64,000 nucleotides of DNA from Chryseobacterium oryctis. GTDB taxonomy: Bacteria; Bacteroidota; Bacteroidia; Flavobacteriales; Weeksellaceae. Under the pieces are notes generated by a model. The model was not told where the DNA came from, searched no databases, and saw only the letters and a list, made by a program, of their open reading frames with translations. The translations under genes and the position numbers were made by a program. The stretch's first letter is position 1. The number at the start of each line of letters is the position of its first letter. The DNA is taken from contig NZ_JAPDHV010000004.1 of assembly GCF_025971925.1 (NCBI RefSeq), forward strand, positions 248,001 through 312,000, written 5' to 3'. Positions 1 through 64,000 of the stretch are shown one piece after another.

Positions 1-10
1 TTTAACAAAA

Positions 11-604
11 ATGTCAAATCAAGCAAAAAAGGACCAAACGCAGGAGTTAATCAAGGAAACGGCAAAGAATTTATTCTTTGTGAAAGGCAAATTTGATGCT
101 ACTACACAAGAGATTGCGGATGCGGCAGGGATAAATAGAACTCTGATAAATTACTATTTCCGTTCGAGAGATAATCTTATTCAGATTGTTTTTGAAGAAG
201 CTCAGAAGGTGGAGAGAGAGAAATCTGATATTATAATGGATTCTGAAATGCCTTTTAAAGAGAAAATAAGTGAGTTTATAGAAAGCAGTTTGTCTACAAG
301 TTTGCGTTACCCTTACCTTGAAACTTATATTGTTTCACAGATTAATAAAGGGAATTGTCAACGAAAAGATATTGAGGAACACGATCTTAATAAATTCTAT
401 CGAGATATTGAAAAAGAAATGGAGCTAGGAAGAATTGAAAAGATGAAGCCTGTACAATTTATCCTTAATATGATTTCTCTGCTTGTTTTTCCTAGTGCAG
501 TCAGACCTTTATTGATGGAGAATCTTATCATTGATGATAAAGAATATGATCAGTTGATCTCCGAAAGAAAAGAAATAATATTAAATATGTTATTTAAGCA
601 CTAA
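11..604 (+). CDS. TetR/AcrR family transcriptional regulator
   Basis: A 197-aa protein with an N-terminal TetR-type helix-turn-helix at about residues 20-60, including the stretch TTQEIADAAGINRTLINYYF, followed by a helical ligand-binding domain without recognisable family identity. TetR proteins usually repress efflux genes and release DNA on binding a drug or metabolite. The gene sits 82 bp upstream of, and in the same direction as, a complete RND efflux operon, so it is probably the local repressor and may be cotranscribed with it (inference). The ATG at 11 is the first in-frame start visible; the true upstream region lies outside the window. Confidence 0.9.
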   Translation: MSNQAKKDQTQELIKETAKNLFFVKGKFDATTQEIADAAGINRTLINYYFRSRDNLIQIVFEEAQKVEREKSDIIMDSEMPFKEKISEFIESSLSTSLRYPYLETYIVSQINKGNCQRKDIEEHDLNKFYRDIEKEMELGRIEKMKPVQFILNMISLLVFPSAVRPLLMENLIIDDKEYDQLISERKEIILNMLFKH

Positions 605-686
605 AATAGATTAAAGTATTTTGAAAATACATTCGTCTTTTATAAATAAAATCATCTAAGAAAATAATAAACGTAGTAATAAAATT

Positions 687-2039
687 ATGAAAAGGAAACG
701 TATAACTGCAAAAAAGCTAAAAATTGGGATAGCTGCAGCATTTATGATTTTCGGTTATTCATCTGTGTCTGCTCAACAGCAGATTTCTTTACAAGAAGCC
801 ATAAAACAGGCGCTTCAGAACAAAGCAGAAGCTAAAAAAGCTGCTTTACAGGTGAAAAAAGCGGAATATAAAATTGATGAAGCTAGAGCAGGAGCACTTC
901 CACAAGTAAGTGCAACAGGTAATATTACCTATAACCCGATTATTCAAGAATCTGTACTTGATTTTGGAGGACAGAGAACTGTAGTAAAAATGGGACAACC
1001 TTGGACGTCAAATATTTCGGCATCGGTTTACCAGACATTATTTGACCAGAGAGTATTTACAGGATTAAAAGCCGCGAAATCTACACGCGAGTTTTATATT
1101 CTTAATTCTCAGCTTACGAATGAGCAAATTATTGAAAATGTAGCAACTGCTTACTACAATGTTTTTGTTCAGGAAGAGAACTTGAAAACGGTAGAGTCTA
1201 GTTATACCAATACCGAAAAAGTAAGAAATATTATTAAAAGTTTAGTTGATAATGGTTTGGCTAAAGAAATAGATTTAGACAGAACAAACGTACAACTTAC
1301 TAATATAAGTTCTAATAAGCAAAGGTTAATCAATGGAGTTGATTTAGCGAAAAATGCCCTTAAATTCTATATGGGTATTCCTATTGATACTGAAATTGAA
1401 CTGGAAGAGAGAGAAATTGAGCCTAAACCTGAGTTATTGGCTTCTGTAACGAATATTGAGAACCGTTCTGAAATAAAAGTTCTTGAAAAACAGAAAGAAC
1501 TTTTACAATATAACAAAAAAGCAACAGAGGCATTACTTTATCCTACGGTTGGTTTGCAAGGTAATTACGGTTGGTATGGAGTAGGAGGTAAATTTCCTCT
1601 TACAAATGGTTTAAACAATGGTGTGAACTGGAGTGATTTTGCCTCAATAGGTCTTAATGTAAATATTCCCATTTTTACAGGTGGAGCCACAAAAGCTAAA
1701 ATACAGCAGGCCGAAATTGATATTCAGGATTTGAATCAGGATATTGAAAATACTAAACTGAGTTTAAATTTAGATTATGAAAATTCGGTTACGAATATTG
1801 AAAATGCCTTAATCAATCTGAAAAGCATGAAAGAAAATGTTGAATTGGCTGAAAAAGTGCAAAAAAATACACAGTCAAATTATCAGTATGGATTGGCTAA
1901 TCTTACAGAAGTTTTAGATGCTGAAAATGCTTTAACACAGGCAAAACAAAATCATGCTAATGCTTTACTAGATTATAAACAAGCGGAAATAAAACTGATA
2001 AAAGCTAAAGGTGAATTAAATACACTACAAAACCAATAA
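687..2039 (+). CDS. TolC family outer membrane efflux protein
   Basis: A 450-aa protein with a signal peptide (about residues 1-29, ending in SVSAQ) and the long repeated alpha-helical arrangement of TolC-type outer membrane factors. The C-terminal half carries the typical IQQAEIDIQD and NYQYGLANLTEVLDAENAL helices. It would form the trimeric outer membrane channel of the pump encoded by the two following genes. It starts 82 bp after the TetR gene and ends 9 bp before the adaptor gene, so the three pump genes form one operon. The substrate cannot be read from sequence. Confidence 0.93.
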   Translation: MKRKRITAKKLKIGIAAAFMIFGYSSVSAQQQISLQEAIKQALQNKAEAKKAALQVKKAEYKIDEARAGALPQVSATGNITYNPIIQESVLDFGGQRTVVKMGQPWTSNISASVYQTLFDQRVFTGLKAAKSTREFYILNSQLTNEQIIENVATAYYNVFVQEENLKTVESSYTNTEKVRNIIKSLVDNGLAKEIDLDRTNVQLTNISSNKQRLINGVDLAKNALKFYMGIPIDTEIELEEREIEPKPELLASVTNIENRSEIKVLEKQKELLQYNKKATEALLYPTVGLQGNYGWYGVGGKFPLTNGLNNGVNWSDFASIGLNVNIPIFTGGATKAKIQQAEIDIQDLNQDIENTKLSLNLDYENSVTNIENALINLKSMKENVELAEKVQKNTQSNYQYGLANLTEVLDAENALTQAKQNHANALLDYKQAEIKLIKAKGELNTLQNQ

Positions 2040-2048
2040 TTAACTAAA

Positions 2049-3110
2049 ATGAAAAAAACTTTAATATATATTATCGTAGCTGCTGTACTTGTAGGTCTGG
2101 CTGCTTATAAAATTGTAAATAATAAAAAAGAACAAACAGCCACAGTTGCTGAAGTTGCTAAAACGGTAGAAAAAATAAACGTAAATATCGAAAAAGTAAA
2201 ATACGAACATATTAATACTGAATATACTGCGAATGGTAATTTCATACCTAAAGCTGAAACTAATTTAGCATCAGAAATTGCGGGTAAAGTTATCAGTGTA
2301 AATGTAAAAGAAGGCTCCAGAGTAGGTGCAGGTCAGGTGGTTGCTGTTATCAAAAAAGATGCAATTGAAGTAGATGTTACACAGGCTCAAAATAATTTGC
2401 AGAATGCGATTATTGATAATCAACGTTATGAAAATGCATTCAAAACAGGAGGGGTTACAAAACAGCAATTAGATCAATCCAGATTGCAGCTTAAAAACGC
2501 TCAGGCTGCTGTTAGAGCTCAAAATGTAAAAGTAAATAATGCGAATGTTACTGCAGGTATCAGCGGAACTATTAATAAAAGAATGGTAGAACCGGGAGCC
2601 GTTGTTTCTCCGGGAACACCATTATTTGAAATTGTAAATATCAATACTCTTAAATTATCTGTTTTGGTGGATGAAAGCCAAGTCGGTAGATTAGCTTTAG
2701 GTCAATCAGTTGATATTAAGGTAAATTCAATTGGTGATGAAACCATTACTGGTAAAATTACATTCATTGCACCGAAAAGTGATGCATCGCTTAACTTCCC
2801 TGTAGAAATTGAGGTTGCCAATAATGGAAAACTAAAAGCAGGTATGTACGGAACTGCAATATTTAAAACAAGTAACGGAGGTGAAACTCAAAGTATATTA
2901 ACTGTTCCTGCAACTGCATTCGTGAATGGTGTATCTTCTGGTCAGCTATTTATCAATGACAATGGAGTAGCTAAAATGATTAAAGTATCCGTAGGAAAAG
3001 TATATGGAGATCGTGTACATATTCTTAGTGGTCTGAAAGAGGGTGATGAAGTAATTACAAGTGGACAAATTAACCTTGATAACGGATATAAAATCAATAT
3101 CGTAAAGTAA
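2049..3110 (+). CDS. RND efflux periplasmic adaptor (HlyD/MFP family)
   Basis: A 353-aa membrane-fusion protein. An N-terminal hydrophobic anchor (about residues 4-22) without a lipobox is followed by a split lipoyl/barrel-sandwich domain (VKEGSRVGAGQVVAVI near residue 85), a short coiled-coil hairpin around 110-160, the return lipoyl half, and a beta-barrel domain (LDESQV-like motif, then GLKEGDEVITSGQ near the end). It links the inner membrane RND pump to the TolC channel. It lies between the two with gaps of 9 and 6 bp, which indicates tight operon structure. Confidence 0.93.
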   Translation: MKKTLIYIIVAAVLVGLAAYKIVNNKKEQTATVAEVAKTVEKINVNIEKVKYEHINTEYTANGNFIPKAETNLASEIAGKVISVNVKEGSRVGAGQVVAVIKKDAIEVDVTQAQNNLQNAIIDNQRYENAFKTGGVTKQQLDQSRLQLKNAQAAVRAQNVKVNNANVTAGISGTINKRMVEPGAVVSPGTPLFEIVNINTLKLSVLVDESQVGRLALGQSVDIKVNSIGDETITGKITFIAPKSDASLNFPVEIEVANNGKLKAGMYGTAIFKTSNGGETQSILTVPATAFVNGVSSGQLFINDNGVAKMIKVSVGKVYGDRVHILSGLKEGDEVITSGQINLDNGYKINIVK

Positions 3111-3116
3111 GATTAT

Positions 3117-6100
3117 ATGAAGTTAGCAGAAATATCGATAAAAAGACCCTCGTTAATTATTGTATTATTTACAATTTTAACGTTAGGAGGTTTGCTAAGT
3201 TATTCCATGATGGGATACGAGCTTATTCCTAAATTTGAAACCAACATGGTAACAATATCCACGGTATATCCTGGTGCTTCACCAAGTGAGGTAGAAACAT
3301 CCGTTACCCGTAAAATTGAAGATGCCGTTGGGTCATTAGAAAACGTAAAAAAAGTAGAAGCTTCTTCATACGAAAGTTTATCTGTTATCATGGTTCAGTT
3401 GAACGCAGGTGCAGATGTTGATTTTGCTTTGAATGATGCACAGCGTAAAGTAAATGCAATTTTATCTGATTTGCCGGATGATGCAGATGCTCCTTCACTT
3501 AATAAATTCTCTTTAGATGATATGCCAATCATGACGATGAGTATTTCGAGTGAGAAGCTAAACAGTAAAGAGCTTTACGATTTATTAGACAAAAAAATTG
3601 AACCTACATTCTCTCGTGTAAACGGGGTGGCTAAAGTAGATTTGATTGGTGGACAAGAAAGAGAAATTCAAGTAAATATTGATGAGAAGAAACTTCAAGG
3701 ATACGGTATTTCTATCGGTGAAGTTCAACAGGCTATTTTATCTTCCAATTTAGATTTCCCGACGGGTAATGTAAAAACACGTACATCAAAATCTACCATC
3801 AGATTATCTGGTAAATACAAATCTGTGGAGCAGATGAGCAACTTGGTTATTTCTAACAAAAATGGAGCTCAGGTACGTTTATCAGATGTTGCTGTAGTGT
3901 TGGATACAACGGAAGATGTAGAAAAGTTGGCTCGTTATAATCAGAATCCCACTATATTGATTCAGATTAAAAAGCAATCGGATGCCAATGCTGTTGCTGT
4001 ATCAGAATTGGTTCAGAAAACTATCGAAAATGTAGAAAAAACATACGCCAATCAAGGAATTAAACTGAATATTGTAAACGACACTACAACCTTTACATTA
4101 GCTGCTGCGGATCACGTTATTTTCGATTTGTTTTTGGCAATTATCTTGGTTGCTGTGGTAATGTTATTATTCTTACATAGTATTAGAAATGCATTTATTG
4201 TAATGATATCGATTCCAATGTCGTTGATTGCGGCATTCATTGGAATGAATTTAATGGGGTATACACTTAATCTGATGTCGTTATTGGGGTTATCATTGGT
4301 TGTTGGTATCTTGGTGGATGATGCGATTGTAGTACTTGAAAACATCTACCGTCACATGGAGATGGGGAAATCTAAAATCAGAGCATCTTTTGATGGAGCT
4401 TCAGAAATCGGATTTACCGTAACTGCGATTACTTTAGTAATTGTGGTAGTATTCTTACCAATTGCAATGAGTACAGGTTTGGTAGCAAATATTTTGGCTC
4501 AGTTCTGTGTCACGGTGGTTATTGCTACTTTATTGTCGTTATTATCATCATTTACTATTATTCCTTGGTTGTCATCAAGATTTGGTAAGCTAGAGCATTT
4601 AACTGGTAAAAACTGGTTCGAAAAATTTATTCTTTGGTTTGAAAAACAATTAGATACTTTCACACATTGGATAACAGGGATTCTTGAGTGGTGTTTAAGA
4701 ACTACATTGAGAAGAATAATGACGGTTGTTGTTACTTTTATTATTCTTATTTCTTCTTTCATGCTTGTGAAATTCGGATTTATTGGAGGTGAATTCTTCC
4801 CGAAATTAGATAAAGGAGAGTTCTTAGTTCAGATAGAATTACCAAAAGATGCATCAGTAGAAAAAACCAATCAGGTAACCTTAGATGTTGAAAAATTCTT
4901 AAGAAAATATCCTGAGGTTGTTAATATGATTACAACAGTAGGTCAGCAGTCTTCTGGTATGGGAGGTATGCAGTCTACAGCATATCAATCAGAAATTCAG
5001 GTTATTTTAACAGATAAATCTGAGAGAGCGGAAAGTACAGACATTATGTCTGCCCGAATAAAAAGAGCTTTAGAAGAAAAATATACAGGTGTTGAATTTA
5101 AAACCGCACCAATCGGAATTATGGGAGCAGAAAGAGCACCAATCGAATTGGTAGTTACGGCTCCTGATAACGAAACTGCAACTAAAGAAGCAGAAAGATT
5201 ATTGGCATTGTTGAAAAAAGTTCCGGGTTCTGTAGGTGCTGAACTGTCTACAGACACAGGAAGTCCTGAAGTTCAGGTAAATATTGACAGAGATAAAATG
5301 TCTGCTTTGGGACTTAATCTTTCAAATGTAGGACAAGTAATGCAAACTGCATTTAACGGTAATACAGACGGAAAATTCAGAGCCGGAGAATATGAGTATG
5401 ATATCAATATCCGTTTTGCAGATAATGATAGAAAATCTATTGAAGATGTAAGAAACCTAATGTTTACTAATAATAAAGGTGAACAAATAAGATTGAGTCA
5501 GTTTGCAAATGTAGAAATGGGTTCAGGGCCAAGTTTATTACAGCGTAGAGATAAATCTCCTGCGGTTAAAGTTCAATCTAAAGTTGTAGGTAGACCTTCC
5601 GGAGACGTTGCGAATGAATGGTCTGCAATGTTCTGGGATAGCAAAGATAAACCTGCAGGTGTAGATTACGTTTGGGGTGGTGATATGGAAAACCAGTCTG
5701 AAGGTTTTGGTACTTTAGGTATCGCTTTATTGGCGGCAATTATTTTGGTTTACTTGGTAATGGTATCGCTTTATGACAGTTTTGTATATCCGTTTGTGGT
5801 GTTATTCTCAATTCCGTTGGCATTGATTGGAGTTATGGTTATTCTGGCATTAACAGGAAATTCATTAAACATTTTCACAATGTTGGGTATGATTATGTTG
5901 ATTGGTTTGGTTGCTAAAAATGCCATCATGCTTGTTGACTTTACGAATATGAGAAAAGCAGAAGGCGCAAATACTCATGATGCATTGATTCAGGCTAACC
6001 ATGCACGTCTTCGTCCGATTTTGATGACCACAATTGCGATGATATTTGGTATGATTCCTATTGCGTTGGCAAGTGGAGCAGGAGCTGAGATGAATAATGG

Positions 6101-6302
6101 TCTTGCCTGGGTAATTATCGGAGGTTTAACATCTTCATTATTCCTTACTTTGATTATTGTACCAGTAGTTTATTCTTTATTCGATTCAGTTTTAAGAAGA
6201 ATGGGTAAAGATAAAAAGATAGACTATGAAGCTGAAATGAAAGCCGATTATGTACATAGAGAACTAAGTGATGACGGATTTACTCCAAAACATTTAGATT
6301 AA
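3117..6302 (+). CDS. RND efflux transporter permease (AcrB/HAE1 type)
   Basis: A 1061-aa inner membrane pump of usual AcrB length with twelve predicted membrane segments and two large periplasmic loops. The proton-relay residues are present: the paired Asp in VDDAIVVLEN (about residue 402) and the Lys in GLVAKNAIML near residue 940. The first periplasmic porter segment contains the typical PGASPSEVE and NPTILIQIKK stretches. It uses the proton gradient to expel hydrophobic drugs or metabolites through the adaptor and TolC. It is last in the operon and is followed by a strong terminator. Substrate assignment is not possible; HAE1 rather than metal type is inferred from overall sequence. Confidence 0.95.
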   Translation: MKLAEISIKRPSLIIVLFTILTLGGLLSYSMMGYELIPKFETNMVTISTVYPGASPSEVETSVTRKIEDAVGSLENVKKVEASSYESLSVIMVQLNAGADVDFALNDAQRKVNAILSDLPDDADAPSLNKFSLDDMPIMTMSISSEKLNSKELYDLLDKKIEPTFSRVNGVAKVDLIGGQEREIQVNIDEKKLQGYGISIGEVQQAILSSNLDFPTGNVKTRTSKSTIRLSGKYKSVEQMSNLVISNKNGAQVRLSDVAVVLDTTEDVEKLARYNQNPTILIQIKKQSDANAVAVSELVQKTIENVEKTYANQGIKLNIVNDTTTFTLAAADHVIFDLFLAIILVAVVMLLFLHSIRNAFIVMISIPMSLIAAFIGMNLMGYTLNLMSLLGLSLVVGILVDDAIVVLENIYRHMEMGKSKIRASFDGASEIGFTVTAITLVIVVVFLPIAMSTGLVANILAQFCVTVVIATLLSLLSSFTIIPWLSSRFGKLEHLTGKNWFEKFILWFEKQLDTFTHWITGILEWCLRTTLRRIMTVVVTFIILISSFMLVKFGFIGGEFFPKLDKGEFLVQIELPKDASVEKTNQVTLDVEKFLRKYPEVVNMITTVGQQSSGMGGMQSTAYQSEIQVILTDKSERAESTDIMSARIKRALEEKYTGVEFKTAPIGIMGAERAPIELVVTAPDNETATKEAERLLALLKKVPGSVGAELSTDTGSPEVQVNIDRDKMSALGLNLSNVGQVMQTAFNGNTDGKFRAGEYEYDINIRFADNDRKSIEDVRNLMFTNNKGEQIRLSQFANVEMGSGPSLLQRRDKSPAVKVQSKVVGRPSGDVANEWSAMFWDSKDKPAGVDYVWGGDMENQSEGFGTLGIALLAAIILVYLVMVSLYDSFVYPFVVLFSIPLALIGVMVILALTGNSLNIFTMLGMIMLIGLVAKNAIMLVDFTNMRKAEGANTHDALIQANHARLRPILMTTIAMIFGMIPIALASGAGAEMNNGLAWVIIGGLTSSLFLTLIIVPVVYSLFDSVLRRMGKDKKIDYEAEMKADYVHRELSDDGFTPKHLD

Positions 6303-6323
6303 TATAACAGCCTTAATTAACCG

Positions 6324-6354
6324 AAAAAGCGTATCAGAAATGATACGCTTTTTT
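6324..6354 (+). terminator. Rho-independent terminator of the RND operon
   Basis: An inverted repeat AAAAAGCGTATCA / GAAA loop / TGATACGCTTTTTT lies 22 bp after the permease stop codon. The stem is about 13 bp and ends in a run of six T residues. Confidence 0.9.
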
Positions 6355-6355
6355 A

Positions 6356-6395
6356 TGTCATTGCGAGAGGACAGAGACTAAGCAATCTCAAAAAA
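6356..6395. repeat. REP-like intergenic repeat (TCATTGCGAG type)
   Basis: Contains GTCATTGCGAG and, about 18 bases on, AAGCAATCTC. These arms are partly complementary (ATTGCGAGA against AAGCAATCTC). This pairing is a familiar intergenic repeat in many bacterial genomes, including Bacteroidota. Only one copy is visible in this window, so its repeat nature rests on prior knowledge. Confidence 0.45.
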
Positions 6396-6442
6396 AGCTT
6401 CCAGAATTCACTGAAAGCCTTATATGTTTTATAATACGGAAA

Positions 6443-6889
6443 TTAATCAGCCATCACTTCACCTGCTTTTCTGTAAACGAAATTTCCGTAGATGTGCCTT
6501 CTTGCGAAACGGCTCGGAGAATCTGCATTCACCATTTTTATATATGTATTCTTTGGAACACCAATATATTCGTAAGATACTCCATTCAAATGTTGAACAG
6601 TCAAGATTGATTTCTCCAGATAAAAATCCTGAATATTAGATTTTGTAATCGTTTCAGTATATTCTTCTTTGTACTTTTCCTGTGTTTCAGGATTGATGCT
6701 TACCAAAAAATGATAGGCTTCAATCACAGACTTACTTTTTTCTTCTGCTTCCAGTTTTCCCGCTTCATCGTTGATAAATTTATCAGGATGCGTATCTTTC
6801 ATCGTATTCCTGTAAATTGTTTTTAATTCCTTTAAAGTCACATTTTTATCAACTTCAAGAAGCTTTCTGTATTCGCCTAATTTTTTCAT
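6443..6889 (-). CDS. J-domain protein with C-terminal KTSC domain
   Basis: A 148-aa protein. Residues about 4-70 form a DnaJ-like J domain with the signature His-Pro-Asp at 34-36, needed to stimulate Hsp70 ATPase. Residues about 94-142 match the KTSC domain (SYEYIGVPKNTYIKMVNADSPS) seen fused to J domains in Bacteroidota. It has no Gly/Phe region or zinc fingers, so it is not DnaJ itself. It is a single gene convergent with the RND operon. A specialised DnaK co-chaperone or nucleic-acid-binding adaptor is plausible, but the exact role is unknown. Confidence 0.85.
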   Translation of the reverse strand: MKKLGEYRKLLEVDKNVTLKELKTIYRNTMKDTHPDKFINDEAGKLEAEEKSKSVIEAYHFLVSINPETQEKYKEEYTETITKSNIQDFYLEKSILTVQHLNGVSYEYIGVPKNTYIKMVNADSPSRFARRHIYGNFVYRKAGEVMAD

Positions 6890-7013
6890 AACGGATAATC
6901 CTTATTTTCGGGGTGCAAAATTAGGGTTTTTAATTGTAAAAAATGTAAGTTTTTGATTATTAATTTATTGAAATATTATTGTACTATTTAATTGATTATT
7001 TTAAATTAGTGAT

Positions 7014-7229
7014 ATGAACGAATATAAAAATATGTCAAGAGAAGATTTTATGAATTTCTTCCGTGATGATGAAAAATTAAATGAATTAACAACAGATGAC
7101 AGATTTGAAATTTTCGAAACCATTCTAATTGGTTCTTCTGATTTTACAAAAAAATTATTAGATGAGATATTATCTGATTACAATGTTGATAATCTTGAAG
7201 TAATTGAAATAGATAATGGCAAAAAATAA
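7014..7229 (+). CDS. Small acidic protein overlapping the HNH nuclease gene
   Basis: A 71-aa protein of unrecognised family, very rich in Asp and Glu (for example FFRDDEKLNELTTDD) and without a signal peptide or membrane segment. Its 3' end overlaps the start of the following HNH nuclease gene by 14 bp, so the two are translationally coupled. By position and acidity it could be an inhibitor, DNA mimic or antitoxin of the nuclease, but this is inference. The ATG at 7014 follows an AT-rich 124-bp gap. Confidence 0.65.
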   Translation: MNEYKNMSREDFMNFFRDDEKLNELTTDDRFEIFETILIGSSDFTKKLLDEILSDYNVDNLEVIEIDNGKK

Positions 7230-7983
7230 TAACTGGACTAAAGAAGAAACAATAATTGCTTTTAACATTTATTGTAAAATACCTTTTAAAAGTTGCAGTA
7301 AAACAAATCCTATAATAATCAAGTATGCTGACATTATTTGTCGGAGTCCATCTGCATTAAGTATGAAAATTGGAAATTTTGGACGACTTGATCCAGAGCT
7401 TAAAAAACAAGGAATTAAAGGCTTAACAAATGGTAGTAAGTTGGATGAGGAGGTTTGGAATGAGTTTAATGGTAATTGGGATAATTTGGTTTTTGAAAGT
7501 GAAGTGTTGTTAGCAGGGTTTCAAAACAAAAAAATTGAAGAAATAGAAGTGTATAATGTAGCAGATTTTCCAAAAGGGCTAGAGAAAGAAACTATTATCA
7601 AAACAAGGGTAAATCAAAGCTTTTTTAGAAGTACAATTCTTTCATCTTATAATTTAAAATGTTGTATTACTGGATTATCTATTCCAGATTTTTTAGTTGC
7701 TAGCCACATCAAGCCTTGGTCAGTAGATATGGATAATAGGACGAATCCACATAATGGTTTATGCTTAAACTCTATACATGATAAAGCTTTTGATAAAGGG
7801 TTTATTACAATAACGCCTGATTACAAAGTATTAGTTTCGAATTATTTTGATGATTATTCTAATGATGTTGCCGTAAATGATTTTTTTAATAAATTTCAGA
7901 ACCAACAAATTGTATTGCCAGAGCGGTTTTTACCTGATCAAGATTTTTTAGACTTTCATTTCAATAATATTTTTATAAAATAG
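7216..7983 (+). CDS. HNH endonuclease domain protein
   Basis: A 255-aa protein. The N-terminal 90 residues (WTKEETIIAFNIYCKIPF near the start) resemble the conserved N-terminal region found on restriction-type HNH proteins. The C-terminal half carries an HNH_2-like nuclease fold: a Cys pair (LKCCITG), ASHIKPW with His164, then NPHNGLCLNS around residues 177-186 and a DKAFDKGFITI tail. It probably cuts DNA. A restriction or anti-phage role is suggested by family, but no methylase or specificity subunit is nearby. It overlaps the upstream acidic ORF. Confidence 0.8.
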   Translation: MAKNNNWTKEETIIAFNIYCKIPFKSCSKTNPIIIKYADIICRSPSALSMKIGNFGRLDPELKKQGIKGLTNGSKLDEEVWNEFNGNWDNLVFESEVLLAGFQNKKIEEIEVYNVADFPKGLEKETIIKTRVNQSFFRSTILSSYNLKCCITGLSIPDFLVASHIKPWSVDMDNRTNPHNGLCLNSIHDKAFDKGFITITPDYKVLVSNYFDDYSNDVAVNDFFNKFQNQQIVLPERFLPDQDFLDFHFNNIFIK

Positions 7984-8023
7984 TATAACTTCAAAATATT
8001 TGGTAATTAAGATTTTATGTCAT

Positions 8024-8050
8024 TAAAAAAACAGGAGCCCTTAAGCTCCT
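8024..8050 (-). terminator. Rho-independent terminator of metE
   Basis: The inverted repeat AGGAGC-CTTAAG-type loop-GCTCCT at 8033-8050 is flanked on its left by seven A residues (8024-8030). On the minus strand that is a hairpin followed by a T run, 21 bp after the metE stop. No T run follows it on the plus strand, so it serves metE and not the HNH gene. Confidence 0.8.
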
Positions 8051-8070
8051 AAAAAACAAATATCAATAAT

Positions 8071-10386
8071 TTAAACCTCCTGCAAAGAAAACTCTTCACT
8101 CGCTTCTTTCGAAGCCTTTACCATTGCTATCAAGGCTTTCTCTGTTTCGTCCCAATGACGGGTTTTTAGTCCGCAATCAGGATTTACCCAAAGTTGCTGA
8201 GCTGGAATGACAGCTTGAGCTTTTTTCAATAATTTTAGCATTTCTTCTTTTGATGGAACTCTAGGCGAGTGAATGTCATAAACTCCTGGTCCGATTTCGT
8301 TTGGATATTTGAAATCTGCAAAAGCATTCAGTAATTCCATTTGACTTCTAGAGCATTCTATTGTGATGACATCAGCATCCATATCTGCGATATTTTGAAT
8401 AATATCATTGAATTCAGAATAACACATGTGTGTGTGAATTTGTGTTGCATCTTCCACGCCACTTGCCGAAATTCTGAAGGCTTCAACTGCCCATTTCAGA
8501 TAATTTTGCCAATCAGATTTTCTTAACGGAAGTCCTTCACGAATCGCCGGTTCATCAATCTGAATGATTCTGATTCCGGCTTTTTCCAAATCATTCACTT
8601 CATCACGAATTGCCAATGCAATTTGTTTACAGGTAAGAGAACGAGGCTGGTCATTACGTACAAAAGACCATTGAAGAATCGTTACAGGACCGGTTAACAT
8701 GCCCTTTACCCATTTTTTCGTTAAAGATTGGGCATATTCCGACCAATAAACGGTCATAGGATTGGATCTGTAGACATCTCCGAAAATTACAGGCGGTTTT
8801 ACGCAGCGACTTCCATAGCTTTGAACCCAACCGTTTTGAGTAAAAGCAAATCCGGCTAATTGTTCTCCGAAATATTCCACCATGTCATTTCGTTCAAATT
8901 CTCCGTGAACCAGCACATCAATCCCGATTTTTTCCTGCCAACGGATAGTTCTTTCGGTTTCCTGTTTTAGTAAAGTATCGTATTGTTCGGAATTTAATTC
9001 CCCTTTTCTGAATTTTGAACGCCAATTTCTTACTTCTTTAGTTTGAGGAAAAGAACCTATGGTTGTTGTCGGAAATAAGGGAAGCTGTAGAATTTCCTGT
9101 TGAGATTTTTTTCTTATTTTAAATGGAGATTTTCTTTGTGCATGTTGCCCTGTTGTTGAATTCACAAGGTTTTTCACGTTTTGGTTGTGAATGAGTGTGG
9201 AAGTTTTTCGACTTTCAATTATTTTTCTGTTTTCGGCTAATTCTTGTAAAATACTGTAATCAGGGTTTTCTGAAGCTAGTTTTTTCAGCGTAACAATTTC
9301 CTGTACTTTTTGTTTGGCAAAAGCCATCCATTGTTTGATTTCGGGAGATAAAATTTCTTCGTTTTTCTCCGAATCTAGGTCAAAAGGAGAGTGAAGCAGG
9401 GAGCATGAAGGTGCAACAAAAACTCTTTCCGAGCCTATTTTCTGAACTGCTTTTTCAATGAAACTTAAAGATTTTTTATAGTCGTTCTTCCAGATATTTC
9501 TTCCGTCTACAACTCCTAAAGAAAGACTCAAGTTGTGTGGAATTATATGTAAAACTTCATCCAACTGTTCCGGGCTACGAACCAAGTCAATATGTAAAAC
9601 ATCGACAGGAAGAGACGTTGCTAAGGAAAGATTATCTTTTAAGCCTTCAAAATAGGTTGCAATAATAAATTTAAGATTAGGGAATTGTTTTCTGATTTCA
9701 GTGTAAATGAGTTGATAGGTTTCCTTGGTTTTTTCGTTTAAATCTAACGCTAAAAAAGGCTCATCAAACTGAATATATTCTGCACCATGATTTTCTAATT
9801 CCTTTAAAATATCAATATAAACAGGAACTAACTTCTGTGCTAAATCTAATTTATCAAAATCTTCCTCTTTTTCTTTTCCAAGTAATAAATAGGTCAGTAA
9901 ACCAATGATTACAGGCTTAGCATTAATTCCCGTTTGCTTTGAATTAATAAATTCCTGAATGATTTTGTTTGAAAATAAACTGAATTCCTGATTTTTCTGA
10001 AATTCGGGCACGATATAATGGTAATTGGTATCAAACCATTTGGTCATTTCCATTGCTGTAATATCCAATCCGTCATTTTGATAACCTCTTGCCATGGCAA
10101 AGTAGAGGTCAATTTCGGATTTTTCGGAAGCAATTTCCTGATAACGTTCAGGAATGGCTCCAACGGTTAAAGTCATATCCAAAACCTGGTCATAATACGA
10201 AAAATCATTACATGGAATAAGGTCTATTCCTGCTTCCTGCTGAATTTTCCAGTTGTGTAATGCGATGTTTTTTCCAATTTCCAATAGTTCGTCTGCTTCG
10301 ATTTTACCTGCCCAATATTGTTCACAGGCTTTTTTGAGTTCTCTGTCGCTACCAATTCGCGGATAGCCAAGTAGGTGTGTTTGCAT
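8071..10386 (-). CDS. metE: Cobalamin-independent methionine synthase
   Basis: A 771-aa protein of full MetE length. It transfers the methyl group of 5-methyltetrahydropteroyl-triglutamate to homocysteine. The N-terminal barrel begins QTHLLGYPRIGSDRELK. The C-terminal catalytic barrel keeps the zinc ligands His653 and Cys655 (HTHMC), Glu677 (IECS) and Cys738 (NPDCG). Transcription runs through a cobalamin riboswitch upstream, so the gene is probably shut off when vitamin B12 is present and a B12-dependent MetH can act. Monocistronic, with its own terminator. Confidence 0.97.
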   Translation of the reverse strand: MQTHLLGYPRIGSDRELKKACEQYWAGKIEADELLEIGKNIALHNWKIQQEAGIDLIPCNDFSYYDQVLDMTLTVGAIPERYQEIASEKSEIDLYFAMARGYQNDGLDITAMEMTKWFDTNYHYIVPEFQKNQEFSLFSNKIIQEFINSKQTGINAKPVIIGLLTYLLLGKEKEEDFDKLDLAQKLVPVYIDILKELENHGAEYIQFDEPFLALDLNEKTKETYQLIYTEIRKQFPNLKFIIATYFEGLKDNLSLATSLPVDVLHIDLVRSPEQLDEVLHIIPHNLSLSLGVVDGRNIWKNDYKKSLSFIEKAVQKIGSERVFVAPSCSLLHSPFDLDSEKNEEILSPEIKQWMAFAKQKVQEIVTLKKLASENPDYSILQELAENRKIIESRKTSTLIHNQNVKNLVNSTTGQHAQRKSPFKIRKKSQQEILQLPLFPTTTIGSFPQTKEVRNWRSKFRKGELNSEQYDTLLKQETERTIRWQEKIGIDVLVHGEFERNDMVEYFGEQLAGFAFTQNGWVQSYGSRCVKPPVIFGDVYRSNPMTVYWSEYAQSLTKKWVKGMLTGPVTILQWSFVRNDQPRSLTCKQIALAIRDEVNDLEKAGIRIIQIDEPAIREGLPLRKSDWQNYLKWAVEAFRISASGVEDATQIHTHMCYSEFNDIIQNIADMDADVITIECSRSQMELLNAFADFKYPNEIGPGVYDIHSPRVPSKEEMLKLLKKAQAVIPAQQLWVNPDCGLKTRHWDETEKALIAMVKASKEASEEFSLQEV

Positions 10387-10564
10387 TTCTGTAAAGTCTT
10401 TTAATTAAACAATTATTCAAAAGTTCTTTAGTGCTTCGAAATGCTTTCGTAAAATGAAATTGATGAACAGGATATAATAATGACGTAATTTTTCCATTAA
10501 CGAAAATACGTTCAAGTATATCATCTTTCTAATCCAAAAACTCCAAATCGCGAGAGCATTGATC

Positions 10565-10715
10565 ATTCGGAAAAGGCAGGTCTCCTGACTTGTAACAGTT
10601 TTGTCATCCTTCCCGTTTTCACAGTGGATATGAGTCGACAAAACCTTTGATAGATTACTTACAGTTGCGCGACAGCTCGTGATTTTCACACGATTCCCTA
10701 TTAATTTACGTTATG
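10565..10715 (-). promoter_or_regulatory. Cobalamin (B12) riboswitch controlling metE
   Basis: Read on the minus strand, the segment contains the ordered conserved blocks of the cobalamin riboswitch: GGGAA, GTGAAAATC, GCGCAACTGTAA, CCACTGTG, GGGAAGG, and finally AAGTCAGGAGACCTGCC (plus positions 10575-10591), which is the B12 box. It lies about 180 bp upstream of metE on the same strand. Binding of adenosyl- or other cobalamins is expected to reduce metE expression. Confidence 0.92.
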
Positions 10716-10830
10716 CAAAACCTTTTCCGTTTGATGAAGTATGTAAAAGAACAAAATGTGATGTAAAGGTATTAATTAAAGTGAATTGATTGGTTTTAAT
10801 TTAAAAATTAAGTATTATATTTTGTTTTAA

Positions 10831-10863
10831 TTGGATTTAAAAGTTTATTATTCTGTATTTTTG
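10831..10863 (+). promoter_or_regulatory. Bacteroidota-type promoter of the Lrp gene
   Basis: TTG at 10831-10833 is followed, after 22 bp, by TATTTTTG at 10856-10863, which fits the TTG-N17-23-TAnnTTTG consensus of Bacteroidota sigma factors. The predicted transcript would start about 25 bp before the GTG start codon. Confidence 0.55.
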
Positions 10864-10894
10864 AAAAATAATCATTTAAAAAGAATATTATTCT

Positions 10895-11356
10895 GTGGAA
10901 AGGCTTGACGAAAAGGATTTACAGTTGCTTAGAATCCTTCAAAAAAATGCGAAATTGACGGTAAAAGAGTTGGCTAAAGAAGTTAATCTTTCGGCATCAC
11001 CTGTTTTTGAGCGTATGAAAAGACTGGAACAGGAGGGATATATCAAGCATTATGCAGCTATTTTAGAAGCCGAAAAGCTGAATCGTGGTTTTACGGTTTT
11101 TTGTCAGGTGAAGCTGAAAATTCATGACCGTTCTGTTGGGAATCAGTTTGTGGAAGATATTTTAAAGATTGATGAGGTTGCAGAATGTTATAATATTTCC
11201 GGTGATTTTGATTTTCTATTGAAAGTTCAGGTGAGAGATATGAAACATTATCAGGATTTTGTGTTCAATAAGTTAGGTTCTGTAGATTCTATCGGAAGTA
11301 CGCATAGTACATTTGTGATGGCGGAAGTGAAAAATATTCATGGAGTGAGTATTTAA
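10895..11356 (+). CDS. Lrp/AsnC family transcriptional regulator
   Basis: A 153-aa protein with a GTG start and no better ATG nearby. An N-terminal winged HTH (DLQLLRILQKNAKLTVKELA, then the recognition helix around SASPVFERMKRL) is joined to a RAM/AsnC effector domain (SGDFDFLLKVQVRDM near residue 105). These proteins sense amino acids and regulate amino-acid metabolism as octamers. It lies divergent to metE across a 508-bp gap, so a role in methionine or branched-chain metabolism is possible, but the target is not shown by sequence. Confidence 0.92.
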   Translation: MERLDEKDLQLLRILQKNAKLTVKELAKEVNLSASPVFERMKRLEQEGYIKHYAAILEAEKLNRGFTVFCQVKLKIHDRSVGNQFVEDILKIDEVAECYNISGDFDFLLKVQVRDMKHYQDFVFNKLGSVDSIGSTHSTFVMAEVKNIHGVSI

Positions 11357-11367
11357 TATAAGAAAAC

Positions 11368-11387
11368 AGCATCAACTTTCTGATGCT
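11368..11387 (+). terminator. Possible weak terminator hairpin after the Lrp gene
   Basis: AGCATCA-ACTTTC-TGATGCT forms a 7-bp stem 12 bp after the stop codon, but only an interrupted T-rich tract follows. It may act in 3' end formation. Confidence 0.35.
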
Positions 11388-11446
11388 ACTCATTGTTAAT
11401 ATTCTTTTAAATCACATTTAAACCTGTATTTTTCAGTAATATTATT

Positions 11447-12070
11447 TTATCTGTTATTTTTTAGTAATCCATTTATAGTATGATATTGACTTATTTTTTT
11501 TGTAATTTGAGAGAATAAACTAATTAGCTTTGTGTTTAGTTTTATTGTTTCAATAGAAATGTCTAAAACTTCTTCTTCATCGATATTAAATATTTGCTCT
11601 AGAAGTTTTGTTTTACTTTTGTTTCTGTGGGCTATTGTTTCGTGTCGAATTTCTTTGAAAAAAGCTGTTCTTTTTTTCTTTAATTGATTAATTTCTTTTC
11701 CAATTTCATTTAAAGATGTTATAAATTCTAAAAAATTTATTTCTTTTAATTCATCACTTAATTCCTTTCCTAAAATATTATTTATATCATTAAAATATTC
11801 ATAGATGGTTAAGCAAATTATTCTTGCATAAAATTTATTTTCAATTTCATTATTATTTTTATTCAGGTTGTTTGAACTAATAATTAAATCACTCTGAATT
11901 GTCTTAACATAAATGCAAGTTTCATAAAAATTTATATATCGAAAATTGTTTCGAGCTTCCATCCCTTTGCAAAATGCAAAATCTTGTATCAATCCTAAAT
12001 TTAAATCTTTAAGAATTTCGTTTATATCCATAATATTGGTGAAATTACTATTTGGAATTCTGTTAATCAA
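11447..12070 (-). CDS. Hypothetical helical protein with HEPN-like motif
   Basis: A 207-aa, largely helical, soluble protein. Its notable feature is the segment IRHETIAHRN at residues 141-150, giving R142-x5-H148. The R-x4-6-H pattern in a helical context is the hallmark of HEPN ribonucleases and resembles AbiU2-like HEPN proteins of phage-defence systems. No nucleotidyltransferase-type antitoxin is adjacent. The ATG at 12070 overlaps the end of the upstream gene by 8 bp; a second Met at residue 14 (12031) is an alternative. Function is therefore unproven; an abortive-infection RNase is one possibility. Confidence 0.6.
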   Translation of the reverse strand: MINRIPNSNFTNIMDINEILKDLNLGLIQDFAFCKGMEARNNFRYINFYETCIYVKTIQSDLIISSNNLNKNNNEIENKFYARIICLTIYEYFNDINNILGKELSDELKEINFLEFITSLNEIGKEINQLKKKRTAFFKEIRHETIAHRNKSKTKLLEQIFNIDEEEVLDISIETIKLNTKLISLFSQITKKISQYHTINGLLKNNR

Positions 12071-12647
12071 ACCTTTCTTGTTGTAAATAAGTCAGAGTTG
12101 CACCTTTTATAAAATCTTCAAGAGATGTTTCTTTTACGGCAGATTTGTTGGTAAGCTCAATAAGATATACAATAGAATTATTTCCCAATTTACTGTCTTT
12201 GTAAGTAAATTTGATTACTTTGGTTTTCGGGTTTGAACTTAACGGACTTATTTCAGAGGTATTGCTCAATTTCACATTGTTTACATCAAAACCGGCTCTT
12301 GGATCTTTCTGTAATTTCAAAAATCTTTTTTGAGTTTTATCGGTGGTTTCGTCCAAGAATTTTTGCATCTGATAATCTGTTAAAAGCTGTGGATAAAGTA
12401 ATCCTTCTTTCAGCAAAGAACTCATAATTTTATCAGATTTATCATAGTAAAAAAACTTATCGTCAAATTGAACCTGAGTATTAGTTACTGTGATTTTTCC
12501 TTCAAATTTTTTATAATTTTTTTTCTTGTATTCTTTTTTATACTGCTCGATATTTGCTTGTTCTCTCGGGCTTGGTTTTTCACTTTTCTGCCCAAAAAGA
12601 TTCATTGACAATAACAAAGAAAGACTTAGTGTATACAACAGTTTCAT
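12063..12647 (-). CDS. Secreted protein of unknown function
   Basis: A 194-aa protein beginning with a clear signal peptide (MKLLYTLSLSLLLSMNLFGQ, cleavage near residue 20), followed by a very Lys-rich segment (about residues 22-50) and a mixed alpha/beta region without a recognised domain. It is probably periplasmic. It sits inside a run of six minus-strand genes, 34 bp after the nudK-like gene and overlapping the next gene by 8 bp, so it is likely cotranscribed with them. I do not recognise the family. Confidence 0.75.
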   Translation of the reverse strand: MKLLYTLSLSLLLSMNLFGQKSEKPSPREQANIEQYKKEYKKKNYKKFEGKITVTNTQVQFDDKFFYYDKSDKIMSSLLKEGLLYPQLLTDYQMQKFLDETTDKTQKRFLKLQKDPRAGFDVNNVKLSNTSEISPLSSNPKTKVIKFTYKDSKLGNNSIVYLIELTNKSAVKETSLEDFIKGATLTYLQQERFD

Positions 12648-12681
12648 AATGTTATGTTTTTAATTAACTAATTTTTAAAAT

Positions 12682-13263
12682 TTACAAAATATTTTTAAGA
12701 CGAAGGTGCTGAATCAACATGATTGTTTTCGCATCTTTTATTTCTCCTGAATCTATCATCGTAAGAGTTTCTTCAAATGGAAGTTCCAATACTTCAATGT
12801 TTTCGCCTTCATGTTCCAATCCTCCTCCGTCTGCAATTTTCATTTCTTTTGAATATTCGGCGACAAAAAAGTGAAGAATTTCAGTAACAGAACCTGGAGA
12901 CATATAGGCTTCGAAAATTTTTTCAACTTTAGAGATTTTATATCCTGTTTCTTCTTCGGTTTCTCTTTTTATGCATTCTTCAGGGTTGTCATCATCTAGC
13001 AATCCTGCACAGGCTTCAATTAGCATTCCTGTTGGGTTTCCGTTGATGTAAGTTGGTAATCTGAATTGTCTCGTCAGAATTACTGTTTTAGACTCTTTAT
13101 TATACAGCAAAATAACTGCTCCGTTTCCTCTGTCATAGGCTTCTCTGCTTTGTTTTTCTACTGTTCCGTCTTTTTTTTGAATATTGAAAGTTACTTTTTT
13201 TAAAGTATACCAGTTGTCTGATAAAATTTCAGTTTTTTCAATACTAACGTTCGTATTTTGCAT
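12682..13263 (-). CDS. nudK: NUDIX hydrolase, GDP-mannose pyrophosphatase-like
   Basis: A 193-aa NUDIX protein close to the length of E. coli NudK (191 aa). The NUDIX box is visible as [15 protein letters not shown] followed by RETEEETGY, with the usual preceding Glu-ACAG context. The sequence around [14 protein letters not shown] and the C-terminal [20 protein letters not shown] segment are typical of the NudK branch, which hydrolyses GDP-mannose to GMP and mannose 1-phosphate. It is located in the middle of a minus-strand group and is not obviously linked by function to its neighbours. Confidence 0.82.
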
Positions 13264-13298
13264 TAATTTTATAATCTTGATTGAATATTTTTATATCA

Positions 13299-14204
13299 TT
13301 ACTTTTTTAGCAAATCTTCCAAAGCCAATTTCAAATCAGGAAACTCAAAAGTAAAACCTGCCTCCTGAATTTTCTGAGAAGACGCTCTAGAACCTTCAAG
13401 CAAAGCACTTGCCAATTTGCCAAATAAAATCTTTAAAATGAAACCCGGTACATTGGGCATAAATAATGGTTTTCTTAAAACTTGGGCAATTTCTTTGGTG
13501 AAATTTTCATTCGTTGTATGCTGTGGTGAAGTTGCATTGTAAGCTCCATCAATATTGGGGTTTTTTAAAGCAAATTCATATATCGAACAAATATCTTTAA
13601 TATGAATCCAAGGCATATATTGTTTTCCACTTCCTAAAGGTGAACCAATATAATTTTTAATCGTTGGAACCATTTTTTTTAAAGCACCTTCTTTTTCGGA
13701 AAGTACAACAGCAGTACGAAGTTTTACAACTCTTTCTGCAAGATTTTGGAGTTTGAATTCATCTGCAGCTTTTTCCCAAAGTACGACAACTTCACTCAGA
13801 AAATCATTTCCGGGTTTATCATTTTCATTAAAAATTTTATCTGTTGTTTCGGTTCCGTAATAATTAACTCCTGAAGCGGTAATGAAAGATTTTAATGTAA
13901 TATTTTTCTTTTTCAGAGTGGTTAAAAGCAGATTTGCAGAGTCAACCCGACTGGAAATGAGTTCTTTTTTTCGTTCTTCGGTCCAGCGTTGTTCAGAAAT
14001 GTTAGCTCCTGCTAAATGAATGATATGTGAAACGTTTACAAAGGCGGATTCATCAATAATTTGCTTTTTTACATTCCATTCGTATTGGTTGTTTTGTGTT
14101 TTTTTACGGGTTAAAAATCTAATTTCATAGTCTTTTCCAATCATTTTTGCTAATTCTTTAGCAATGGTTCCGTTGGCTCCTGTGATTAAAACAACCTCTT
14201 TCAT
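13299..14204 (-). CDS. TIGR01777 family NAD-dependent epimerase-like protein
   Basis: A 301-aa atypical short-chain dehydrogenase related to YfcH. It starts with a Rossmann dinucleotide loop (ITGANGTIAKELA) and contains the HLAGANI block, the SGVNYYG catalytic-region block, and PWIHIKDI near residue 200. The C-terminal part (NFTKEIAQVLRKP, then PGFILKILFG) matches the DUF1731 tail of this family. The substrate is unknown throughout the family. It is 35 bp upstream of nudK on the minus strand and probably shares its transcript. Confidence 0.88.
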   Translation of the reverse strand: MKEVVLITGANGTIAKELAKMIGKDYEIRFLTRKKTQNNQYEWNVKKQIIDESAFVNVSHIIHLAGANISEQRWTEERKKELISSRVDSANLLLTTLKKKNITLKSFITASGVNYYGTETTDKIFNENDKPGNDFLSEVVVLWEKAADEFKLQNLAERVVKLRTAVVLSEKEGALKKMVPTIKNYIGSPLGSGKQYMPWIHIKDICSIYEFALKNPNIDGAYNATSPQHTTNENFTKEIAQVLRKPLFMPNVPGFILKILFGKLASALLEGSRASSQKIQEAGFTFEFPDLKLALEDLLKK

Positions 14205-14226
14205 AATGGTATTTTGTGTATGTTTT

Positions 14227-14565
14227 TTAATTCTTTACGATTAAAACAAAATCTTCCTCCAAAAGTTTATAACCATAGTCATAAATGAATTTGTATTCAG
14301 AACCGTTTTTGTAAACTTTTGTATTGGTAAAATAGTCAAAGTCAAAACCTAATTGGCTGAGTTTTGATTTTGCAATTTTAGTCTTTCCTTCAATATTAAC
14401 TTCTTTTAAAATTCTATAGTTTTTTCGAAGTTTATTATTTACATTTCTCATCAAATTTGATGAGTCTTTGTTTTGTTTATTGTTGTAGGCGTTTCGACAG
14501 GCATCATTACAAAATTTTTTGTCTGACCGACCGACTATTTTTTCGCCACATTCGAGACAGTTCAT
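14227..14565 (-). CDS. Small zinc-ribbon protein of unknown function
   Basis: A 112-aa protein whose first 25 residues form a Cys4 zinc ribbon: Cys3, Cys6, Cys19 and Cys23 in a CxxC-x12-CxxxC spacing, similar to the DUF2116 zinc ribbons. The remainder is basic at first and ends in a short alpha/beta segment (SKLSQLGFDFDYFT). It has no signal peptide. It lies 6 bp after the HPP gene and 22 bp before the epimerase gene. A nucleic-acid-binding or assembly role is possible, but nothing specific is shown. Confidence 0.75.
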   Translation of the reverse strand: MNCLECGEKIVGRSDKKFCNDACRNAYNNKQNKDSSNLMRNVNNKLRKNYRILKEVNIEGKTKIAKSKLSQLGFDFDYFTNTKVYKNGSEYKFIYDYGYKLLEEDFVLIVKN

Positions 14566-14570
14566 AATTT

Positions 14571-15173
14571 TTATTTTTTCATTTTATGTATGTGCTGATG
14601 TTTTTTCTTTAATAATCGCTTAATTCTACCATGAGTGGGATATGCTCTATTCGGAGTAATATTATTGAAAATTAAAGCTATCAATAATAAAATTATACAT
14701 CCCGATAAAACAGGTGAGATAACGTACCAATAACCTAATTCGGGAATCTTACCTGTTGAACTTACCGCAATCAGTGCAGTTGCACCTCCCGGAGGATGCA
14801 AAGTTTTTGTGTATTGCATCAAAACAATAGAAAGTGCTACAGCTAAAGGTGCTGAAAGCCAAATAATATCAGGAACAATTTTATAAATAGTAACTCCGAC
14901 TATTGCTGAAATGACATGACCTCCAATTAAATTTCTAGGTTGTGCAAGCGGACTTTGAATGGCTCCGTAAATCAAAACACTGGATGCTCCGAAAGAACCG
15001 ATAAGAAAAATGTTTTCTGTTGCAGAAAGAGAGTGAGATTGTATAAAAGCAATAATGCCAATTCCGAAAAAAGCTCCTAAAAAAGACCAAAAATGTTCTT
15101 TATAATCAACCAAGGTTTCTTTATAAATTACATATTTTGATACCCTAAAACTTCTCTTAATTGTCTTCTTCAC
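14571..15173 (-). CDS. HPP family integral membrane protein
   Basis: A 200-aa protein with four or five hydrophobic segments and the family motif HPPGGATALIA near residue 127. HPP proteins include plant and cyanobacterial nitrite transporters, but the role in Bacteroidota is not settled. It has a basic C-terminus (KRLLKKKHQH). It is first in the six-gene minus-strand group that continues to position 11447, with very short gaps between the members. Confidence 0.88.
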   Translation of the reverse strand: MKKTIKRSFRVSKYVIYKETLVDYKEHFWSFLGAFFGIGIIAFIQSHSLSATENIFLIGSFGASSVLIYGAIQSPLAQPRNLIGGHVISAIVGVTIYKIVPDIIWLSAPLAVALSIVLMQYTKTLHPPGGATALIAVSSTGKIPELGYWYVISPVLSGCIILLLIALIFNNITPNRAYPTHGRIKRLLKKKHQHIHKMKK

Positions 15174-15201
15174 TATTGCTTTATTTTATGTAAAGATAAA
15201 C

Positions 15202-15245
15202 ATTTATCCGTTTGTAAACGACTGTGAATGAATTTAAATAGCTTT
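15202..15245 (+). repeat. 44-bp intergenic repeat, copy A
   Basis: Matches 18615-18658 at 38 of 44 positions in the same orientation. The shared core is ATTTATCCGTTT, then AAACGACTGT, then ATTTAAATAG. The internal hairpin that is perfect in copy B is degraded here. It lies between the 3' end of the broken TPR regulator and the start of the HPP gene. Confidence 0.7.
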
Positions 15246-15291
15246 ATGGTAATATCTATGAATTAATCAAAAAAAATAAGAGGCTGAGAAA

Positions 15292-17070
15292 TTAATCCAA
15301 CAAATTTTGTATGAATAATCTGATATCTTGTTCTTTACTCAACCCCAGTTTTTGTTTTAATCTGTGTTTGCTGATTCTCACTGTATTGGGGTCTGCTTTC
15401 AAGATATTTGAAATCTGTTGATTGTTCATGTTTAAATAAATAAAAGAAGCATATTTTACATCAAGATTGGTGAGCTTTCCTTTTGCTATTTCGTCAAGTT
15501 TTTTATAAAAATTAGGATGAATTTTTTGCACCATTTCCTGCACAGAAGTGAAATCTTTATCAATCCATGATTCATTTTTAATTAATTTTGAATATTCAAC
15601 TTCGTTTTTCTTTTCCAGCTTGTCTTTAAGTGACATCAATATTTCATTCTTATGTTTCACCTGCAATGATGCAACCAAGGCTTGTTTTTGCAGTTGTTCT
15701 TGTTGTAGTACCAATAATTCTTGTTCGGCTTTTATCCGGAATTTTTCTTCCTGCTCTAATTGAAATTTTAACAGGTGTTCATGATTTTGCGCTTCTAATA
15801 ATTCTACTGTTTGTTTTTTTGTTTTTATTTTGCTTTTTAAAACATAAATGACCAATCCCAAAATGATAATTGCTAAGATTAACAGAAAAAAATAGAACAT
15901 CCTTTCCCTATTATAAGATTGATTACGTTCCTGAAGTTGTTTAATTTCTGTTTCTTTTTTCTCTGTATTATAGAATATCTCTAGCGATTTTGTATTGTTA
16001 GCATAGGAATTAAGATAGATATTTTTCAGGTAATCATTTAATTCTGCCTGATACTTCAATGCATTTTTGCAATCTCCCAATTCCTGATATGCTGCCGATA
16101 AATAGGATAAAGTATATTCTAGATATTCTTTTTTAGGGCTTTTAGTATTTAGCAACTCATTATAAGCTTTCTTAAAATATACTAGAGCTTCCTTATTTTT
16201 TTTGTTTGAAAAGTAAAGGCCTCCAATGTTATCATAGACGAGTACAAGTTCACTTCTATTGTTTGGTGAGCTTAAAAATATTTTTTCGGCTTCTTTAAGG
16301 ATGTTTAATGTTTCTGTAAGATTGTTATTGTGAGTTCTTGTATATGCAAGTGAATAGTTAACATAAGCAAATCCTAATGTCCTTTTTTTTGCATGTTCAT
16401 TGGTGATTAATTTAGCCAGATTAATGGATTTTTTTAGATAATGACTTGCTGAATCCAGATTTTCTTCTTTAGTCGGGAGTCATCTGCAATCTTCTAAAAA
16501 ATAAGAACCTTTTACAAGTGTTGCTCGAGCTTTTAAGTATTTATTATTTGTTTTCTGCGCATGATCATAGGCTTTCTGTATGTATGTTTTATTATTGGCT
16601 TCCAAAACATTTTGTTTTTGGGCTTTATATTGCTCCAAATACAGAATTGTTAGTATATAATTTTGGTCAACATGTTTAGAGAATTCATTAATTGCCGAGT
16701 TGAAAGATTGAAATGCTAATTGGTATTTTTCGAGATAATTATAATATGACATATATGCATAGTCTACATATGCCATATCTAGTTTAGATTTAGTCGAATG
16801 AGCTAATTGTTTTGCTTTTTGTAATGAAAGAACAGCTTTTTTTTCATCTTCTAATTTGAGATAGTAAAAAAAATAGAAAACATAGCCTAAGATCTGAGTT
16901 GATTTATTTTCTGAATGAATGAAATTTCTATCTAATTGTCTTTTTACTTCAACTAGGTTTTTTTCATACAGCTGATTTTCAACTTCTTGCATGTTCATAT
17001 TATTGTCACTACCCTGAGCGAAAAAAAATTGTGTCATAAAGGAAATAATAATCAGTGTACTTTTTTTCAT
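15292..17070 (-). pseudogene. TPR/HTH sensor-regulator interrupted by an in-frame TGA
   Basis: One reading frame runs from the ATG at 17070 to 15292 and is broken only by TGA at 16480-16482 (codon 197 of 593). The first part encodes a signal-like hydrophobic N-terminus and TPR-like helices. Translation past the stop continues the helical repeats without a gap (for example FLEDCR then LPTKEENLDSASHYL), followed by more TPR helices, a membrane segment near MFYFFLLILAIIIL, a coiled coil and a C-terminal LuxR/SchA-type HTH (NMNNQQISNILKADPNTVRI). This architecture is common for Bacteroidota sensor-regulators. There is no ATG restart for about 100 codons after the stop; TTG codons exist. A nonsense mutation or a sequencing error explains it best. 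Confidence 0.85.
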
Positions 17071-17286
17071 GTAATTCTTTTGTTGTTAGTAATTTATGTT
17101 TGTTTATATGTGGGAGATTTTCTTATTTATTAGGTGTTGGTCTTGGTTTTCTGTGTTAATCGTCATTAAAAGAGAATTACAATTGCTCTAATCTTTTTTT
17201 TCATTTATAAAGAATGAAAGTCATGACTGTTCGAATGTTTCTCAGATTTTCCCAATTCAAAGAATTATTATATCATCTTCACTTAG

Positions 17287-17311
17287 ATTTCTAGTTTGTC
17301 AAACTAGAAAT
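17287..17311. promoter_or_regulatory. Perfect 25-bp palindrome, candidate operator
   Basis: ATTTCTAGTTTG at 17287-17298 and CAAACTAGAAAT at 17300-17311 are exact reverse complements around a single T. It lies 217 bp upstream of the TPR regulator start and no T run follows, so an operator is more likely than a terminator. Confidence 0.5.
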
Positions 17312-17705
17312 TGGCACAGTTGGTTATATGTCCTTTGTTGAAATTTTTCTTTCAAACTGAAGGATATTTAGTTTTATAAATAAAAAGTTAAAGTATATGT
17401 GGGAAAATTTTACACAAAATGTGTATAGGGGATAATTTTTTCAAATCATAATGCAAATATACATAGCATTTTTTTCAAATTCCTAGATTGAGAGCTTAAA
17501 TCTTTATTTTTAACTATGTGATTATCAATATATTGAAAATGTTGTAAATATTTTGTACATACTAATAAAACAATGTAAATGAAATATAAACACTCAAATC
17601 AAATCATATTTTCTTAAAAAAAATATATTTATAACACGGAAATGTGAATAGTTTAAATTTTTAATAATAATCAATTACACAGTGAAATTAATCAGGTAAT
17701 GATGA

Positions 17706-17740
17706 ATTAATTTATATAAAGAATAGATTAGTTTATATAA
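17706..17740 (+). promoter_or_regulatory. Tandem 14-bp direct repeats upstream of secreted-protein gene
   Basis: ATTAATTTATATAA (17706-17719) and ATTAGTTTATATAA (17727-17740) differ at one base and are spaced by 21 bp, two helical turns. They end 56 bp before the start codon at 17797. They could be activator sites or upstream promoter elements. Confidence 0.4.
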
Positions 17741-17796
17741 TTATGTGGTCGATAGTTTCAACGAATAAAAGAACATTAAATAACAAAGGAAAGGAA

Positions 17797-18579
17797 ATGA
17801 AGAAAAATTATCTAGTATTATTGCCTTTTTTAGGCCTGACAGCGTACGGACAATCGGGAAAGGTAGGTATCCATACAAGTGAACCAACTGAAAACTTGTC
17901 AGTTGATGGAACAGTTAAGGTTAAAGAATTACCAGCAAACGGTGCGACTAACGCCATCTATACAATCAATTCTAACACAGCAACGAACAATACATCTTCA
18001 ACGAGTAAGGATCAAACTTTTACAGCAGTAAATACTGTAGTAGTTGATAAAAATGGAGTATTAGGAACTGTTTCCGGCTTACCGACTACGGTTTTACCGG
18101 AAATTAAAAGCATTCAGTACAAATCAGTTACTGCTCCTATTACTAATAATACAGCTACAGCCTCCTATTTAGAATTGGGGAACTTAGCTGTTCGATTTGA
18201 TGGTACCAATCCTTCAGATTATGAGGCTACTTGGTCATTTCGACTAATAAATAATATTAAAGATTCAAACGGTAATGCTGCCACTGCAGATAATGTGATT
18301 GCCAATAATATAAAAGTAGGTCAGGGAGGTATTTACGGAGGTCAGCACAGGCAAATATCAGCACAAAAAAATACATGGTATGTAGCTCAGGATGGTAATG
18401 CTAAACCCAATGTCGGATTCAGAGATTTTGTACAATCAATGATTACATTGGTAAATACAAAAGAGGTATATCGTTTGACTATTAGTGTATCTAGAACCAC
18501 AACAGTAGGTGGTGAAGTTACTGTCGCAAGCCCCGGACAAGTTACACTTTTCTTAGAAAGATTGACAGATGCTAATTAA
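17797..18579 (+). CDS. Secreted protein, surface/tail-fibre-like N-terminus
   Basis: A 260-aa secreted protein. I use the ATG at 17797 rather than an ATG 54 bp upstream, because it is preceded by AAAGGAAAGG and begins a proper signal peptide (MKKNYLVLLPFLGLTAYGQ). After cleavage comes KVGIHTSEPTENLSVDGTVK, a pattern frequent in Bacteroidota surface proteins and phage tail-fibre-like proteins, then a Thr/Asn-rich linker and a beta-rich C-terminal domain. No catalytic motif is visible. It faces the broken TPR regulator across a 726-bp gap and may be part of its regulon. It has no close partner gene. Confidence 0.75.
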   Translation: MKKNYLVLLPFLGLTAYGQSGKVGIHTSEPTENLSVDGTVKVKELPANGATNAIYTINSNTATNNTSSTSKDQTFTAVNTVVVDKNGVLGTVSGLPTTVLPEIKSIQYKSVTAPITNNTATASYLELGNLAVRFDGTNPSDYEATWSFRLINNIKDSNGNAATADNVIANNIKVGQGGIYGGQHRQISAQKNTWYVAQDGNAKPNVGFRDFVQSMITLVNTKEVYRLTISVSRTTTVGGEVTVASPGQVTLFLERLTDAN

Positions 18580-18614
18580 TTTTCATTCAACGTCTTTTTC
18601 TCAATTGCAGAAGT

Positions 18615-18658
18615 ATTTATCCGTTTACAAACGACTGTAAACGGATTTAAATAGTTTT
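18615..18658 (+). repeat. 44-bp intergenic repeat, copy B, with hairpin
   Basis: Second copy of the element at 15202-15245 (38/44 identical). It contains a perfect 10-bp stem: TCCGTTTACA (18620-18629), loop AACGAC, TGTAAACGGA (18636-18645), followed by TTTAAATAGTTTTTT. It may serve as terminator for the secreted-protein gene that ends at 18579. Confidence 0.65.
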
Positions 18659-18759
18659 TTACCGATTAAAATTTGTTGTTTTTCAAATCTTTGTCACAGA
18701 GATTTGAGAAAACAGTGAGCGTTTCTTATCTATTAATACTAATCAAAAAAATAAAAATT

Positions 18760-19092
18760 ATGTCACTAAGAAACAAAGTAACATTAATTGGTTACACAGG
18801 TAAAGAAGTTGAAATCGTAAATTTTGACAACGGGAATATAAAAGCGATTGTATCTTTGGCTACAAGTGATTATTACACAAATGCAAAAGGCGAAAAAGTA
18901 GAGGAGACTCAATGGCACAATTTGATTGCTTTTGGTAAAACAGCAGAAATTTTTCAGAAATATGTTCCGAAAGGAAAGGAAATTGCAATTGAGGGTAAAC
19001 TCATATATAGATCTTATGATGATAAAGACGGTGTGAAAAGATATATTACAGAAATAAGAGTAGATGAAATTTTACTTCTTGGTGGGAAATAA
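18760..19092 (+). CDS. ssb: Single-stranded DNA-binding protein, short form
   Basis: A 110-aa OB-fold SSB. The ATG at 18760 (MSLRNKVTLIGYTGKE) fits the family; an upstream in-frame ATG at 18673 would add 29 unrelated residues. The core contains FDNGNIKAIVSLATSD, the WHNLIAFGKTAE block and GKLIYRSYDDKDG. The protein ends in EILLLGGK and lacks the acidic DDDIPF-like tail that recruits replication partners. It therefore may be a secondary SSB for recombination, competence or mobile DNA rather than the replicative one (inference). An HRDC-domain protein follows after 13 bp, supporting a DNA-metabolism pair. Confidence 0.9.
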   Translation: MSLRNKVTLIGYTGKEVEIVNFDNGNIKAIVSLATSDYYTNAKGEKVEETQWHNLIAFGKTAEIFQKYVPKGKEIAIEGKLIYRSYDDKDGVKRYITEIRVDEILLLGGK

Positions 19093-19105
19093 TTAAAAAA
19101 CACGA

Positions 19106-19561
19106 ATGATGAGAGTAAAAGTTTTTAAAATCAGATTGTCTGAGGATTTTCTTTATCAGGATCAGGAAATGTTGGACGATTTTTTAGGAAATCACGATAT
19201 TATTAAAGTAGAAACAGCTTTTGTAAATGACGAAAATTTTTGGTCTGTGATACTATATTTTGATGAATTAAGAAAGGTTCAGAATAGTGTAAAAGAATCT
19301 AAAAGAGCAAAATATTCAGCTGAAAGCGAAGAACTAAATGCTGATGAAGAAAAGATTTTGTCTGCATTGAAAGACTGGAGGTCTGAGAAAGCTCAAGAAC
19401 AGAATTTACCATCTTATTTTATTGCGACCAATAAAGAGCTGATATCTGTAACAAAATACAAACCTGCAAAGAAAGAAGAATTGTGTGATATCAAAGGTTT
19501 TGGAAAGCATAAGATTGAAAATTACGGTGTAGAAATCTTGGAAATTCTTGAAAACTTTTGA
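19106..19561 (+). CDS. HRDC domain-containing protein
   Basis: A 151-aa protein. Residues about 75-150 form an HRDC domain, the helical nucleic-acid-binding module of RecQ helicases and RNase D (EKILSALKDWRSEKAQEQNL, then PSYFIATNKEL and DIKGFGKHKIENYG). The N-terminal 70 residues are an uncharacterised alpha/beta region (KVFKIRLSEDFLYQDQE) common in Flavobacteriia homologues. No helicase motifs are present. The start may be either of two adjacent Met codons. It follows ssb closely and ends 1 bp before the convergent MFS gene. Confidence 0.85.
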   Translation: MMRVKVFKIRLSEDFLYQDQEMLDDFLGNHDIIKVETAFVNDENFWSVILYFDELRKVQNSVKESKRAKYSAESEELNADEEKILSALKDWRSEKAQEQNLPSYFIATNKELISVTKYKPAKKEELCDIKGFGKHKIENYGVEILEILENF

Positions 19562-19562
19562 T

Positions 19563-20774
19563 TTATGTATTATTATCACGAGCTACAAGTTTGCTTGTAT
19601 AAGTATAATAAATTCCACCAATTGATATAATAATGAGAGAAGAAATTATTAGCCAAAGTGTATTAAACCCATAATTTTGGGCAAGGAATGTTCCTAAAAA
19701 AGGAGATATGAATAATGCAACAGAGAAGGTTGCGCTAAATAATCCCATATATCCCCCAATATTTTTGCCTTCTGCTCTAATAGAAATAATTGTTGATAAA
19801 AAAGGATTTATCAGCACTCCTGAAACTGCTATGAGAGTGATTGAAATAAAGATAGAATATATGTCTGTAAAAAAAGCAAGAATAAAATAACCAGTAAATA
19901 ATAGAATTAGACCCAATATTACAACGTAGATTGTTTTAAGAGTTTTTATTAATATATTGACTAATGGCATTTCAATTATAAGGAGCAAAATTCCACAATA
20001 CCCAAAAATGACACCGATCTCAGCTTTAGAAATTTCTAAATTATTATAAAATAAAGGCAGAGAGCTAAATAGTTGCATAAGGCAAATTGTATAAATAGTA
20101 CAAAAAAAGATGAAAATAAGAAAGTATTTATCTTTATAAGGAGACTGAAAATTATGGGAATTTTGATTTTCTTTTTTTACGTTGATGTCTTTTCTATCCT
20201 TAAAGTAAAAATAGAGGATGATGCCAGAAATGAGGGATGTGAATGCATTAACATAAAAAATAAGACTGTATGATAATGAAGCAAGAATACCTCCTAAAGA
20301 AGGACCAATAAAAAAACCTAAATGCAATGCCATTCTGTTTAAAGAGAATGCTCTTGCTCTGTTTTCTGTTGAAGAATATCTTGTGATTGCAACAGAGTTT
20401 GCAGGTAAAAAAAACTCATTAATACAGCTTTGTATAAAAAATGCTATTGATAAAGAATAAATGTTCTTTATTTCAGGAATTATTATAAAACCGGGAATGC
20501 ATAGAAATAAACTTAGCATCTGTACTCTAAAATGTCCGATTTTATCTGTACATCTGCCTCCAAGGTACGCTCCTAAGATTGCTCCTAATCCATAGAAGCC
20601 TAAAATAATGCCTGTTTCTTCCAATGAAAAACCTAAATGATCTGCAAAATAAACGCCGAGGAAAGGTAAAACCATTGAACCGGAACGGTATATCAACATT
20701 ATCATGCACAGCATCCACGACTCTTTGGATAAGCCTTTGTAAGAATTTAAAAATGAAAAAAATAGATTATTCAT
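19563..20774 (-). CDS. MFS transporter, probable exporter of the peptide cluster
   Basis: A 403-aa major facilitator with about twelve hydrophobic segments. The loop between TM2 and TM3 carries the motif-A-like GGRCTDKIGHFRVQ near residue 72, and the TM4/TM5 region has SSTENRARAFSLNRMALHLG. Such DHA1-type carriers export small molecules by proton antiport. It is the last gene of the eight-gene minus-strand cluster, 47 bp after the acetyltransferase, so export of, or immunity to, the cluster product is likely (inference from context). No terminator is visible before the convergent HRDC gene. Confidence 0.88.
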   Translation of the reverse strand: MNNLFFSFLNSYKGLSKESWMLCMIMLIYRSGSMVLPFLGVYFADHLGFSLEETGIILGFYGLGAILGAYLGGRCTDKIGHFRVQMLSLFLCIPGFIIIPEIKNIYSLSIAFFIQSCINEFFLPANSVAITRYSSTENRARAFSLNRMALHLGFFIGPSLGGILASLSYSLIFYVNAFTSLISGIILYFYFKDRKDINVKKENQNSHNFQSPYKDKYFLIFIFFCTIYTICLMQLFSSLPLFYNNLEISKAEIGVIFGYCGILLLIIEMPLVNILIKTLKTIYVVILGLILLFTGYFILAFFTDIYSIFISITLIAVSGVLINPFLSTIISIRAEGKNIGGYMGLFSATFSVALFISPFLGTFLAQNYGFNTLWLIISSLIIISIGGIYYTYTSKLVARDNNT

Positions 20775-20821
20775 ATTTATTCTTAGTGTCTAAATTGTTT
20801 TTTTAGATTATCCAGCTAATC

Positions 20822-21328
20822 TTATTTGATTAACAAATAAAAATTGTGAAGATCATAAAATTGATTATTTTTATAAACTGCTTTTTTAGATATTCCTTCT
20901 TCAATAAAACCATTATTTTTTAAGGCCTTCATAGAGCCTATATTGTATTCAAAAACTCTGGCAAATATTCTGTTTACATCTAGATTTTTTATAGCATAAT
21001 CTATCATTTTTTTTATTGCAGAGCTTACTATTCTTTTTCCCCAATATTTTTCTCCGATCCAGAATCCAATTTCTATACTTTTTCTATAAACATCAGGCTG
21101 TTTCACAAAACTTATTACTCCTACAAAATGACTGTTGAATTCAATAGCAAAAGTAAGCTGTGGTTCTTCTTGTGCTACCATATTGATAAAGAATTTTGCA
21201 TCGTCAATTGTATATGGATGAGGGAAAATATCCCTCATGTTATTCCATATATTTTTGTTGTTTGCCAATTTGTACAATGTTTCTGTATCGTCGACAGATA
21301 ACTTTCTTAAGGTTATTGCGTTTTCCAT
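20822..21328 (-). CDS. GNAT N-acetyltransferase (RimJ/RimL type)
   Basis: A 168-aa protein with the full GNAT fold of the RimJ/RimL group: ITLRKLSVDDTETLYKLANN at the start, FVGVISF, EIGFWIGEKYWGKRIVSSAI for the acetyl-CoA loop region, then RIFARVFEYNIGSMKALKNNGF. Members acetylate N-terminal or side-chain amines of proteins, peptides or small molecules. It lies between the second synthetase-like gene (91 bp) and the MFS gene (47 bp), so it may acetylate the cluster product or provide self-protection. The substrate is not known. Confidence 0.87.
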   Translation of the reverse strand: MENAITLRKLSVDDTETLYKLANNKNIWNNMRDIFPHPYTIDDAKFFINMVAQEEPQLTFAIEFNSHFVGVISFVKQPDVYRKSIEIGFWIGEKYWGKRIVSSAIKKMIDYAIKNLDVNRIFARVFEYNIGSMKALKNNGFIEEGISKKAVYKNNQFYDLHNFYLLIK

Positions 21329-21419
21329 TTATAAAAAATTAATGATTAATAATCTTTTAAAACTATAAAATAAGTATTTAGTTTTTTGTTTTTGCCAGAC
21401 ATTGTTTTAGGCTTTTTCA

Positions 21420-22367
21420 TTATATGCTATAGATATTTAATGAGTTTTTAAGCGGTTCCAATGAAGATTTTAAAAGATCTTGTACAGAATCTTTTCCTTT
21501 GTCAAGTACATTCATCAGGTATTCATTGGTGAGACGGTTTTCTCTGAATGGACGTAATTCTTCCGATATAATATCAAAAAATCTCATTTTTTCTTCAATT
21601 GTTAAGGGGATGTTTTCCAGGTTTTTGGATAGGTCTTCTCTGTGTAAAGAATTGTACCATTCTTGTAGTACTCTTTTGTCATTTATAGACATTATTTTAG
21701 ATTCAAGATCTTCTAAATCTTCACTTAAGAAAACACAATTTTTTTGAATCATATATTTACCGTCTGTACCGTTGATATATCCAATTTTTGAAGGTAGATA
21801 TTTAGGAATATTGATGGAAATATTATTCCTTTTTTTGAGGTTTTCAGCTATCTCTTCCATGATGTATATATACCCGATAATCTCTTCACCTCCCTGAAAA
21901 TAATCGGCTTTGAGACTTAATGCCATAGCTGCTATACCAAGTTGTGGATAAAGCCATTCTGTAACAGAAGGGTAGTTGCTAAGACCAAGTTCTTTTCTTT
22001 GATAAGACTTTAATGATCCTAAAAATGAATTTTCATATAAGTGATTGCAGTATTCTACATCTATTACTGTGCTGTAATAAAGCATGTGTTCTAAAAATAA
22101 GTGCGCAATATCTGATGTTAGTACAATATTATTATTTTCCACGTCGAAACCAGAATTTATAAAATCCTGTACTACAAATAATGTCCTGTTCTGAATGTAT
22201 TCTCTTTCTTTAGGATACATGAAGTAAGCAAGAAGGTCGTCTAGCACTACAAATGTGTTATGATCATATTGAGATTCTACTAAAGATTTCATTGCTCCAA
22301 AATAATGACCTAAATGTCTTGGTCCTGTTACTGGATTGTGTGCACTGATTAAGATTTTTCTTTCCAT
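21420..22367 (-). CDS. TrpRS-like protein lacking KMSKS, copy 2
   Basis: A 315-aa class I aminoacyl-tRNA-synthetase-like protein closest in layout to tryptophanyl-tRNA synthetase. The HIGH signature is kept as HLGH at 18-21 (GPRHLGHYFGAM). The KMSKS position reads DGKYMIQKN (202-210), so the signature is gone. The segment aligning with the VPVGEDQ block reads FQGGEEIIG (157-165), and the indole-binding Asp of TrpRS appears to be Met148. The C-terminal region keeps a FLSED block and a helical end. It pairs with a paralogue at 24230-25204. Adenylation of another amino acid, tRNA-dependent peptide extension, or loss of catalysis are all possible. It is not the housekeeping trpS. Confidence 0.75.
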   Translation of the reverse strand: MERKILISAHNPVTGPRHLGHYFGAMKSLVESQYDHNTFVVLDDLLAYFMYPKEREYIQNRTLFVVQDFINSGFDVENNNIVLTSDIAHLFLEHMLYYSTVIDVEYCNHLYENSFLGSLKSYQRKELGLSNYPSVTEWLYPQLGIAAMALSLKADYFQGGEEIIGYIYIMEEIAENLKKRNNISINIPKYLPSKIGYINGTDGKYMIQKNCVFLSEDLEDLESKIMSINDKRVLQEWYNSLHREDLSKNLENIPLTIEEKMRFFDIISEELRPFRENRLTNEYLMNVLDKGKDSVQDLLKSSLEPLKNSLNIYSI

Positions 22368-22395
22368 TTTATTAATTTTTTAAGGTTTGGTTAAA

Positions 22396-22423
22396 TATAG
22401 AGACCAATAGATTGGTCTCTATA
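22396..22423 (-). terminator. Hairpin after the precursor genes, possible attenuator
   Basis: TATAGAGACCAAT (22396-22408) and ATTGGTCTCTATA (22411-22423) form a perfect 13-bp stem with a 2-nt centre, 33 bp after the last precursor stop on the minus strand. Only a short TTTAACC tract follows, so it may give partial termination or stabilise the upstream precursor message. Confidence 0.6.
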
Positions 22424-22455
22424 CATTATATTAAGGAATTACTGTTAGGTGAGGA

Positions 22456-22656
22456 TTATTCGCAGTCCTGTTTTATGTCACTGTCGTGAATAATGATATT
22501 TTCATCTACCATATTCATCATTCTCAACTTATCTCTAGTAATCTCCAGAGGAGTACTTAGCATAGGTTTTACATTCTCAAAAACCGGAGTAGCTTTACTA
22601 TCAAGGGATTTTACTTTCCCTTTGATCTCTTTGGTGTTTTCTGTTATTGTTTTCAT
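22456..22656 (-). CDS. Putative RiPP precursor peptide 1
   Basis: A 66-aa peptide starting at the ATG at 22656 (MKTITENTKEIKGKVKSLD), chosen over an ATG 51 bp upstream because the paralogue has the same start. It differs from the upstream twin only at positions 4, 5 and 62. There is one Cys (Cys65), no Trp and no Gly-Gly leader motif; the C-terminal part (NIIIHDSDIKQDCE) is acidic. Small size, duplication and position directly after a radical SAM gene with a fused recognition domain make it the likely substrate. Which part is leader and which is core cannot be told. Confidence 0.75.
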   Translation of the reverse strand: MKTITENTKEIKGKVKSLDSKATPVFENVKPMLSTPLEITRDKLRMMNMVDENIIIHDSDIKQDCE

Positions 22657-22675
22657 TTTAATAATATTTTGTGGT

Positions 22676-22876
22676 TTATTCACAATCCTGTTGTATGTCA
22701 CTATCATGAATGATGATATTTTCGTCTACCATATTCATCATTCTCAACTTATCTCTAGTAATCTCCAGAGGAGTACTTAGCATAGGTTTTACATTCTCAA
22801 AAACTGGAGTAGCTTTGCTATCAAGGGATTTTACTTTTCCTTTGATTTCTTTGGTGTTTTCTTTTAATGTTTTCAT
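22676..22876 (-). CDS. Putative RiPP precursor peptide 2
   Basis: A 66-aa peptide (MKTLKENTKEIKGK at the start, DSDIQQDCE at the end), 63 of 66 residues identical to the copy that follows 19 bp downstream. The whole 220-bp unit including the spacer is duplicated, so the duplication is recent or under gene conversion. Residues 22-45 (ATPVFENVKPMLSTPLEITR onward) are Pro-containing and identical in both. It begins 24 bp after the radical SAM stop codon. It has no signal peptide and no similarity that I recognise. The role as modified precursor is inferred from context. Confidence 0.75.
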   Translation of the reverse strand: MKTLKENTKEIKGKVKSLDSKATPVFENVKPMLSTPLEITRDKLRMMNMVDENIIIHDSDIQQDCE

Positions 22877-22900
22877 TTTAATAAAATTTGATAGTTAGAG

Positions 22901-24202
22901 TTATAGCAATTCCTTAATATTTACTGTTTTTCCAAAATAGTTGTCGCAGGTGGTTAGTTTTCTCCATTCATTCATTTTATCAGATTTTTGCCAGACTTTG
23001 ATTAAATCTTTTCCGATAATACTTCCTGAATTCCATTCATGATCATTTTCAACATCCACTCTCTTAAGTTTTACAGATACATAGCATTGTCCTTGAGGGG
23101 TTATTCTCATTAATCGCTCACCTGTTCTGGTTAATAAAGGCTGATCGTTGATAAGATTTCTGAAAGTATCTTCATTTACGTCGTTTACTATTTCCTGCCA
23201 TGCAGAATCAGCTGGTTTGATTACTTTGTCGTCTACAAGCTGTTTTAGCTGAAGGTTGGCTTCATAAAGCTCTTCATTATTGGGCATATCACTTTCTAAG
23301 TTAAGAGCTCTTCCTGCGATATAGAGTGGTGCAAAACTATATCCTAATGGTTCGTATTGAGAAATAAGTTTTCCAATATTATAGATATCATGTTTGTTGT
23401 GTTTGGTAAGTACTGTTCCTACAATAAAAGGAACTTTATGCTTGTGAAGTAGTTCCATCCCCTTTATTACTTTTAAGAAATTTCCTTTACCTCGATATTG
23501 TTCACAAATATCTTTGGTAGAGCCATCTAGTGTAGTCTGCAGGAAAACAAAGTTTTTCAGTTGACTTAAGTAGATGATGTCATTTTCGGTAGTAAGAGTA
23601 AGATCTGAACCAATAGAAACCATTAATCCTAAACTATCTGCATAAGTTACCATTTCCAGTAAGTCATTTCTTCTTGTAAAAGGGTCTCCACCTGTGAATC
23701 TTACATAAAAGACTCCGGAATCTGATATGTTTTTGATAATTGGAAGCCATTCTTCCACTGTAAGTTCTAAAGAAATATCAACTCTAGGATTACTGAAATA
23801 AGAACAGTAAGAACATTCTCTTGCGCATTTATTCGTGCTTTCTATTTCTACGCCAAGAGGAGAATAAAAATATTCGTCTGAAAAATCTTCATCAGGAACA
23901 TTTTCGAAGTAAAAAATAGGGCTTTCTCTTAATGTTTCTCCTTGGTATTCGTTACAAATATCTACTCTTTTAAGTAGATTTACGAAGTTTTCTATTTCTT
24001 CGTGTTGTACGTTTGATATGTCAAAATCTTCAGAAATTTTTTCATAAATTTCATATATACTTCGGGGAGTTTTTAGTGCCAGAATAATTTGGTATCCCAG
24101 TTTATTAAAGAATCGAACTGATTTTCTTTTGTTTATGAGTACAATACAGCCAAAGCTTTCTTTTCGTACTTTTAGTTGTGGGGTTAAAATGAATTTTTCC
24201 AT
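22901..24202 (-). CDS. Radical SAM enzyme with N-terminal PqqD-like domain
   Basis: A 433-aa protein. Residues about 5-85 look like a PqqD-type RiPP recognition element (TPQLKVRKES start, FNKLGYQIILAL, then a winged-helix tail ending LLKRVDIC). The radical SAM core follows, with the [4Fe-4S] motif C126-x3-C130-x2-C133 (NKCARECSYC) and the FTGGDPF glycine-rich SAM-binding stretch. The C-terminal region has only scattered Cys (373 and 419), so a SPASM domain, if present, is degenerate. Enzymes of this design modify ribosomal peptides. It lies 24 bp upstream of the twin peptide genes, its probable substrates. The reaction cannot be predicted. Confidence 0.88.
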   Translation of the reverse strand: MEKFILTPQLKVRKESFGCIVLINKRKSVRFFNKLGYQIILALKTPRSIYEIYEKISEDFDISNVQHEEIENFVNLLKRVDICNEYQGETLRESPIFYFENVPDEDFSDEYFYSPLGVEIESTNKCARECSYCSYFSNPRVDISLELTVEEWLPIIKNISDSGVFYVRFTGGDPFTRRNDLLEMVTYADSLGLMVSIGSDLTLTTENDIIYLSQLKNFVFLQTTLDGSTKDICEQYRGKGNFLKVIKGMELLHKHKVPFIVGTVLTKHNKHDIYNIGKLISQYEPLGYSFAPLYIAGRALNLESDMPNNEELYEANLQLKQLVDDKVIKPADSAWQEIVNDVNEDTFRNLINDQPLLTRTGERLMRITPQGQCYVSVKLKRVDVENDHEWNSGSIIGKDLIKVWQKSDKMNEWRKLTTCDNYFGKTVNIKELL

Positions 24203-24229
24203 ATTTTTTTTGTTTTTGTGGTTACTTAT

Positions 24230-25204
24230 CTAGGTGTGTTTTAGGGATGAGATTTTGTAGGCTTCTCTTTTTAAAGTTGTAATATGGTTTGTAAGCTGAT
24301 TTTGTATATTTTCATAATTATTGATAATGATTTCGTCTAAATGACTTATTTCCAATTGGTTTTCTCTGAAAGGTTTTAGCTCATTTACCAAAATATCTTT
24401 AAGGAGATTTTTGAGGTAGGTGAAATCGTTGTCTTCTGAATAAAATTCAAAAACATTTTTATGACCTGCGGAAGTAAGCCAGTCTTTGATTACTCTTTTA
24501 TCTTCTATGTTGTCTATTTTTTTGATTAAAGAATCTTCATCTTCTGATAAAAAAATACTATTGTGCTGAAACATGTATTCTCCATCCAATCCTAATACAT
24601 ATCCGTTTCTTGCAGGTTCGTACATTGGAGGATAGTTGTAATCGTTATAAACTTTTTTAATATTGTTTTTTAGATGATTCATAATATAGGTGTAGCCTAT
24701 GATTTCTTCACCTCCCTGAAATAGTTCTGCTTCTAAGGCAAACGAAATGGCAGGTATACCCAATTGAGGATAAAGTACTTCAAAAACAGAAGGGTATAAA
24801 TTGAGTCCCAATTCTTCTCGTTGATATGATTTTAAACCTCCCAGAAAAGAATTTTCATATAAATAATTACAAAATTTAAAATCTATAAAATCTGCATAGA
24901 AAAGTATAAGCTCCATGAGATAAGGCGTAAAAGAACTTGTTAAAATAACATGGCTTTTTTCGATGTCGTATCCACAGTTGATGAAGTCTTGTAGTACGAA
25001 ATAAGTTCTGTTTTTTATTGCATGAGCTTCATTAGGATTCATTAATATAGCTAATACATCATCTATGATCAGGTAAGATTCATGTTTATCCTGATTATTA
25101 ACAAAATCTTTCATTGAACCCCAGTAATGTCCTAAATTTCGTGGTCCAAAAATGGGATTTTGAACACATACTTGTTTCAGTTTATAGGTAATATTATCTT
25201 CCAT
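24230..25204 (-). CDS. TrpRS-like protein lacking KMSKS, copy 1
   Basis: A 324-aa paralogue of the protein at 21420-22367, using the ATG at 25204, which overlaps the ATPase stop by 11 bp; an ATG at 25270 would lie deep inside the ATPase gene. The HIGH position reads NLGH (23-26), so the first His is lost. The KMSKS position reads LGLDGEYMFQHN. The aligned indole-binding Asp is replaced by Ile (GIPAISFAL), and FQGGEEIIG is shared with the other copy. The two therefore form a distinct subfamily. Possible roles are amino-acid activation for peptide tailoring or peptide binding without catalysis; family knowledge gives no direct answer. Confidence 0.75.
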   Translation of the reverse strand: MEDNITYKLKQVCVQNPIFGPRNLGHYWGSMKDFVNNQDKHESYLIIDDVLAILMNPNEAHAIKNRTYFVLQDFINCGYDIEKSHVILTSSFTPYLMELILFYADFIDFKFCNYLYENSFLGGLKSYQREELGLNLYPSVFEVLYPQLGIPAISFALEAELFQGGEEIIGYTYIMNHLKNNIKKVYNDYNYPPMYEPARNGYVLGLDGEYMFQHNSIFLSEDEDSLIKKIDNIEDKRVIKDWLTSAGHKNVFEFYSEDNDFTYLKNLLKDILVNELKPFRENQLEISHLDEIIINNYENIQNQLTNHITTLKREAYKISSLKHT

Positions 25205-26330
25205 AGTTATTGTTGTAAAATGAATTAATAAAATCTTTGGTGAGTTCTGTTTTATTTCCCTGAAGATCATTCATAATAGAAGGAACAATGACCTGTAAAA
25301 TTTCTGTGGATTTAGATTCATAACCTTGTTTATGCATAGCGTTTGCTTCTTTTATATAAGATCTAACTAATCTTAATTTCTTTTTTTGCTCATCAAAATT
25401 CCTTTTGTTTGTTTCAAAGTTTTCGATTATTTTTTGTTTTGTTTTTTTTATAGAATTAATATCAATATTATCGTAGGTTTGAAAGATGTTTTTGAATAAT
25501 GGATCCTCAATTAAGTTGGTATAAAAATCTTCTTCATATTCTAATTCTATTAATTCATCAGAATATTTGAATTCATTATTCATTACTAAACTCGAACATG
25601 CTAAATCTATAAGATCAATAGCTTTATCGGGAAAGTAAGAATCGGGATGGTTTTTAGTTAGGTTTATTGCTTCAAGAACAGCTTCGTCATTAATTAAAAC
25701 TTTATAAAATTGTTCATATCTGTATTTCAGTTTTTTAATGATTAAGTAAGTTATATAGTCTTTGGGCTCATCAATTGTTATCTTATGGAATCTTCTATCT
25801 AATGCTTTGTCCAGAACAATTGAATTGTTGTATTCCATAAAAGTAGTTGCTCCAATTAACTGAATGTCTCCTCGTGCGATATAGGGTTTAAGAAGATTAA
25901 CGAAATCTACAGAACCTTCAGAAGCTCCTGCTTTCATAATTGTATGTAACTCGTCTATGAAAAGGATTACATTACTGTTGCATATTTCTTTTAATAATTG
26001 CTCAGCTCTTTCCTCAAATTCGCCTCTGTAACTTGTTCCGGCAAGCATAGTAGACATTTTGATACCGTATATTTTTTTGTCTTTTAATGCATCGGGTACT
26101 TCATTATCAACAATTAGTTGAGCAATAGACTCAATGATTGCTGTTTTGCCGACACCTGGAAATCCGAGTAGTATGACATTGTTTTTTATCCTTCTGCATA
26201 GAGTCTCAATTATTTTTTTTATCTCAAGATTTCTATAGAAAACAGGATCGTATAAATTCTGCTTGGCATTTTCATTAAAATTAACTGCATACTTTTCAAT
26301 GGTTGAAAGATTGGGTCTTATTTTTTCCAT
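25194..26330 (-). CDS. ClpB/ClpC D1-like single AAA+ ATPase
   Basis: A 378-aa protein that corresponds to only the first AAA+ ring of ClpA/ClpB/ClpC. Walker A is GFPGVGKT (56-63), Walker B ILFIDE (122-127), the pore loop is SYRGEFEER with Tyr101, and the arginine finger is in LDRRF (177-181). The N-terminal Clp-N domain and the second ring are absent. A helical, Lys-rich tail (about residues 270-360) may be a remnant of the ClpB middle domain. It may thread or remodel the peptide or the modifying enzymes. It is first in the minus-strand cluster, with 400 bp of noncoding DNA upstream, so it probably sits next to the promoter. Confidence 0.85.
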   Translation of the reverse strand: MEKIRPNLSTIEKYAVNFNENAKQNLYDPVFYRNLEIKKIIETLCRRIKNNVILLGFPGVGKTAIIESIAQLIVDNEVPDALKDKKIYGIKMSTMLAGTSYRGEFEERAEQLLKEICNSNVILFIDELHTIMKAGASEGSVDFVNLLKPYIARGDIQLIGATTFMEYNNSIVLDKALDRRFHKITIDEPKDYITYLIIKKLKYRYEQFYKVLINDEAVLEAINLTKNHPDSYFPDKAIDLIDLACSSLVMNNEFKYSDELIELEYEEDFYTNLIEDPLFKNIFQTYDNIDINSIKKTKQKIIENFETNKRNFDEQKKKLRLVRSYIKEANAMHKQGYESKSTEILQVIVPSIMNDLQGNKTELTKDFINSFYNNNYGR

Positions 26331-26730
26331 TTAGATAAGTATTAAATAGTTATAGTAAGGTGGATAGATGAGAAACTAGCTTAATATTGTTTTGTATTGT
26401 AAGGTTAATGATATTTTTAAAATAATATCAAAATGATGTATTTTATCCGAAATTCGGAATAAAAATGAAATATTTTTCATGATATTTAGTTATTTAGTTT
26501 ATACAAGTATACAATTATTTTTAATACAAATAATAAAAAAAATGTATTAATTCTTGTTAAAGTGAATTGTTCAATATTTATTATATTGGTTTACAGTATT
26601 TTAAATAATAAATTTTATCACTTAATGATGATGTAATTTTAGACTATCAGTTTTGTCTGTAAAAAAGTCCTGCCATTTCACTATTTTTGCATTATATATT
26701 ACATTTTAATCATCATTTATCAATTATAAA
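26331..26730. other. 400-bp divergent promoter region between peptide cluster and hisS
   Basis: Very AT-rich, with no gene. On the minus strand TATACTTG (26511 to 26504) is one base off the TAnnTTTG promoter box and could serve the peptide cluster, leaving a leader of about 170 bases. On the plus strand TATTTTTG at 26682-26689 is a good box for hisS. No regulator-binding symmetry stands out. Confidence 0.5.
26682..26689 (+). promoter_or_regulatory. Candidate -7 box of hisS
   Basis: TATTTTTG matches TAnnTTTG and lies 41 bp before the hisS ATG. A TTG at 26653-26655 is 26 bp away, slightly too far for the usual spacing. Confidence 0.4.
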
Positions 26731-28080
26731 ATGAAGCCAAGTTTAGCTAAAGGGACGAGAGATTTTACATCATTAGAAGTTTCAAGAAGAAGATATATCA
26801 TCAATATTTTACAAAAAAACTTCGAATTATTTGGGTTTCAGCCTCTGGAAACACCAAGTTTTGAAAATCTTTCAACATTGACAGGGAAGTACGGGGAAGA
26901 AGGAGATCGTTTGATTTTTAAGATATTAAATTCGGGAGATTATACCTCAAAAGTGAATCAGGAAGATTGGGAAAATAAAAATCATCAGAAACTGACTTCT
27001 CAAATTTCAGATAAAGCCTTACGCTACGACCTTACCGTGCCTTTTGCAAGATTTGTAGCAATGAATCACGGGCAATTGACTTTCCCTTTCAAGCGTTACC
27101 AAATTCAACCGGTTTGGAGAGCAGATCGCCCTCAAAAAGGAAGATTCAGAGAGTTTTATCAGTGTGATGCAGATGTTGTGGGGAGTGAAAGTCTTTTTCA
27201 GGAAGTTGATTTAGTTCAGTTGTACTTAAAGTCATTTTCAGATTTGAAAGTTCCTGTTACGATTCACTTAAACAATAGAAAGATTCTTTCAGGTTTAGCA
27301 GAATATGCAGGAATTACAGATAAATTGATTGATTTTACGGTAGCTCTTGATAAACTGGATAAAATCGGAAAAGAAGGCGTTGTAAAAGAATTACTAGAAA
27401 GAGAAATTTCTCAGGAATCTATTGATAAATTAGACTTTTTGTTCAATCAGTCGGAAGATGCTTTGGAAAATCTTCTTCAGTTAAAAGAAAAATTTGTTGG
27501 TAACGAAATCGGTCTAAAAGGTGTTGAAGAATTAGAATTTGTACTTACACAATCTCTGAATCTTGGCGTAAATATGGAAAATCTTGTTTTCAATATTACG
27601 TTGGCAAGAGGATTAGATTATTATACCGGAGCTATTTTTGAAGTGAAGGCAGATGAAGTTCAGATGGGATCTATCGGAGGCGGCGGAAGATATGATAATC
27701 TGACGGAAGTTTTTGGTGTGAAAAATATTCCTGGAATTGGGATTTCTTTCGGATTAGACAGAATTTATCTTGTGATGGAAGAGCTTGGTCTTTTCCCTGA
27801 AGAAGCGACTTCAAAAGTTGAATATCTGTTCGCGAATTTCGGTGGAGAAGAAACAGTTGAAGCCTTAAAATTAATTATGGAATTAAGAGCAAAAGGCATT
27901 TCTGCAGAACTATATCCTGAAAACGCAAAGCTAGGAAAACAATTTACTTACGCCGAAAAGAAAGGAATTCAAAACCTTGTTTTTTTAGGTGAGGAAGAAA
28001 TTAAAAACAGAACAGTAACTTTCAAAAACCTTGAAGTAGGAGAACAGAAAACAGTTTCTCTGGAAGAATTTTTGAAATAA
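26731..28080 (+). CDS. hisS: Histidine-tRNA ligase
   Basis: A 449-aa class II aminoacyl-tRNA synthetase. It starts [12 protein letters not shown], shows motif 2 around [17 protein letters not shown], the histidine-specific block [15 protein letters not shown] near residue 291, motif 3 in [14 protein letters not shown], and a C-terminal anticodon-binding domain ([12 protein letters not shown] onward). It charges tRNA-His in the cytoplasm. It is monocistronic and divergent from the peptide cluster. Length and all motifs are complete, so it is the housekeeping enzyme. Confidence 0.97.
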
Positions 28081-28100
28081 AACATATTTATTATAATCAG

Positions 28101-28119
28101 ATTAGCGCATTGCGCTAAT
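28101..28119. repeat. Perfect 19-bp palindrome after hisS
   Basis: ATTAGCGCA-T-TGCGCTAAT lies 20 bp after the hisS stop codon. No long T run follows, so it is at best a weak terminator. It also marks the left edge of the cassette-like region. Confidence 0.6.
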
Positions 28120-28267
28120 TTGGTTGCCTTGCAGAATATTCGGTTTACGGAATTTTTTTCTTCAAGAGCAAAGCTCTCTCTAAAAACTTCGCAAAGCCGA
28201 GCCAATCGTTGTGTGATATGCTAAATCAACATTCTGCACAAATTGAATCAACAGAAAAAACATTAGA

Positions 28268-28768
28268 ATGAAAAATAAACTTAAACTTGCGATCATCTCA
28301 ACAATTTTACCAATTATTATACAAGTTTTTCTTAATAATTTTGCTTCTAAATTTGATGATGGATTTGGTTTCGGATTTAGAGATTCTCTCTATTTTCTAA
28401 TGACGTTTTGCTCATTAGGCACTCTTCCATTTTTTATTTCACTATATAAAAGTAAAGAATTTAACACGCTATTCGAACAAAAAGACATAATTACAAATAG
28501 TAAGGACGAAAACTGGATAAAGCACATTTTATTACGAATAGGAATTATTCTCATTATCTGTCTCGCATTTCTCAGCATATCATTAGTAAGTAGCGGAATG
28601 GATACTGCTTATCTTATTGCGTATGGTATTGCAGCTACAATCGGAATATCTTTTATAGTTTTAATCATCGAAACCATGTTGCTATTAAGAAAAAAACTAT
28701 GGAATAAATTTTACTGCAACATAGCAATTTTAGGATTTCTTTTTCTTTTTGGTTTAAATATAATTTAA
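28268..28768 (+). CDS. Small multi-pass membrane protein, cassette-like
   Basis: A 166-aa protein with about five hydrophobic segments (near residues 6-25, 40-60, 88-108, 112-138 and 146-165), basic at the N-terminus, with no conserved motif that I recognise. It is the first of a series of short, AT-rich orphan genes between hisS and the Fic gene, each followed by a related spacer. The upstream spacer contains ACTTCGCAAAGCC, shared with the later spacers. Function unknown. Confidence 0.6.
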   Translation: MKNKLKLAIISTILPIIIQVFLNNFASKFDDGFGFGFRDSLYFLMTFCSLGTLPFFISLYKSKEFNTLFEQKDIITNSKDENWIKHILLRIGIILIICLAFLSISLVSSGMDTAYLIAYGIAATIGISFIVLIIETMLLLRKKLWNKFYCNIAILGFLFLFGLNII

Positions 28769-29262
28769 TATAATAATAAAAAATCTAATTGCCATAATAA
28801 CATTCTTTAACTGACAGTTATTTTACCGAATATGACAAGAAAAGAATTATGGAACATTTAATCGAAGTTGCAAAAGATTTGAAAACTAAAAGTAAAAGGC
28901 ACATCGCAAACATTGGTAACCGTTGCACAACTCCTTAAAAGTTCAAAAATCAAAAAATTAAGAAGGTATTACACTATCTAAGCTGGTCATATAGAATAAC
29001 TGTGGTGTGAATTTTTTTCACCCTTGTATACTACGAATTACTAAAATTAATTTATTCATAGTTGTGCAACATGCACATAGGTTTTGCAAAATGTAAGTTT
29101 AGTCATTGATTGAAATTATGTAAAAATAAACCGCAACTGCTTTTCATATTGTTTTTTTCCTTTAATTTAGACAATCTGAAAAAGCATTTGTTGAGTTTCT
29201 GAATTCTTGAACTTTACCAAGCCTTTTTCCGTGGCACGTAACACAATTAAAATACTACATTT
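28769..29262. other. 494-bp gap with cassette spacer and possible gene remnant
   Basis: No convincing gene. A 29-codon frame at 28849-28938 (MEHLIEVAKDLKTK) looks like a truncated coding remnant. GTTGCACAACT (28922-28932) and AGTTGTGCAAC (29060-29070) form a perfect 11-bp inverted repeat 127 bp apart. Next to it begins a spacer left arm (29075-29094), identical over 20 bp to 32088-32107, and a right arm (29195-29232) repeated at 29662-29699. This suggests one decayed cassette followed by a full spacer. Confidence 0.5.
29195..29232 (+). repeat. 38-bp spacer right-arm repeat, copy 1
   Basis: 35 of 38 positions match 29662-29699. The shared part runs from GTTTCTGAATTCTTGAACTT to AAGCCTTTTTCCGT. 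It lies 30 bp before the next orphan gene. Confidence 0.7.
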
Positions 29263-29643
29263 ATGATAAATAGAATATTATTTATAATCGGAATTTGCTC
29301 AACTATATTTATAAAAGCTCAGAAGAATGAATATATATCGTTAGGTAATGATCAATATGGTAATTCTTTATTTTACAAATTAGACAAAACTCTTGGCAAT
29401 GAATTTTTTTATTGGTTCAAAATAGAATATACAATGAATAATGATCCGGGAATGTTCAAATCAGAATTTTATGTTAATGCAAAGTGTGAAAATAAAACTA
29501 CAGCAATGCTAAAATATAAAAATGATTGGAGAAAAGATGATGAGGATGATGGTATCTATGAAGTAACAAAAGAAAAGGTTAAATATATTCAATCAGTCAA
29601 AAATGATAAAACATACTTTTTATTTAAAAAAAATTGTAAATAA
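29263..29643 (+). CDS. Small secreted orphan protein, cassette-like
   Basis: A 126-aa protein with a signal peptide (MINRILFIIGICSTIFIKAQ, cleavage near residue 20). The mature part has aromatic-rich beta segments (EYISLGNDQYGNSLFYKLDK) and a Lys-rich C-terminus, ending FLFKKNCK. No domain is recognised. It is an isolated gene within the spacer-separated array downstream of hisS. It begins 30 bp after a repeated 38-bp right-arm sequence and is followed by another copy of it. Confidence 0.65.
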   Translation: MINRILFIIGICSTIFIKAQKNEYISLGNDQYGNSLFYKLDKTLGNEFFYWFKIEYTMNNDPGMFKSEFYVNAKCENKTTAMLKYKNDWRKDDEDDGIYEVTKEKVKYIQSVKNDKTYFLFKKNCK

Positions 29644-29661
29644 AAAGAAAAAATGTGCTTC

Positions 29662-29699
29662 GTTTCTGAATTCTTGAACTTCGCAAAGCCTTTTTCCGT
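29662..29699 (+). repeat. 38-bp spacer right-arm repeat, copy 2
   Basis: Near-identical to 29195-29232. It runs into GTATGTGCAATTTTAT, which matches the end of the spacer at 30654-30670 apart from one T. It lies 23 bp before the next gene. Confidence 0.7.
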
Positions 29700-29722
29700 A
29701 TGTGCAATTTTATTAAATATCC

Positions 29723-30460
29723 TTGATAAAAGAACTTTACAAGAAATTGAATGAAAAATGGTATTATCCAATTATCTTAATGATTATTGGCTTTGTTTTG
29801 TCATATTTCCTCTTACAAATCCCGAAAGAATTGGCATTTAACACAAGTATTATTATTGTTTATGTTTCGATAATATTTGCTTTAATTTTTTCTATAATTC
29901 GATTATTCAAAAAAGATTATTTGAAAGGAATATTCCAAACGATATTAACTTTACTAATTTCTGTTGTTTATGCAGGTTATTTTTCGTTTTTTCTGCTGTT
30001 TTATCCTTATGATTTTTTCGCTGATAATTTAAAAATTCCACAAAATATAAAATTTGAAAAACCAATTAACTTAAATGAAAATTTAAGCTCTGAATTAAAA
30101 ATTCCAAATATTAACACCCCAACATTTCTGCTCTATGATGGATTTCAACCAGGAATTTATCAATATGAAATTTTTATAAATAAAATTGAGAAAGGAACTG
30201 CATATTTAAAGGTTTATGAAATTACAAAAAACGAAAAATTATCTGAAAAAGATATTGAGGAAAAAAGTAAGATAAACATATATAATCCTACCAATAAACT
30301 TATGAAATTTAAACTGAAAGATGATTTTACTGTTTATGAAGGAGATTGGAATCAATTTTATGGTAGTCGAATTGAAGTTTGGTTTAAGCCAGAAAATAAA
30401 TCTGAAAAAGAGAGAAAATTATTTTCAAAAAATTACATAATTCAAGGTTGGCAAAGATAA
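29723..30460 (+). CDS. Membrane-anchored orphan protein, cassette-like
   Basis: A 245-aa protein with a TTG start; no in-frame ATG fits before the first membrane helix. Three hydrophobic segments lie at about residues 15-33, 39-60 and 68-95. They are followed by a soluble domain of 150 residues rich in Lys and Glu (NENLSSELKIPNINTP, then FTVYEGDWNQFYGSRIEVWF). No known family is recognised. It is the third orphan gene of the array and its spacers on both sides carry the palindromic repeats described separately. Immunity or envelope roles are possible but unsupported. Confidence 0.6.
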   Translation: MIKELYKKLNEKWYYPIILMIIGFVLSYFLLQIPKELAFNTSIIIVYVSIIFALIFSIIRLFKKDYLKGIFQTILTLLISVVYAGYFSFFLLFYPYDFFADNLKIPQNIKFEKPINLNENLSSELKIPNINTPTFLLYDGFQPGIYQYEIFINKIEKGTAYLKVYEITKNEKLSEKDIEEKSKINIYNPTNKLMKFKLKDDFTVYEGDWNQFYGSRIEVWFKPENKSEKERKLFSKNYIIQGWQR

Positions 30461-30663
30461 AACTGCAGATAACATTGTATTGGCAAAATACGGGGTTTAT
30501 GACAAAATTGAAAAGCAAATTTTCTATTCTGCTCATGCTTTTCAATTCTGCATATTTTTGTAAGTTCGTTTCAGGGAAAAAATATCGGCTACGCTTGGTC
30601 AAAAATTGAACTAAAGTTCTCTTTTATACCCGTACTTCGCCAATACCTTTTCCGTTATGTGCA
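30461..30663. repeat. Palindromic cassette spacer (attC-like), best copy
   Basis: The left arm 30464-30496 (TGCAGATAACA, ATTGGCAAAATACGGGGT) and the right arm 30628-30663 (ACCCGTACTTCGCCAATA, CGTTATGTGCA) are imperfect reverse complements enclosing about 130 bp. The outer ends TGCAnATAACA / CGTTATGTGCA resemble, with mismatches, the outer sites of integron attC elements. The left 70 bp recurs at 31181-31249. Confidence 0.6.
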
Positions 30664-30697
30664 ATTTTATCATAACTCACATCAATAAAAGATCACT

Positions 30698-31177
30698 GTG
30701 AAAAATAAATTTCAAATTTGGAAATTACTTTTTAGTTTGATTATTGTTTTTGGATTTGTAACTCCCTTTATAGACAATTTTGTTACTATTCAAGTATTTT
30801 TTTTGATAATTCCGTTTGGAATAATTTTAATTTTTTCAATTATTATCTTCATCGTAAATTTATTCAAGTTTAAAAAGGAAATATTTAATCAAAGCTCAAT
30901 GAAACTAATTTTAGTAATACCAATTTTTCTTCTATGTCAAATTGTTTCTTCATTTACTGTGAATAAAATTCAAAAAATCCGATGTGAAAAAATCATAACT
31001 AAACTTCAAAAAAGATCTGAAAATTTCCCTGAAACTTTAGAGACAAATTTTGGCATTGAGTATAAAAAATCAAAATTTTCAAATAATTATGAACTGAAAT
31101 ATGAGACTGGTTTTTTTGTTAGAGAAATTTTTTCAAGTGAAAATAGAGATTGGAAAAGTTATGGTTGGAATGATTAG
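30698..31177 (+). CDS. Small membrane orphan protein, cassette-like
   Basis: A 159-aa protein with a GTG start. Three hydrophobic segments (about residues 8-28, 32-55 and 64-84) are followed by a short basic, soluble tail (RCEKIITKLQKRSENFP). No motif is recognised. It lies between two copies of the array spacer, 34 bp after the right arm of the best copy. It shows the same AT-rich composition and the same layout (membrane helices then soluble tail) as the preceding gene, but no clear sequence similarity. Confidence 0.6.
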   Translation: MKNKFQIWKLLFSLIIVFGFVTPFIDNFVTIQVFFLIIPFGIILIFSIIIFIVNLFKFKKEIFNQSSMKLILVIPIFLLCQIVSSFTVNKIQKIRCEKIITKLQKRSENFPETLETNFGIEYKKSKFSNNYELKYETGFFVREIFSSENRDWKSYGWND

Positions 31178-31180
31178 AGA

Positions 31181-31249
31181 AACTGCACATAACATAGTAT
31201 TGGCAAAAGTGGGGTGAAGTGCAAAATTGAAAAGTAGATTTTCTATTCT
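31181..31249 (+). repeat. Cassette spacer left arm, second copy
   Basis: Aligns over 69-70 bp with 30461-30530 with one gap and roughly 85% identity, including AACTGCACATAACAT, GTATTGGCAAAA and TTTTCTATTCT. Its matching right arm is not obvious before the next gene. Confidence 0.65.
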
Positions 31250-31341
31250 ATTTTTTATGTAATTTAGTTTTATTGAAAAAGCATTCTTTTCGTTTAATGA
31301 TTTTGTTAAATTGATGTACTTTATCATTTGTTTAAAACATT

Positions 31342-32076
31342 ATGAAAGTAAGACTTCTTATATTCATTTTTTTACTTTTTAATATTTTTCTAAAATCTCA
31401 AAGTTTTAGTTGTGAAGATTTTTTACAAACTATAGAAGGGAATTTGAGAACAAAAATTGATCTTGTAACTGAGGAATATTTTAATTTGTTTTTAAAGGAT
31501 AGCATAAAAATTCCTGAAAAAAATGAAAAAGAAATTCATTTTCTTCAAAACGAATTCAATAAAAAATATCCAAACAGAATTACTAAACATTGTATCAATT
31601 CAAAAATATTTACCGAAGGTAAAGTTGAATACTCTTCATATTGTAGTGAAAAGACTAATATTGTTTTGATTGATAAGGTTGAAAATTATTATATTTTTAA
31701 TTTAAAGGCATTTGAAATTGATGATTATTTGCTTTTTAATATAAATAATGAAACATTATATTTTTTCAATTCAATTCCGGTGATATTGGACAACGGAAAT
31801 ACTTTAATTGAAATAAAATTTGGTTCAGAGTATTCGCACGGAGTAAATATCTATAAATTTGAAAACGAAGGTCTTAAAAATTTTAATGTAGAATTTTCTA
31901 GACAATATAATCTTGAGAAAAGCTATATTATAAAAGACTGGGCAAATAGAGCTAAAATTTTGTTGAAATTAGTAAGATATGATTTAAAAGAAGTTTCAAA
32001 TACATTCAAAGATGGAGTGAAGTACGAATATGACAAGGAAAGATATTGTCGCAAATTTTTAGTAATTTCAAAATAA
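31342..32076 (+). CDS. Secreted orphan protein, cassette-like
   Basis: A 244-aa protein with a signal peptide (KVRLLIFIFLLFNIFLKSQS, cleavage near residue 21). The mature protein has several Cys (for example SCEDFLQ and HCINSK, then SYCSEK), which could form disulphides in the periplasm, and beta-rich segments around residues 115-165. No family is recognised. It is the last small gene of the spacer-separated array before the Fic gene and is followed at once by a spacer left arm (32078). Confidence 0.65.
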   Translation: MKVRLLIFIFLLFNIFLKSQSFSCEDFLQTIEGNLRTKIDLVTEEYFNLFLKDSIKIPEKNEKEIHFLQNEFNKKYPNRITKHCINSKIFTEGKVEYSSYCSEKTNIVLIDKVENYYIFNLKAFEIDDYLLFNINNETLYFFNSIPVILDNGNTLIEIKFGSEYSHGVNIYKFENEGLKNFNVEFSRQYNLEKSYIIKDWANRAKILLKLVRYDLKEVSNTFKDGVKYEYDKERYCRKFLVISK

Positions 32077-32077
32077 T

Positions 32078-32170
32078 ACTGCAGATAACATAGGTTTTGC
32101 AAAATGTGGGAGAATATCGTAATTTGAAAATCTTATTCACCTCTACTAATACTTTTTTCCAGTTATGAAT
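32078..32170 (+). repeat. Cassette spacer, third copy, right arm degraded
   Basis: The left arm ACTGCAGATAACAT begins at 32078; 32088-32107 is identical over 20 bp to 29075-29094. A decayed right arm near 32145-32170 (TACTAATACTTTTTTCCAGTTATG) resembles the arm at 30636-30658. Confidence 0.55.
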
Positions 32171-32221
32171 AATATTTTTCAACACAATTTGCCATAATTT
32201 CAAATGAAAAATTTAATTTTG

Positions 32222-32245
32222 TGATAGTATCAAATGATAGTATCA
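32222..32245 (+). promoter_or_regulatory. Tandem TGATAGTATCA operators before the Fic gene
   Basis: The 11-bp near-palindrome TGATAGTATCA occurs at 32222-32232 and again at 32235-32245 (13-bp period), ending 4 bp before the ATG. Such placement would block translation initiation or transcription, suggesting autoregulation by the Fic protein's HTH. Confidence 0.6.
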
Positions 32246-32249
32246 TAAA

Positions 32250-33212
32250 ATGAAACCACCATATAACATAACTTCAGAAATTTTAAAACTTATCAGTGTA
32301 ATTTCAGAAAAAATTGGAGAGGTAAATGCAAAATATTTAATTAAAACCAATCCAACTTTAAGAAAGCAAAACCAGATTAAAACGATTCATTCCTCATTAA
32401 GTATTGAAGGAAATACTCTTACAGAAGAACAAATTACTGCAATTATTGAGAACAAAAGAGTAGTTGGGCCGGAAAAAGATATTCTTGAAGTTCTTAATGC
32501 ATTGGAGGTTTATAAAAATATCAGTAAGCTAAAACCTCATAGTGAAAAAGATTTCTTATCTACTCATAGGCTTTTGATGCAGAAACTCATTGAAAATCCT
32601 GGGAAATATAGAAATCAAGGAGTTGGAATTGTTAAAGGTTCAAAAGTTGAGCATGTAGCTCCACCATTCGAGAATGTTCCGTTTTTGATGAAAGATTTAT
32701 TTGAGTATCTGAAAGATAAAACTGAATTAGCATTAATCAAAAGCTGTGTATTTCATTATGAAATGGAATTTATTCATCCTTTTTTAGATGGAAATGGAAG
32801 AATGGGAAGATTGTGGCAGACTTTAATTTTAATGCAGGAATATCCTGTTTTTGAGTTTCTCCCTTTTGAAACGTTAATTTCAAAGAATCAGGAAGAGTAT
32901 TACAGAGCTTTATCTCAGTCCGACAAGGAAGGGAATTCAACAAAGTTCATAGAATATATGTTGAAAGTTATAAATCATTCTTTGTCGGATTTGCTTGATA
33001 ATTCTGCTAAAAAACCATCAGAGGATGATCGAATAAGTATATTTCTAGAACATTGTAAAAATGAGTTTACGAGGAAAGAGTATATGAATTATTTTAAAGA
33101 TATTTCATCAGCAACAGCAAGTAGAGATTTAAAAAGTGCTGTTGATAAAAAGTTAATCGTAAAATATGGAGATAAAAAAACGACAATATATACAAAATAT
33201 AATAAAGCGTGA
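32250..33212 (+). CDS. Fic family protein with C-terminal winged HTH
   Basis: A 320-aa Fic protein. The catalytic motif HPFLDGNGRMGR is intact (about residues 177-188), so AMPylation of a protein target is expected. An N-terminal inhibitory helix of the S-x-x-x-E-G type (SLSIEGN near residue 50) marks a class II Fic, in which the Glu blocks ATP until relieved. The C-terminal 70 residues (FTRKEYMNYFKDISSATASRDL) look like a winged HTH. Two operator-like palindromes lie directly upstream. The target is unknown; regulation of DNA gyrase, chaperones or its own gene are options known for the family. Confidence 0.9.
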   Translation: MKPPYNITSEILKLISVISEKIGEVNAKYLIKTNPTLRKQNQIKTIHSSLSIEGNTLTEEQITAIIENKRVVGPEKDILEVLNALEVYKNISKLKPHSEKDFLSTHRLLMQKLIENPGKYRNQGVGIVKGSKVEHVAPPFENVPFLMKDLFEYLKDKTELALIKSCVFHYEMEFIHPFLDGNGRMGRLWQTLILMQEYPVFEFLPFETLISKNQEEYYRALSQSDKEGNSTKFIEYMLKVINHSLSDLLDNSAKKPSEDDRISIFLEHCKNEFTRKEYMNYFKDISSATASRDLKSAVDKKLIVKYGDKKTTIYTKYNKA

Positions 33213-33295
33213 AAGGTTATATGGATAAAATAAGGGGCAAGATGCTAAAGTAAAACTCCAATATTACCTTTACAAAATATATCAACCTTATCAAT

Positions 33296-34096
33296 ATGGA
33301 AAATAACTACCTTGAAATAAACAAAAACTCTTGGAACGCAAAAGTAGAGCCTCATCTGAAATCGGATTTTTACTTTGTTGATGAATTTTTGAATGGAAGA
33401 AACTCTCTTAATTCTATTGAACTTGAGCTTTTAGGAGATGTAAAAGATAAAAAGATATTGCATTTGCAGTGTCATTTCGGGCAAGATTCTATTTCTTTGT
33501 CAAGACTGGGAGCAAAAGTTATAGGAATTGATTTGTCTGATAAAGCGATTGAAGCAGCAAAAGATTTAGCTCAGCAATGTGGTACAGATGCTCAATTTAT
33601 TTGCTCAGATGTTTATAATCTTCTCAATGTTTTAGATGAAAAATTCGATATTGTATTTACAAGCTATGGAACAATTGGGTGGCTTCCGGATTTGGAAAAA
33701 TGGGCAAATATTATTAATCATTTTCTGAAACCTGAAGGTAAATTCATTATGGCAGAATTTCATCCTGTAGTGTGGATGTTTGATGATGATTTTAAAGGAA
33801 TTACTTATAATTACTTCAACGAAAAACCAATTGTGGAAACCTATGAAGGTACTTATGCCGATTTTTCAGCAGAAATTGTTCAGGAATATGTAATGTGGAA
33901 TCATTCTTTGGCAGAAGTACTTCAAAATCTGATTAATAAAGGTCTAAAAATTGAAAATTTTCAGGAATTTGATTGGTCTCCGTATCCGTGTTTTAGGCAT
34001 ATAGATGAGTTTGAAAAAGGAAAATGGAGAATTCCTCAATTCGGAAATAAAGTACCTTTGGTATATGCTTTAAGTGCAAGAAAAAAGTCATTGTAA
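33296..34096 (+). CDS. SAM-dependent class I methyltransferase
   Basis: A 266-aa methyltransferase. Motif I is ILHLQCHFGQDSIS (about residue 62), the acidic ribose-binding residue is in VIGIDLSDKA, and motif IV is near DIVFTSYGTIGWL. The C-terminal part contains HPVVWMFDD and FDWSPYPCF, typical of a widespread methyltransferase_11/25 group with unknown substrate. It follows the Fic gene by 83 bp but no functional link is evident. Its stop codon lies within the stem of the terminator that follows. Confidence 0.88.
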   Translation: MENNYLEINKNSWNAKVEPHLKSDFYFVDEFLNGRNSLNSIELELLGDVKDKKILHLQCHFGQDSISLSRLGAKVIGIDLSDKAIEAAKDLAQQCGTDAQFICSDVYNLLNVLDEKFDIVFTSYGTIGWLPDLEKWANIINHFLKPEGKFIMAEFHPVVWMFDDDFKGITYNYFNEKPIVETYEGTYADFSAEIVQEYVMWNHSLAEVLQNLINKGLKIENFQEFDWSPYPCFRHIDEFEKGKWRIPQFGNKVPLVYALSARKKSL

Positions 34097-34117
34097 TTCA
34101 AAATTACAATGACTTTT
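34083..34117. terminator. Bidirectional terminator
   Basis: AAAAGTCATTGTAATT (34083-34098), a 3-nt loop, then AATTACAATGACTTTT (34102-34117). The 16-bp stem has A and T runs at its ends, so it works for both convergent genes. The methyltransferase stop codon lies inside the stem. Confidence 0.85.
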
Positions 34118-34144
34118 AACTATATGAATGTTAAAATAAATTTT

Positions 34145-34384
34145 TTAGTTTAAAGAATCCTCGGCTTTAGTTTTTACCTCGTCTACTTTATTTTGAACCT
34201 GGGATGCTACATCATTTGCTTTATTCTTCAGGTCATTTCCCCATTTGTTAAGGTTGTCTTTCGCTGTATTGATTTTATCTTTTACTGCTTGTTGCTCTTC
34301 AGGAGTTGATTTTTTATATTTCCAATAAGCCAAAGCTCCTAAACCTAGTAGAGCTAATAAACCTTTTGCTTTATTATTTCCCAT
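34145..34384 (-). CDS. YtxH-like small protein
   Basis: A 79-aa protein with a short hydrophobic N-terminal helix (GLLALLGLGALAYW, residues 8-21) followed by a Lys/Asp/Asn-rich amphipathic helix (DKINTAKDNLNKWGNDLKNK). This is the pattern of YtxH-like or stress-associated membrane-tethered proteins. Function is not established. It is a single gene on the minus strand. Confidence 0.7.
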   Translation of the reverse strand: MGNNKAKGLLALLGLGALAYWKYKKSTPEEQQAVKDKINTAKDNLNKWGNDLKNKANDVASQVQNKVDEVKTKAEDSLN

Positions 34385-34481
34385 GATTTCTAATTTTTAT
34401 TATTAATATTAAAATTTGTTATTAAAGATAATGTAAAATGTGTGCCAAAAAATTAAATGGAATTATAAAAAAATGTTAAAA

Positions 34482-35324
34482 TTAACTGAAAACTTCAAAT
34501 TTTTCTCCATCAAAACTTGCAAAAACCATAGTTGGATAAGAGTCTTGATGGTACATATTTCCGTTTTTATCAATAGCAATAGCACCTGCGAAACCATCAA
34601 TGGTTTTTAATTCGTCAAAAGTTTTAGTAAAGGCGTTTTCCAATGACATTCCGTCTGTAACTCTTGTCACGATTTTTGTGGCAGTGGCATTACTTACAAT
34701 ATCTTCACCTACGCCTGTACAACTCACGGCACAGAATGAATTGGCATAATTTCCTGCAACCGTTGCAGAATCAGAAATTCTTCCGGGAATTTCAAATCCT
34801 TTTCCTCCTGTAGAAGTGGCAACTGCTAATTTTCCGTTTTTATCAATAGCAACACAGCCAACAGTTCCTTTTCCTCCGTTATTCAGTTTAGCTTCATATT
34901 CTTTTCTTCTTTGTGTAATTTCAGTCGAAAAATTTTCAAAACCATGTTCTGTAGCATAAATTTTTGCTCCGTTTCCTCCTAAAACTCTGTCATCTTCTTT
35001 CATCAGTTCTTTAGCAACAAAAATCGGGTTTTTTACATCCTGAATATTAATAACTCCGCTTAGTTTTTGAGTTTCGCCATCCATAATTGCTGCGCTCATT
35101 CTTATCACACCGTCACTTTGAATCTGAGACCCGATTCCTGCATTGTAAAGCTCGTCATCCTCCAGTAAAGAAACAGCATAAGCAACCGTATCAAAAGCGG
35201 AATTATTTTGCAAGTATTCAAAGGCTTTTTGAGCTATACTTTTCAATGAATTTTGTTTGGCAACTTTTACTTCATTGCTCTGGTCGCTTTCTGAGAAAAA
35301 ACCACCGTGTATTATTAATTTCAT
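34482..35324 (-). CDS. iaaA: Isoaspartyl peptidase / plant-type L-asparaginase
   Basis: A 280-aa Ntn-hydrolase. The nucleophile is Thr154 in GKGTVGCVAID, where the precursor cleaves itself into two chains; the substrate loop is seen as NAGIGSQ and VAGNYAN. It hydrolyses beta-aspartyl (isoaspartyl) dipeptides and asparagine. In cyanophycin breakdown the beta-Asp-Arg dipeptides released by cyanophycinase are split by this enzyme. It lies 53 bp downstream of cphB on the same strand, which fits a degradation operon. Confidence 0.93.
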   Translation of the reverse strand: MKLIIHGGFFSESDQSNEVKVAKQNSLKSIAQKAFEYLQNNSAFDTVAYAVSLLEDDELYNAGIGSQIQSDGVIRMSAAIMDGETQKLSGVINIQDVKNPIFVAKELMKEDDRVLGGNGAKIYATEHGFENFSTEITQRRKEYEAKLNNGGKGTVGCVAIDKNGKLAVATSTGGKGFEIPGRISDSATVAGNYANSFCAVSCTGVGEDIVSNATATKIVTRVTDGMSLENAFTKTFDELKTIDGFAGAIAIDKNGNMYHQDSYPTMVFASFDGEKFEVFS

Positions 35325-35377
35325 GTTTTAAATTTGAGATTTAAATATATAAAAAAAGTGAAGAAAAACTTCACTTA

Positions 35378-36277
35378 TTATTTATCTTGAGGTACTGGGT
35401 TAAACTGAGAATTTTCAATCGTCATTGTTTTCGTAGTTAAATCATAATGGTCGTTCATCGACATGACATGAACCGTTAAATTATCAATGGAAATAGGCTC
35501 TCCAAGGTTGATATTTGTAAGGTTGGTATCCTTAATAAACCTTCCGTCAACTAAAATTACAAGTCCTGAACCAATGGCAGTCATTACATCATTATAGATG
35601 AAAAGTCCGGTGTCTTCTCCCAAACCGATTCCTAAAGTTCTCGGATTATTTACTACAGCCTGAAAAAGACGCCCAATCCTTCCTCTTTGTACAAAGTGGG
35701 TATCAATGATTACGTTATCGATTAAACCTAAACCTTGTGTTGTTTTGATTTCTCCTTTCAGTAGAGCTTCTGAACTACTTCCCTGATAAATCATATTTTC
35801 AGAGGCTGCAGCAGCACCTGCAGAAGTTCCGGAATAAATAAAATCTTCTTCCTGATATTTTTGTAAGATGATATCATGAAATTTTGTTCCTCCAAGAATA
35901 GAAGTTAATCTTAATTGGTCGCCTCCTGTAAACATTACAACATCTGCAGCATTGGCTCTTTCTGCAATTTCTTCAGAATTTGCTTCCTCACGGTTGTGAA
36001 TATCAAGTATGTTCACATTTTTGGCTCCTAAAAACTCAAAAGCTTTTTTGTATTCAGCTCCTACAATTTGAGGAATTTGAGATGCGGTAGTTACCACTTC
36101 AATTATTGAATCTTCTTTGTGCTTCGATTCATTAATGATTTTTCTTAAGATGCCTCTTTCAAAAAAATTAAGATTCTTTTCTATATTTTGGTCGAAATCT
36201 GTTTCTGTAAAACTTCCTTTGTTTACAGCTCCTCCGATAACGATTAATTTTCCAACGGGTTTCATCATAGTGTGCAA
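35378..36277 (-). CDS. cphB: Cyanophycinase
   Basis: A 299-aa serine peptidase of family S51. The nucleophile is Ser152 in GTSAGA, with GGAVNKG near the start and VVMFTGGDQ before the active site. It cleaves the cyanophycin backbone to beta-Asp-Arg dipeptides in the cytoplasm. The ATG at 36277 overlaps a TAnnTTTG-like box (36282 to 36275), so translation may start at one of the Met codons a few residues later (36268 or 36265, MKPVGKL). It is divergent from cphA and precedes iaaA. Confidence 0.93.
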   Translation of the reverse strand: MHTMMKPVGKLIVIGGAVNKGSFTETDFDQNIEKNLNFFERGILRKIINESKHKEDSIIEVVTTASQIPQIVGAEYKKAFEFLGAKNVNILDIHNREEANSEEIAERANAADVVMFTGGDQLRLTSILGGTKFHDIILQKYQEEDFIYSGTSAGAAAASENMIYQGSSSEALLKGEIKTTQGLGLIDNVIIDTHFVQRGRIGRLFQAVVNNPRTLGIGLGEDTGLFIYNDVMTAIGSGLVILVDGRFIKDTNLTNINLGEPISIDNLTVHVMSMNDHYDLTTKTMTIENSQFNPVPQDK

Positions 36278-36396
36278 ATTTAAAAAATAAATAACATTTG
36301 GCGAAATTCATGCCATATTTTAATTGATTTTGAGGGTTTTAGGATTGTTGATTGATTTTGAAGTTTTTTTGATAATTCTTTAAATGAGATATCGTT

Positions 36397-36422
36397 TTGT
36401 TTAGACTTTTACATTATCTTTG
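36397..36422 (+). promoter_or_regulatory. Candidate promoter of cphA
   Basis: TTG at 36397-36399 and TATCTTTG at 36415-36422, spacing 15 bp, which is slightly shorter than usual. The box lies 45 bp before the cphA start codon. Confidence 0.45.
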
Positions 36423-36467
36423 ATTATAAGTGAAGTTATAGTTAACGATTAAACATGAAGAAAAATT

Positions 36468-39095
36468 ATGAAAATTGAAAAGATACAAGCGTTGAGAGGT
36501 CCAAATATTTGGAGTATAAGAAGAAAGAAGCTGATACAGATGAGATTAGATCTCGAAGAACAGGAGAGTTTTCCTACTAATAAAATAGAAGGCTTTAGGG
36601 AAAGAATAGAAAAACTATTACCGTCTTTAATTAGTCACAGATGTTCTGAAGGAGTAGAAGGTGGTTTTTTTCATCGTGTGGAAACCGGAACATGGATGGG
36701 GCATGTTATAGAGCATATTGCGTTAGAAATCCAGACTTTAGCAGGAATGGATGTGGGGTTTGGCAGAACTCGTGAGACGAAAACTCCAGGAGTTTATAAT
36801 GTTGTATTTAATTATATTGAAGAAAATGCAGGAATTTATGCAGCTGAGGAAGCGGTAAAAATAGCTCAGGCTTTGATTGATAATAAAGAATATGATATTA
36901 ACGCATGTATTCAAAGATTAAAAGAAATAAGAGAGCGTGTTCGTTTAGGACCTTCAACGGGAAGTATTGTGGAAGAAGCGGTTTCGAGAAAAATTCCCTG
37001 GATTCGTTTGGGTACAAATTCTTTGGTTCAGCTTGGTTATGGTGTTAATCAGCAAAGATTTCAGGCTACAATTACAGGAAAAACAAGTTCAATTGCTGTT
37101 GATATTGCATGTAATAAAGAATTAACTAAAAGAATGCTTCATGATGCAGCAGTACCTGTTCCAATAGGTGATTTGATTGTTGATGAAGAAGATTTAGAAC
37201 GAGTAATCAGAAAAATAGGATATCCGATTGTATTAAAACCTTTGGATGGAAATCATGGTAAAGGTTCTTCAATTAATGTAAATGATTGGGAAACGGCTAA
37301 AATTGGGCTGGAACATGCTCAGAAATATTCCCGAAAAGTAATTGTCGAAAAATTTATTACTGGATATGATTTTAGAGTTTTAGTCATTAATAACAAAATG
37401 GTTGCAGCAGCAAGAAGAGTTCCTGCTCATGTTGTAGGTGATGGTGAACTTAATCTTCAGCAACTTATAGATAAAGAAAATAAAGATCCTAGAAGAGGAT
37501 ATGGACATGAAAATGTTTTAACTGAGATTGAAGTTGATAAAGACACAACCGAACTTCTTGAGAAACTAGATTATACCTTAGAAACGATTCCGCATAAAGG
37601 AGAGGTGGTTTATTTAAAGTCAACTGCAAACCTTTCTACAGGAGGAACTTCTATTGATGTGACGGATATGGTTCATCCTGAAAATATCACAATGGCTGAA
37701 AGAATTTCCAAAATAATAGGATTAGATGTTTGTGGAATTGATATTATGGCTGAAAATCTTACTCAACCGTTAAAAGAAAGTGAGGGAGCTATTATTGAAG
37801 TAAATGCGGCTCCGGGATTCAGAATGCACCTTGCTCCAAGTGAAGGACTTCCGAGAAATGTTGCTGCACCTGTAGTAGATATGCTTTATCCGCAAGGTAA
37901 ACCTTTTACCATTCCGATTATTGCGGTTACAGGAACAAACGGAAAAACAACGACAACAAGACTGATTTCTCATATTGTTAAAAACAATGGATATAGAGTA
38001 GGTTTCACCACGTCTGACGGGATTTATATTCAAAATACAATGTTATCTAAAGGAGACACAACAGGCCCTCTTTCTGCTGAATTTATCTTGAAAGATCCTA
38101 CTGTTGAATTTGCTGTACTGGAAACAGCCAGAGGTGGAATTTTACGTTCAGGATTAGGTTTTTCTCAATGTGATATCGGTGTTTTGACAAATATTAAGGA
38201 AGATCATTTAGGTCTGAATGATATCCATAATCTGAAAGATTTAACCAGAGTAAAGAGAGTAGTTTTAGATAGCGTAAAAAAGAATGGTTGGAGTGTAATG
38301 AATGCTGATGATGAATATTCAATGAAGATTGTTAATGATTTAGATTGTAATGTAGCCATTTTTAGTATGGATGAGAATAATCCCTACATCAAAAAATTTG
38401 CAAAAGAGGGGAGAATTACATGCGTTTATGAGGAAGGTTTTGTTACCATAAAAAAAGGTGATTGGAAGATTAGAATAGGTAAGGCAAAAGATTTCCCGAT
38501 TACGATGGAAGCTAAAGCTAAATTTATGATTGAAAATGTCTTGGCTGCAAGTTTGGCAAGCTATCTTTATGGTTTTGAAATCGAGCATATTTCAAATTCC
38601 TTGAGAACTTTTCTTCCAAGTGCACAACTTACTCCGGGAAGACTTAATATTTTCAAATTCAAGAGCTTTAAAGTTTTAATCGACTTTGCTCACAATCCTT
38701 CAGGATACGAAGCCATTGAAGATTATCTTAAAAATATAGAATCTACGAAGAAAATAGGTATTATTTCTGGAGTTGGGGATAGAAGAGATGAGGATATCAG
38801 AGAATGTGGTAAAATTGCAGGAAGGATGTTTGACCATATTATTATCAGAAATGAAAAACATCTTCGCGGAAGAACGGAAGACGAAATTAACGGATTGATT
38901 ATTGAAGGAATGCAATCTTCAGGAAGAGACATTAGTTACGAAATTATACCAAAAGAAATTGAAGCTTTAAAACATGCTATGGGAATGGCAGAAGAGGGTA
39001 CATTTATTACAGCTTTAAGTGACGTAATTTCTAATGCAATTGATTTGGTTCAGGAATATCAGGCTAGAGAATTGCTCGAAGATGATAAAGTTTAA
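36468..39095 (+). CDS. cphA: Cyanophycin synthetase
   Basis: An 875-aa protein of full CphA length. An N-terminal domain (about 1-160) precedes an ATP-grasp domain (220-475, with GYPIVLKPLDGNHGKGSS near residue 245) that adds Asp to the chain. A Mur-ligase-like domain (485-875, P-loop TGTNGKTTTTR near 487) adds Arg to the Asp side chain. The product is a branched Asp-Arg polymer used as nitrogen store. The gene is divergent from cphB-iaaA and ends at a strong shared terminator, convergent with an operon of amide-bond-forming enzymes. Confidence 0.95.
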   Translation: MKIEKIQALRGPNIWSIRRKKLIQMRLDLEEQESFPTNKIEGFRERIEKLLPSLISHRCSEGVEGGFFHRVETGTWMGHVIEHIALEIQTLAGMDVGFGRTRETKTPGVYNVVFNYIEENAGIYAAEEAVKIAQALIDNKEYDINACIQRLKEIRERVRLGPSTGSIVEEAVSRKIPWIRLGTNSLVQLGYGVNQQRFQATITGKTSSIAVDIACNKELTKRMLHDAAVPVPIGDLIVDEEDLERVIRKIGYPIVLKPLDGNHGKGSSINVNDWETAKIGLEHAQKYSRKVIVEKFITGYDFRVLVINNKMVAAARRVPAHVVGDGELNLQQLIDKENKDPRRGYGHENVLTEIEVDKDTTELLEKLDYTLETIPHKGEVVYLKSTANLSTGGTSIDVTDMVHPENITMAERISKIIGLDVCGIDIMAENLTQPLKESEGAIIEVNAAPGFRMHLAPSEGLPRNVAAPVVDMLYPQGKPFTIPIIAVTGTNGKTTTTRLISHIVKNNGYRVGFTTSDGIYIQNTMLSKGDTTGPLSAEFILKDPTVEFAVLETARGGILRSGLGFSQCDIGVLTNIKEDHLGLNDIHNLKDLTRVKRVVLDSVKKNGWSVMNADDEYSMKIVNDLDCNVAIFSMDENNPYIKKFAKEGRITCVYEEGFVTIKKGDWKIRIGKAKDFPITMEAKAKFMIENVLAASLASYLYGFEIEHISNSLRTFLPSAQLTPGRLNIFKFKSFKVLIDFAHNPSGYEAIEDYLKNIESTKKIGIISGVGDRRDEDIRECGKIAGRMFDHIIIRNEKHLRGRTEDEINGLIIEGMQSSGRDISYEIIPKEIEALKHAMGMAEEGTFITALSDVISNAIDLVQEYQARELLEDDKV

Positions 39096-39107
39096 TTATA
39101 TAACTTA

Positions 39108-39146
39108 AAAATATCGGGCGACTTCAAAGAAGTCGCCCGATATTTT
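39108..39146. terminator. Strong bidirectional terminator after cphA
   Basis: AAAATATCGGGCGACTTC (39108-39125), loop AAA, GAAGTCGCCCGATATTTT (39129-39146). The perfect 18-bp stem is flanked by A and T runs and lies between convergent genes. Confidence 0.93.
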
Positions 39147-39158
39147 ATTTATCAATTG

Positions 39159-40343
39159 TTATTTTTCTCCAAAAAAAGCATTGGAACTGCCAATCCAGAT
39201 TGCGTCTTTTTTATTAAAATCTACATTTACCATTGCTGCTTTCGTCATTCGTGCTAAATTTTCCAATAAAATAGGACGCTCATCATTTTCTTTCCAGATA
39301 TAAAGCAGTCGAATTTCTGCTTTTGAAAACTCACCATTAATATCTTCAAAAACAGATTCATAATTTACTTTTCTTTGTAAAATATAGTTTTCTTTATCCT
39401 CTATAGAATTGATGATTTCTTTTGTCGGATTTAAGTTTACTCCGCTTCCTGCAAAAGAGAATAAAGGTTTTAAAACAAAATTTTCAAGATTCTCTGTTTC
39501 CGGAAACTCATGAAGGAAATAGCTTTTCGGAACGTATTGATGTTTTAATAATGGTAAAAGAAATTTCGAGATTTTGAAAAACCAATTAGGATGTGTCACC
39601 CAAGTTACATCAACATCTTCACGAAAATCAAATTCAGTCTTTAAATCTGGAATCCTGTTTAATTCATCAAAAATTACACGATTGTATATTCTTTTAATTT
39701 CTATAAGCTTTCCACTGTTTTCGTAGAAAAGCTTTCGTCCTTCTTTTTTTAGTTTCGTAAGACAAACTGTTTTTATTCCTAATAATTTTTCAGTAAAAAC
39801 GAAATCTATTGCTGTTTTTTGCTTTTCAGGATAAATCTCAAGCAGAATTACATTTTCAGGGTTTTCGTTGCCTAGAATAAGTTCTTTTAAAGAATCTTTA
39901 AACTCATTATCGGGCATCGGGTTTTTAATTTCGGAAATAAAAGGGTAAACCCCACAAAATGTTTGTTCAAAAACTTTTTGAAAAGCATATAATGAAGGAA
40001 ATGCTTGTAACTCAATAAGCTGAGGCTCAATTTCTCCGTTTTCATTTTTGCAGATTCCAAAATCAATAGTAAAAAAATGAGGTTGTTTTGTATCATTCGG
40101 AACTTTGCAGCTTTCAGGAATAGCTTTTTCTAATGTTCCTTTTGGTAAAGCTTTGATTTGGGAAATAATACTTTCACTTGCATCAATCAGTTTGTTTTTG
40201 AACTCATTGGTAAGAAAAATTGGACTTTCAGAGATTCTGAATCCAGGCTCTAAGCCACTTTTCTGTTTTAGAGACTGTTTAAATTGTTCATATTTATCCT
40301 GAGAGAATTCTTGGTTAAATTGTTTTCTGTATTTTGAAATCAT
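39159..40343 (-). CDS. Uncharacterised ATP-grasp-like ligase
   Basis: A 394-aa protein. The clearest motif is the ATP-grasp glycine-rich loop in FVLKPLFSFAGSGV near residue 290, with acidic metal-binding candidates in KAEIRLLYIW and ILLENLARMTKA. The N-terminal half contains FFTIDFGICKNENGEIEPQL and LIELQAFPSLY, resembling glutathionylspermidine-synthase-type enzymes. It probably forms an amide or peptide bond using ATP. It is the last member of the minus-strand ligase run, 78 bp after the amidotransferase gene, and ends at the shared terminator. Confidence 0.75.
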   Translation of the reverse strand: MISKYRKQFNQEFSQDKYEQFKQSLKQKSGLEPGFRISESPIFLTNEFKNKLIDASESIISQIKALPKGTLEKAIPESCKVPNDTKQPHFFTIDFGICKNENGEIEPQLIELQAFPSLYAFQKVFEQTFCGVYPFISEIKNPMPDNEFKDSLKELILGNENPENVILLEIYPEKQKTAIDFVFTEKLLGIKTVCLTKLKKEGRKLFYENSGKLIEIKRIYNRVIFDELNRIPDLKTEFDFREDVDVTWVTHPNWFFKISKFLLPLLKHQYVPKSYFLHEFPETENLENFVLKPLFSFAGSGVNLNPTKEIINSIEDKENYILQRKVNYESVFEDINGEFSKAEIRLLYIWKENDERPILLENLARMTKAAMVNVDFNKKDAIWIGSSNAFFGEK

Positions 40344-40421
40344 ATTCTCTTTCTTTGTGATTTTAAAAAATCGAGCAGTTTTGCCCGATTTTATTATTGT
40401 TAGTTTTATCTAATGTTTCAT

Positions 40422-41255
40422 TTAAGCCATTACTTCAGAGCCTTTCAGAATGTTTTTTTTTGCAAACTGTAGAAATCTGGGTAGAATCTGTGCCTGAGTC
40501 AGGATAATTTTATCTTCATCATCCATTCTGTCGATAGTTTCCAGATATTTTTCCATTCCGAAATTTTCAATCATGGCTTCTTTGTTTTTGTCATCTTTAA
40601 GGTTTTCCATCATGCTTTCAGGGTTCGCTTCTGGATGAAACTGAGTTCCAAAAATTTCTTCTGAAAAACGAATTGCCATTACAGCTCTTTCCAGATTGAT
40701 ATGAGGACGGAATTTCTCAATTGCCACGATCTTCATTCCTAATTCTTCAAATCGATCATAATTGGGTTCTATAAATTGGAATGCTCTAGAATCAACAGCA
40801 TAAAAAGGATCTGGAAGATTTTTGAATAAAAATTCTTGTTCTCCTTCCTCTGTTTTGTGAACAGGCATTACCCCAAATGAATAAGATTTTCTTTTGCAGA
40901 TATTTCCTAATTTCCAATGAATACTTGCCAATTGGAATGAATGACAGATTAAAAATAAATATTTTTTATTCTCACTATATTTATTATGCTCAAAAACTGA
41001 ATCTAAAAAATCTGAAAATTTATCTTCCCATTCAAAACCTTCTCTATGCGGATTTCCGGGACCTCCTGATGAAATAAAAATGTCAAAATCTTCAATATTT
41101 GGGATTTCGTTTTTATATCTTACATCGAAAGTTTCAATAATTACATTTTCTTCAGATTTCAGTTGAAAAGCCTCTGAAATTTCTTTAATATTTCTAAAAC
41201 CTTGATTTACATGGTTGTTATTCATGTCTAACAAAGCAATGCGAATATCGCTCAT
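40422..41255 (-). CDS. Class I glutamine amidotransferase-like protein
   Basis: A 277-aa protein. The glutaminase triad region is present: the nucleophile Cys in LICHSFQLAS (about residue 103) and His in FGTQFHPEANPE (about residue 208), with the oxyanion region SSGGPGNP near residue 63. It could supply ammonia to a neighbouring ligase or act as a gamma-glutamyl hydrolase. It lies 34 bp after the GCS2-type ligase and is in the same transcript. No dedicated synthase domain is fused, so the acceptor is unknown. Confidence 0.85.
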   Translation of the reverse strand: MSDIRIALLDMNNNHVNQGFRNIKEISEAFQLKSEENVIIETFDVRYKNEIPNIEDFDIFISSGGPGNPHREGFEWEDKFSDFLDSVFEHNKYSENKKYLFLICHSFQLASIHWKLGNICKRKSYSFGVMPVHKTEEGEQEFLFKNLPDPFYAVDSRAFQFIEPNYDRFEELGMKIVAIEKFRPHINLERAVMAIRFSEEIFGTQFHPEANPESMMENLKDDKNKEAMIENFGMEKYLETIDRMDDEDKIILTQAQILPRFLQFAKKNILKGSEVMA

Positions 41256-41289
41256 ATTACTTTACTTTTTTGCAAAGTTATCAAAAATA

Positions 41290-42408
41290 TTATGAATCAG
41301 ATTCGCCATACATTATGCCGTATTCTGTTTCAGATATCATATAATCAACAACTTTCGTTAAATCACCAGTTTCTTTAAAGATTTGAAGCTGTCTGTCAGC
41401 TCCTGTTCCGTTTTCTAATATTTTCCATGCATATTCTACCTCCGATCTGCATCCCAACTCATCCACAACATCATCAATAAACTCAAGAAGTTCTTTCAAT
41501 AACTCAGGATAAGGTACGGATTCTTCTTTACCAAAATCGATAAGGTGAGCTTCAATTCCACTTTTAGAGGCTCGCCATTTATTCTCATTTAATAGTAACC
41601 TTCTATAACTCCTGAAACTCAAATTTTGCTGATGCAGTTTATAAATTTTAGCGACTAAAGCCTGCATGATTGCAGCTAAGCAAACCGTTTCATCAAGCCT
41701 TAAAGGCATATCGCAAATTCTAAACTCAATAGTCGGATAGAAAGGATGTACCCTCAAATCCCACCATATTTTTTTAGCATTGTCAATTGTTCCGGTCTTT
41801 ACTAAAAGGTCAACATAACTGTCAAATTCAGCCAAAGAATTGAAATAACTAGGAATACCTGTTCTCGGAAATTTTACGAAAATCTCCTGTCTGTAAGACT
41901 TAAAGCCTGTATTTCTGCCTATCCAAAAAGGTGAGTTGGTAGATAAGGCGTAAACGTGAGGAAGGAAGTATCGCATTACATTTTGAATTCTCACACCTTC
42001 TTCACGATTCGGAATTCCGATATGTACATGAAGTCCGAAAATAAGATTTCCTCGAGCTACATCTCCCATATCATCTACAATTTTTATGTAGCGTTCACCA
42101 TTAGTAATGGTGTTGTGTTCCCAATTTGAGAAAGGGTGAGTTCCTCCTCCTGAAACGCGAAGACCCTGCTCATGAGCTGTTTTGATGAGGTGTCTTCTCA
42201 GGTTTGTTAATTCTTGCCTTGCTTCCTGAATATTCTGACAGATTCCAGTCTCCATTTCAATCATGGATTCATGCATTTCGTGTTTTAAATTTTCACTTAA
42301 AACAGCTTTTCCTCCTTCAATAATTTTCGAAACATGAGAGACTAAATCTCTGCTCTCAACATCAATAATTTGATATTCTTCTTCGATTCCGATGGTAAAT
42401 TGATGCAT
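41290..42408 (-). CDS. Carboxylate-amine ligase, GCS2/YbdK family
   Basis: A 372-aa member of the glutamate-cysteine-ligase type 2 family, with FTIGIEEEYQIID at the start, VSGGGTHPFSNW near residue 95, GLHVHIGIPNRE near 125 and PTIEFRICDMPL near 220, all parts of the ATP/metal site. E. coli YbdK can join Glu and Cys weakly, but most members have unknown substrates. Its gene lies between an ATP-grasp gene (32 bp) and an amidotransferase gene (34 bp) and is probably cotranscribed. It likely joins two amino-acid or peptide substrates. Confidence 0.9.
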   Translation of the reverse strand: MHQFTIGIEEEYQIIDVESRDLVSHVSKIIEGGKAVLSENLKHEMHESMIEMETGICQNIQEARQELTNLRRHLIKTAHEQGLRVSGGGTHPFSNWEHNTITNGERYIKIVDDMGDVARGNLIFGLHVHIGIPNREEGVRIQNVMRYFLPHVYALSTNSPFWIGRNTGFKSYRQEIFVKFPRTGIPSYFNSLAEFDSYVDLLVKTGTIDNAKKIWWDLRVHPFYPTIEFRICDMPLRLDETVCLAAIMQALVAKIYKLHQQNLSFRSYRRLLLNENKWRASKSGIEAHLIDFGKEESVPYPELLKELLEFIDDVVDELGCRSEVEYAWKILENGTGADRQLQIFKETGDLTKVVDYMISETEYGIMYGESDS

Positions 42409-42440
42409 TTCTTTTCGTGCTTTTTAATTTTTATGTTTTT

Positions 42441-43394
42441 TTATTTTGCTGAATCTTTTACAAAAGTTCCCCAAGAAATATTTGGCTTTCCTGGTATATA
42501 TTCTTTAGCTTTTTCAATTGCCAACTTTGCCGAATGCTCAACAATCCAGGCAAAATTTTCTTCACCTACAGAATTTTTGTCTGCATCGGGAGCTGGATTG
42601 CAGAAGTCGATTGCATAGGGAATTCCGTCTCTCACGGCAAATTCAACGGTGTTGAAATCATATCCCAAGGCTTCATTCATTTTGATAGTATAATCGTGAA
42701 TTGTTTTTAATAATTTTTCCAATTCTTCGCCTTGAGTCTGATGTGTTGTTGCATATCTTAAATGATGGGCATTTCTAGGTTCATAAGGCATGATGTGAAC
42801 ATATTTTTTTCCTAAACAATACACTCTGTAATAATCGTCGAAAATAATTTCTTCCTGAACCATCATTACCAATTGCTCTGTTTCACTAAGTTTTGCCCAT
42901 AAATCTTCAGGACTATCTACTCTGTAAACGTTTCTCCAGCCTCCTCCGTCATGAGGTTTCATGTATGCAGGAAAACCAACATAATTGAAAATATAATCCC
43001 AATCATGAGGAAACTTCAGATTTCGGAAGGACGTTTCGGAAGTGTTTGTTGGTCTTTCGTGGGAAGGCAATAAAACTGTTTTTGGAAGTGGAATGCCTAG
43101 TTTTGACATCAATGCATTATTGAAAAATTTTTCGTCTGCGCTCCACCAAAAAGGGTTGTTGATAACGTAAGTTCCGTTTAACGCTGCATTCTTTAAATAA
43201 GCTCTGTAGAAAGGAACATCCTGTGAAATTCTGTCGATAATCACTGCGTATCCGTAATCTGCACCTTGTTCCAGCTTGTCGATAGTGACTGGTTCGGCAA
43301 TGATTTCACCACCTCCTAATTCGTTTACTTTATCAATGAAAGCCCAAGGAAAAGTATCCTCCATTCCGAATAGAATTCCAACTTTTTTTGCCAT
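42441..43394 (-). CDS. ATP-grasp ligase (D-Ala-D-Ala ligase-like)
   Basis: A 317-aa ATP-grasp protein. The N-terminal domain has VGILFGMEDTFPWAF, the ATP loop is in YMKPHDGGGWRNVYRV near residue 150, and metal/ATP ligands lie in NTVEFAVRDGIPYAIDFCNPAPD near residue 260. It should form a carboxylate-amine bond through an acylphosphate. It lies 52 bp after the esterase gene and 32 bp before the GCS2 ligase. Substrates are not known. Confidence 0.85.
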   Translation of the reverse strand: MAKKVGILFGMEDTFPWAFIDKVNELGGGEIIAEPVTIDKLEQGADYGYAVIIDRISQDVPFYRAYLKNAALNGTYVINNPFWWSADEKFFNNALMSKLGIPLPKTVLLPSHERPTNTSETSFRNLKFPHDWDYIFNYVGFPAYMKPHDGGGWRNVYRVDSPEDLWAKLSETEQLVMMVQEEIIFDDYYRVYCLGKKYVHIMPYEPRNAHHLRYATTHQTQGEELEKLLKTIHDYTIKMNEALGYDFNTVEFAVRDGIPYAIDFCNPAPDADKNSVGEENFAWIVEHSAKLAIEKAKEYIPGKPNISWGTFVKDSAK

Positions 43395-43446
43395 AATTGT
43401 ATTTTTTAATGTTGTATGTTAATATTTTAGAGTAAGATTTAAAAAT

Positions 43447-44160
43447 TTAAGAGAAATATGCTCCAATAAATGTTGGTAAAACCATTCTCCAGAGAGGCCA
43501 ATCATGATTTATCCATTTTCTTTCATCATACCAGAAGTCGATACCTTTTGAAGCTAAAATCTCTGCCATTTCGATATTTTTGTCTTTACAGATATCTTGG
43601 TCTGAGGTACTTAAAACAATATGCATATGTTTGTATTTCCATGCTTCGTCATTTCTTACAAACTCTCTTGGGCAATTGAAATAAACCAACTCATCGGAAT
43701 ATCCGTCCATAAAATTTCTTATACTGAATGCGCCAGAAAGACATAATAAATGGGATACTACATCTGGAAATCTGAAGGCAAAATTGGCAGCATGATATCC
43801 TCCAAAACTTGCTCCCGCAACAGCAACTCTGTGTGTATTGTGAACTTTTTGGATGTAGGGAACAAACTCCTGAATTAAGAACTGAACATATTTTTCATAA
43901 TTTTTTATTCTTTGTTGTGGAGAGATTTTATCATCGTAAAAACTCCATCCATCAATAGTCTGAATGTTGTATAGTTTTACTTTTCCCTGTTCTATAAACC
44001 AATTGATACTTCCGTTTAAATGAAAATCATGGTTTTGGGTATATTGTCCCTGAGAAGTTGGGAACATAATGATTGGGTAACCGTAATGTCCTGTAACTTC
44101 TACCTTAAGACTCATTCCTAAAATATGGGAATAATAGTCTGTATGCTCTATTTGTGGCAT
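43447..44160 (-). CDS. Alpha/beta-hydrolase, esterase family
   Basis: A 237-aa esterase of the esterase-D/FrsA-like group. The nucleophile elbow is GASFGGYHA (Ser near residue 119), and the acid/His end includes LSTSDQDICKD and INHDWPLWR. It has no signal peptide and should act in the cytoplasm. It lies between two ATP-grasp genes (gaps 30 and 52 bp). It could hydrolyse or transfer an acyl or peptidyl group made by them. Confidence 0.85.
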   Translation of the reverse strand: MPQIEHTDYYSHILGMSLKVEVTGHYGYPIIMFPTSQGQYTQNHDFHLNGSINWFIEQGKVKLYNIQTIDGWSFYDDKISPQQRIKNYEKYVQFLIQEFVPYIQKVHNTHRVAVAGASFGGYHAANFAFRFPDVVSHLLCLSGAFSIRNFMDGYSDELVYFNCPREFVRNDEAWKYKHMHIVLSTSDQDICKDKNIEMAEILASKGIDFWYDERKWINHDWPLWRMVLPTFIGAYFS

Positions 44161-44190
44161 TTTTTTCTTATTTGAGTTTTTAATTGATTA

Positions 44191-45402
44191 TTAACTTGTA
44201 GGTTTTCCCTTTGGAGGGAGAATATTCAGCATTTCTGAATGTATTTTTTCGGCTGCATTGTCTAATCTTTCCTGAACAATTTGAGCATCATTTGATTTAT
44301 AAACAATTCCGACATGATAATCTATTGGTAAAAATTTTACGGCTTCAGTACATTCAAACTCGTTGTAATTGGGCTCTTTATCTTTAATCAAAGCAACAAT
44401 TAACCCTGAATAATATCCTGTAGGTTTCGAAACTTCATACTTTTTACCTCTTAATAAAGCGTCCTCAATTCTTGCCCATTCTCTCCAAATATTGATATTG
44501 CTGGAAGCTTCTACTAGATCTGGAATATGAGCTCCGCCAACTCTTGAAGAGGTTTCAAGAAAATAATATTTTCCGTCATCTTTACTTCTGATGAATTCTG
44601 TATGAGTAGCACCGTTTATTAATCCGAAATTTGAAAGAACTTTGGCATTTACCTGTTCCAGAGCTTGAAATTCGTCTGAATACCTACCTAATGTCTTGGT
44701 TCTAAAAACTCCGCCTTCATGAGAAACCTGCATAGGTGGAGCTAGATATTTTGAAGCAGAAGTAAAAACAATATCTTTATTAAATGTAAGACTATCAACA
44801 TGATAAACATCTCCTGGTTTGAAGCTTTCTAATAGAAATAAATGTCTTTCTTCTCCGAGAGTATGTAAAGCATCCCAAAGTTCATCTTTAGACGTTATTT
44901 TTTTAATTCCTGACGCAGAAGCCTCCGAACGAGGTTTTAATACCCATGGAGCAGGAATTTTATCAACAAAAGAATTAACCTCATCATTATTGAAAATTGC
45001 TGTAAACTCAGGTACGTTGATGCCCGAATCTTTTGCTTTTTGTCTCATTGCCAATTTATCCCTGAAGTAGCGATGAGTGGTTTGTCCCATTCCAGGAATA
45101 CGAAATGTTTCCCTAACAAGAGCTGCTTTTTCTACATCATAATCATCAAGAGCTATAACGGCATCTACTTTTCGCGTTTGCATCAGATGTGAAAACCCTT
45201 GAATCAGATGCTCTAGGTTCCATACAGACGGCTTAATTTCAGGCATATAAAATACCTCGTCAATAGCATGCCATGGCCAATTTTTTTCTTTTAGGTTTTC
45301 AGATGTTATTAGTATAATTTTATTACCGAGCCTTTTCATTTCATCCATGAAATCATAGCCCTTATAATAGCACGAAATACATGCTATTGTTTTCTCCTCC
45401 AT
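44191..45402 (-). CDS. ATP-grasp ligase (carbamoyl-phosphate-synthase-like)
   Basis: A 403-aa ATP-grasp enzyme. A Rossmann-like N-terminus (IACISCYYKGYDFMDEM) precedes the ATP loop APWVLKPRSEASASGIKKI near residue 135 and a metal-site segment YYFLETSSRVGGAHIPDL near residue 275. This resembles L-amino-acid ligases and BacD-like enzymes. It begins the run of five closely spaced minus-strand genes; a TATTTTTG box lies at 45439 to 45432 upstream. It probably uses ATP to join two amino-acid-type substrates. Confidence 0.85.
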   Translation of the reverse strand: MEEKTIACISCYYKGYDFMDEMKRLGNKIILITSENLKEKNWPWHAIDEVFYMPEIKPSVWNLEHLIQGFSHLMQTRKVDAVIALDDYDVEKAALVRETFRIPGMGQTTHRYFRDKLAMRQKAKDSGINVPEFTAIFNNDEVNSFVDKIPAPWVLKPRSEASASGIKKITSKDELWDALHTLGEERHLFLLESFKPGDVYHVDSLTFNKDIVFTSASKYLAPPMQVSHEGGVFRTKTLGRYSDEFQALEQVNAKVLSNFGLINGATHTEFIRSKDDGKYYFLETSSRVGGAHIPDLVEASSNINIWREWARIEDALLRGKKYEVSKPTGYYSGLIVALIKDKEPNYNEFECTEAVKFLPIDYHVGIVYKSNDAQIVQERLDNAAEKIHSEMLNILPPKGKPTS

Positions 45403-45431
45403 ATAATGTTTTTTAGATTTTAATGAGTTTT

Positions 45432-45439
45432 CAAAAATA
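45432..45439 (-). promoter_or_regulatory. Candidate -7 box of the ligase operon
   Basis: On the minus strand TATTTTTG matches TAnnTTTG, 30 bp before the ATP-grasp start at 45402. No TTG is seen at the usual distance. Confidence 0.3.
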
Positions 45440-45542
45440 AAAGCAAATTTTTATTAATTATTTAATGTTAAAATTAAAAATAAGTTGCGTTTTTGAAAAT
45501 CTTGTATCAATTATACAGAGAATTTTTGTAATAAACTAATTT

Positions 45543-46958
45543 TTATAAGGAATTTTCAATAAAATCTGTTAATAATTGTACCCCGAAACCTGTTGCTGCC
45601 TTTTCTTTAGCATAACCAACATTTCCAAATGCTACCCCCGCAATATCAAGATGTGCCCATTTTGGGTGGTTTTCGATAAATTGTTCCAAAAATTTAGCAG
45701 CTACAATACAGTCTCCAATTGGCTTCATGGAGATGTTTTTTAGGTCTGCAACATCAGACTGTATATCATCTTTCCAAATATCCCATAACGGAAGATTCCA
45801 AAGTCTTTGATTGGTTTTATCTCCTGTTTTTATTAAATTATTTTTTAATTCTTCATTGTTAGAAAATAATGCACCACAAGTATCTCCAAACATTCTTACA
45901 GAACTTCCTGTAAGTGTAGCAAGGTCAATTAAAAAATCTGTTTTGTAATTTTTGGTAAGGTAAGAAAGTCCGTCTGCTAAAATCATTCTTCCTTCCGCAT
46001 CGGTATTTAAAATTTCGATTGTTTTTCCGTTGTATGCGGTAATTACGTCACTTGGGAGAAAAGCCTTTTCAGAAATTGCATTATCTGTAATGGGTAAAAT
46101 CGCAACAATATTTACAGGAAGTTGCATTTCTGCAGCATACAATAATGTTCCTAAAACAGCTGTAGCTCCACCCATGTCTGATTTCATATAATGCATATTT
46201 TCGTGACTTTTTAAAGAAATTCCACCTGTATCGAATACTACGCATTTCCCGACAAGACCAAAAGTTTTTGCATTTTTAACAGAGGTTTTATACTCAAGAA
46301 TAGTAAATGCAGCATCGTAATCGCTTCCTTGATTTACAGATAAGTAAGCTCCCAAACCAAGTTCTTCACATTTTTTTCTGTTGAAAATTGTATACTTTAA
46401 GCCGTATTTTTTTGCTAAGTTTTTTAAATATAAACTTAAAGCATCTGGTCTTTTTAGATTTGCAGGTTTATTAAGCCAGTCTTGGCAAGTAATTTGTCCG
46501 ATACTTAATGCTTCGGCTCTTTTAATAATTGTATCCAGCTTTTTCTGGCTTAGATTTTCAGAATGAAGTTCAAATTTGGAGTTCCAAAAAGGGTGAGATT
46601 TTTCAAAAGGGTAGTTGTAAGTTCCTATTAGTAGGCCTTTTGCGAATTGTTCGAATTGTTTTTCATTCATAAAATCTGCTAAAACCAAAGTAGGAACAGG
46701 GTGTAATTTGTCTTTTTGAGTCTGAGAAAATTTTACGGCTACCTGCTGGATTTCAAAATTTTGTAAAGTTGATTTTCCTAAACCTATGAAGTAGGTAATT
46801 CCTTCTTCGTGAGCATTTATGAAAACTTCCTGTTTTTTTCCTGTGAAAAAATTAGAAATATTTTTGTTGAAATTTTTACTTGTTTTTGCCCATTCTTCTT
46901 CAGTGAATACATGGAAAACTTGAGTATAATTTTTATTTTTTTTGTTTAATAATTTCAT
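45543..46958 (-). CDS. M17 leucyl aminopeptidase family protein
   Basis: A 471-aa di-metal aminopeptidase. The metal and catalytic blocks are present: VFDTGGISLKSHENMHYMKSD with the following GGATAVLG (about residue 245-265) and NTDAEGRMILADGL (about 320). Length and layout match PepA, although the N-terminal domain is short. It releases N-terminal residues from peptides in the cytoplasm. It lies 4 bp after the E-set esterase gene and 140 bp before the ATP-grasp operon, so it may trim products of that cluster. Confidence 0.92.
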   Translation of the reverse strand: MKLLNKKNKNYTQVFHVFTEEEWAKTSKNFNKNISNFFTGKKQEVFINAHEEGITYFIGLGKSTLQNFEIQQVAVKFSQTQKDKLHPVPTLVLADFMNEKQFEQFAKGLLIGTYNYPFEKSHPFWNSKFELHSENLSQKKLDTIIKRAEALSIGQITCQDWLNKPANLKRPDALSLYLKNLAKKYGLKYTIFNRKKCEELGLGAYLSVNQGSDYDAAFTILEYKTSVKNAKTFGLVGKCVVFDTGGISLKSHENMHYMKSDMGGATAVLGTLLYAAEMQLPVNIVAILPITDNAISEKAFLPSDVITAYNGKTIEILNTDAEGRMILADGLSYLTKNYKTDFLIDLATLTGSSVRMFGDTCGALFSNNEELKNNLIKTGDKTNQRLWNLPLWDIWKDDIQSDVADLKNISMKPIGDCIVAAKFLEQFIENHPKWAHLDIAGVAFGNVGYAKEKAATGFGVQLLTDFIENSL

Positions 46959-46962
46959 GAGT

Positions 46963-48084
46963 TTAATTTTTAATGCTGTTTTGTTGAGGTTTTACTTCTA
47001 CCGGATTCTCTGTATTGTCATAGAATAGCCATTCGATAGCTCTAGGAAATTCCTGAGACCAGTAAAATTCATTATGGGTACCTTCTGGATTGATGTTGGT
47101 TCTGAATTCGAAATCAAATAGATTTTTCTTTTCCCAACGTTTTAAATATTCTTCAAAAATATGGATTCTTTTTACCATTTTAGAACCTTCCTGACCTCCT
47201 CCATAAAGATAAATCTTGGTCTTATAAGGTACTCTGAAGCTCATCATCGGGAAATTGTTATTGGGTTCTACCCAAAGTGAAGGCGAGAAAATCAAAAGTT
47301 TAGAATAAACTTCCGGGTAAAGAAACCCACTATAAATACTAATTAGAGCACCTAACGAACTTCCTCCGATTCCTGTGTTGTCTCTGTCTTTTTTTGTTCG
47401 GTAATTTTCGTCAACATAAGGCTTCAAAGTATCCGTAATAAAACGAATGTATTTTTTACCTTCAGAGCCATTGGCTACATTATCATTATCGAAAATATAC
47501 TCTTTGATTCTTTCTTCGCTTCCGTGTTCAACAGCAATAATGATAACGTCTCCGCGCCCATATTCTGCTAAAATGGAAAGTTTTTTATCAATCTCCCAAT
47601 TTCCGTAACCGCTTCCTTCATTAAAGAGATTTTGTGCATCCTGAAGATATAAAACAGGATATTTTTTGTCAGAAACATAATAGTCATAAGGCAAAAGTGC
47701 CCAGACTTTTCGATAGCGATCCAGCTGTGGTATATAAAATTCTTCTGAAATAATTTCTACAATAGGGAAGTATTCGTCTTTGAACGGTCCCCAATTGAGT
47801 CTCCATTTTTCAACAATATCTGAAGATTTTTCTGCTTGTTTTGGTGTTTTTCGGTTGGGAGTAATATTTCCGAATTTGTCTAGTTCTACATTTTCCCAGC
47901 CGCCTTTTGTGAATTTGTATTCAATTTCATCCGGGAGAATTTGATTGTCAATTTCTATGAAATAATTATTAGAATTTACTTGTTTAAGTTGATAGATGTA
48001 ATCTTTTGGATTCCAGTTGTTGAAATTTCCTGTAATATATATAGCTCTATCATCACTTTCGTCTGTATAAAGTTCAAACCTCAT
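46963..48084 (-). CDS. Esterase with N-terminal glycogen-binding-like E-set domain
   Basis: A 373-aa protein. Residues 1-85 form a CBM48/E-set-like domain (YITGNFNNWNPKDY, then EIEYKFTKGGWENVE). Residues 110-360 are an esterase-D/enterochelin-esterase-like hydrolase with the nucleophile elbow GGSSLGAL near residue 245 and a late His in GTHNEFYW. The E-set motif is close to that of GlgB encoded divergently 216 bp away (GNFNNWND). It may act on a glycogen-associated or siderophore-like ester; the substrate is unknown. No signal peptide is seen, so it is likely cytoplasmic. Confidence 0.85.
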   Translation of the reverse strand: MRFELYTDESDDRAIYITGNFNNWNPKDYIYQLKQVNSNNYFIEIDNQILPDEIEYKFTKGGWENVELDKFGNITPNRKTPKQAEKSSDIVEKWRLNWGPFKDEYFPIVEIISEEFYIPQLDRYRKVWALLPYDYYVSDKKYPVLYLQDAQNLFNEGSGYGNWEIDKKLSILAEYGRGDVIIIAVEHGSEERIKEYIFDNDNVANGSEGKKYIRFITDTLKPYVDENYRTKKDRDNTGIGGSSLGALISIYSGFLYPEVYSKLLIFSPSLWVEPNNNFPMMSFRVPYKTKIYLYGGGQEGSKMVKRIHIFEEYLKRWEKKNLFDFEFRTNINPEGTHNEFYWSQEFPRAIEWLFYDNTENPVEVKPQQNSIKN

Positions 48085-48300
48085 CTGTGTATTTAAAAAT
48101 GATTTTAACCTATAAATGTATAAAAAATCTTTTTATATCAAATTATTTTTCAAATTACCAAAGTGTGAATAAAAAAATTATATATTTGATAGAAACAAAG
48201 GATGGAAGAAGATTGACATGATAATTATTTCATTAATAATTAACGGTTTTTGCTCATTTTTTTTGTATTTTCAAGAAAAATAAATAATTAAAACAAAACC

Positions 48301-50253
48301 GTGATGAATTCGGTTAAAACATATACGCTTTTTACAGACCACGATATTTATCTTTTTAAAGAAGGTAAGCATTATAAGCTATATGAAAAATTTGGAGCAC
48401 ATTCTGTTGATAAAGATGGTGTAAAAGGTGTTTATTTCTCTGTTTGGGCACCCAATGCAAAAAAAGTTTCCGTTATAGGGAATTTTAATAATTGGAATGA
48501 TAAAGACCATATTTTGTTTCCCCGATGGGATGGTTCCGGGATTTGGGAAGGCTTTATTGCTGGTTTAACCTGGGGTACATTATATAAATATGCAATTGAA
48601 ACTCCGCGAGGAGAAATTTTAGAAAAAAGCGACCCTTATGCGCTGAGTTGGGAACAGAATATTCAGGCTGCATCTTTAGTTTCTACAACATGGTATGAAT
48701 GGAGTGATGAAAAATGGTTAAAAAACCGCTGGCAAAAGAATAGTCTGAATGCACCAATTTCTGTTTATGAAATTCATTTAGGTTCTTGGGTTCGGGAAGG
48801 ATGTAATCCAAAGCAGTTTTTGAACTACCGTGATATAGCAAAAAAACTCGTTCCTTATGTGAAAGAAATGGGATTTACACATGTGGAATTCATGCCTGTG
48901 ATGGAATATCCGTATGATCCAAGTTGGGGATACCAGATTACAGGATTTTATGCTGCCACATCTCGTTTTGGTTCACCACAGGATTTGATGTATTTGATTG
49001 ATGAGCTTCACAAAAATGATATTGGAGTTATTTTAGATTGGGTTCCTTCTCATTTCCCTGGTGATGCCAATGGTTTATATAGATTTGATGGCTCTTATTT
49101 ATATGAACATGAGGATCCGAGAAAGGGTTTTCATCCTGATTGGAAGTCACATATTTTTAATTACGGAAGAAATGAAGTGAAATCTTTCCTGATTTCCAAT
49201 GCGATGTTTTGGCTGGAACGATATCATGCAGACGGATTGCGTGTAGATGCTGTCACTTCAATGTTACATTTGGATTATTCTCGAAATGAAGGAGAATGGG
49301 AACCAAATATTTATGGAGGAAATGTAAATCTTGAAGCTAAAGCATTTTTACAAGAGTTTAATACGGCTGTTTATAAAGAATTTGGAGATAGTATAATCAC
49401 AATAGCAGAAGAAAGTTCAGATTTTCCGATGCTCACAAAACCTGTTCATGACGGTGGTGTAGGTTTCGGTATGAAATGGATGATGGGTTGGATGCATGAT
49501 ACATTGGATTACTTTAAAGAAGACCCGATTAATAGGAAATATCATCATCATAAGCTGACTTTTGCTTCGATGTATATGTATAATGAAAATTATATGATGC
49601 CTTTGTCTCACGATGAGGTTGTACACGGTAAAGCTAGTTTGATTTACAAGATGGTGGGCGATGAATGGCAAAAATTTGCTAATCTTCGTACGTTGTATGT
49701 GTATATGTATACACATCCGGGCGCGAAGCTGCTTTTCATGGGGGATGAATTTGGGCAAACCAGTGAATGGAATTTTACCCAGAGTTTAGATTGGCATTTG
49801 CTGAAATATCCCGTTCATAAAGGACTGCAAACCTTAGTCAAAGATTTGAATCATATGTATAGGGATGAACCTGCTTTTTATGAAAACCAATTCAATAAAG
49901 ATGGGTTTGAGTGGGTTGAAGCTGATGATTTGGAAAATTCTGTATATGTATATTTAAGAAAAGGAAAAAGAAAGGATGATGTTTTTATGGTGATTCTAAA
50001 TTTGCTCCCTAGAAGTTTAGATTATGAAATAGGAGTGGATTCAGGAACAGATTGGGAGGTCGTTTTTAATTCCGATGATGAAAAATATAATGGAAGTGGA
50101 GTAAAACCGACTGTTTTTAATGAAAAAAATGAGGAATACAGCGGAAAACCAAAATCCATCAGTCTGAATTTGCCTCCTCTTGCAGGGATTATTTTAAAGC
50201 TGAAAAAAGACAAAAAATATAAACTACAAAGAATTAAACAACATAAAAGGTAG
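48301..50253 (+). CDS. glgB: 1,4-alpha-glucan branching enzyme
   Basis: A 650-aa GH13 branching enzyme. An N-terminal E-set domain (SVIGNFNNWNDKDH) precedes the catalytic barrel with GYQITGFYAATSRFG, the nucleophile Asp in GLRVDAVTSML, the acid/base Glu in IAEESSDFP, and SHDEVVHGK. It introduces alpha-1,6 branches into glycogen. The GTG at 48301 is directly followed by ATG at 48304, which is the likelier start. It is first in the glycogen operon and 6 bp before glgA. Confidence 0.96.
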   Translation: MMNSVKTYTLFTDHDIYLFKEGKHYKLYEKFGAHSVDKDGVKGVYFSVWAPNAKKVSVIGNFNNWNDKDHILFPRWDGSGIWEGFIAGLTWGTLYKYAIETPRGEILEKSDPYALSWEQNIQAASLVSTTWYEWSDEKWLKNRWQKNSLNAPISVYEIHLGSWVREGCNPKQFLNYRDIAKKLVPYVKEMGFTHVEFMPVMEYPYDPSWGYQITGFYAATSRFGSPQDLMYLIDELHKNDIGVILDWVPSHFPGDANGLYRFDGSYLYEHEDPRKGFHPDWKSHIFNYGRNEVKSFLISNAMFWLERYHADGLRVDAVTSMLHLDYSRNEGEWEPNIYGGNVNLEAKAFLQEFNTAVYKEFGDSIITIAEESSDFPMLTKPVHDGGVGFGMKWMMGWMHDTLDYFKEDPINRKYHHHKLTFASMYMYNENYMMPLSHDEVVHGKASLIYKMVGDEWQKFANLRTLYVYMYTHPGAKLLFMGDEFGQTSEWNFTQSLDWHLLKYPVHKGLQTLVKDLNHMYRDEPAFYENQFNKDGFEWVEADDLENSVYVYLRKGKRKDDVFMVILNLLPRSLDYEIGVDSGTDWEVVFNSDDEKYNGSGVKPTVFNEKNEEYSGKPKSISLNLPPLAGIILKLKKDKKYKLQRIKQHKR

Positions 50254-50259
50254 AAATAC

Positions 50260-51666
50260 ATGGTAATTTATCATCTTAGTACGGAATGTTATCCGGTAGC
50301 AAAAGTAGGAGGTTTAGCTGATGTAGTGGGAGCTTTGCCGAAATATCAGAATAAAATAAAAGATATTGACGCTAAGGTTGTAATGCCTTGGTATAATAAA
50401 CCTTTTGTTTACGAACATGAATTTGATATTGTTTTTGACGGATTTATTCATCAAGGATCAAATATGCTTCAGGTTCAGATTTTAAAAGAAAAAACAAATG
50501 TCTTGGGATTTGAATTGTATATGGTGAAAATTCCCGGACTTTTAGATAGGGATAATCCTTACGGGTATCAAGATGAGAGTTTTCAGTTTTTGGCTTTTCA
50601 GCATGGCGTTTTACATTGGTTAAGTGCAATGGAGATTCGTCCCGATGTCTTGCATTGTCATGATTATCATACAGGCTTAGTCCCGTTTATGATTGAAAAT
50701 TGCCCTGAATTTGTATTTTTAAAAGGGGTAAAAACCATCGGGACAATTCATAATGGTGAATATCAGGGAATGATGAGCTGGGATATGGCGAATTATATGC
50801 CTTTTTTTGACTCTTATAAATGGGGATTGCTTGATTGGAACGGATATATCAACCCTTTGGCAAGTATGATTAAATGTTGTACAGCCTTTACAACTGTTTC
50901 TCAAGGGTATTTGGAAGAACTTTTCGTAAGTTTTAGAGGCTTGGAAAGTTTGGTTCGAGATGAATTTGGTAAAGCCTACGGAATCATCAACGGAATTGAC
51001 ACTGAGGTTTGGAATCCTGAAACAGATCCTATGCTTGATTTTAATTTTAATATTAATAATGCTGTACTCCAAAAGAAGAAGAATAAAGAAAAATTGTGTA
51101 AAGAATACGGTTTGAAGCCTGAACTTCCTTTGTTTGCTTTTATAGGACGATTTGCAACAGAAAAAGGAGCTGATTTTCTTCCTGATGTTGTTTGGAAAAG
51201 TATTAAACAAAGTTATGGTACTTTGAATATCATGATTTTAGGTTCAGGTAATACTTATATTGAAAATAAACTGAAAGAATACGATTATACTTATACCAAT
51301 TTTGCATTGGATTTAGGATATAAAGAACATCTCTCACATAAAATATATGCATCGGCAGACTTTTTATTGATGCCTTCAAGGGTTGAACCTTGTGGATTGA
51401 ATCAGATGTATTCCATGAGATACGGAACCGTTCCTATTGTAAGATATACAGGAGGTTTGAGAGATACGGTAGAAGATATTTCAACAGGAGGAGCCGGAAT
51501 CAATTTTACTTATCCGGGTGTGGATGATATTCTTCATGCAATGAATAGAGCAATGGGGATTTTTACTCAAAAAGAAACGATGGAAAATCTTATTCATGCT
51601 AATATGGGTTTTGATTTTGCTTGGGAGAAATCTGCTGAAAAATATATAGCTTTATATAAGAATTAA
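50260..51666 (+). CDS. glgA: Glycogen synthase (ADP-glucose)
   Basis: A 468-aa GT5 glycosyltransferase. The N-terminal KVGGLADVVGALPK loop binds ADP-glucose, the middle has LHCHDYHTGLVPF and TIHNGEYQG, and the C-terminal domain carries FIGRFATEKGADF and PSRVEPCGLNQMYSMRYG with the conserved catalytic-site Glu. It elongates alpha-1,4-glucan from ADP-glucose made by GlgC. It is in tight operon order, 6 bp after glgB and 4 bp before the lipoprotein gene. Confidence 0.96.
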   Translation: MVIYHLSTECYPVAKVGGLADVVGALPKYQNKIKDIDAKVVMPWYNKPFVYEHEFDIVFDGFIHQGSNMLQVQILKEKTNVLGFELYMVKIPGLLDRDNPYGYQDESFQFLAFQHGVLHWLSAMEIRPDVLHCHDYHTGLVPFMIENCPEFVFLKGVKTIGTIHNGEYQGMMSWDMANYMPFFDSYKWGLLDWNGYINPLASMIKCCTAFTTVSQGYLEELFVSFRGLESLVRDEFGKAYGIINGIDTEVWNPETDPMLDFNFNINNAVLQKKKNKEKLCKEYGLKPELPLFAFIGRFATEKGADFLPDVVWKSIKQSYGTLNIMILGSGNTYIENKLKEYDYTYTNFALDLGYKEHLSHKIYASADFLLMPSRVEPCGLNQMYSMRYGTVPIVRYTGGLRDTVEDISTGGAGINFTYPGVDDILHAMNRAMGIFTQKETMENLIHANMGFDFAWEKSAEKYIALYKN

Positions 51667-51670
51667 AACC

Positions 51671-52201
51671 TTGAAGAAGCTGTCTTTTTTATTTGTGTTC
51701 TTAGTAATTTTTTCTTGTAAAAAGAAAGAAGGAACGTATATTGGTGGTTATTATTGGATTTACGGTTATGGCTATCCTAGAATGGGATTTTATGAAGCAG
51801 CAGAAGGGATTTCTGAAAAATGGAAAATTAAGCATCATTTAGTAGCAGGATGTAGAGTTGATGATAAATTAGTGAAACAAGTTGATGCTAAAAATAAAGA
51901 AACCTATGCTGCGATTGAAAGAGAATATGGAATAGGGTGGAAGAGTAAATATAATAAAGATTTGGAAGACTTCATAATGAGAGAGGTTGACATTATGGAT
52001 GTATTAATTACAAATAAACTATTTAGAGAAGAGCTTAAAAAATATTATATAAACATTGATGATGTAGATAGAAAAATAAAGATGTTGAATGATAGTTTAT
52101 ATCAGGTTGTAGTTTATAATCAAAAGCTGAAAGCTGAAAATAAAGAATGTTTTTCAGTAGACGTAAATATTAAAAAAAGGACAGTAAATTTAATAAAATA
52201 A
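51671..52201 (+). CDS. Lipoprotein of unknown function within the glg operon
   Basis: A 176-aa predicted lipoprotein with a TTG start. The signal sequence MKKLSFLFVFLVIFSC ends in a lipobox with Cys16, followed by KKK. A Tyr/Gly-rich segment (GGYYWIYGYGYPRMGFYEA) precedes a long helical region. No domain is recognised. It is encoded between glgA (4 bp) and glgC (15 bp), so it is cotranscribed with cytoplasmic glycogen genes although it is an envelope protein. The link may be accidental or may concern cell-envelope sensing. Confidence 0.75.
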   Translation: MKKLSFLFVFLVIFSCKKKEGTYIGGYYWIYGYGYPRMGFYEAAEGISEKWKIKHHLVAGCRVDDKLVKQVDAKNKETYAAIEREYGIGWKSKYNKDLEDFIMREVDIMDVLITNKLFREELKKYYINIDDVDRKIKMLNDSLYQVVVYNQKLKAENKECFSVDVNIKKRTVNLIK

Positions 52202-52216
52202 AACGCAATATAATCT

Positions 52217-53485
52217 ATGAATCGCAATGTTATTTCAATTGTTTTGGGAGGAGGTAGAGGAACAAGACTTTTTCCTTTAACATACTCTAGGTCGAAACCC
52301 GCTGTGCCAATTGCCGGAAAATACAGATTGGTGGATATCCCCATTTCAAACTGTTTGAACTCAGGAATGAATAAAATCTTGGTTTTAACACAGTTTAATT
52401 CAGCTTCTTTAAATTCACATATCAAAAATTCCTATCATTTTGATATTTTCAGTAAGGGCTTTGTTGATATTTTGGCTGCGGAACAAAATGTTGAGAATGA
52501 TAGTTGGTACCAAGGAACGGCGGATGCGGTTCGCCAATCAATGAAACACCTTGAGAAATATGATTATGATTATATTCTGATTCTTTCCGGTGATCAGCTT
52601 TATCAGATGGATTTTAGAGAAATGCTTGATTTTCATATAGAAAAAGGTGGTGATGTGACGATTGCCACGATTCCTGTAAATGCTAAAGATGCGACGGGTT
52701 TTGGGATTTTGAGTTCTGATGACGAAGGAAATATTACATCCTTTGTTGAAAAACCAGGATATGACTTGTTGGATGGTTTAAAATCTGAAGTTTCGGAAGA
52801 AAATAAACATAGAGGCAAAGAATATCTGGCTTCGATGGGAATTTATATTTTTACAAGGAGTATTCTTAAGAAAATGTTTGAAGAAGGAGCGGGAGATGAT
52901 TTCGGAAAAGACATTATTCCAAATTCAATAGGAAAATATAAAACATTAAGCTATCAATATGAAGGATATTGGACGGATATAGGTACAATTGAATCTTTTT
53001 ATGAAGCAAATTTAGATTTGTGTCAGGATTTTCCGCAGTTTAACCTGTTTTCTTCATCACCTGTTTATACAAGAGCAAGAATGCTTCCTCCATCAAAAAT
53101 TAATGGTTCTTATGTAAGTAAGGCGGTTTTTGGTGATGGTTGTATTATCATGGCAGATAAAATTGAAAACTCGGTAATAGGAAATCGTACGAGAATAGAT
53201 AAAGGAAGTACCATTGTAAATTCTTATGTAATGGGAGCTGATTTCTATCAAAATACAACCGAAATTGTGATGAATGATAGAGCAGGAAAACCAAACATGG
53301 GAATCGGAAAATATTGTTATATAGAAAAAGCAATTTTAGATAAAAACTGTTACATTGGGGATAATGTAAGAATTATTGGAGGAAAACATTTGAAGGATGG
53401 TGATTTTGGGACATACTCAGTGCAGGATGGAATTGTGGTAGTGAAAAAAGGAGCGGTTTTGCCTCCGGGAACTCATGTGGGATAA
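52217..53485 (+). CDS. glgC: Glucose-1-phosphate adenylyltransferase
   Basis: A 422-aa ADP-glucose pyrophosphorylase. The N-terminal nucleotidyltransferase has GGGRGTRLFPLTYSRSKPAV and the SGDQLYQMD metal block. The substrate block FVEKP is followed by a C-terminal left-handed beta-helix (VIGNRTRIDKGSTIVNS, DKNCYIGDNVRIIGG). It makes ADP-glucose from ATP and glucose 1-phosphate, the committed step of bacterial glycogen synthesis. It is the last gene of the operon and is followed by a strong terminator. Confidence 0.96.
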   Translation: MNRNVISIVLGGGRGTRLFPLTYSRSKPAVPIAGKYRLVDIPISNCLNSGMNKILVLTQFNSASLNSHIKNSYHFDIFSKGFVDILAAEQNVENDSWYQGTADAVRQSMKHLEKYDYDYILILSGDQLYQMDFREMLDFHIEKGGDVTIATIPVNAKDATGFGILSSDDEGNITSFVEKPGYDLLDGLKSEVSEENKHRGKEYLASMGIYIFTRSILKKMFEEGAGDDFGKDIIPNSIGKYKTLSYQYEGYWTDIGTIESFYEANLDLCQDFPQFNLFSSSPVYTRARMLPPSKINGSYVSKAVFGDGCIIMADKIENSVIGNRTRIDKGSTIVNSYVMGADFYQNTTEIVMNDRAGKPNMGIGKYCYIEKAILDKNCYIGDNVRIIGGKHLKDGDFGTYSVQDGIVVVKKGAVLPPGTHVG

Positions 53486-53507
53486 TTCATTAAAACATAC
53501 AATAAGG

Positions 53508-53534
53508 GTGACCAATATATTGGTCACTTTTTTT
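53508..53534 (+). terminator. Rho-independent terminator of the glg operon
   Basis: GTGACCAATATATTGGTCAC at 53508-53527 is a perfect 20-bp palindrome followed by TTTTTTT, starting 22 bp after the glgC stop. Confidence 0.92.
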
Positions 53535-53542
53535 ATTTGTAT

Positions 53543-53550
53543 TACATTTG
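53543..53550 (+). promoter_or_regulatory. Candidate -7 box right at the start of the SRPBCC gene
   Basis: TACATTTG matches TAnnTTTG, with TTG at 53519-53521, 21 bp away and inside the terminator stem. Transcription would begin at about the ATG at 53555, giving a nearly leaderless mRNA. Confidence 0.35.
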
Positions 53551-53554
53551 TGCG

Positions 53555-54595
53555 ATGCGTATTTTCAAGATCATAGCTGTAATTATTGTATTTTTAGTGG
53601 GAGCTTATACTGCTTCCATGTACTATTTTGTGGATGAAAGTAAAAGTTTTAAAATTGAAAAAGAAGTAGATTATCCTTTGGATAAAGTTTTTTCTCAATT
53701 TAATAATCTTCAGCATTTTACACGTTGGAATAATTTCTTTACGAGTTCTCCGTCTATTGATATTGATTATTACAGACCTTATGAAGGGCAAGGAAGTGCG
53801 ATGAGCTATGTAGATCCCAAAAATGAGACAGATGGGGAAATGTTCATAAGATATGAAAATCCAAACAAGACCTTAAGATATCAGCTTTTTGAAGATAAGA
53901 ACGAGAACCCTACGTTGGTTGATGTGAAATTTAAAGCAGTTTCTCCAGAAAAGACGAAAATCACATGGTCGGTTCATACACCTAAACTATCTGTTTTCAG
54001 AAGAGTGGAAAATTTTTGGACGGAAGACAGATTTGCTGAGAATATCGATAAAAGCATGATAAATCTGAAAAATGTTTTGGGTAACAAGGTAGAGAAAGAT
54101 AATCAGATTGCAGCCATAAAATATGATAGTCTGATGGTCGAAAATGAGGAAGAGAAACTTTTGTTGGGAATTAATGTGAGTACATCCAACAAAAAAGATG
54201 CTTTATATAGAAATGTTGTTATGAACTATAATAAAGTTTATAACTATGTAACCATGGATTTGGGCAAAAAAGATGATGAATTTGGGTATCCTGTTTTGAT
54301 TACAGATGCCGATAATTATAAAGACAAAGAAGTTTCTTATTTCTTGGGAATTCCATTGTCTAAAAAGTTTGGAATTACAGATAATAATTTCAGTTTCAGA
54401 ACTTTAAATTCTGCTCAGAATTATGTCATTTACTACAAAGGAACTTATGAAGGGAGAGTAAAAGCAATTCAGCAACTGATTCAGAAAGCGAAGAAAGACG
54501 AAATGCGTTTTGGTGACGTTCAACAAACTTTTATCGAAAGACCAATGGAGGGTCAGACAGTTAATTTGAAACTCTCATTATCAGTATTTAAGTGA
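53555..54595 (+). CDS. Membrane-anchored SRPBCC/polyketide-cyclase-like protein
   Basis: A 346-aa protein counted from the ATG at 53555; a TTG 18 bp upstream is an alternative. An N-terminal membrane anchor (IFKIIAVIIVFLVGAYTASM) precedes a START/SRPBCC-like domain (about residues 25-155, with DYPLDKVFSQFNNLQHFTRW and KTKITWSVHTPK), then a less conserved C-terminal half that may be a GyrI-like fold. Such proteins bind hydrophobic ligands. There is no operon partner. The ligand is unknown. Confidence 0.75.
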   Translation: MRIFKIIAVIIVFLVGAYTASMYYFVDESKSFKIEKEVDYPLDKVFSQFNNLQHFTRWNNFFTSSPSIDIDYYRPYEGQGSAMSYVDPKNETDGEMFIRYENPNKTLRYQLFEDKNENPTLVDVKFKAVSPEKTKITWSVHTPKLSVFRRVENFWTEDRFAENIDKSMINLKNVLGNKVEKDNQIAAIKYDSLMVENEEEKLLLGINVSTSNKKDALYRNVVMNYNKVYNYVTMDLGKKDDEFGYPVLITDADNYKDKEVSYFLGIPLSKKFGITDNNFSFRTLNSAQNYVIYYKGTYEGRVKAIQQLIQKAKKDEMRFGDVQQTFIERPMEGQTVNLKLSLSVFK

Positions 54596-54664
54596 TTTTT
54601 TCAATTTTAATTATTTTATAGTTTTTTTAATAATATTAGGCGGTTCCAAGTCGGTTTTTTTTAT

Positions 54665-54672
54665 TAAATTTG
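54665..54672 (+). promoter_or_regulatory. Candidate -7 box of sucA
   Basis: TAAATTTG matches TAnnTTTG, 46 bp before the sucA ATG. A good -33 TTG is not seen. Confidence 0.35.
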
Positions 54673-54718
54673 GAGTTTAATTCTACAAATAAATTTTAAT
54701 AATAGATAAACTGTAATA

Positions 54719-57532
54719 ATGGACAGATTTTCATTCCTAAACGCAGCTCATTCTCAATTAATTGAGGATTTATACCAACAGTACTTAAAATTCCCGGATT
54801 CTTTAGAACCATCATGGAAAGCCTTCTTTCAAGGCTTTGATTTTGCTTTAGAGAACTACGGAGATGATGATAACGTTCAATATATTCAAACTTCAGCCTC
54901 TTCGGCTCCAGTAGCACAGCAAGTTTCTCAGGCTGTATCAAACGGAGAAGTGCCTGAACATATTAAAAAAGAGTTTAAAGTAGTAAACCTTATTGAGGCT
55001 TACAGAACAAGAGGCCATTTGTTTACCAAAACAAACCCTGTTAGAGAAAGAAGACATTATACACCGACTTTAGATATCGAAAATTTTGGTTTATCTAAAG
55101 AGGATTTAAATACAAAATTCAATTGTGCTGTAGAAACAGGGATGAAAGGTCCTTCTACTTTGCAAGAGATTATTACTCACCTAGAAAATATTTATTGTGA
55201 TTCTATCGGTGTTGAATATATGCACATCAATAACGTTGAAGAAAAGGATTTTATAAAACAATGGCTGCAGGTAAATGAAAATCATCCGATTCTTTCATCT
55301 AATGAAAAAACTGAAATTTTATTAAAACTTAATCAGGCTGTTGCGTTTGAAAATTATCTTCATACAAAATTTGTTGGGCAAAAAAGATTCTCATTAGAAG
55401 GCGGTGAAACTCTTATCCCAGCTTTGGATCAGTTGATTTCAAGATCTTCTCAATTGGGAGTTGATGAGGTTGTTTTAGGAATGGCTCACAGAGGTAGATT
55501 AAATGTACTGACAAATATTTTCGGGAAATCTTACAAACAAATTTTCTCAGAATTTGAAGGAAAAGAATTTGAAGAAGATGTGTTCTCTGGTGATGTTAAG
55601 TATCACTTAGGAGCATCTAAAAAAATAAAAACAGCTTCAGGAGAAGAAGTTGCTATCAACTTGACTCCGAACCCATCTCACCTTGAAACGGTTGCAGCTC
55701 TTGTAGAAGGTATTTGCCGTGCAAAAGTAGATGATAAATATAAAGATTATTCTAAAGTTCTTCCAATCATTATTCACGGTGACGGTGCTATTGCAGGGCA
55801 GGGTATTGCTTATGAAGTTGCTCAGATGATGACTTTAGATGGGTACAAAACGGGTGGTACTGTTCATATTGTTGTAAATAACCAGGTTTCATTTACAACT
55901 AATTATATGGATGCAAGATCTTCTACCTATTGTACGGATATTGCAAAAGTTACAGAATCGCCTGTAATGCATGTAAACGCAGATGATGCTGAAGCTGTGG
56001 TACACGCTATCCATTTTGCTGCTGATTTCAGAGCGAAATTCGGAAAAGATGTTTATATTGATTTATTAGGATATAGAAAATATGGGCATAACGAAGGCGA
56101 TGAGCCAAGGTTCACGCAGCCTAATTTATATAAAACAATCTCTAAACACCCGAATCCAAGAGAGATTTATAAAGATAAGTTATTAAAAGACAGCATTACA
56201 TCAAATGATGTAATTGCTAAAATGGAAACTGATTTTAAAGCTCTTCTTGATAAAGACTTTGATGCATCTAAAGAAATTGAAAAAAATACAATGGATGTTT
56301 TCATGGCAGAAGACTGGACAAATTATCCAATCGGAAAGAGAGGTGCGGTTCTGGATGCTGTTGATACAAAATATGACTTAGCAAAGTTGAAAGAATTGGC
56401 AATTAAAATGTCAACTCTTCCGGCTGATAAAAAGTTCTTAAATAAAATTACAAGACTTTTCGAAAACAGGCTTAAAGCTATTGAAGCAAACTCTTTAGAC
56501 TGGGCTTTAGGAGAATGGTTAGCTTACGCTACACTTCTTACAGAAGGACACAATGTGAGAATTTCTGGTGAAGATGTGGAAAGAGGTACTTTCTCTCACA
56601 GACATGCGGTTGTAAAAACAGAAGATACAGAAGAAGAATATGTTCCATTAAGACAAGTTTCTGAAAATAGATTTGATGTATTCAATTCTCACCTTTCTGA
56701 ATATGGAGTTTTAGGTTTCGATTACGGTTATGCAATGGCTTCTCCTAATACATTAACGATTTGGGAAGCACAGTTTGGAGACTTCGTAAATGGTGCTCAG
56801 ATTATTGTTGACCAATATTTGGCTGCAGCTGAAGAAAAATGGAAAATTCAGGATGGTTTGGTAATGTTATTACCTCACGGTTCAGAAGGACAAGGTGCAG
56901 AACACTCTTCAGCTAGATTGGAAAGATTCCTTACACTTTGTGCTAATGAAAACATGGTTGTAGCGAATATTACTTCTCCTGCTAACTATTTCCACTTATT
57001 GAGAAGACAATTAAAATGGTCATTCAGAAAACCATTAATTGTGATGAGTCCAAAATCATTGTTAAGACATCCTAAAGTGGTTTCTCCGCTTGAAGATTTC
57101 TCAAATAAAGGATTCCAGCCAGTCTTAGATGATCCAACTGCAGATCCTAAAAAAGTTGAAAAATTAGTACTTTGTTCAGGTAAATTATACTTTGAATTAT
57201 TAGCTAAAAAAGAAGAACTTAACTGTGAAAATATTGCATTAGTGAGATTTGAGCAGCTTTATCCTCTTCAAACAGATGCTATTGAGGAAATTTTCAATAA
57301 ATATTCAAATAGAAAAGAGATTATTTGGGCCCAGGAAGAACCTGAAAACATGGGAGCTTGGTCTTATATTCTGAGAAACTTCAGAGATACGGGTATTAAT
57401 GTAATAGCTCCTGTACCAAGTGGTGCTCCGGCTCCTGGAAGTCATAAAATGTTTGAGAAAAACCAAAATGCAGTAATCAACAGAGTATTTGATAGAAATG
57501 ATGCTCCTGTAAAAAGACCTGTAACAGCTTAA
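54719..57532 (+). CDS. sucA: 2-oxoglutarate dehydrogenase E1 component
   Basis: A 937-aa thiamine-diphosphate enzyme. It opens with [20 protein letters not shown], the N-terminal E2-binding segment. The catalytic part shows [24 protein letters not shown]-type ThDP/Mg binding ([15 protein letters not shown]) and [10 protein letters not shown], and the C-terminal pyrimidine domain has [16 protein letters not shown]. It decarboxylates 2-oxoglutarate in the TCA cycle and passes the succinyl group to the E2 lipoyl arm. It is followed after 40 bp by sucB in one operon. Confidence 0.97.
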
Positions 57533-57572
57533 TAAAAAAATAATAATCAATAAAAAAATAAAAAATACTCAT

Positions 57573-58817
57573 ATGTCAGTTTTAGAAATGAAAGTTCCTT
57601 CACCGGGCGAATCAATTACAGAAGTTGAAATTGCAACTTGGCTTGTAAAAGATGGTGATTATGTAGAAAAAGATCAACCTATCGCTGAGGTAGACTCAGA
57701 TAAAGCAACTCTTGAATTGCCTGCTGAACAAAGTGGTGTTATTACTTTGAAAGCAGAAGAAGGTGATGTGGTACAAGTAGGTCAGGTAGTATGTTTAATT
57801 GATATGGATGCTGCAAAACCTGCGGGTTCTGCACCTGTTGCTGAAGCTCCAAAACAAGAGGAGGCTCCGAAAGCTGCTGAACCAGTGAAGCAAGAAGCTC
57901 CAAAACCTGTTGCAGCCCCTCAAACTTATGCAACTGGAGCACCATCTCCTGCTGCTAAGAAAATTCTTGACGAAAAAGGTATTGATGCATCTCAAGTTGT
58001 TGGACAAGGAAGAGATGGTAGAATCACTAAATCTGATGCTGAATTAGCTGCAGTTCCTGCTTTAGGTGGAAATCCAGTTTCTGCTACAGGTTCTAGATCT
58101 ACAACAACTACTAAGCTTTCAGTTCTTAGAAGAAAAATTGCTCAAAGATTAGTTTCTGTTAAGAATGAAACAGCAATGTTGACAACTTTCAACGAGGTTG
58201 ACATGTCTGAAATTTTTAGACTAAGAAAGCAGTATAAAGAAGAATTTGCTCAAAAACATGGGGTAGGTCTTGGTTTCATGTCTTTCTTTACAAAGGCGGT
58301 TACAAGAGCATTGCAAATGTATCCTGATGTAAATGCATCTATCGATGGAGATTATAAAATAAACTATGATTTCTGTGATATTTCAATCGCTGTTTCAGGT
58401 CCTAAAGGTTTAATGGTACCTGTATTAAGAAATGCAGAAAATATGTCTTTTGCAGGCGTTGAAGCAAATATCAAAGATTTAGCAACTAAAGTAAGAGACG
58501 GAAAAATTACGGTTGATGAAATGACAGGTGGTACATTCACTGTTACAAATGGTGGAACTTTTGGTTCTATGATGTCTACACCAATTATTAACCCTCCTCA
58601 ATCTGCAATTTTGGGTATGCACAATATTATCCAAAGACCGGTTGCTGTTGACGGACAAGTTGTAATTCGTCCAATGATGTACGTAGCGATGTCTTATGAT
58701 CACAGAATTATTGACGGAAAAGAATCTGTAGGATTCCTTGTTGCTGTTAAAGAGGCAATTGATAATCCGGTAGAAATTCTAATGGGTGGAGACGAAAGAA
58801 AAGGTCTTGGATTATAA
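57573..58817 (+). CDS. sucB: Dihydrolipoyl succinyltransferase (E2 of 2-oxoglutarate dehydrogenase)
   Basis: A 414-aa E2 protein with a single lipoyl domain (lipoyl Lys44 in [10 protein letters not shown]), an Ala/Pro-rich linker (about 78-120), an E1/E3-binding domain ([18 protein letters not shown]) and a C-terminal catalytic domain ending with the [11 protein letters not shown] active site. It transfers succinyl from lipoate to CoA. E3 is not encoded here. It is cotranscribed with sucA and followed by a clear terminator. Confidence 0.97.
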
Positions 58818-58847
58818 TTATTAATAGAATTATAATATATATTTATA

Positions 58848-58875
58848 ATCTCGCCTCAAAAAAGGCGAGATTTTT
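58848..58875 (+). terminator. Rho-independent terminator of sucAB
   Basis: AATCTCGCCT (58848-58857), loop CAAAAA, AGGCGAGATT (58864-58873), then T residues; 30 bp after the sucB stop. Confidence 0.9.
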
Positions 58876-58899
58876 GTATATATTTGATAAATACTTAAG

Positions 58900-59289
58900 A
58901 TGATGTTCTCAAAAACTACCTCAAATATCAAGGTTTCAGTTATTCCTGAGTATGATATTAAAAACAGTTACCCTTCTGAAAACCGTTATGTTTTTAAATA
59001 TAACATAGCAATTGAAAATACAGGGAATTTTCCTATAAAAGTTCTTAAAAGAAAATGGCTGATTTTCGACGTCGGTTTTGGATATACTGAAATTATAGGT
59101 GATGGTGTAATAGGTTTAACACCAGAAATTCCTGTTGGTAACAATTTTACCTATTTTTCAAATGTGATGCTACGTTCCGGAGTAGGAAATATGAGCGGAA
59201 AATACTTGGTTAGAAACATGGAAACTCAAGAAAATTTTGAAATAGACATTCCTAAATTTAACTTGCTTTCTGAAGTTTTAAGTAACTAA
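58900..59289 (+). CDS. apaG: ApaG family protein
   Basis: A 129-aa single-domain ApaG protein with a fibronectin-III-like beta fold: NRYVFKYNIAIENTGNFPIK, then RKWLIFDVGFGYTEIIGDGV, IGLTPEIPVGNNFTYFS and GVGNMSGKYLV. ApaG was linked to Co2+ and Mg2+ homeostasis in Salmonella, but the biochemical role is open. It starts 24 bp after the sucAB terminator and a TATATTTG sequence (58880-58887) could be its promoter box. It is convergent with the exonuclease gene. Confidence 0.92.
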   Translation: MMFSKTTSNIKVSVIPEYDIKNSYPSENRYVFKYNIAIENTGNFPIKVLKRKWLIFDVGFGYTEIIGDGVIGLTPEIPVGNNFTYFSNVMLRSGVGNMSGKYLVRNMETQENFEIDIPKFNLLSEVLSN

Positions 59290-59292
59290 GAA

Positions 59293-59847
59293 CTAAAGAA
59301 CTTTTATTTTTGATTTCATATACTCAGAGACTTCTTCATTGCTTGAAAGAAGTAACTTTTCAAATGCTAATAAAGAGATTTTAGCACAAACTTCTGCGTC
59401 AGCACCGGCTCTGTGATGATTAAAGCTAATTTGATGGTATTCTGCTAAGTTTTTCAATCCGTATTTTGGAAGATAATTCCATGATTTTTTAGCCAATTGA
59501 ATACTACAGAGATAATTTAATTTTGGTTTAAACATTCCATAATATTCAAGACAACCTCTTAAAACTCCGGCATCAAAACCAGCATTGTGAGCTATCATTA
59601 AAGTCCCGTACATCATTTCTTCGGCTTCATACCAAATTTCATCAAAAGTAGGAGCATCTTTAACATCATCGGCTCTTATTCCGTGTACATTAACGTTAAA
59701 AGGGTTGAAATAAGGAAAACTTGGTGGTTTTATTAACCATGTTTTAGTTTCTACAATTTTGGAGTCTTGTACAATACAAATTCCCATTTCACAGGCAGAG
59801 CTTCTTTCATGGGTTGCGGTTTCAAAGTCTATTGCACAAAAATCCAT
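59293..59847 (-). CDS. DnaQ-like 3'-5' exonuclease
   Basis: A 184-aa DEDDh exonuclease. ExoI is DFCAIDFETAT (the acidic pair near residue 6), ExoII is AHNAGFDAGVL (about residue 87) and ExoIII is HHRAGADAEVCA (His near 145, Asp near 150). It probably trims or proofreads nucleic acid; free-standing members occur beside DNA repair roles or as RNase-T-like enzymes. It is not fused to a GIY-YIG domain. Its start is 28 bp from the glycosyltransferase gene, with which it may share a transcript. Confidence 0.88.
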   Translation of the reverse strand: MDFCAIDFETATHERSSACEMGICIVQDSKIVETKTWLIKPPSFPYFNPFNVNVHGIRADDVKDAPTFDEIWYEAEEMMYGTLMIAHNAGFDAGVLRGCLEYYGMFKPKLNYLCSIQLAKKSWNYLPKYGLKNLAEYHQISFNHHRAGADAEVCAKISLLAFEKLLLSSNEEVSEYMKSKIKVL

Positions 59848-59874
59848 TGTTTATATAATTTATGATAAATGAAG

Positions 59875-60852
59875 TTACTTATTTCCAAGGAAATGTTTGA
59901 AAATTAACCATTTTGTTTGGTAAAATTCGTCTTTTTGATTTTGCTGACGACGTTTCCATGTTCCAATAGCTTGTCCATAGAACCCAAAATGTGCTCTTAC
60001 TACAGCCCACAGATGAGGAAAGCCTTGTTTTAAACCAAAATAAATTCCGGCAACTCCATCTAGACATAACCTGAAAAAAAGTAGCCCAATAAGCCTAGGA
60101 AAAGGTAAGTTTTTCAACATCATCGAAAGATTATTTCTGATGTTTAAATATGTTTTTTGGGCACTTTGCTTGTTTAAAGTTCCGCCTCCAACGTGATAGA
60201 CTGTAGATTTTCCTGTATAAAATATTTTTTTTCCTGAATTGATTAATCTCCAGCAAAGGTCAATTTCTTCCTGATGGGCAAAAAATCTTTCATCAAACCC
60301 TTTTTGTTCCCAAAAATCTTTTGAACGGATAAAAAAACAACATCCTGAAGCCCAAAAAATATCGATTTCATCATCATATTGACCTTTATCTTCTTCTACT
60401 TTATCAAAGATACGCCCTCTGCAATAAGGATAGCCTAAATTATCAATTAAACCACCTCCTGCGCCGGCAAACTCAAAAAATTTTTTATTATTGAAAGATA
60501 AAATTTTAGGTTGAATTGCAGAAATTGAAGAATCTTTTTCAAATAAATGTAAAACAGGTTCAATCCAATTTTCAGTTACTTCTACGTCTGAATTTAAAAG
60601 ACAATAATATTCAGCCTCAATAGACTTCAACCCTTCATTATAACCTCCTGCAAAACCATAATTTTTATTGTTTTTGATAATTTTTACAGTAGGAAATTGC
60701 ATTTGTGTAAATTCTACAGAATCATCTGTAGAAAGATTGTCAATCACATAAATTTCTGCGTATTCTGAAAAGCTAACTACGCTTGGAAGAAATTTTTCAA
60801 GCCAGTTTTTTCCGTTCCAATTTAATATGACAATTGCTAATTTTTTTGACAT
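59875..60852 (-). CDS. Family 2 glycosyltransferase
   Basis: A 325-aa GT2 enzyme with the GT-A fold. The N-terminus LAIVILNWNGKNWLEKFLPS, YGFAGGYNEGL and the metal-binding CLLNSDVEV are typical of rhamnosyl- and similar polysaccharide transferases. The C-terminal segment is hydrophobic with a likely membrane-associated part (PRLIGLLFFRLCLDG). It lies 6 bp after the acyltransferase gene, so envelope glycolipid or lipid A work is likely. Acceptor and sugar are not predictable. Confidence 0.9.
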   Translation of the reverse strand: MSKKLAIVILNWNGKNWLEKFLPSVVSFSEYAEIYVIDNLSTDDSVEFTQMQFPTVKIIKNNKNYGFAGGYNEGLKSIEAEYYCLLNSDVEVTENWIEPVLHLFEKDSSISAIQPKILSFNNKKFFEFAGAGGGLIDNLGYPYCRGRIFDKVEEDKGQYDDEIDIFWASGCCFFIRSKDFWEQKGFDERFFAHQEEIDLCWRLINSGKKIFYTGKSTVYHVGGGTLNKQSAQKTYLNIRNNLSMMLKNLPFPRLIGLLFFRLCLDGVAGIYFGLKQGFPHLWAVVRAHFGFYGQAIGTWKRRQQNQKDEFYQTKWLIFKHFLGNK

Positions 60853-60858
60853 TTTAAA

Positions 60859-61743
60859 TTAAATTTTTTCAGAATCATAAATCTTTATCGAATCCTTATA
60901 TTTCCATTTTCTGTGTGACCAAAGATAATTATCAGGACGTTTGTGTAATGTGTTTTCCAATAATTTGTGAAACTTCTTTACTACTTCATGTTCTGCAAAT
61001 TTTTCTCCGTCAGGATAAATTCTGTGATAGTTTACCTGATAAAAACCACGTTTTACCTTTTTCATTTCACAATAAATGAATGCTAAATCCATTCTTGTGG
61101 CTAGTTTATCATATCCAATAAATACCGGTGTTCTTTGATTCAAAAATTCTAAACCATAAGTGATACTCGCCGAATGGGGAGTTTGATCTGCAACAAACAT
61201 GTATACAGAATTTCCGTCGTTTTTGTTTCTAAGAATATTTCGGATTACTTCGTTTGCTTCTAATGCTTCATTTCCAAATTTGTTTCGGACTTTTTTCATT
61301 TCATTTTCCCAGAAGTCGCTGTTAACCTTTCTGTAAACAGGATGACAATGTTCCTGAGGAATTATTCTTGCAAATGCATTTATCCATTCCCAGTTAAAAA
61401 CATGACCGGCTAAAAGAATTACATTTTTTCCTTCTGCTTTTGCTTCATGAAAAATATCCTGATTGATATGCTGCATTCTCACTCTTGATTCTGTTTCAGA
61501 AATACTGAATGATTTTACAGTTTCTACTAAATAATCTGAAAAATTACGATAGAATTTTTTTCTAATTTCTTTTATTTCCTTTTCATTTTTTTCCGGAAAA
61601 GAGTTTTTAAGGTTTTCGGTAATTACGTTTTTTCTGTAACCAACGAAGTTGTAGTTTAAAAAGAAAATAATATCCGAAAAAATGTATAAAATTTTTAGCG
61701 GAAGCTTAGAAACGAAGTATAATATTTTAATTAATAAATTCAT
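60859..61743 (-). CDS. Lysophospholipid/lipid A acyltransferase (LpxL/HtrB-like)
   Basis: A 294-aa membrane-associated acyltransferase. A hydrophobic N-terminal segment (LLIKILYFVSKLPLKILYIF) precedes the HxxxxE catalytic motif in LAGHVFNWEW (about residue 119) and a later VADQTPHSA block. It uses acyl-ACP to add secondary acyl chains to lipid A precursors. It is first of the pair with the GT2 gene. A CAAATTTA (minus TAAATTTG) box at 61759 to 61752 could be its promoter. Confidence 0.9.
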   Translation of the reverse strand: MNLLIKILYFVSKLPLKILYIFSDIIFFLNYNFVGYRKNVITENLKNSFPEKNEKEIKEIRKKFYRNFSDYLVETVKSFSISETESRVRMQHINQDIFHEAKAEGKNVILLAGHVFNWEWINAFARIIPQEHCHPVYRKVNSDFWENEMKKVRNKFGNEALEANEVIRNILRNKNDGNSVYMFVADQTPHSASITYGLEFLNQRTPVFIGYDKLATRMDLAFIYCEMKKVKRGFYQVNYHRIYPDGEKFAEHEVVKKFHKLLENTLHKRPDNYLWSHRKWKYKDSIKIYDSEKI

Positions 61744-61751
61744 AAAACACG

Positions 61752-61759
61752 CAAATTTA
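61752..61759 (-). promoter_or_regulatory. Candidate -7 box of the acyltransferase gene
   Basis: Minus-strand TAAATTTG, 9 bp before the start codon at 61743; no clear -33 element. Confidence 0.3.
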
Positions 61760-61780
61760 CGGATAATAAAATTATGGTTC

Positions 61781-61788
61781 TATTTTTG
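61781..61788 (+). promoter_or_regulatory. Candidate -7 box of the thioredoxin-like gene
   Basis: TATTTTTG matches TAnnTTTG, 34 bp before the ATG at 61823; no clear -33 TTG. Confidence 0.35.
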
Positions 61789-61822
61789 CTTGTAATAAGT
61801 CGTGTTTTTTTAAGTTTATGTT

Positions 61823-62398
61823 ATGAAAAAGTTATCATTTATAGTATTTTTAGCCCTAACTACATTTGCTTGGTCTCAAAATAGCAATAAAACCATTGAT
61901 AAGAGAAAGTCAGCGGATAAAGTATTATTGGTTCAAAATGATACTGGAGAATTAGAAGCAAAGAAAAAGGCTGCGGCAGAGGAAAAAGCTAAGTTACCTA
62001 AACCATATGATCCAAAAGCTGATGCACAAGCTGATATTAATAAATTAATAGAACAGGCTCAGAAAGAAGAAAAAAATATAATGATTCAGGCTGGTGGAAA
62101 CTGGTGTATTTGGTGTTTGAGGTTTAACCAATATGTACAAACAACTCCTGAACTAAAGGAGATTGTAGATGAAAATTATCTTTATTATCATTTGAATTAT
62201 TCTCCTGATAATAAGAATGAAAAAGTTTTTGATCAATATGGAAATCCGGGAGATAAATTTGGATACCCTGTTTTTATTGTTTTAGATAAAAATGGAAAAA
62301 TGATTCATGTTCAGCAAAGTGATGTCTTAGAAGAAGGAAAAGGCTACAGTCTTGATAAGGTAAAAGAGTTCTTTTTGCAATGGACTTCTAAATCATAA
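61823..62398 (+). CDS. Periplasmic thioredoxin-like protein
   Basis: A 191-aa protein with a signal peptide (KKLSFIVFLALTTFAWSQN) and a charged linker (about residues 20-70). The thioredoxin_7-type domain contains the redox motif WCIWC at about residues 93-97 (GGNWCIWCLRFN), and FGYPVFIVLDKNG with the cis-Pro. It probably assists thiol-disulphide exchange in the periplasm. It is monocistronic and ends at a terminator shared with aldehyde dehydrogenase. Confidence 0.88.
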   Translation: MKKLSFIVFLALTTFAWSQNSNKTIDKRKSADKVLLVQNDTGELEAKKKAAAEEKAKLPKPYDPKADAQADINKLIEQAQKEEKNIMIQAGGNWCIWCLRFNQYVQTTPELKEIVDENYLYYHLNYSPDNKNEKVFDQYGNPGDKFGYPVFIVLDKNGKMIHVQQSDVLEEGKGYSLDKVKEFFLQWTSKS

Positions 62399-62401
62399 AA
62401 T

Positions 62402-62426
62402 AAAAACCGAGATTTTCTCGGTTTTT
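62402..62426. terminator. Bidirectional terminator
   Basis: AAAAACCGAGA-TTT-TCTCGGTTTTT between the convergent thioredoxin-like and aldehyde dehydrogenase genes; the 11-bp stem has A and T runs at its ends. Confidence 0.9.
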
Positions 62427-62431
62427 ATTTT

Positions 62432-63793
62432 TTAAAGCAATTTCTTAATCCAACTTAATTTGCTTTCGGAATAAGGTGGATATTTGATGTTTGGTTCTCC
62501 CCAAGTTGCTTTTTGCAGGACTGCTTTTTGATGTGAAAAGGTTTCAAAGCCGAATTTCCCGTGGTAATTTCCGATGCCGGAATTACCTACTCCTCCAAAA
62601 GGAAGATTTTCATTTCCCAAATGCATTACAACATCGTTAATACAACCTCCTCCAAAAAAAAGTATTTGGGTAAATATATCTTTTTCTTCCGAATTATTGG
62701 TAAAAAGGTAAGCTGCAAGAGGTTTTTCTAAATCTAAAACTTGATTTAAAGCAGAATTAAAATTATTAAAAGAAATTATAGGCAAAATAGGTCCGAAAAT
62801 TTCTTCCTGCATAACTCCATCTTCCCAAGTGATATTATTTAGAATAGTAGGTTCTATATAAAGTTTCTCCTCATCGTGATTTCCTCCAAGGTAAATCTTA
62901 TTTTTATCGATAAGATTGATTAATCTTTTAAAATTTTTTTGATTAATTATTCTTGTGTAATGTTCAGAGTTTGGTTGATAATTAAACTGAATAATATATT
63001 TTTTTAGAGACTCTAAAAATTCTTTCTGAACAGATTCTTCAATTAATACATAATCGGGAGCTACGCATGTTTGACCTGCATTTAAGAATTTTCCCCAAAC
63101 AATTCTTTTTGCCGCAATATCCAAATTGGCATTTTTTGTAATAATTGCAGGGGATTTTCCACCCAATTCTAGTGTTACCGGAGTTAAATGTTCTGCCGCA
63201 GCTTTGTAAACAATTTTCCCGACTTTTGTACTTCCGGTGAAAAATATTTTGTCAAATTTTAGTTTTAAAAGCTCGGTAGTTTCATCAATTCCTCCCTCAT
63301 AAACGAATAAATATTCTGCAGGAAAGTTATCATTGATGATTTTAGACATTATTTTCATCGTGTTTTCTGCTATTTCACTTGGCTTCAGAATACAGCAATT
63401 CCCTGAAGCCAAAGCTGCAATAACAGGAGAGAGTGATAATTGATAAGGATAATTCCAGGCTCCAATAACCAATACATTTCCTAAAGGTTCTGGATATATA
63501 TAACTTTGTCCTAATTGATTAGCAAGATTTGTTCTTACTTTTTTAGGCTTGGAAAGTGAGTTTAAATTCTTTAAATAATAATCAATATCGTTTAAAATAA
63601 ATGAAATTTCGGTAGTGAAAGTATCAAACTTTGATTTCCCAAAATCTTTGTAAATAGCATCAAATAAAGCCTGTTCATTTTCTAATACAAGTTCTTTAAG
63701 TTTTTTAAGTTGATTTTTTCTAAAGTTTATTTCTTTAGTTTTTTGAGTATTAAAAAACAGGCGTTGTGAAATTACAATATCTGAAATTTTCAT
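62432..63793 (-). CDS. Aldehyde dehydrogenase family protein
   Basis: A 453-aa NAD(P)-dependent aldehyde dehydrogenase of the class 3 (ALDH3-like) size. The active-site Glu is in TLELGGKSPAI and the catalytic Cys in NAGQTCVAPDY (about residue 244). The nucleotide segment FFTGSTKVGKIV and the late LPFGGVGNSGIG are typical. It oxidises medium- to long-chain or aromatic aldehydes to acids. It is a single minus-strand gene, divergent from an SDR gene that begins at 63886. Confidence 0.94.
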   Translation of the reverse strand: MKISDIVISQRLFFNTQKTKEINFRKNQLKKLKELVLENEQALFDAIYKDFGKSKFDTFTTEISFILNDIDYYLKNLNSLSKPKKVRTNLANQLGQSYIYPEPLGNVLVIGAWNYPYQLSLSPVIAALASGNCCILKPSEIAENTMKIMSKIINDNFPAEYLFVYEGGIDETTELLKLKFDKIFFTGSTKVGKIVYKAAAEHLTPVTLELGGKSPAIITKNANLDIAAKRIVWGKFLNAGQTCVAPDYVLIEESVQKEFLESLKKYIIQFNYQPNSEHYTRIINQKNFKRLINLIDKNKIYLGGNHDEEKLYIEPTILNNITWEDGVMQEEIFGPILPIISFNNFNSALNQVLDLEKPLAAYLFTNNSEEKDIFTQILFFGGGCINDVVMHLGNENLPFGGVGNSGIGNYHGKFGFETFSHQKAVLQKATWGEPNIKYPPYSESKLSWIKKLL

Positions 63794-63885
63794 TGTATAA
63801 ATTGTATTTTACGAATATAATAATAAGTTTTTGCTTAAATGGTTTTAGTTAAAATCATTTATATTTATAGAATAAATGTTTACAG

Positions 63886-64000
63886 ATGAATTTTAGTGAC
63901 AAAATAATCCTTATAACGGGTGGTGCTTCAGGGATTGGTAAGATTATGGGACGTAAAGCTCTGGAAAGGGGAGTTGCTAAGTTGGTTATTTGGGATATAA
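63886..64000 (+). CDS. SDR family oxidoreductase, N-terminal fragment cut by window end
   Basis: From the ATG at 63886, 38 codons are visible: MNFSDKIILITGGASGIGK, then helix residues and a strand ending LVIWDI. The TGGASGIG loop and the acidic Asp that follows the second strand point to an NAD-dependent short-chain dehydrogenase. The rest lies beyond the window. It is divergent from the aldehyde dehydrogenase gene. Confidence 0.85.
   Translation, partial: MNFSDKIILITGGASGIGKIMGRKALERGVAKLVIWDI

Follow-up and report, generated by a model that had tools for sequence, protein, structure and literature searches.

Which process would place two TrpRS-like proteins, a radical SAM enzyme, a Clp-type ATPase and two nearly identical small peptides side by side? 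The question is raised by a locus of Chryseobacterium oryctis, found in a window of 64,000 nucleotides (the whole stretch of DNA that was analysed). A sequence-only reading had described eight minus-strand genes here, including twin 66-aa peptides, and had proposed that they act as one joint unit. The open reading frames of the window bear out the gene set: all eight genes are present on the minus strand between positions 19563 and 26330. In the order of transcription, the features are as follows.

25194 to 26330, minus strand: stand-alone ClpB/ClpA D1-type AAA+ ATPase without D2 (378 aa; NCBIfam ClpB, 288 bits)
24230 to 25204, minus strand: TrpRS-like A (324 aa), with HIGH-like GPRNLGHY and with YMFQHN in the place of KMSKS
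22901 to 24202, minus strand: radical SAM enzyme with PqqD-like N-terminus (433 aa; Radical_SAM, E 2.1e-17)
22676 to 22876, minus strand: peptide 1 (66 aa), proposed scaffold or precursor, conserved in five species
22456 to 22656, minus strand: peptide 2 (66 aa), tandem copy with 95% identity to peptide 1
22396 to 22423, no strand assigned: hairpin, a perfect 13-bp inverted repeat between peptide 2 and TrpRS-like B
21420 to 22367, minus strand: TrpRS-like B (315 aa), with HIGH-like GPRHLGHY and with YMIQKN in the place of KMSKS
20822 to 21328, minus strand: RimL-type GNAT acetyltransferase (168 aa; Acetyltransf_3, E 1.1e-24)
19563 to 20774, minus strand: MFS exporter (403 aa; MFS_1, E 9.3e-47)

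Layout, distribution and neighbours of the cassette

The cassette covers ~7 kb and has clear borders, with intergenic gaps of -11, 27, 24, 19, 88, 91 and 47 nt in transcription order. Two gene limits are corrected. The most likely start of TrpRS-like A is 25204 and not 25270, because the ATG at 25204 overlaps the stop codon of the ATPase gene and corresponds in place to the start in the relatives; their A/ATPase junctions are overlaps of 11 nt (unit L005) and 17 nt (unit L007) or a gap of 1 nt (Flavobacterium sp. LHD-85). The 83-aa frame given for peptide 2 in the ORF list starts inside peptide 1, the true span being 22456–22656. A compact hairpin, compared without shuffle control, occupies the equivalent place in four of the five species; its changes in C. 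defluvii are paired, and LHD-85 has a longer form.

The radical SAM enzyme, TrpRS-like A, TrpRS-like B, the Clp-D1 ATPase (counted at E <= 1e-120) and the peptide are found in the same four of 296 genomes of the family and in no others; wherever one of the five occurs, all occur. Such a distribution is not due to chance and supports the proposed joint unit; the opposite situation, with ATPase or synthetase-like genes mostly away from radical SAM or peptide genes, is not the case in these 296 genomes. Co-occurrence of all eight families had been named as a test. It holds for the five core families but is looser for GNAT (4/5 units) and MFS (3/5), which lie outside the core. Core gene order is identical across the five species. 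LHD-85 is the sole addition from a scan of 84,980 species with two short peptide patterns, which would miss more diverged relatives. IMG/VR, scanned with alignments of the TrpRS-like proteins and of the radical SAM enzyme, yields no relative, and a TrpRS-like profile run against a single genus (299 genomes, probably Flavobacterium; no positive control in the set) finds none. The peptide itself has no match in plasmids, searched with the LHD-85 copy, nor in phages, searched with the window copy. Plasmid-borne trpS matches were rejected as relatives: the 25 plasmid records, 23 of them from Staphylococcus, all stay below 60% identity, and the three records inspected have no radical SAM gene annotated nearby in the PLSDB gene tables, which are incomplete.

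In the window the unit is inserted between an HRDC gene and hisS, a site from which it is absent in 19/19 other genomes of the genus examined, and in three Chryseobacterium genomes it occupies mutually unrelated sites. Its GC content (30.4%) equals that of the flanks (30.4 and 29.8%), and composition thus gives no sign of recent import. GNAT orthologues occur in units L005 and L006 (74–77% identity) and in LHD-85 (38%), hence in four of five species counting the window, and none was found in C. defluvii. The MFS gene is confined to three Chryseobacterium units without NRPS (65–69% identity). NRPS genes adjoin the cassette in two of the five species: in C. defluvii the overlap with the start of the Clp gene is 14 nt, and in LHD-85 the NRPS gene lies 16 nt upstream of it; the adjoining gene has a terminal condensation domain, with no A or carrier domain after it. 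The genome of the window has no condensation domain at all, which indicates that the cassette can work without one.

Rarity and insertion at different chromosomal sites would also suit mobile genes for stress response or anti-phage defence, and PADLOC, to which six of the eight proteins were submitted, weakly links the radical SAM enzyme to pVip (E 6e-10) and the ATPase to IetA (E 4e-9). These scores are at the level expected for any radical SAM or AAA+ protein and concern the core domain only, and the genes beside the cassette in relatives encode NRPS, phosphopantetheinyl transferase and transporter proteins. A defence module instead of a biosynthetic one is therefore rejected as very improbable.

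The TrpRS-like pair

The label ‘TrpRS-like’ stands for a predicted fold and a HIGH-like motif and fails for KMSKS and the tryptophan-recognition residues of TrpRS. In Pfam, tRNA-synt_1b is the sole family matched by these proteins besides an insignificant Latarcin match. Protein A (queried as the 346-aa ORF) reaches E 5.9e-6 with this family and 43.6 bits with NCBIfam trpS, and B reaches 66.4 bits, both below the trpS cut-off of 176.75; the genome's own TrpRS scores 274.3 bits and retains KMSKS and the tryptophan-pocket positions. Only B was modelled, and its predicted fold is that of TrpRS (pLDDT 82.1, pTM 0.82), with a Foldseek match to 1d2r_A (E 3.0e-12) and a best VIA-align match to 7elt (Z 25.6, rmsd 3.3 over 294 residues, 18% identity). 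The HIGH-like motif and Y-M-[IF]-Q-[KH]-N are present in 10/10 TrpRS-like sequences and KMSKS in 0/10; this constancy indicates an active site that is conserved and not decayed. At the tryptophan-pocket positions, AAD is replaced by AA or PA without Asp and G-x-D-Q by GGEE (two alignments place them one column apart, and residues are lost in both). The Asp of AAD and the Gln of GxDQ are the residues that we take to bind tryptophan in TrpRS. Protein B of the window shares 45–46% identity with the A proteins. In the tree, A forms a clade (100/100) and A plus B are split from four TrpRS (100/100), with B recovered as a single clade in only 23% of the bootstrap trees.

Extra synthetase genes may also confer self-resistance, as in the producers of microcin C and indolmycin. 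Here, the operon would make a TrpRS inhibitor, A and B would be resistant copies, and the RimL-type GNAT and the MFS exporter, typical immunity parts like the extra synthetases themselves, would give further immunity. SbzA, the IleRS copy of the SB-203208 cluster, was initially sought as a resistance gene, according to the part of the source consulted (PMC6331615). This explanation is rejected as improbable: the proteins score far below the trpS cut-off, lack KMSKS and differ in the alignments at the tryptophan-pocket positions, whereas the cell's own TrpRS keeps motif and pocket, and resistance does not need two diverged copies that are always together.

SbzA remains instructive as a class I synthetase relative within a natural-product cluster that transfers the aminoacyl group of a charged tRNA to a non-tRNA acceptor. 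As far as the consulted part of its description goes (PMC6331615), SbzA differs in being IleRS-like, with a small-molecule acceptor and slightly changed HIGH and KMSKS motifs; the cassette proteins are TrpRS-like and paired, have lost KMSKS and adjoin a peptide gene. Cyclodipeptide synthases likewise use charged tRNA and originate from a TyrRS/TrpRS-type Rossmann fold (PMC12945691, in the part consulted). Unlike them, A and B keep a HIGH-like motif and a C-terminal helical domain and align along the whole of TrpRS; the CDPS family is absent from the Pfam matches of the cassette proteins and from the fold matches listed for B, a capped list whose silence carries no weight.

The peptides, the radical SAM enzyme and the ATPase

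The two peptide genes are identical at 188/201 nt. Among eight copies from five species, 40/44 residues of the C-terminal region are invariant while 34/44 codons vary, and pairs of copies differ by 7–24 synonymous against 0–3 non-synonymous codons. The claim of selection rests on these counts since dS is saturated in many pairs; the binomial comparison takes sites as independent. The peptides are real and under protein-level selection, which together with the adjacent radical SAM enzyme suits a RiPP pathway in the broad sense. Copy 2 of the window shares 42/44 C-terminal residues with the peptide of LHD-85, where the radical SAM enzyme is only 63% identical. The N-terminal part of the peptide, unlike the C-terminal region, is variable among species.

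In the radical SAM enzyme, the motif assigned to C126/C130/C133 is confirmed, CxxxCxxC being invariant in 5/5 relatives. A PqqD-like N-terminus had also been claimed; Pfam matches it in four of five members, but at sub-threshold level (E 0.014; 16.2 bits, where the cut-off is 23.4). The five relatives have further cysteines in common at the positions of C19, C83, C233 and C373. Downstream of the motif, all five share the equivalents of C233 and C373 only, C419 being additionally present in the window protein; this falls short of the SPASM auxiliary Fe-S cysteine set, and a weak SPASM match appears in one of five members (E 0.0036). The structure model of the enzyme (mean pLDDT 43.7, from a five-row alignment) was not used. 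NCBIfam places the enzyme nearest to peptide maturases (ScmE, WgkB, PqqE and SkfB among others), with every score well short of the respective cut-off. SynChlorMet ScmE matches the core best, yet its 112.8 bits are far from the ScmE cut-off of 400, and the auxiliary-cluster cysteines of ScmE/PqqE-type maturases are missing here.

These features suit an ordinary RiPP pathway, in which the C-terminal part of the peptide would be the product itself (a signal or an antibacterial); the radical SAM enzyme would cross-link it and the MFS protein would export it, with the TrpRS-like and Clp proteins as folding or leader-binding helpers. A classical RiPP layout places a peptide beside a transporter and a radical SAM enzyme whose N-terminus resembles PqqD, and the maturase-like models, however distant, point the same way. 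In most RiPP families, however, the core varies more than the leader, the reverse of the pattern seen here, where the putative core is near-constant in five species. The NRPS genes adjoining in two species suggest a small building block instead, and the ordinary reading does not account for a pair of TrpRS-like enzymes whose altered active site is conserved and common to both. An ordinary RiPP is thus an unlikely though serious alternative.

The assignment of the ATPase as a D1-type Clp protein proved correct. It matches the D1 half of ClpB/ClpA (ClpB model positions 154–518 of 853), and Walker A, Walker B, the pore loop SYRGEFE and DKALDRRF are found in 5/5 relatives. It thus resembles ClpB/ClpA in having a D1 AAA+ module with pore loop and differs from their two-module (D1 + D2) architecture in having D1 only.

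A proposed scaffold peptide as carrier of a small product

The best explanation, with a probability of roughly one half, is a self-contained biosynthetic cassette that acts on a ribosomally made scaffold peptide in a RiPP-like manner and yields a small product that is either exported by itself or handed on to an NRPS. The 66-residue peptide would be the carrier, with the variable N-terminal ~20 residues as a handle and the invariant C-terminal region serving enzyme binding and reaction. A and B, probably a heterodimer that has lost tRNA charging with tryptophan, may catalyse the transfer of an acyl or aminoacyl group on the scaffold, with charged tRNA as the donor or by way of an adenylate of the peptide C-terminus. 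The radical SAM enzyme would then alter the scaffold-bound unit, and the Clp-D1 ring may strip the peptide from its enzymes and allow turnover. The product could be a small amino-acid-like building block or a warhead, acetylated and exported by the MFS protein in three species and taken up by an NRPS condensation domain in two.

In favour of biosynthesis on a scaffold are the co-occurrence in 4/296 genomes, the shared order in five species, the conserved altered site of A and B, the NRPS adjacency and a constraint on the peptide far above that on the enzymes. Among the closest known systems are the pearlins, from peptide aminoacyl-tRNA ligase (PEARL) pathways such as those to 3-thiaglutamate, 3-thiahomoleucine and ammosamide. 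As in these pathways, a short ribosomal peptide would be the reusable carrier of a small amino-acid-derived product, and the unit loaded on it can be a substrate of a radical SAM enzyme (PMC9303977, in the part consulted). PEARLs are LanB-like; in their place the cassette has a pair of TrpRS-fold proteins together with a Clp-D1 ATPase. No lantibiotic dehydratase family is among the matches listed for the eight proteins (Pfam, E <= 1; NCBIfam, best 25 per protein), and a canonical pearlin is rejected for lack of a LanB-type protein among them. Several points speak against a scaffold. The cassette has no obvious LanB-type loading enzyme, the RRE-like N-terminal domain that might bind the leader is a sub-threshold match, and the NRPS link comes from two genomes. 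Further, known pearlin scaffolds require a peptidase for release (PMC9303977, in the part consulted), whereas no peptidase family is among the matches listed for the eight cassette proteins (Pfam, NCBIfam); a host peptidase encoded elsewhere is possible. The sna PEARL, a tRNA-dependent ligase beside NRPS machinery in an NRPS-PKS cluster, offers a parallel; a ribosomal scaffold with a radical SAM enzyme and a synthetase-like pair is not mentioned in the consulted part of that source (PMC11212132).

A more detailed version is proposed tentatively, as the less probable step beyond the general reading. It would define a new ribosomal-scaffold class in which units are loaded or activated on the 66-residue carrier by a TrpRS-fold heterodimer and modified there by a cluster-poor radical SAM enzyme, with a D1-only Clp ring to recycle the carrier, all within a portable cassette that delivers its product to an exporter or directly to a terminal NRPS condensation domain, joining the ribosomal-scaffold and non-ribosomal lines. 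The sequence-only reading knew of no described class with this combination. We likewise could not find one in the literature searched, and the association of a radical SAM enzyme, two TrpRS relatives, a half-sized Clp motor and a putative carrier peptide is, to that extent, undescribed.

If true, the class I tRNA-synthetase fold would have been recruited as an obligate pair for work on a ribosomal peptide, a role for which the pathways consulted have so far shown LanB-type ligases, as far as the parts of the sources seen describe them (PMC12945691, PMC9303977). A Clp-type motor would likewise take on a task in the biosynthesis of peptide natural products, and a portable cassette would feed an unusual building block into NRPS products.

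Gene content, distribution and borders of the cassette

The cassette at window 19563–26330 consists, as the sequence-only reading had described it, of eight minus-strand genes with short gaps (−11 to 91 nt). From the Clp-D1 ATPase to the MFS gene, the intergenic distances are −11, 27, 24, 19, 88, 91 and 47 nt; TrpRS-like A starts at 25204, and its ATG overlaps the ATPase stop. The two 66-aa peptides have no match in Pfam or NCBIfam.

Features of the cassette, with domain matches from the Pfam and NCBIfam searches
Window 26330 down to 19563, minus strand: whole cassette, in the order Clp-D1 ATPase, TrpRS-like A, radical SAM enzyme, two 66-aa peptides, TrpRS-like B, GNAT, MFS
Minus strand: ATPase, AAA/AAA_lid_9 and ClpB D1
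Minus strand: TrpRS-like proteins, tRNA-synt_1b
Minus strand: radical SAM enzyme, Radical_SAM
Minus strand: GNAT, Acetyltransf_3
Minus strand: MFS, MFS_1

Searches of 296 family genomes with the radical SAM enzyme (E ≤ 1e-20), TrpRS-like B (E ≤ 1e-25; A is recovered by the same query), the peptide (E ≤ 0.001) and the ATPase (E ≤ 1e-120) all match the same four genomes (G000, G082, G205 and G279), each with both A and B, and none of these queries has a match in the rest of the 296. The grouping of ATPase, synthetase-like, radical SAM and peptide genes into one pathway, proposed from sequence alone, thus agrees with their co-occurrence. A profile of A and B matched two of 395 genomes of the phylum, both already among these four. 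A pattern scan of contigs from 84,980 species matched 58 stretches, five of them encoding a relative; these lie in four loci, three in Chryseobacterium genomes already found and one in Flavobacterium sp. LHD-85. Together, the family search and the scan make the cassette known from five species.

In the window, the cassette is flanked by an HRDC-domain gene and hisS. In all 19 other genomes of the genus examined (20 with the window), ssb, the HRDC gene and hisS are consecutive without it, the HRDC–hisS gap being 120–147 nt in 17 of them; the two exceptions have gaps of 436 and 780 nt. Two other Chryseobacterium loci (L005 and L006) carry the same eight genes in other surroundings, one beside genes for LysE and a helicase, the other beside secreted-protein genes; this recurrence at three unrelated sites defines the extent of the unit. 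The GC content of the cassette does not point to recent import. Directly upstream of hisS, in window 26331–26730 and at the cassette-free loci (L031–L049), is a promoter-like block of the AATTCC...TATTTTTGCA type; read by eye, most of the 19 empty sites retain it and the window retains part of it, so that insertion would have left the hisS promoter in place.

Two other loci of the window deserve mention. At 34482–39095, genes for Asparaginase_2 and Peptidase_S51 adjoin one whose product combines a cyanophycin-synthase N-terminal domain with ATP-grasp and Mur-ligase domains; together they look like a cyanophycin make-and-break locus. Of seven proteins scanned from the minus-strand run at 39159–48084, four have no Pfam match at 1e-12; the run includes genes for a GCS2 glutamate-cysteine-ligase-like protein, an M17 aminopeptidase and an esterase. 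ORF 40422–41255, also in this run, lies outside the scan.

Synthetase-like pair, radical SAM enzyme and ATPase

TrpRS-like A and B are 41–47% identical to each other and 18–25% identical to the real TrpRS sequences compared. B is predicted with a full TrpRS fold (pLDDT 82.1, pTM 0.82), and the best structure matches of the model are TrpRS (Foldseek E 3e-12; VIA-align Z 25.6, 18% identity). Its only stretch with pLDDT < 50, residues 199–209, coincides with the expected KMSKS position. All ten A and B sequences have a HIGH-like GPR[HN]LGHY, and in all ten the KMSKS position is occupied by Y-M-[IF]-Q-[KH]-N; the genome's own TrpRS retains KMSKS. In alignments, A and B also lack the Asp and the Gln with which TrpRS recognises tryptophan. 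The presence of one altered motif in both paralogues speaks for a changed activity under selection and against decay. TrpRS is known as a homodimer and, by analogy, an A:B heterodimer is likely. Many Staphylococcus epidermidis plasmids carry a second trpS, unrelated to the cassette (23 of the 25 plasmid records that matched are from Staphylococcus).

In the radical SAM enzyme, the motif C126/C130/C133 noticed by the sequence-only reading is invariant across relatives; the PqqD-like N-terminus reported with it appears only as a sub-threshold match. The best NCBIfam models (ScmE, WgkB and PqqE) score far beneath their cut-offs. Beyond the motif, the only cysteines common to the five relatives are the equivalents of C19, C83, C233 and C373, so that no auxiliary cluster of the SPASM type is expected. 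All five ATPases retain Walker A and Walker B, the pore-loop sequence and the DKALDRRF stretch and are therefore probably active peptide-threading rings; unlike ClpA and ClpB, they have no second ring.

Constrained peptide and adjoining hairpin

Eight full-length copies of the peptide, taken from five species, have 40 invariant columns in the C-terminal 44 residues, while 34 of the 44 codons vary; pairs differ there by 7–24 synonymous versus 0–3 non-synonymous codons. Window copy 2 and the LHD-85 peptide share 42 of these 44 residues, the corresponding identities being 63% for the radical SAM enzyme and 67% for TrpRS-like B. The first ~20 residues vary in sequence and length.

Window 22396–22423: hairpin with a perfect 13-bp stem, between the last peptide gene and TrpRS-like B

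A compact stem occurs at the same place in four of the five species (the window, L005, L006 and C. defluvii, the last with paired changes), and LHD-85 has a longer form after its peptide gene. Judged from folding without a shuffle control, it is likely a transcript stabiliser or attenuator.

NRPS context and proposed pathway

The gene order at the C. defluvii locus (L007) is NRPS, Clp-D1, A, radical SAM, peptide and B, then a gene of the fatty-acid-hydroxylase family, GNAT, ABC transporter and another NRPS, which the contig end cuts short. LHD-85 (L019) has NRPS, Clp-D1 and A, then a GNAT gene ahead of radical SAM, peptide and B, followed by hydroxylase, GNAT, ABC transporter, NRPS and phosphopantetheinyl transferase.

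L007:2846–7579 and L019:805–5634: first NRPS gene, TubC-C-A-PCP-C by Pfam

This gene and the Clp start overlap by 14 nt in C. defluvii; in LHD-85, the gene ends 16 nt upstream of Clp. Its last condensation domain, with the motif NHLIFDG or NHIIFDG (HHIISDG or HHIVSDG in the first), has no A or carrier domain downstream; delivery in trans of an acceptor, for which the cassette product is a candidate, would explain this ending. No condensation domain was found in the window genome, so the cassette can also work alone, with GNAT and MFS.

We put at about one in two the probability that the cassette is a scaffold-peptide pathway, in which A/B, the radical SAM enzyme and the Clp ring deliver a small product to an exporter or NRPS. 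The A/B pair would load or activate a unit, its presumed substrate, on the peptide; the radical SAM enzyme would presumably then change the peptide-borne unit; the Clp ring would recycle the carrier; and the small product, once released by a putative further step, would pass to the exporter or NRPS. Among the Pfam and NCBIfam matches listed for the cassette proteins, no peptidase is recognised.

Judging from the accessible parts of the sources, pearlins are nearest in scaffold-peptide logic (PMC9303977), but the matches listed for the cassette proteins include no LanB-type ligase; for use of the class I aaRS fold, the nearest are SbzA (PMC6331615), which retains KMSKS unlike A/B, and cyclodipeptide synthases (PMC12945691). 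In those parts, neither is described as paired with a ribosomal peptide, whereas A and B adjoin a peptide gene. The main text of a 2025 paper on RiPP recognition elements contains none of tRNA synthetase, ClpA or Chryseobacterium. The sequence-only reading knew of no described class with this gene combination, and a literature search, with most subscription papers outside its coverage, likewise found none. The broad RiPP/scaffold-peptide kind is already known; there is a real chance that the cassette is a new class.
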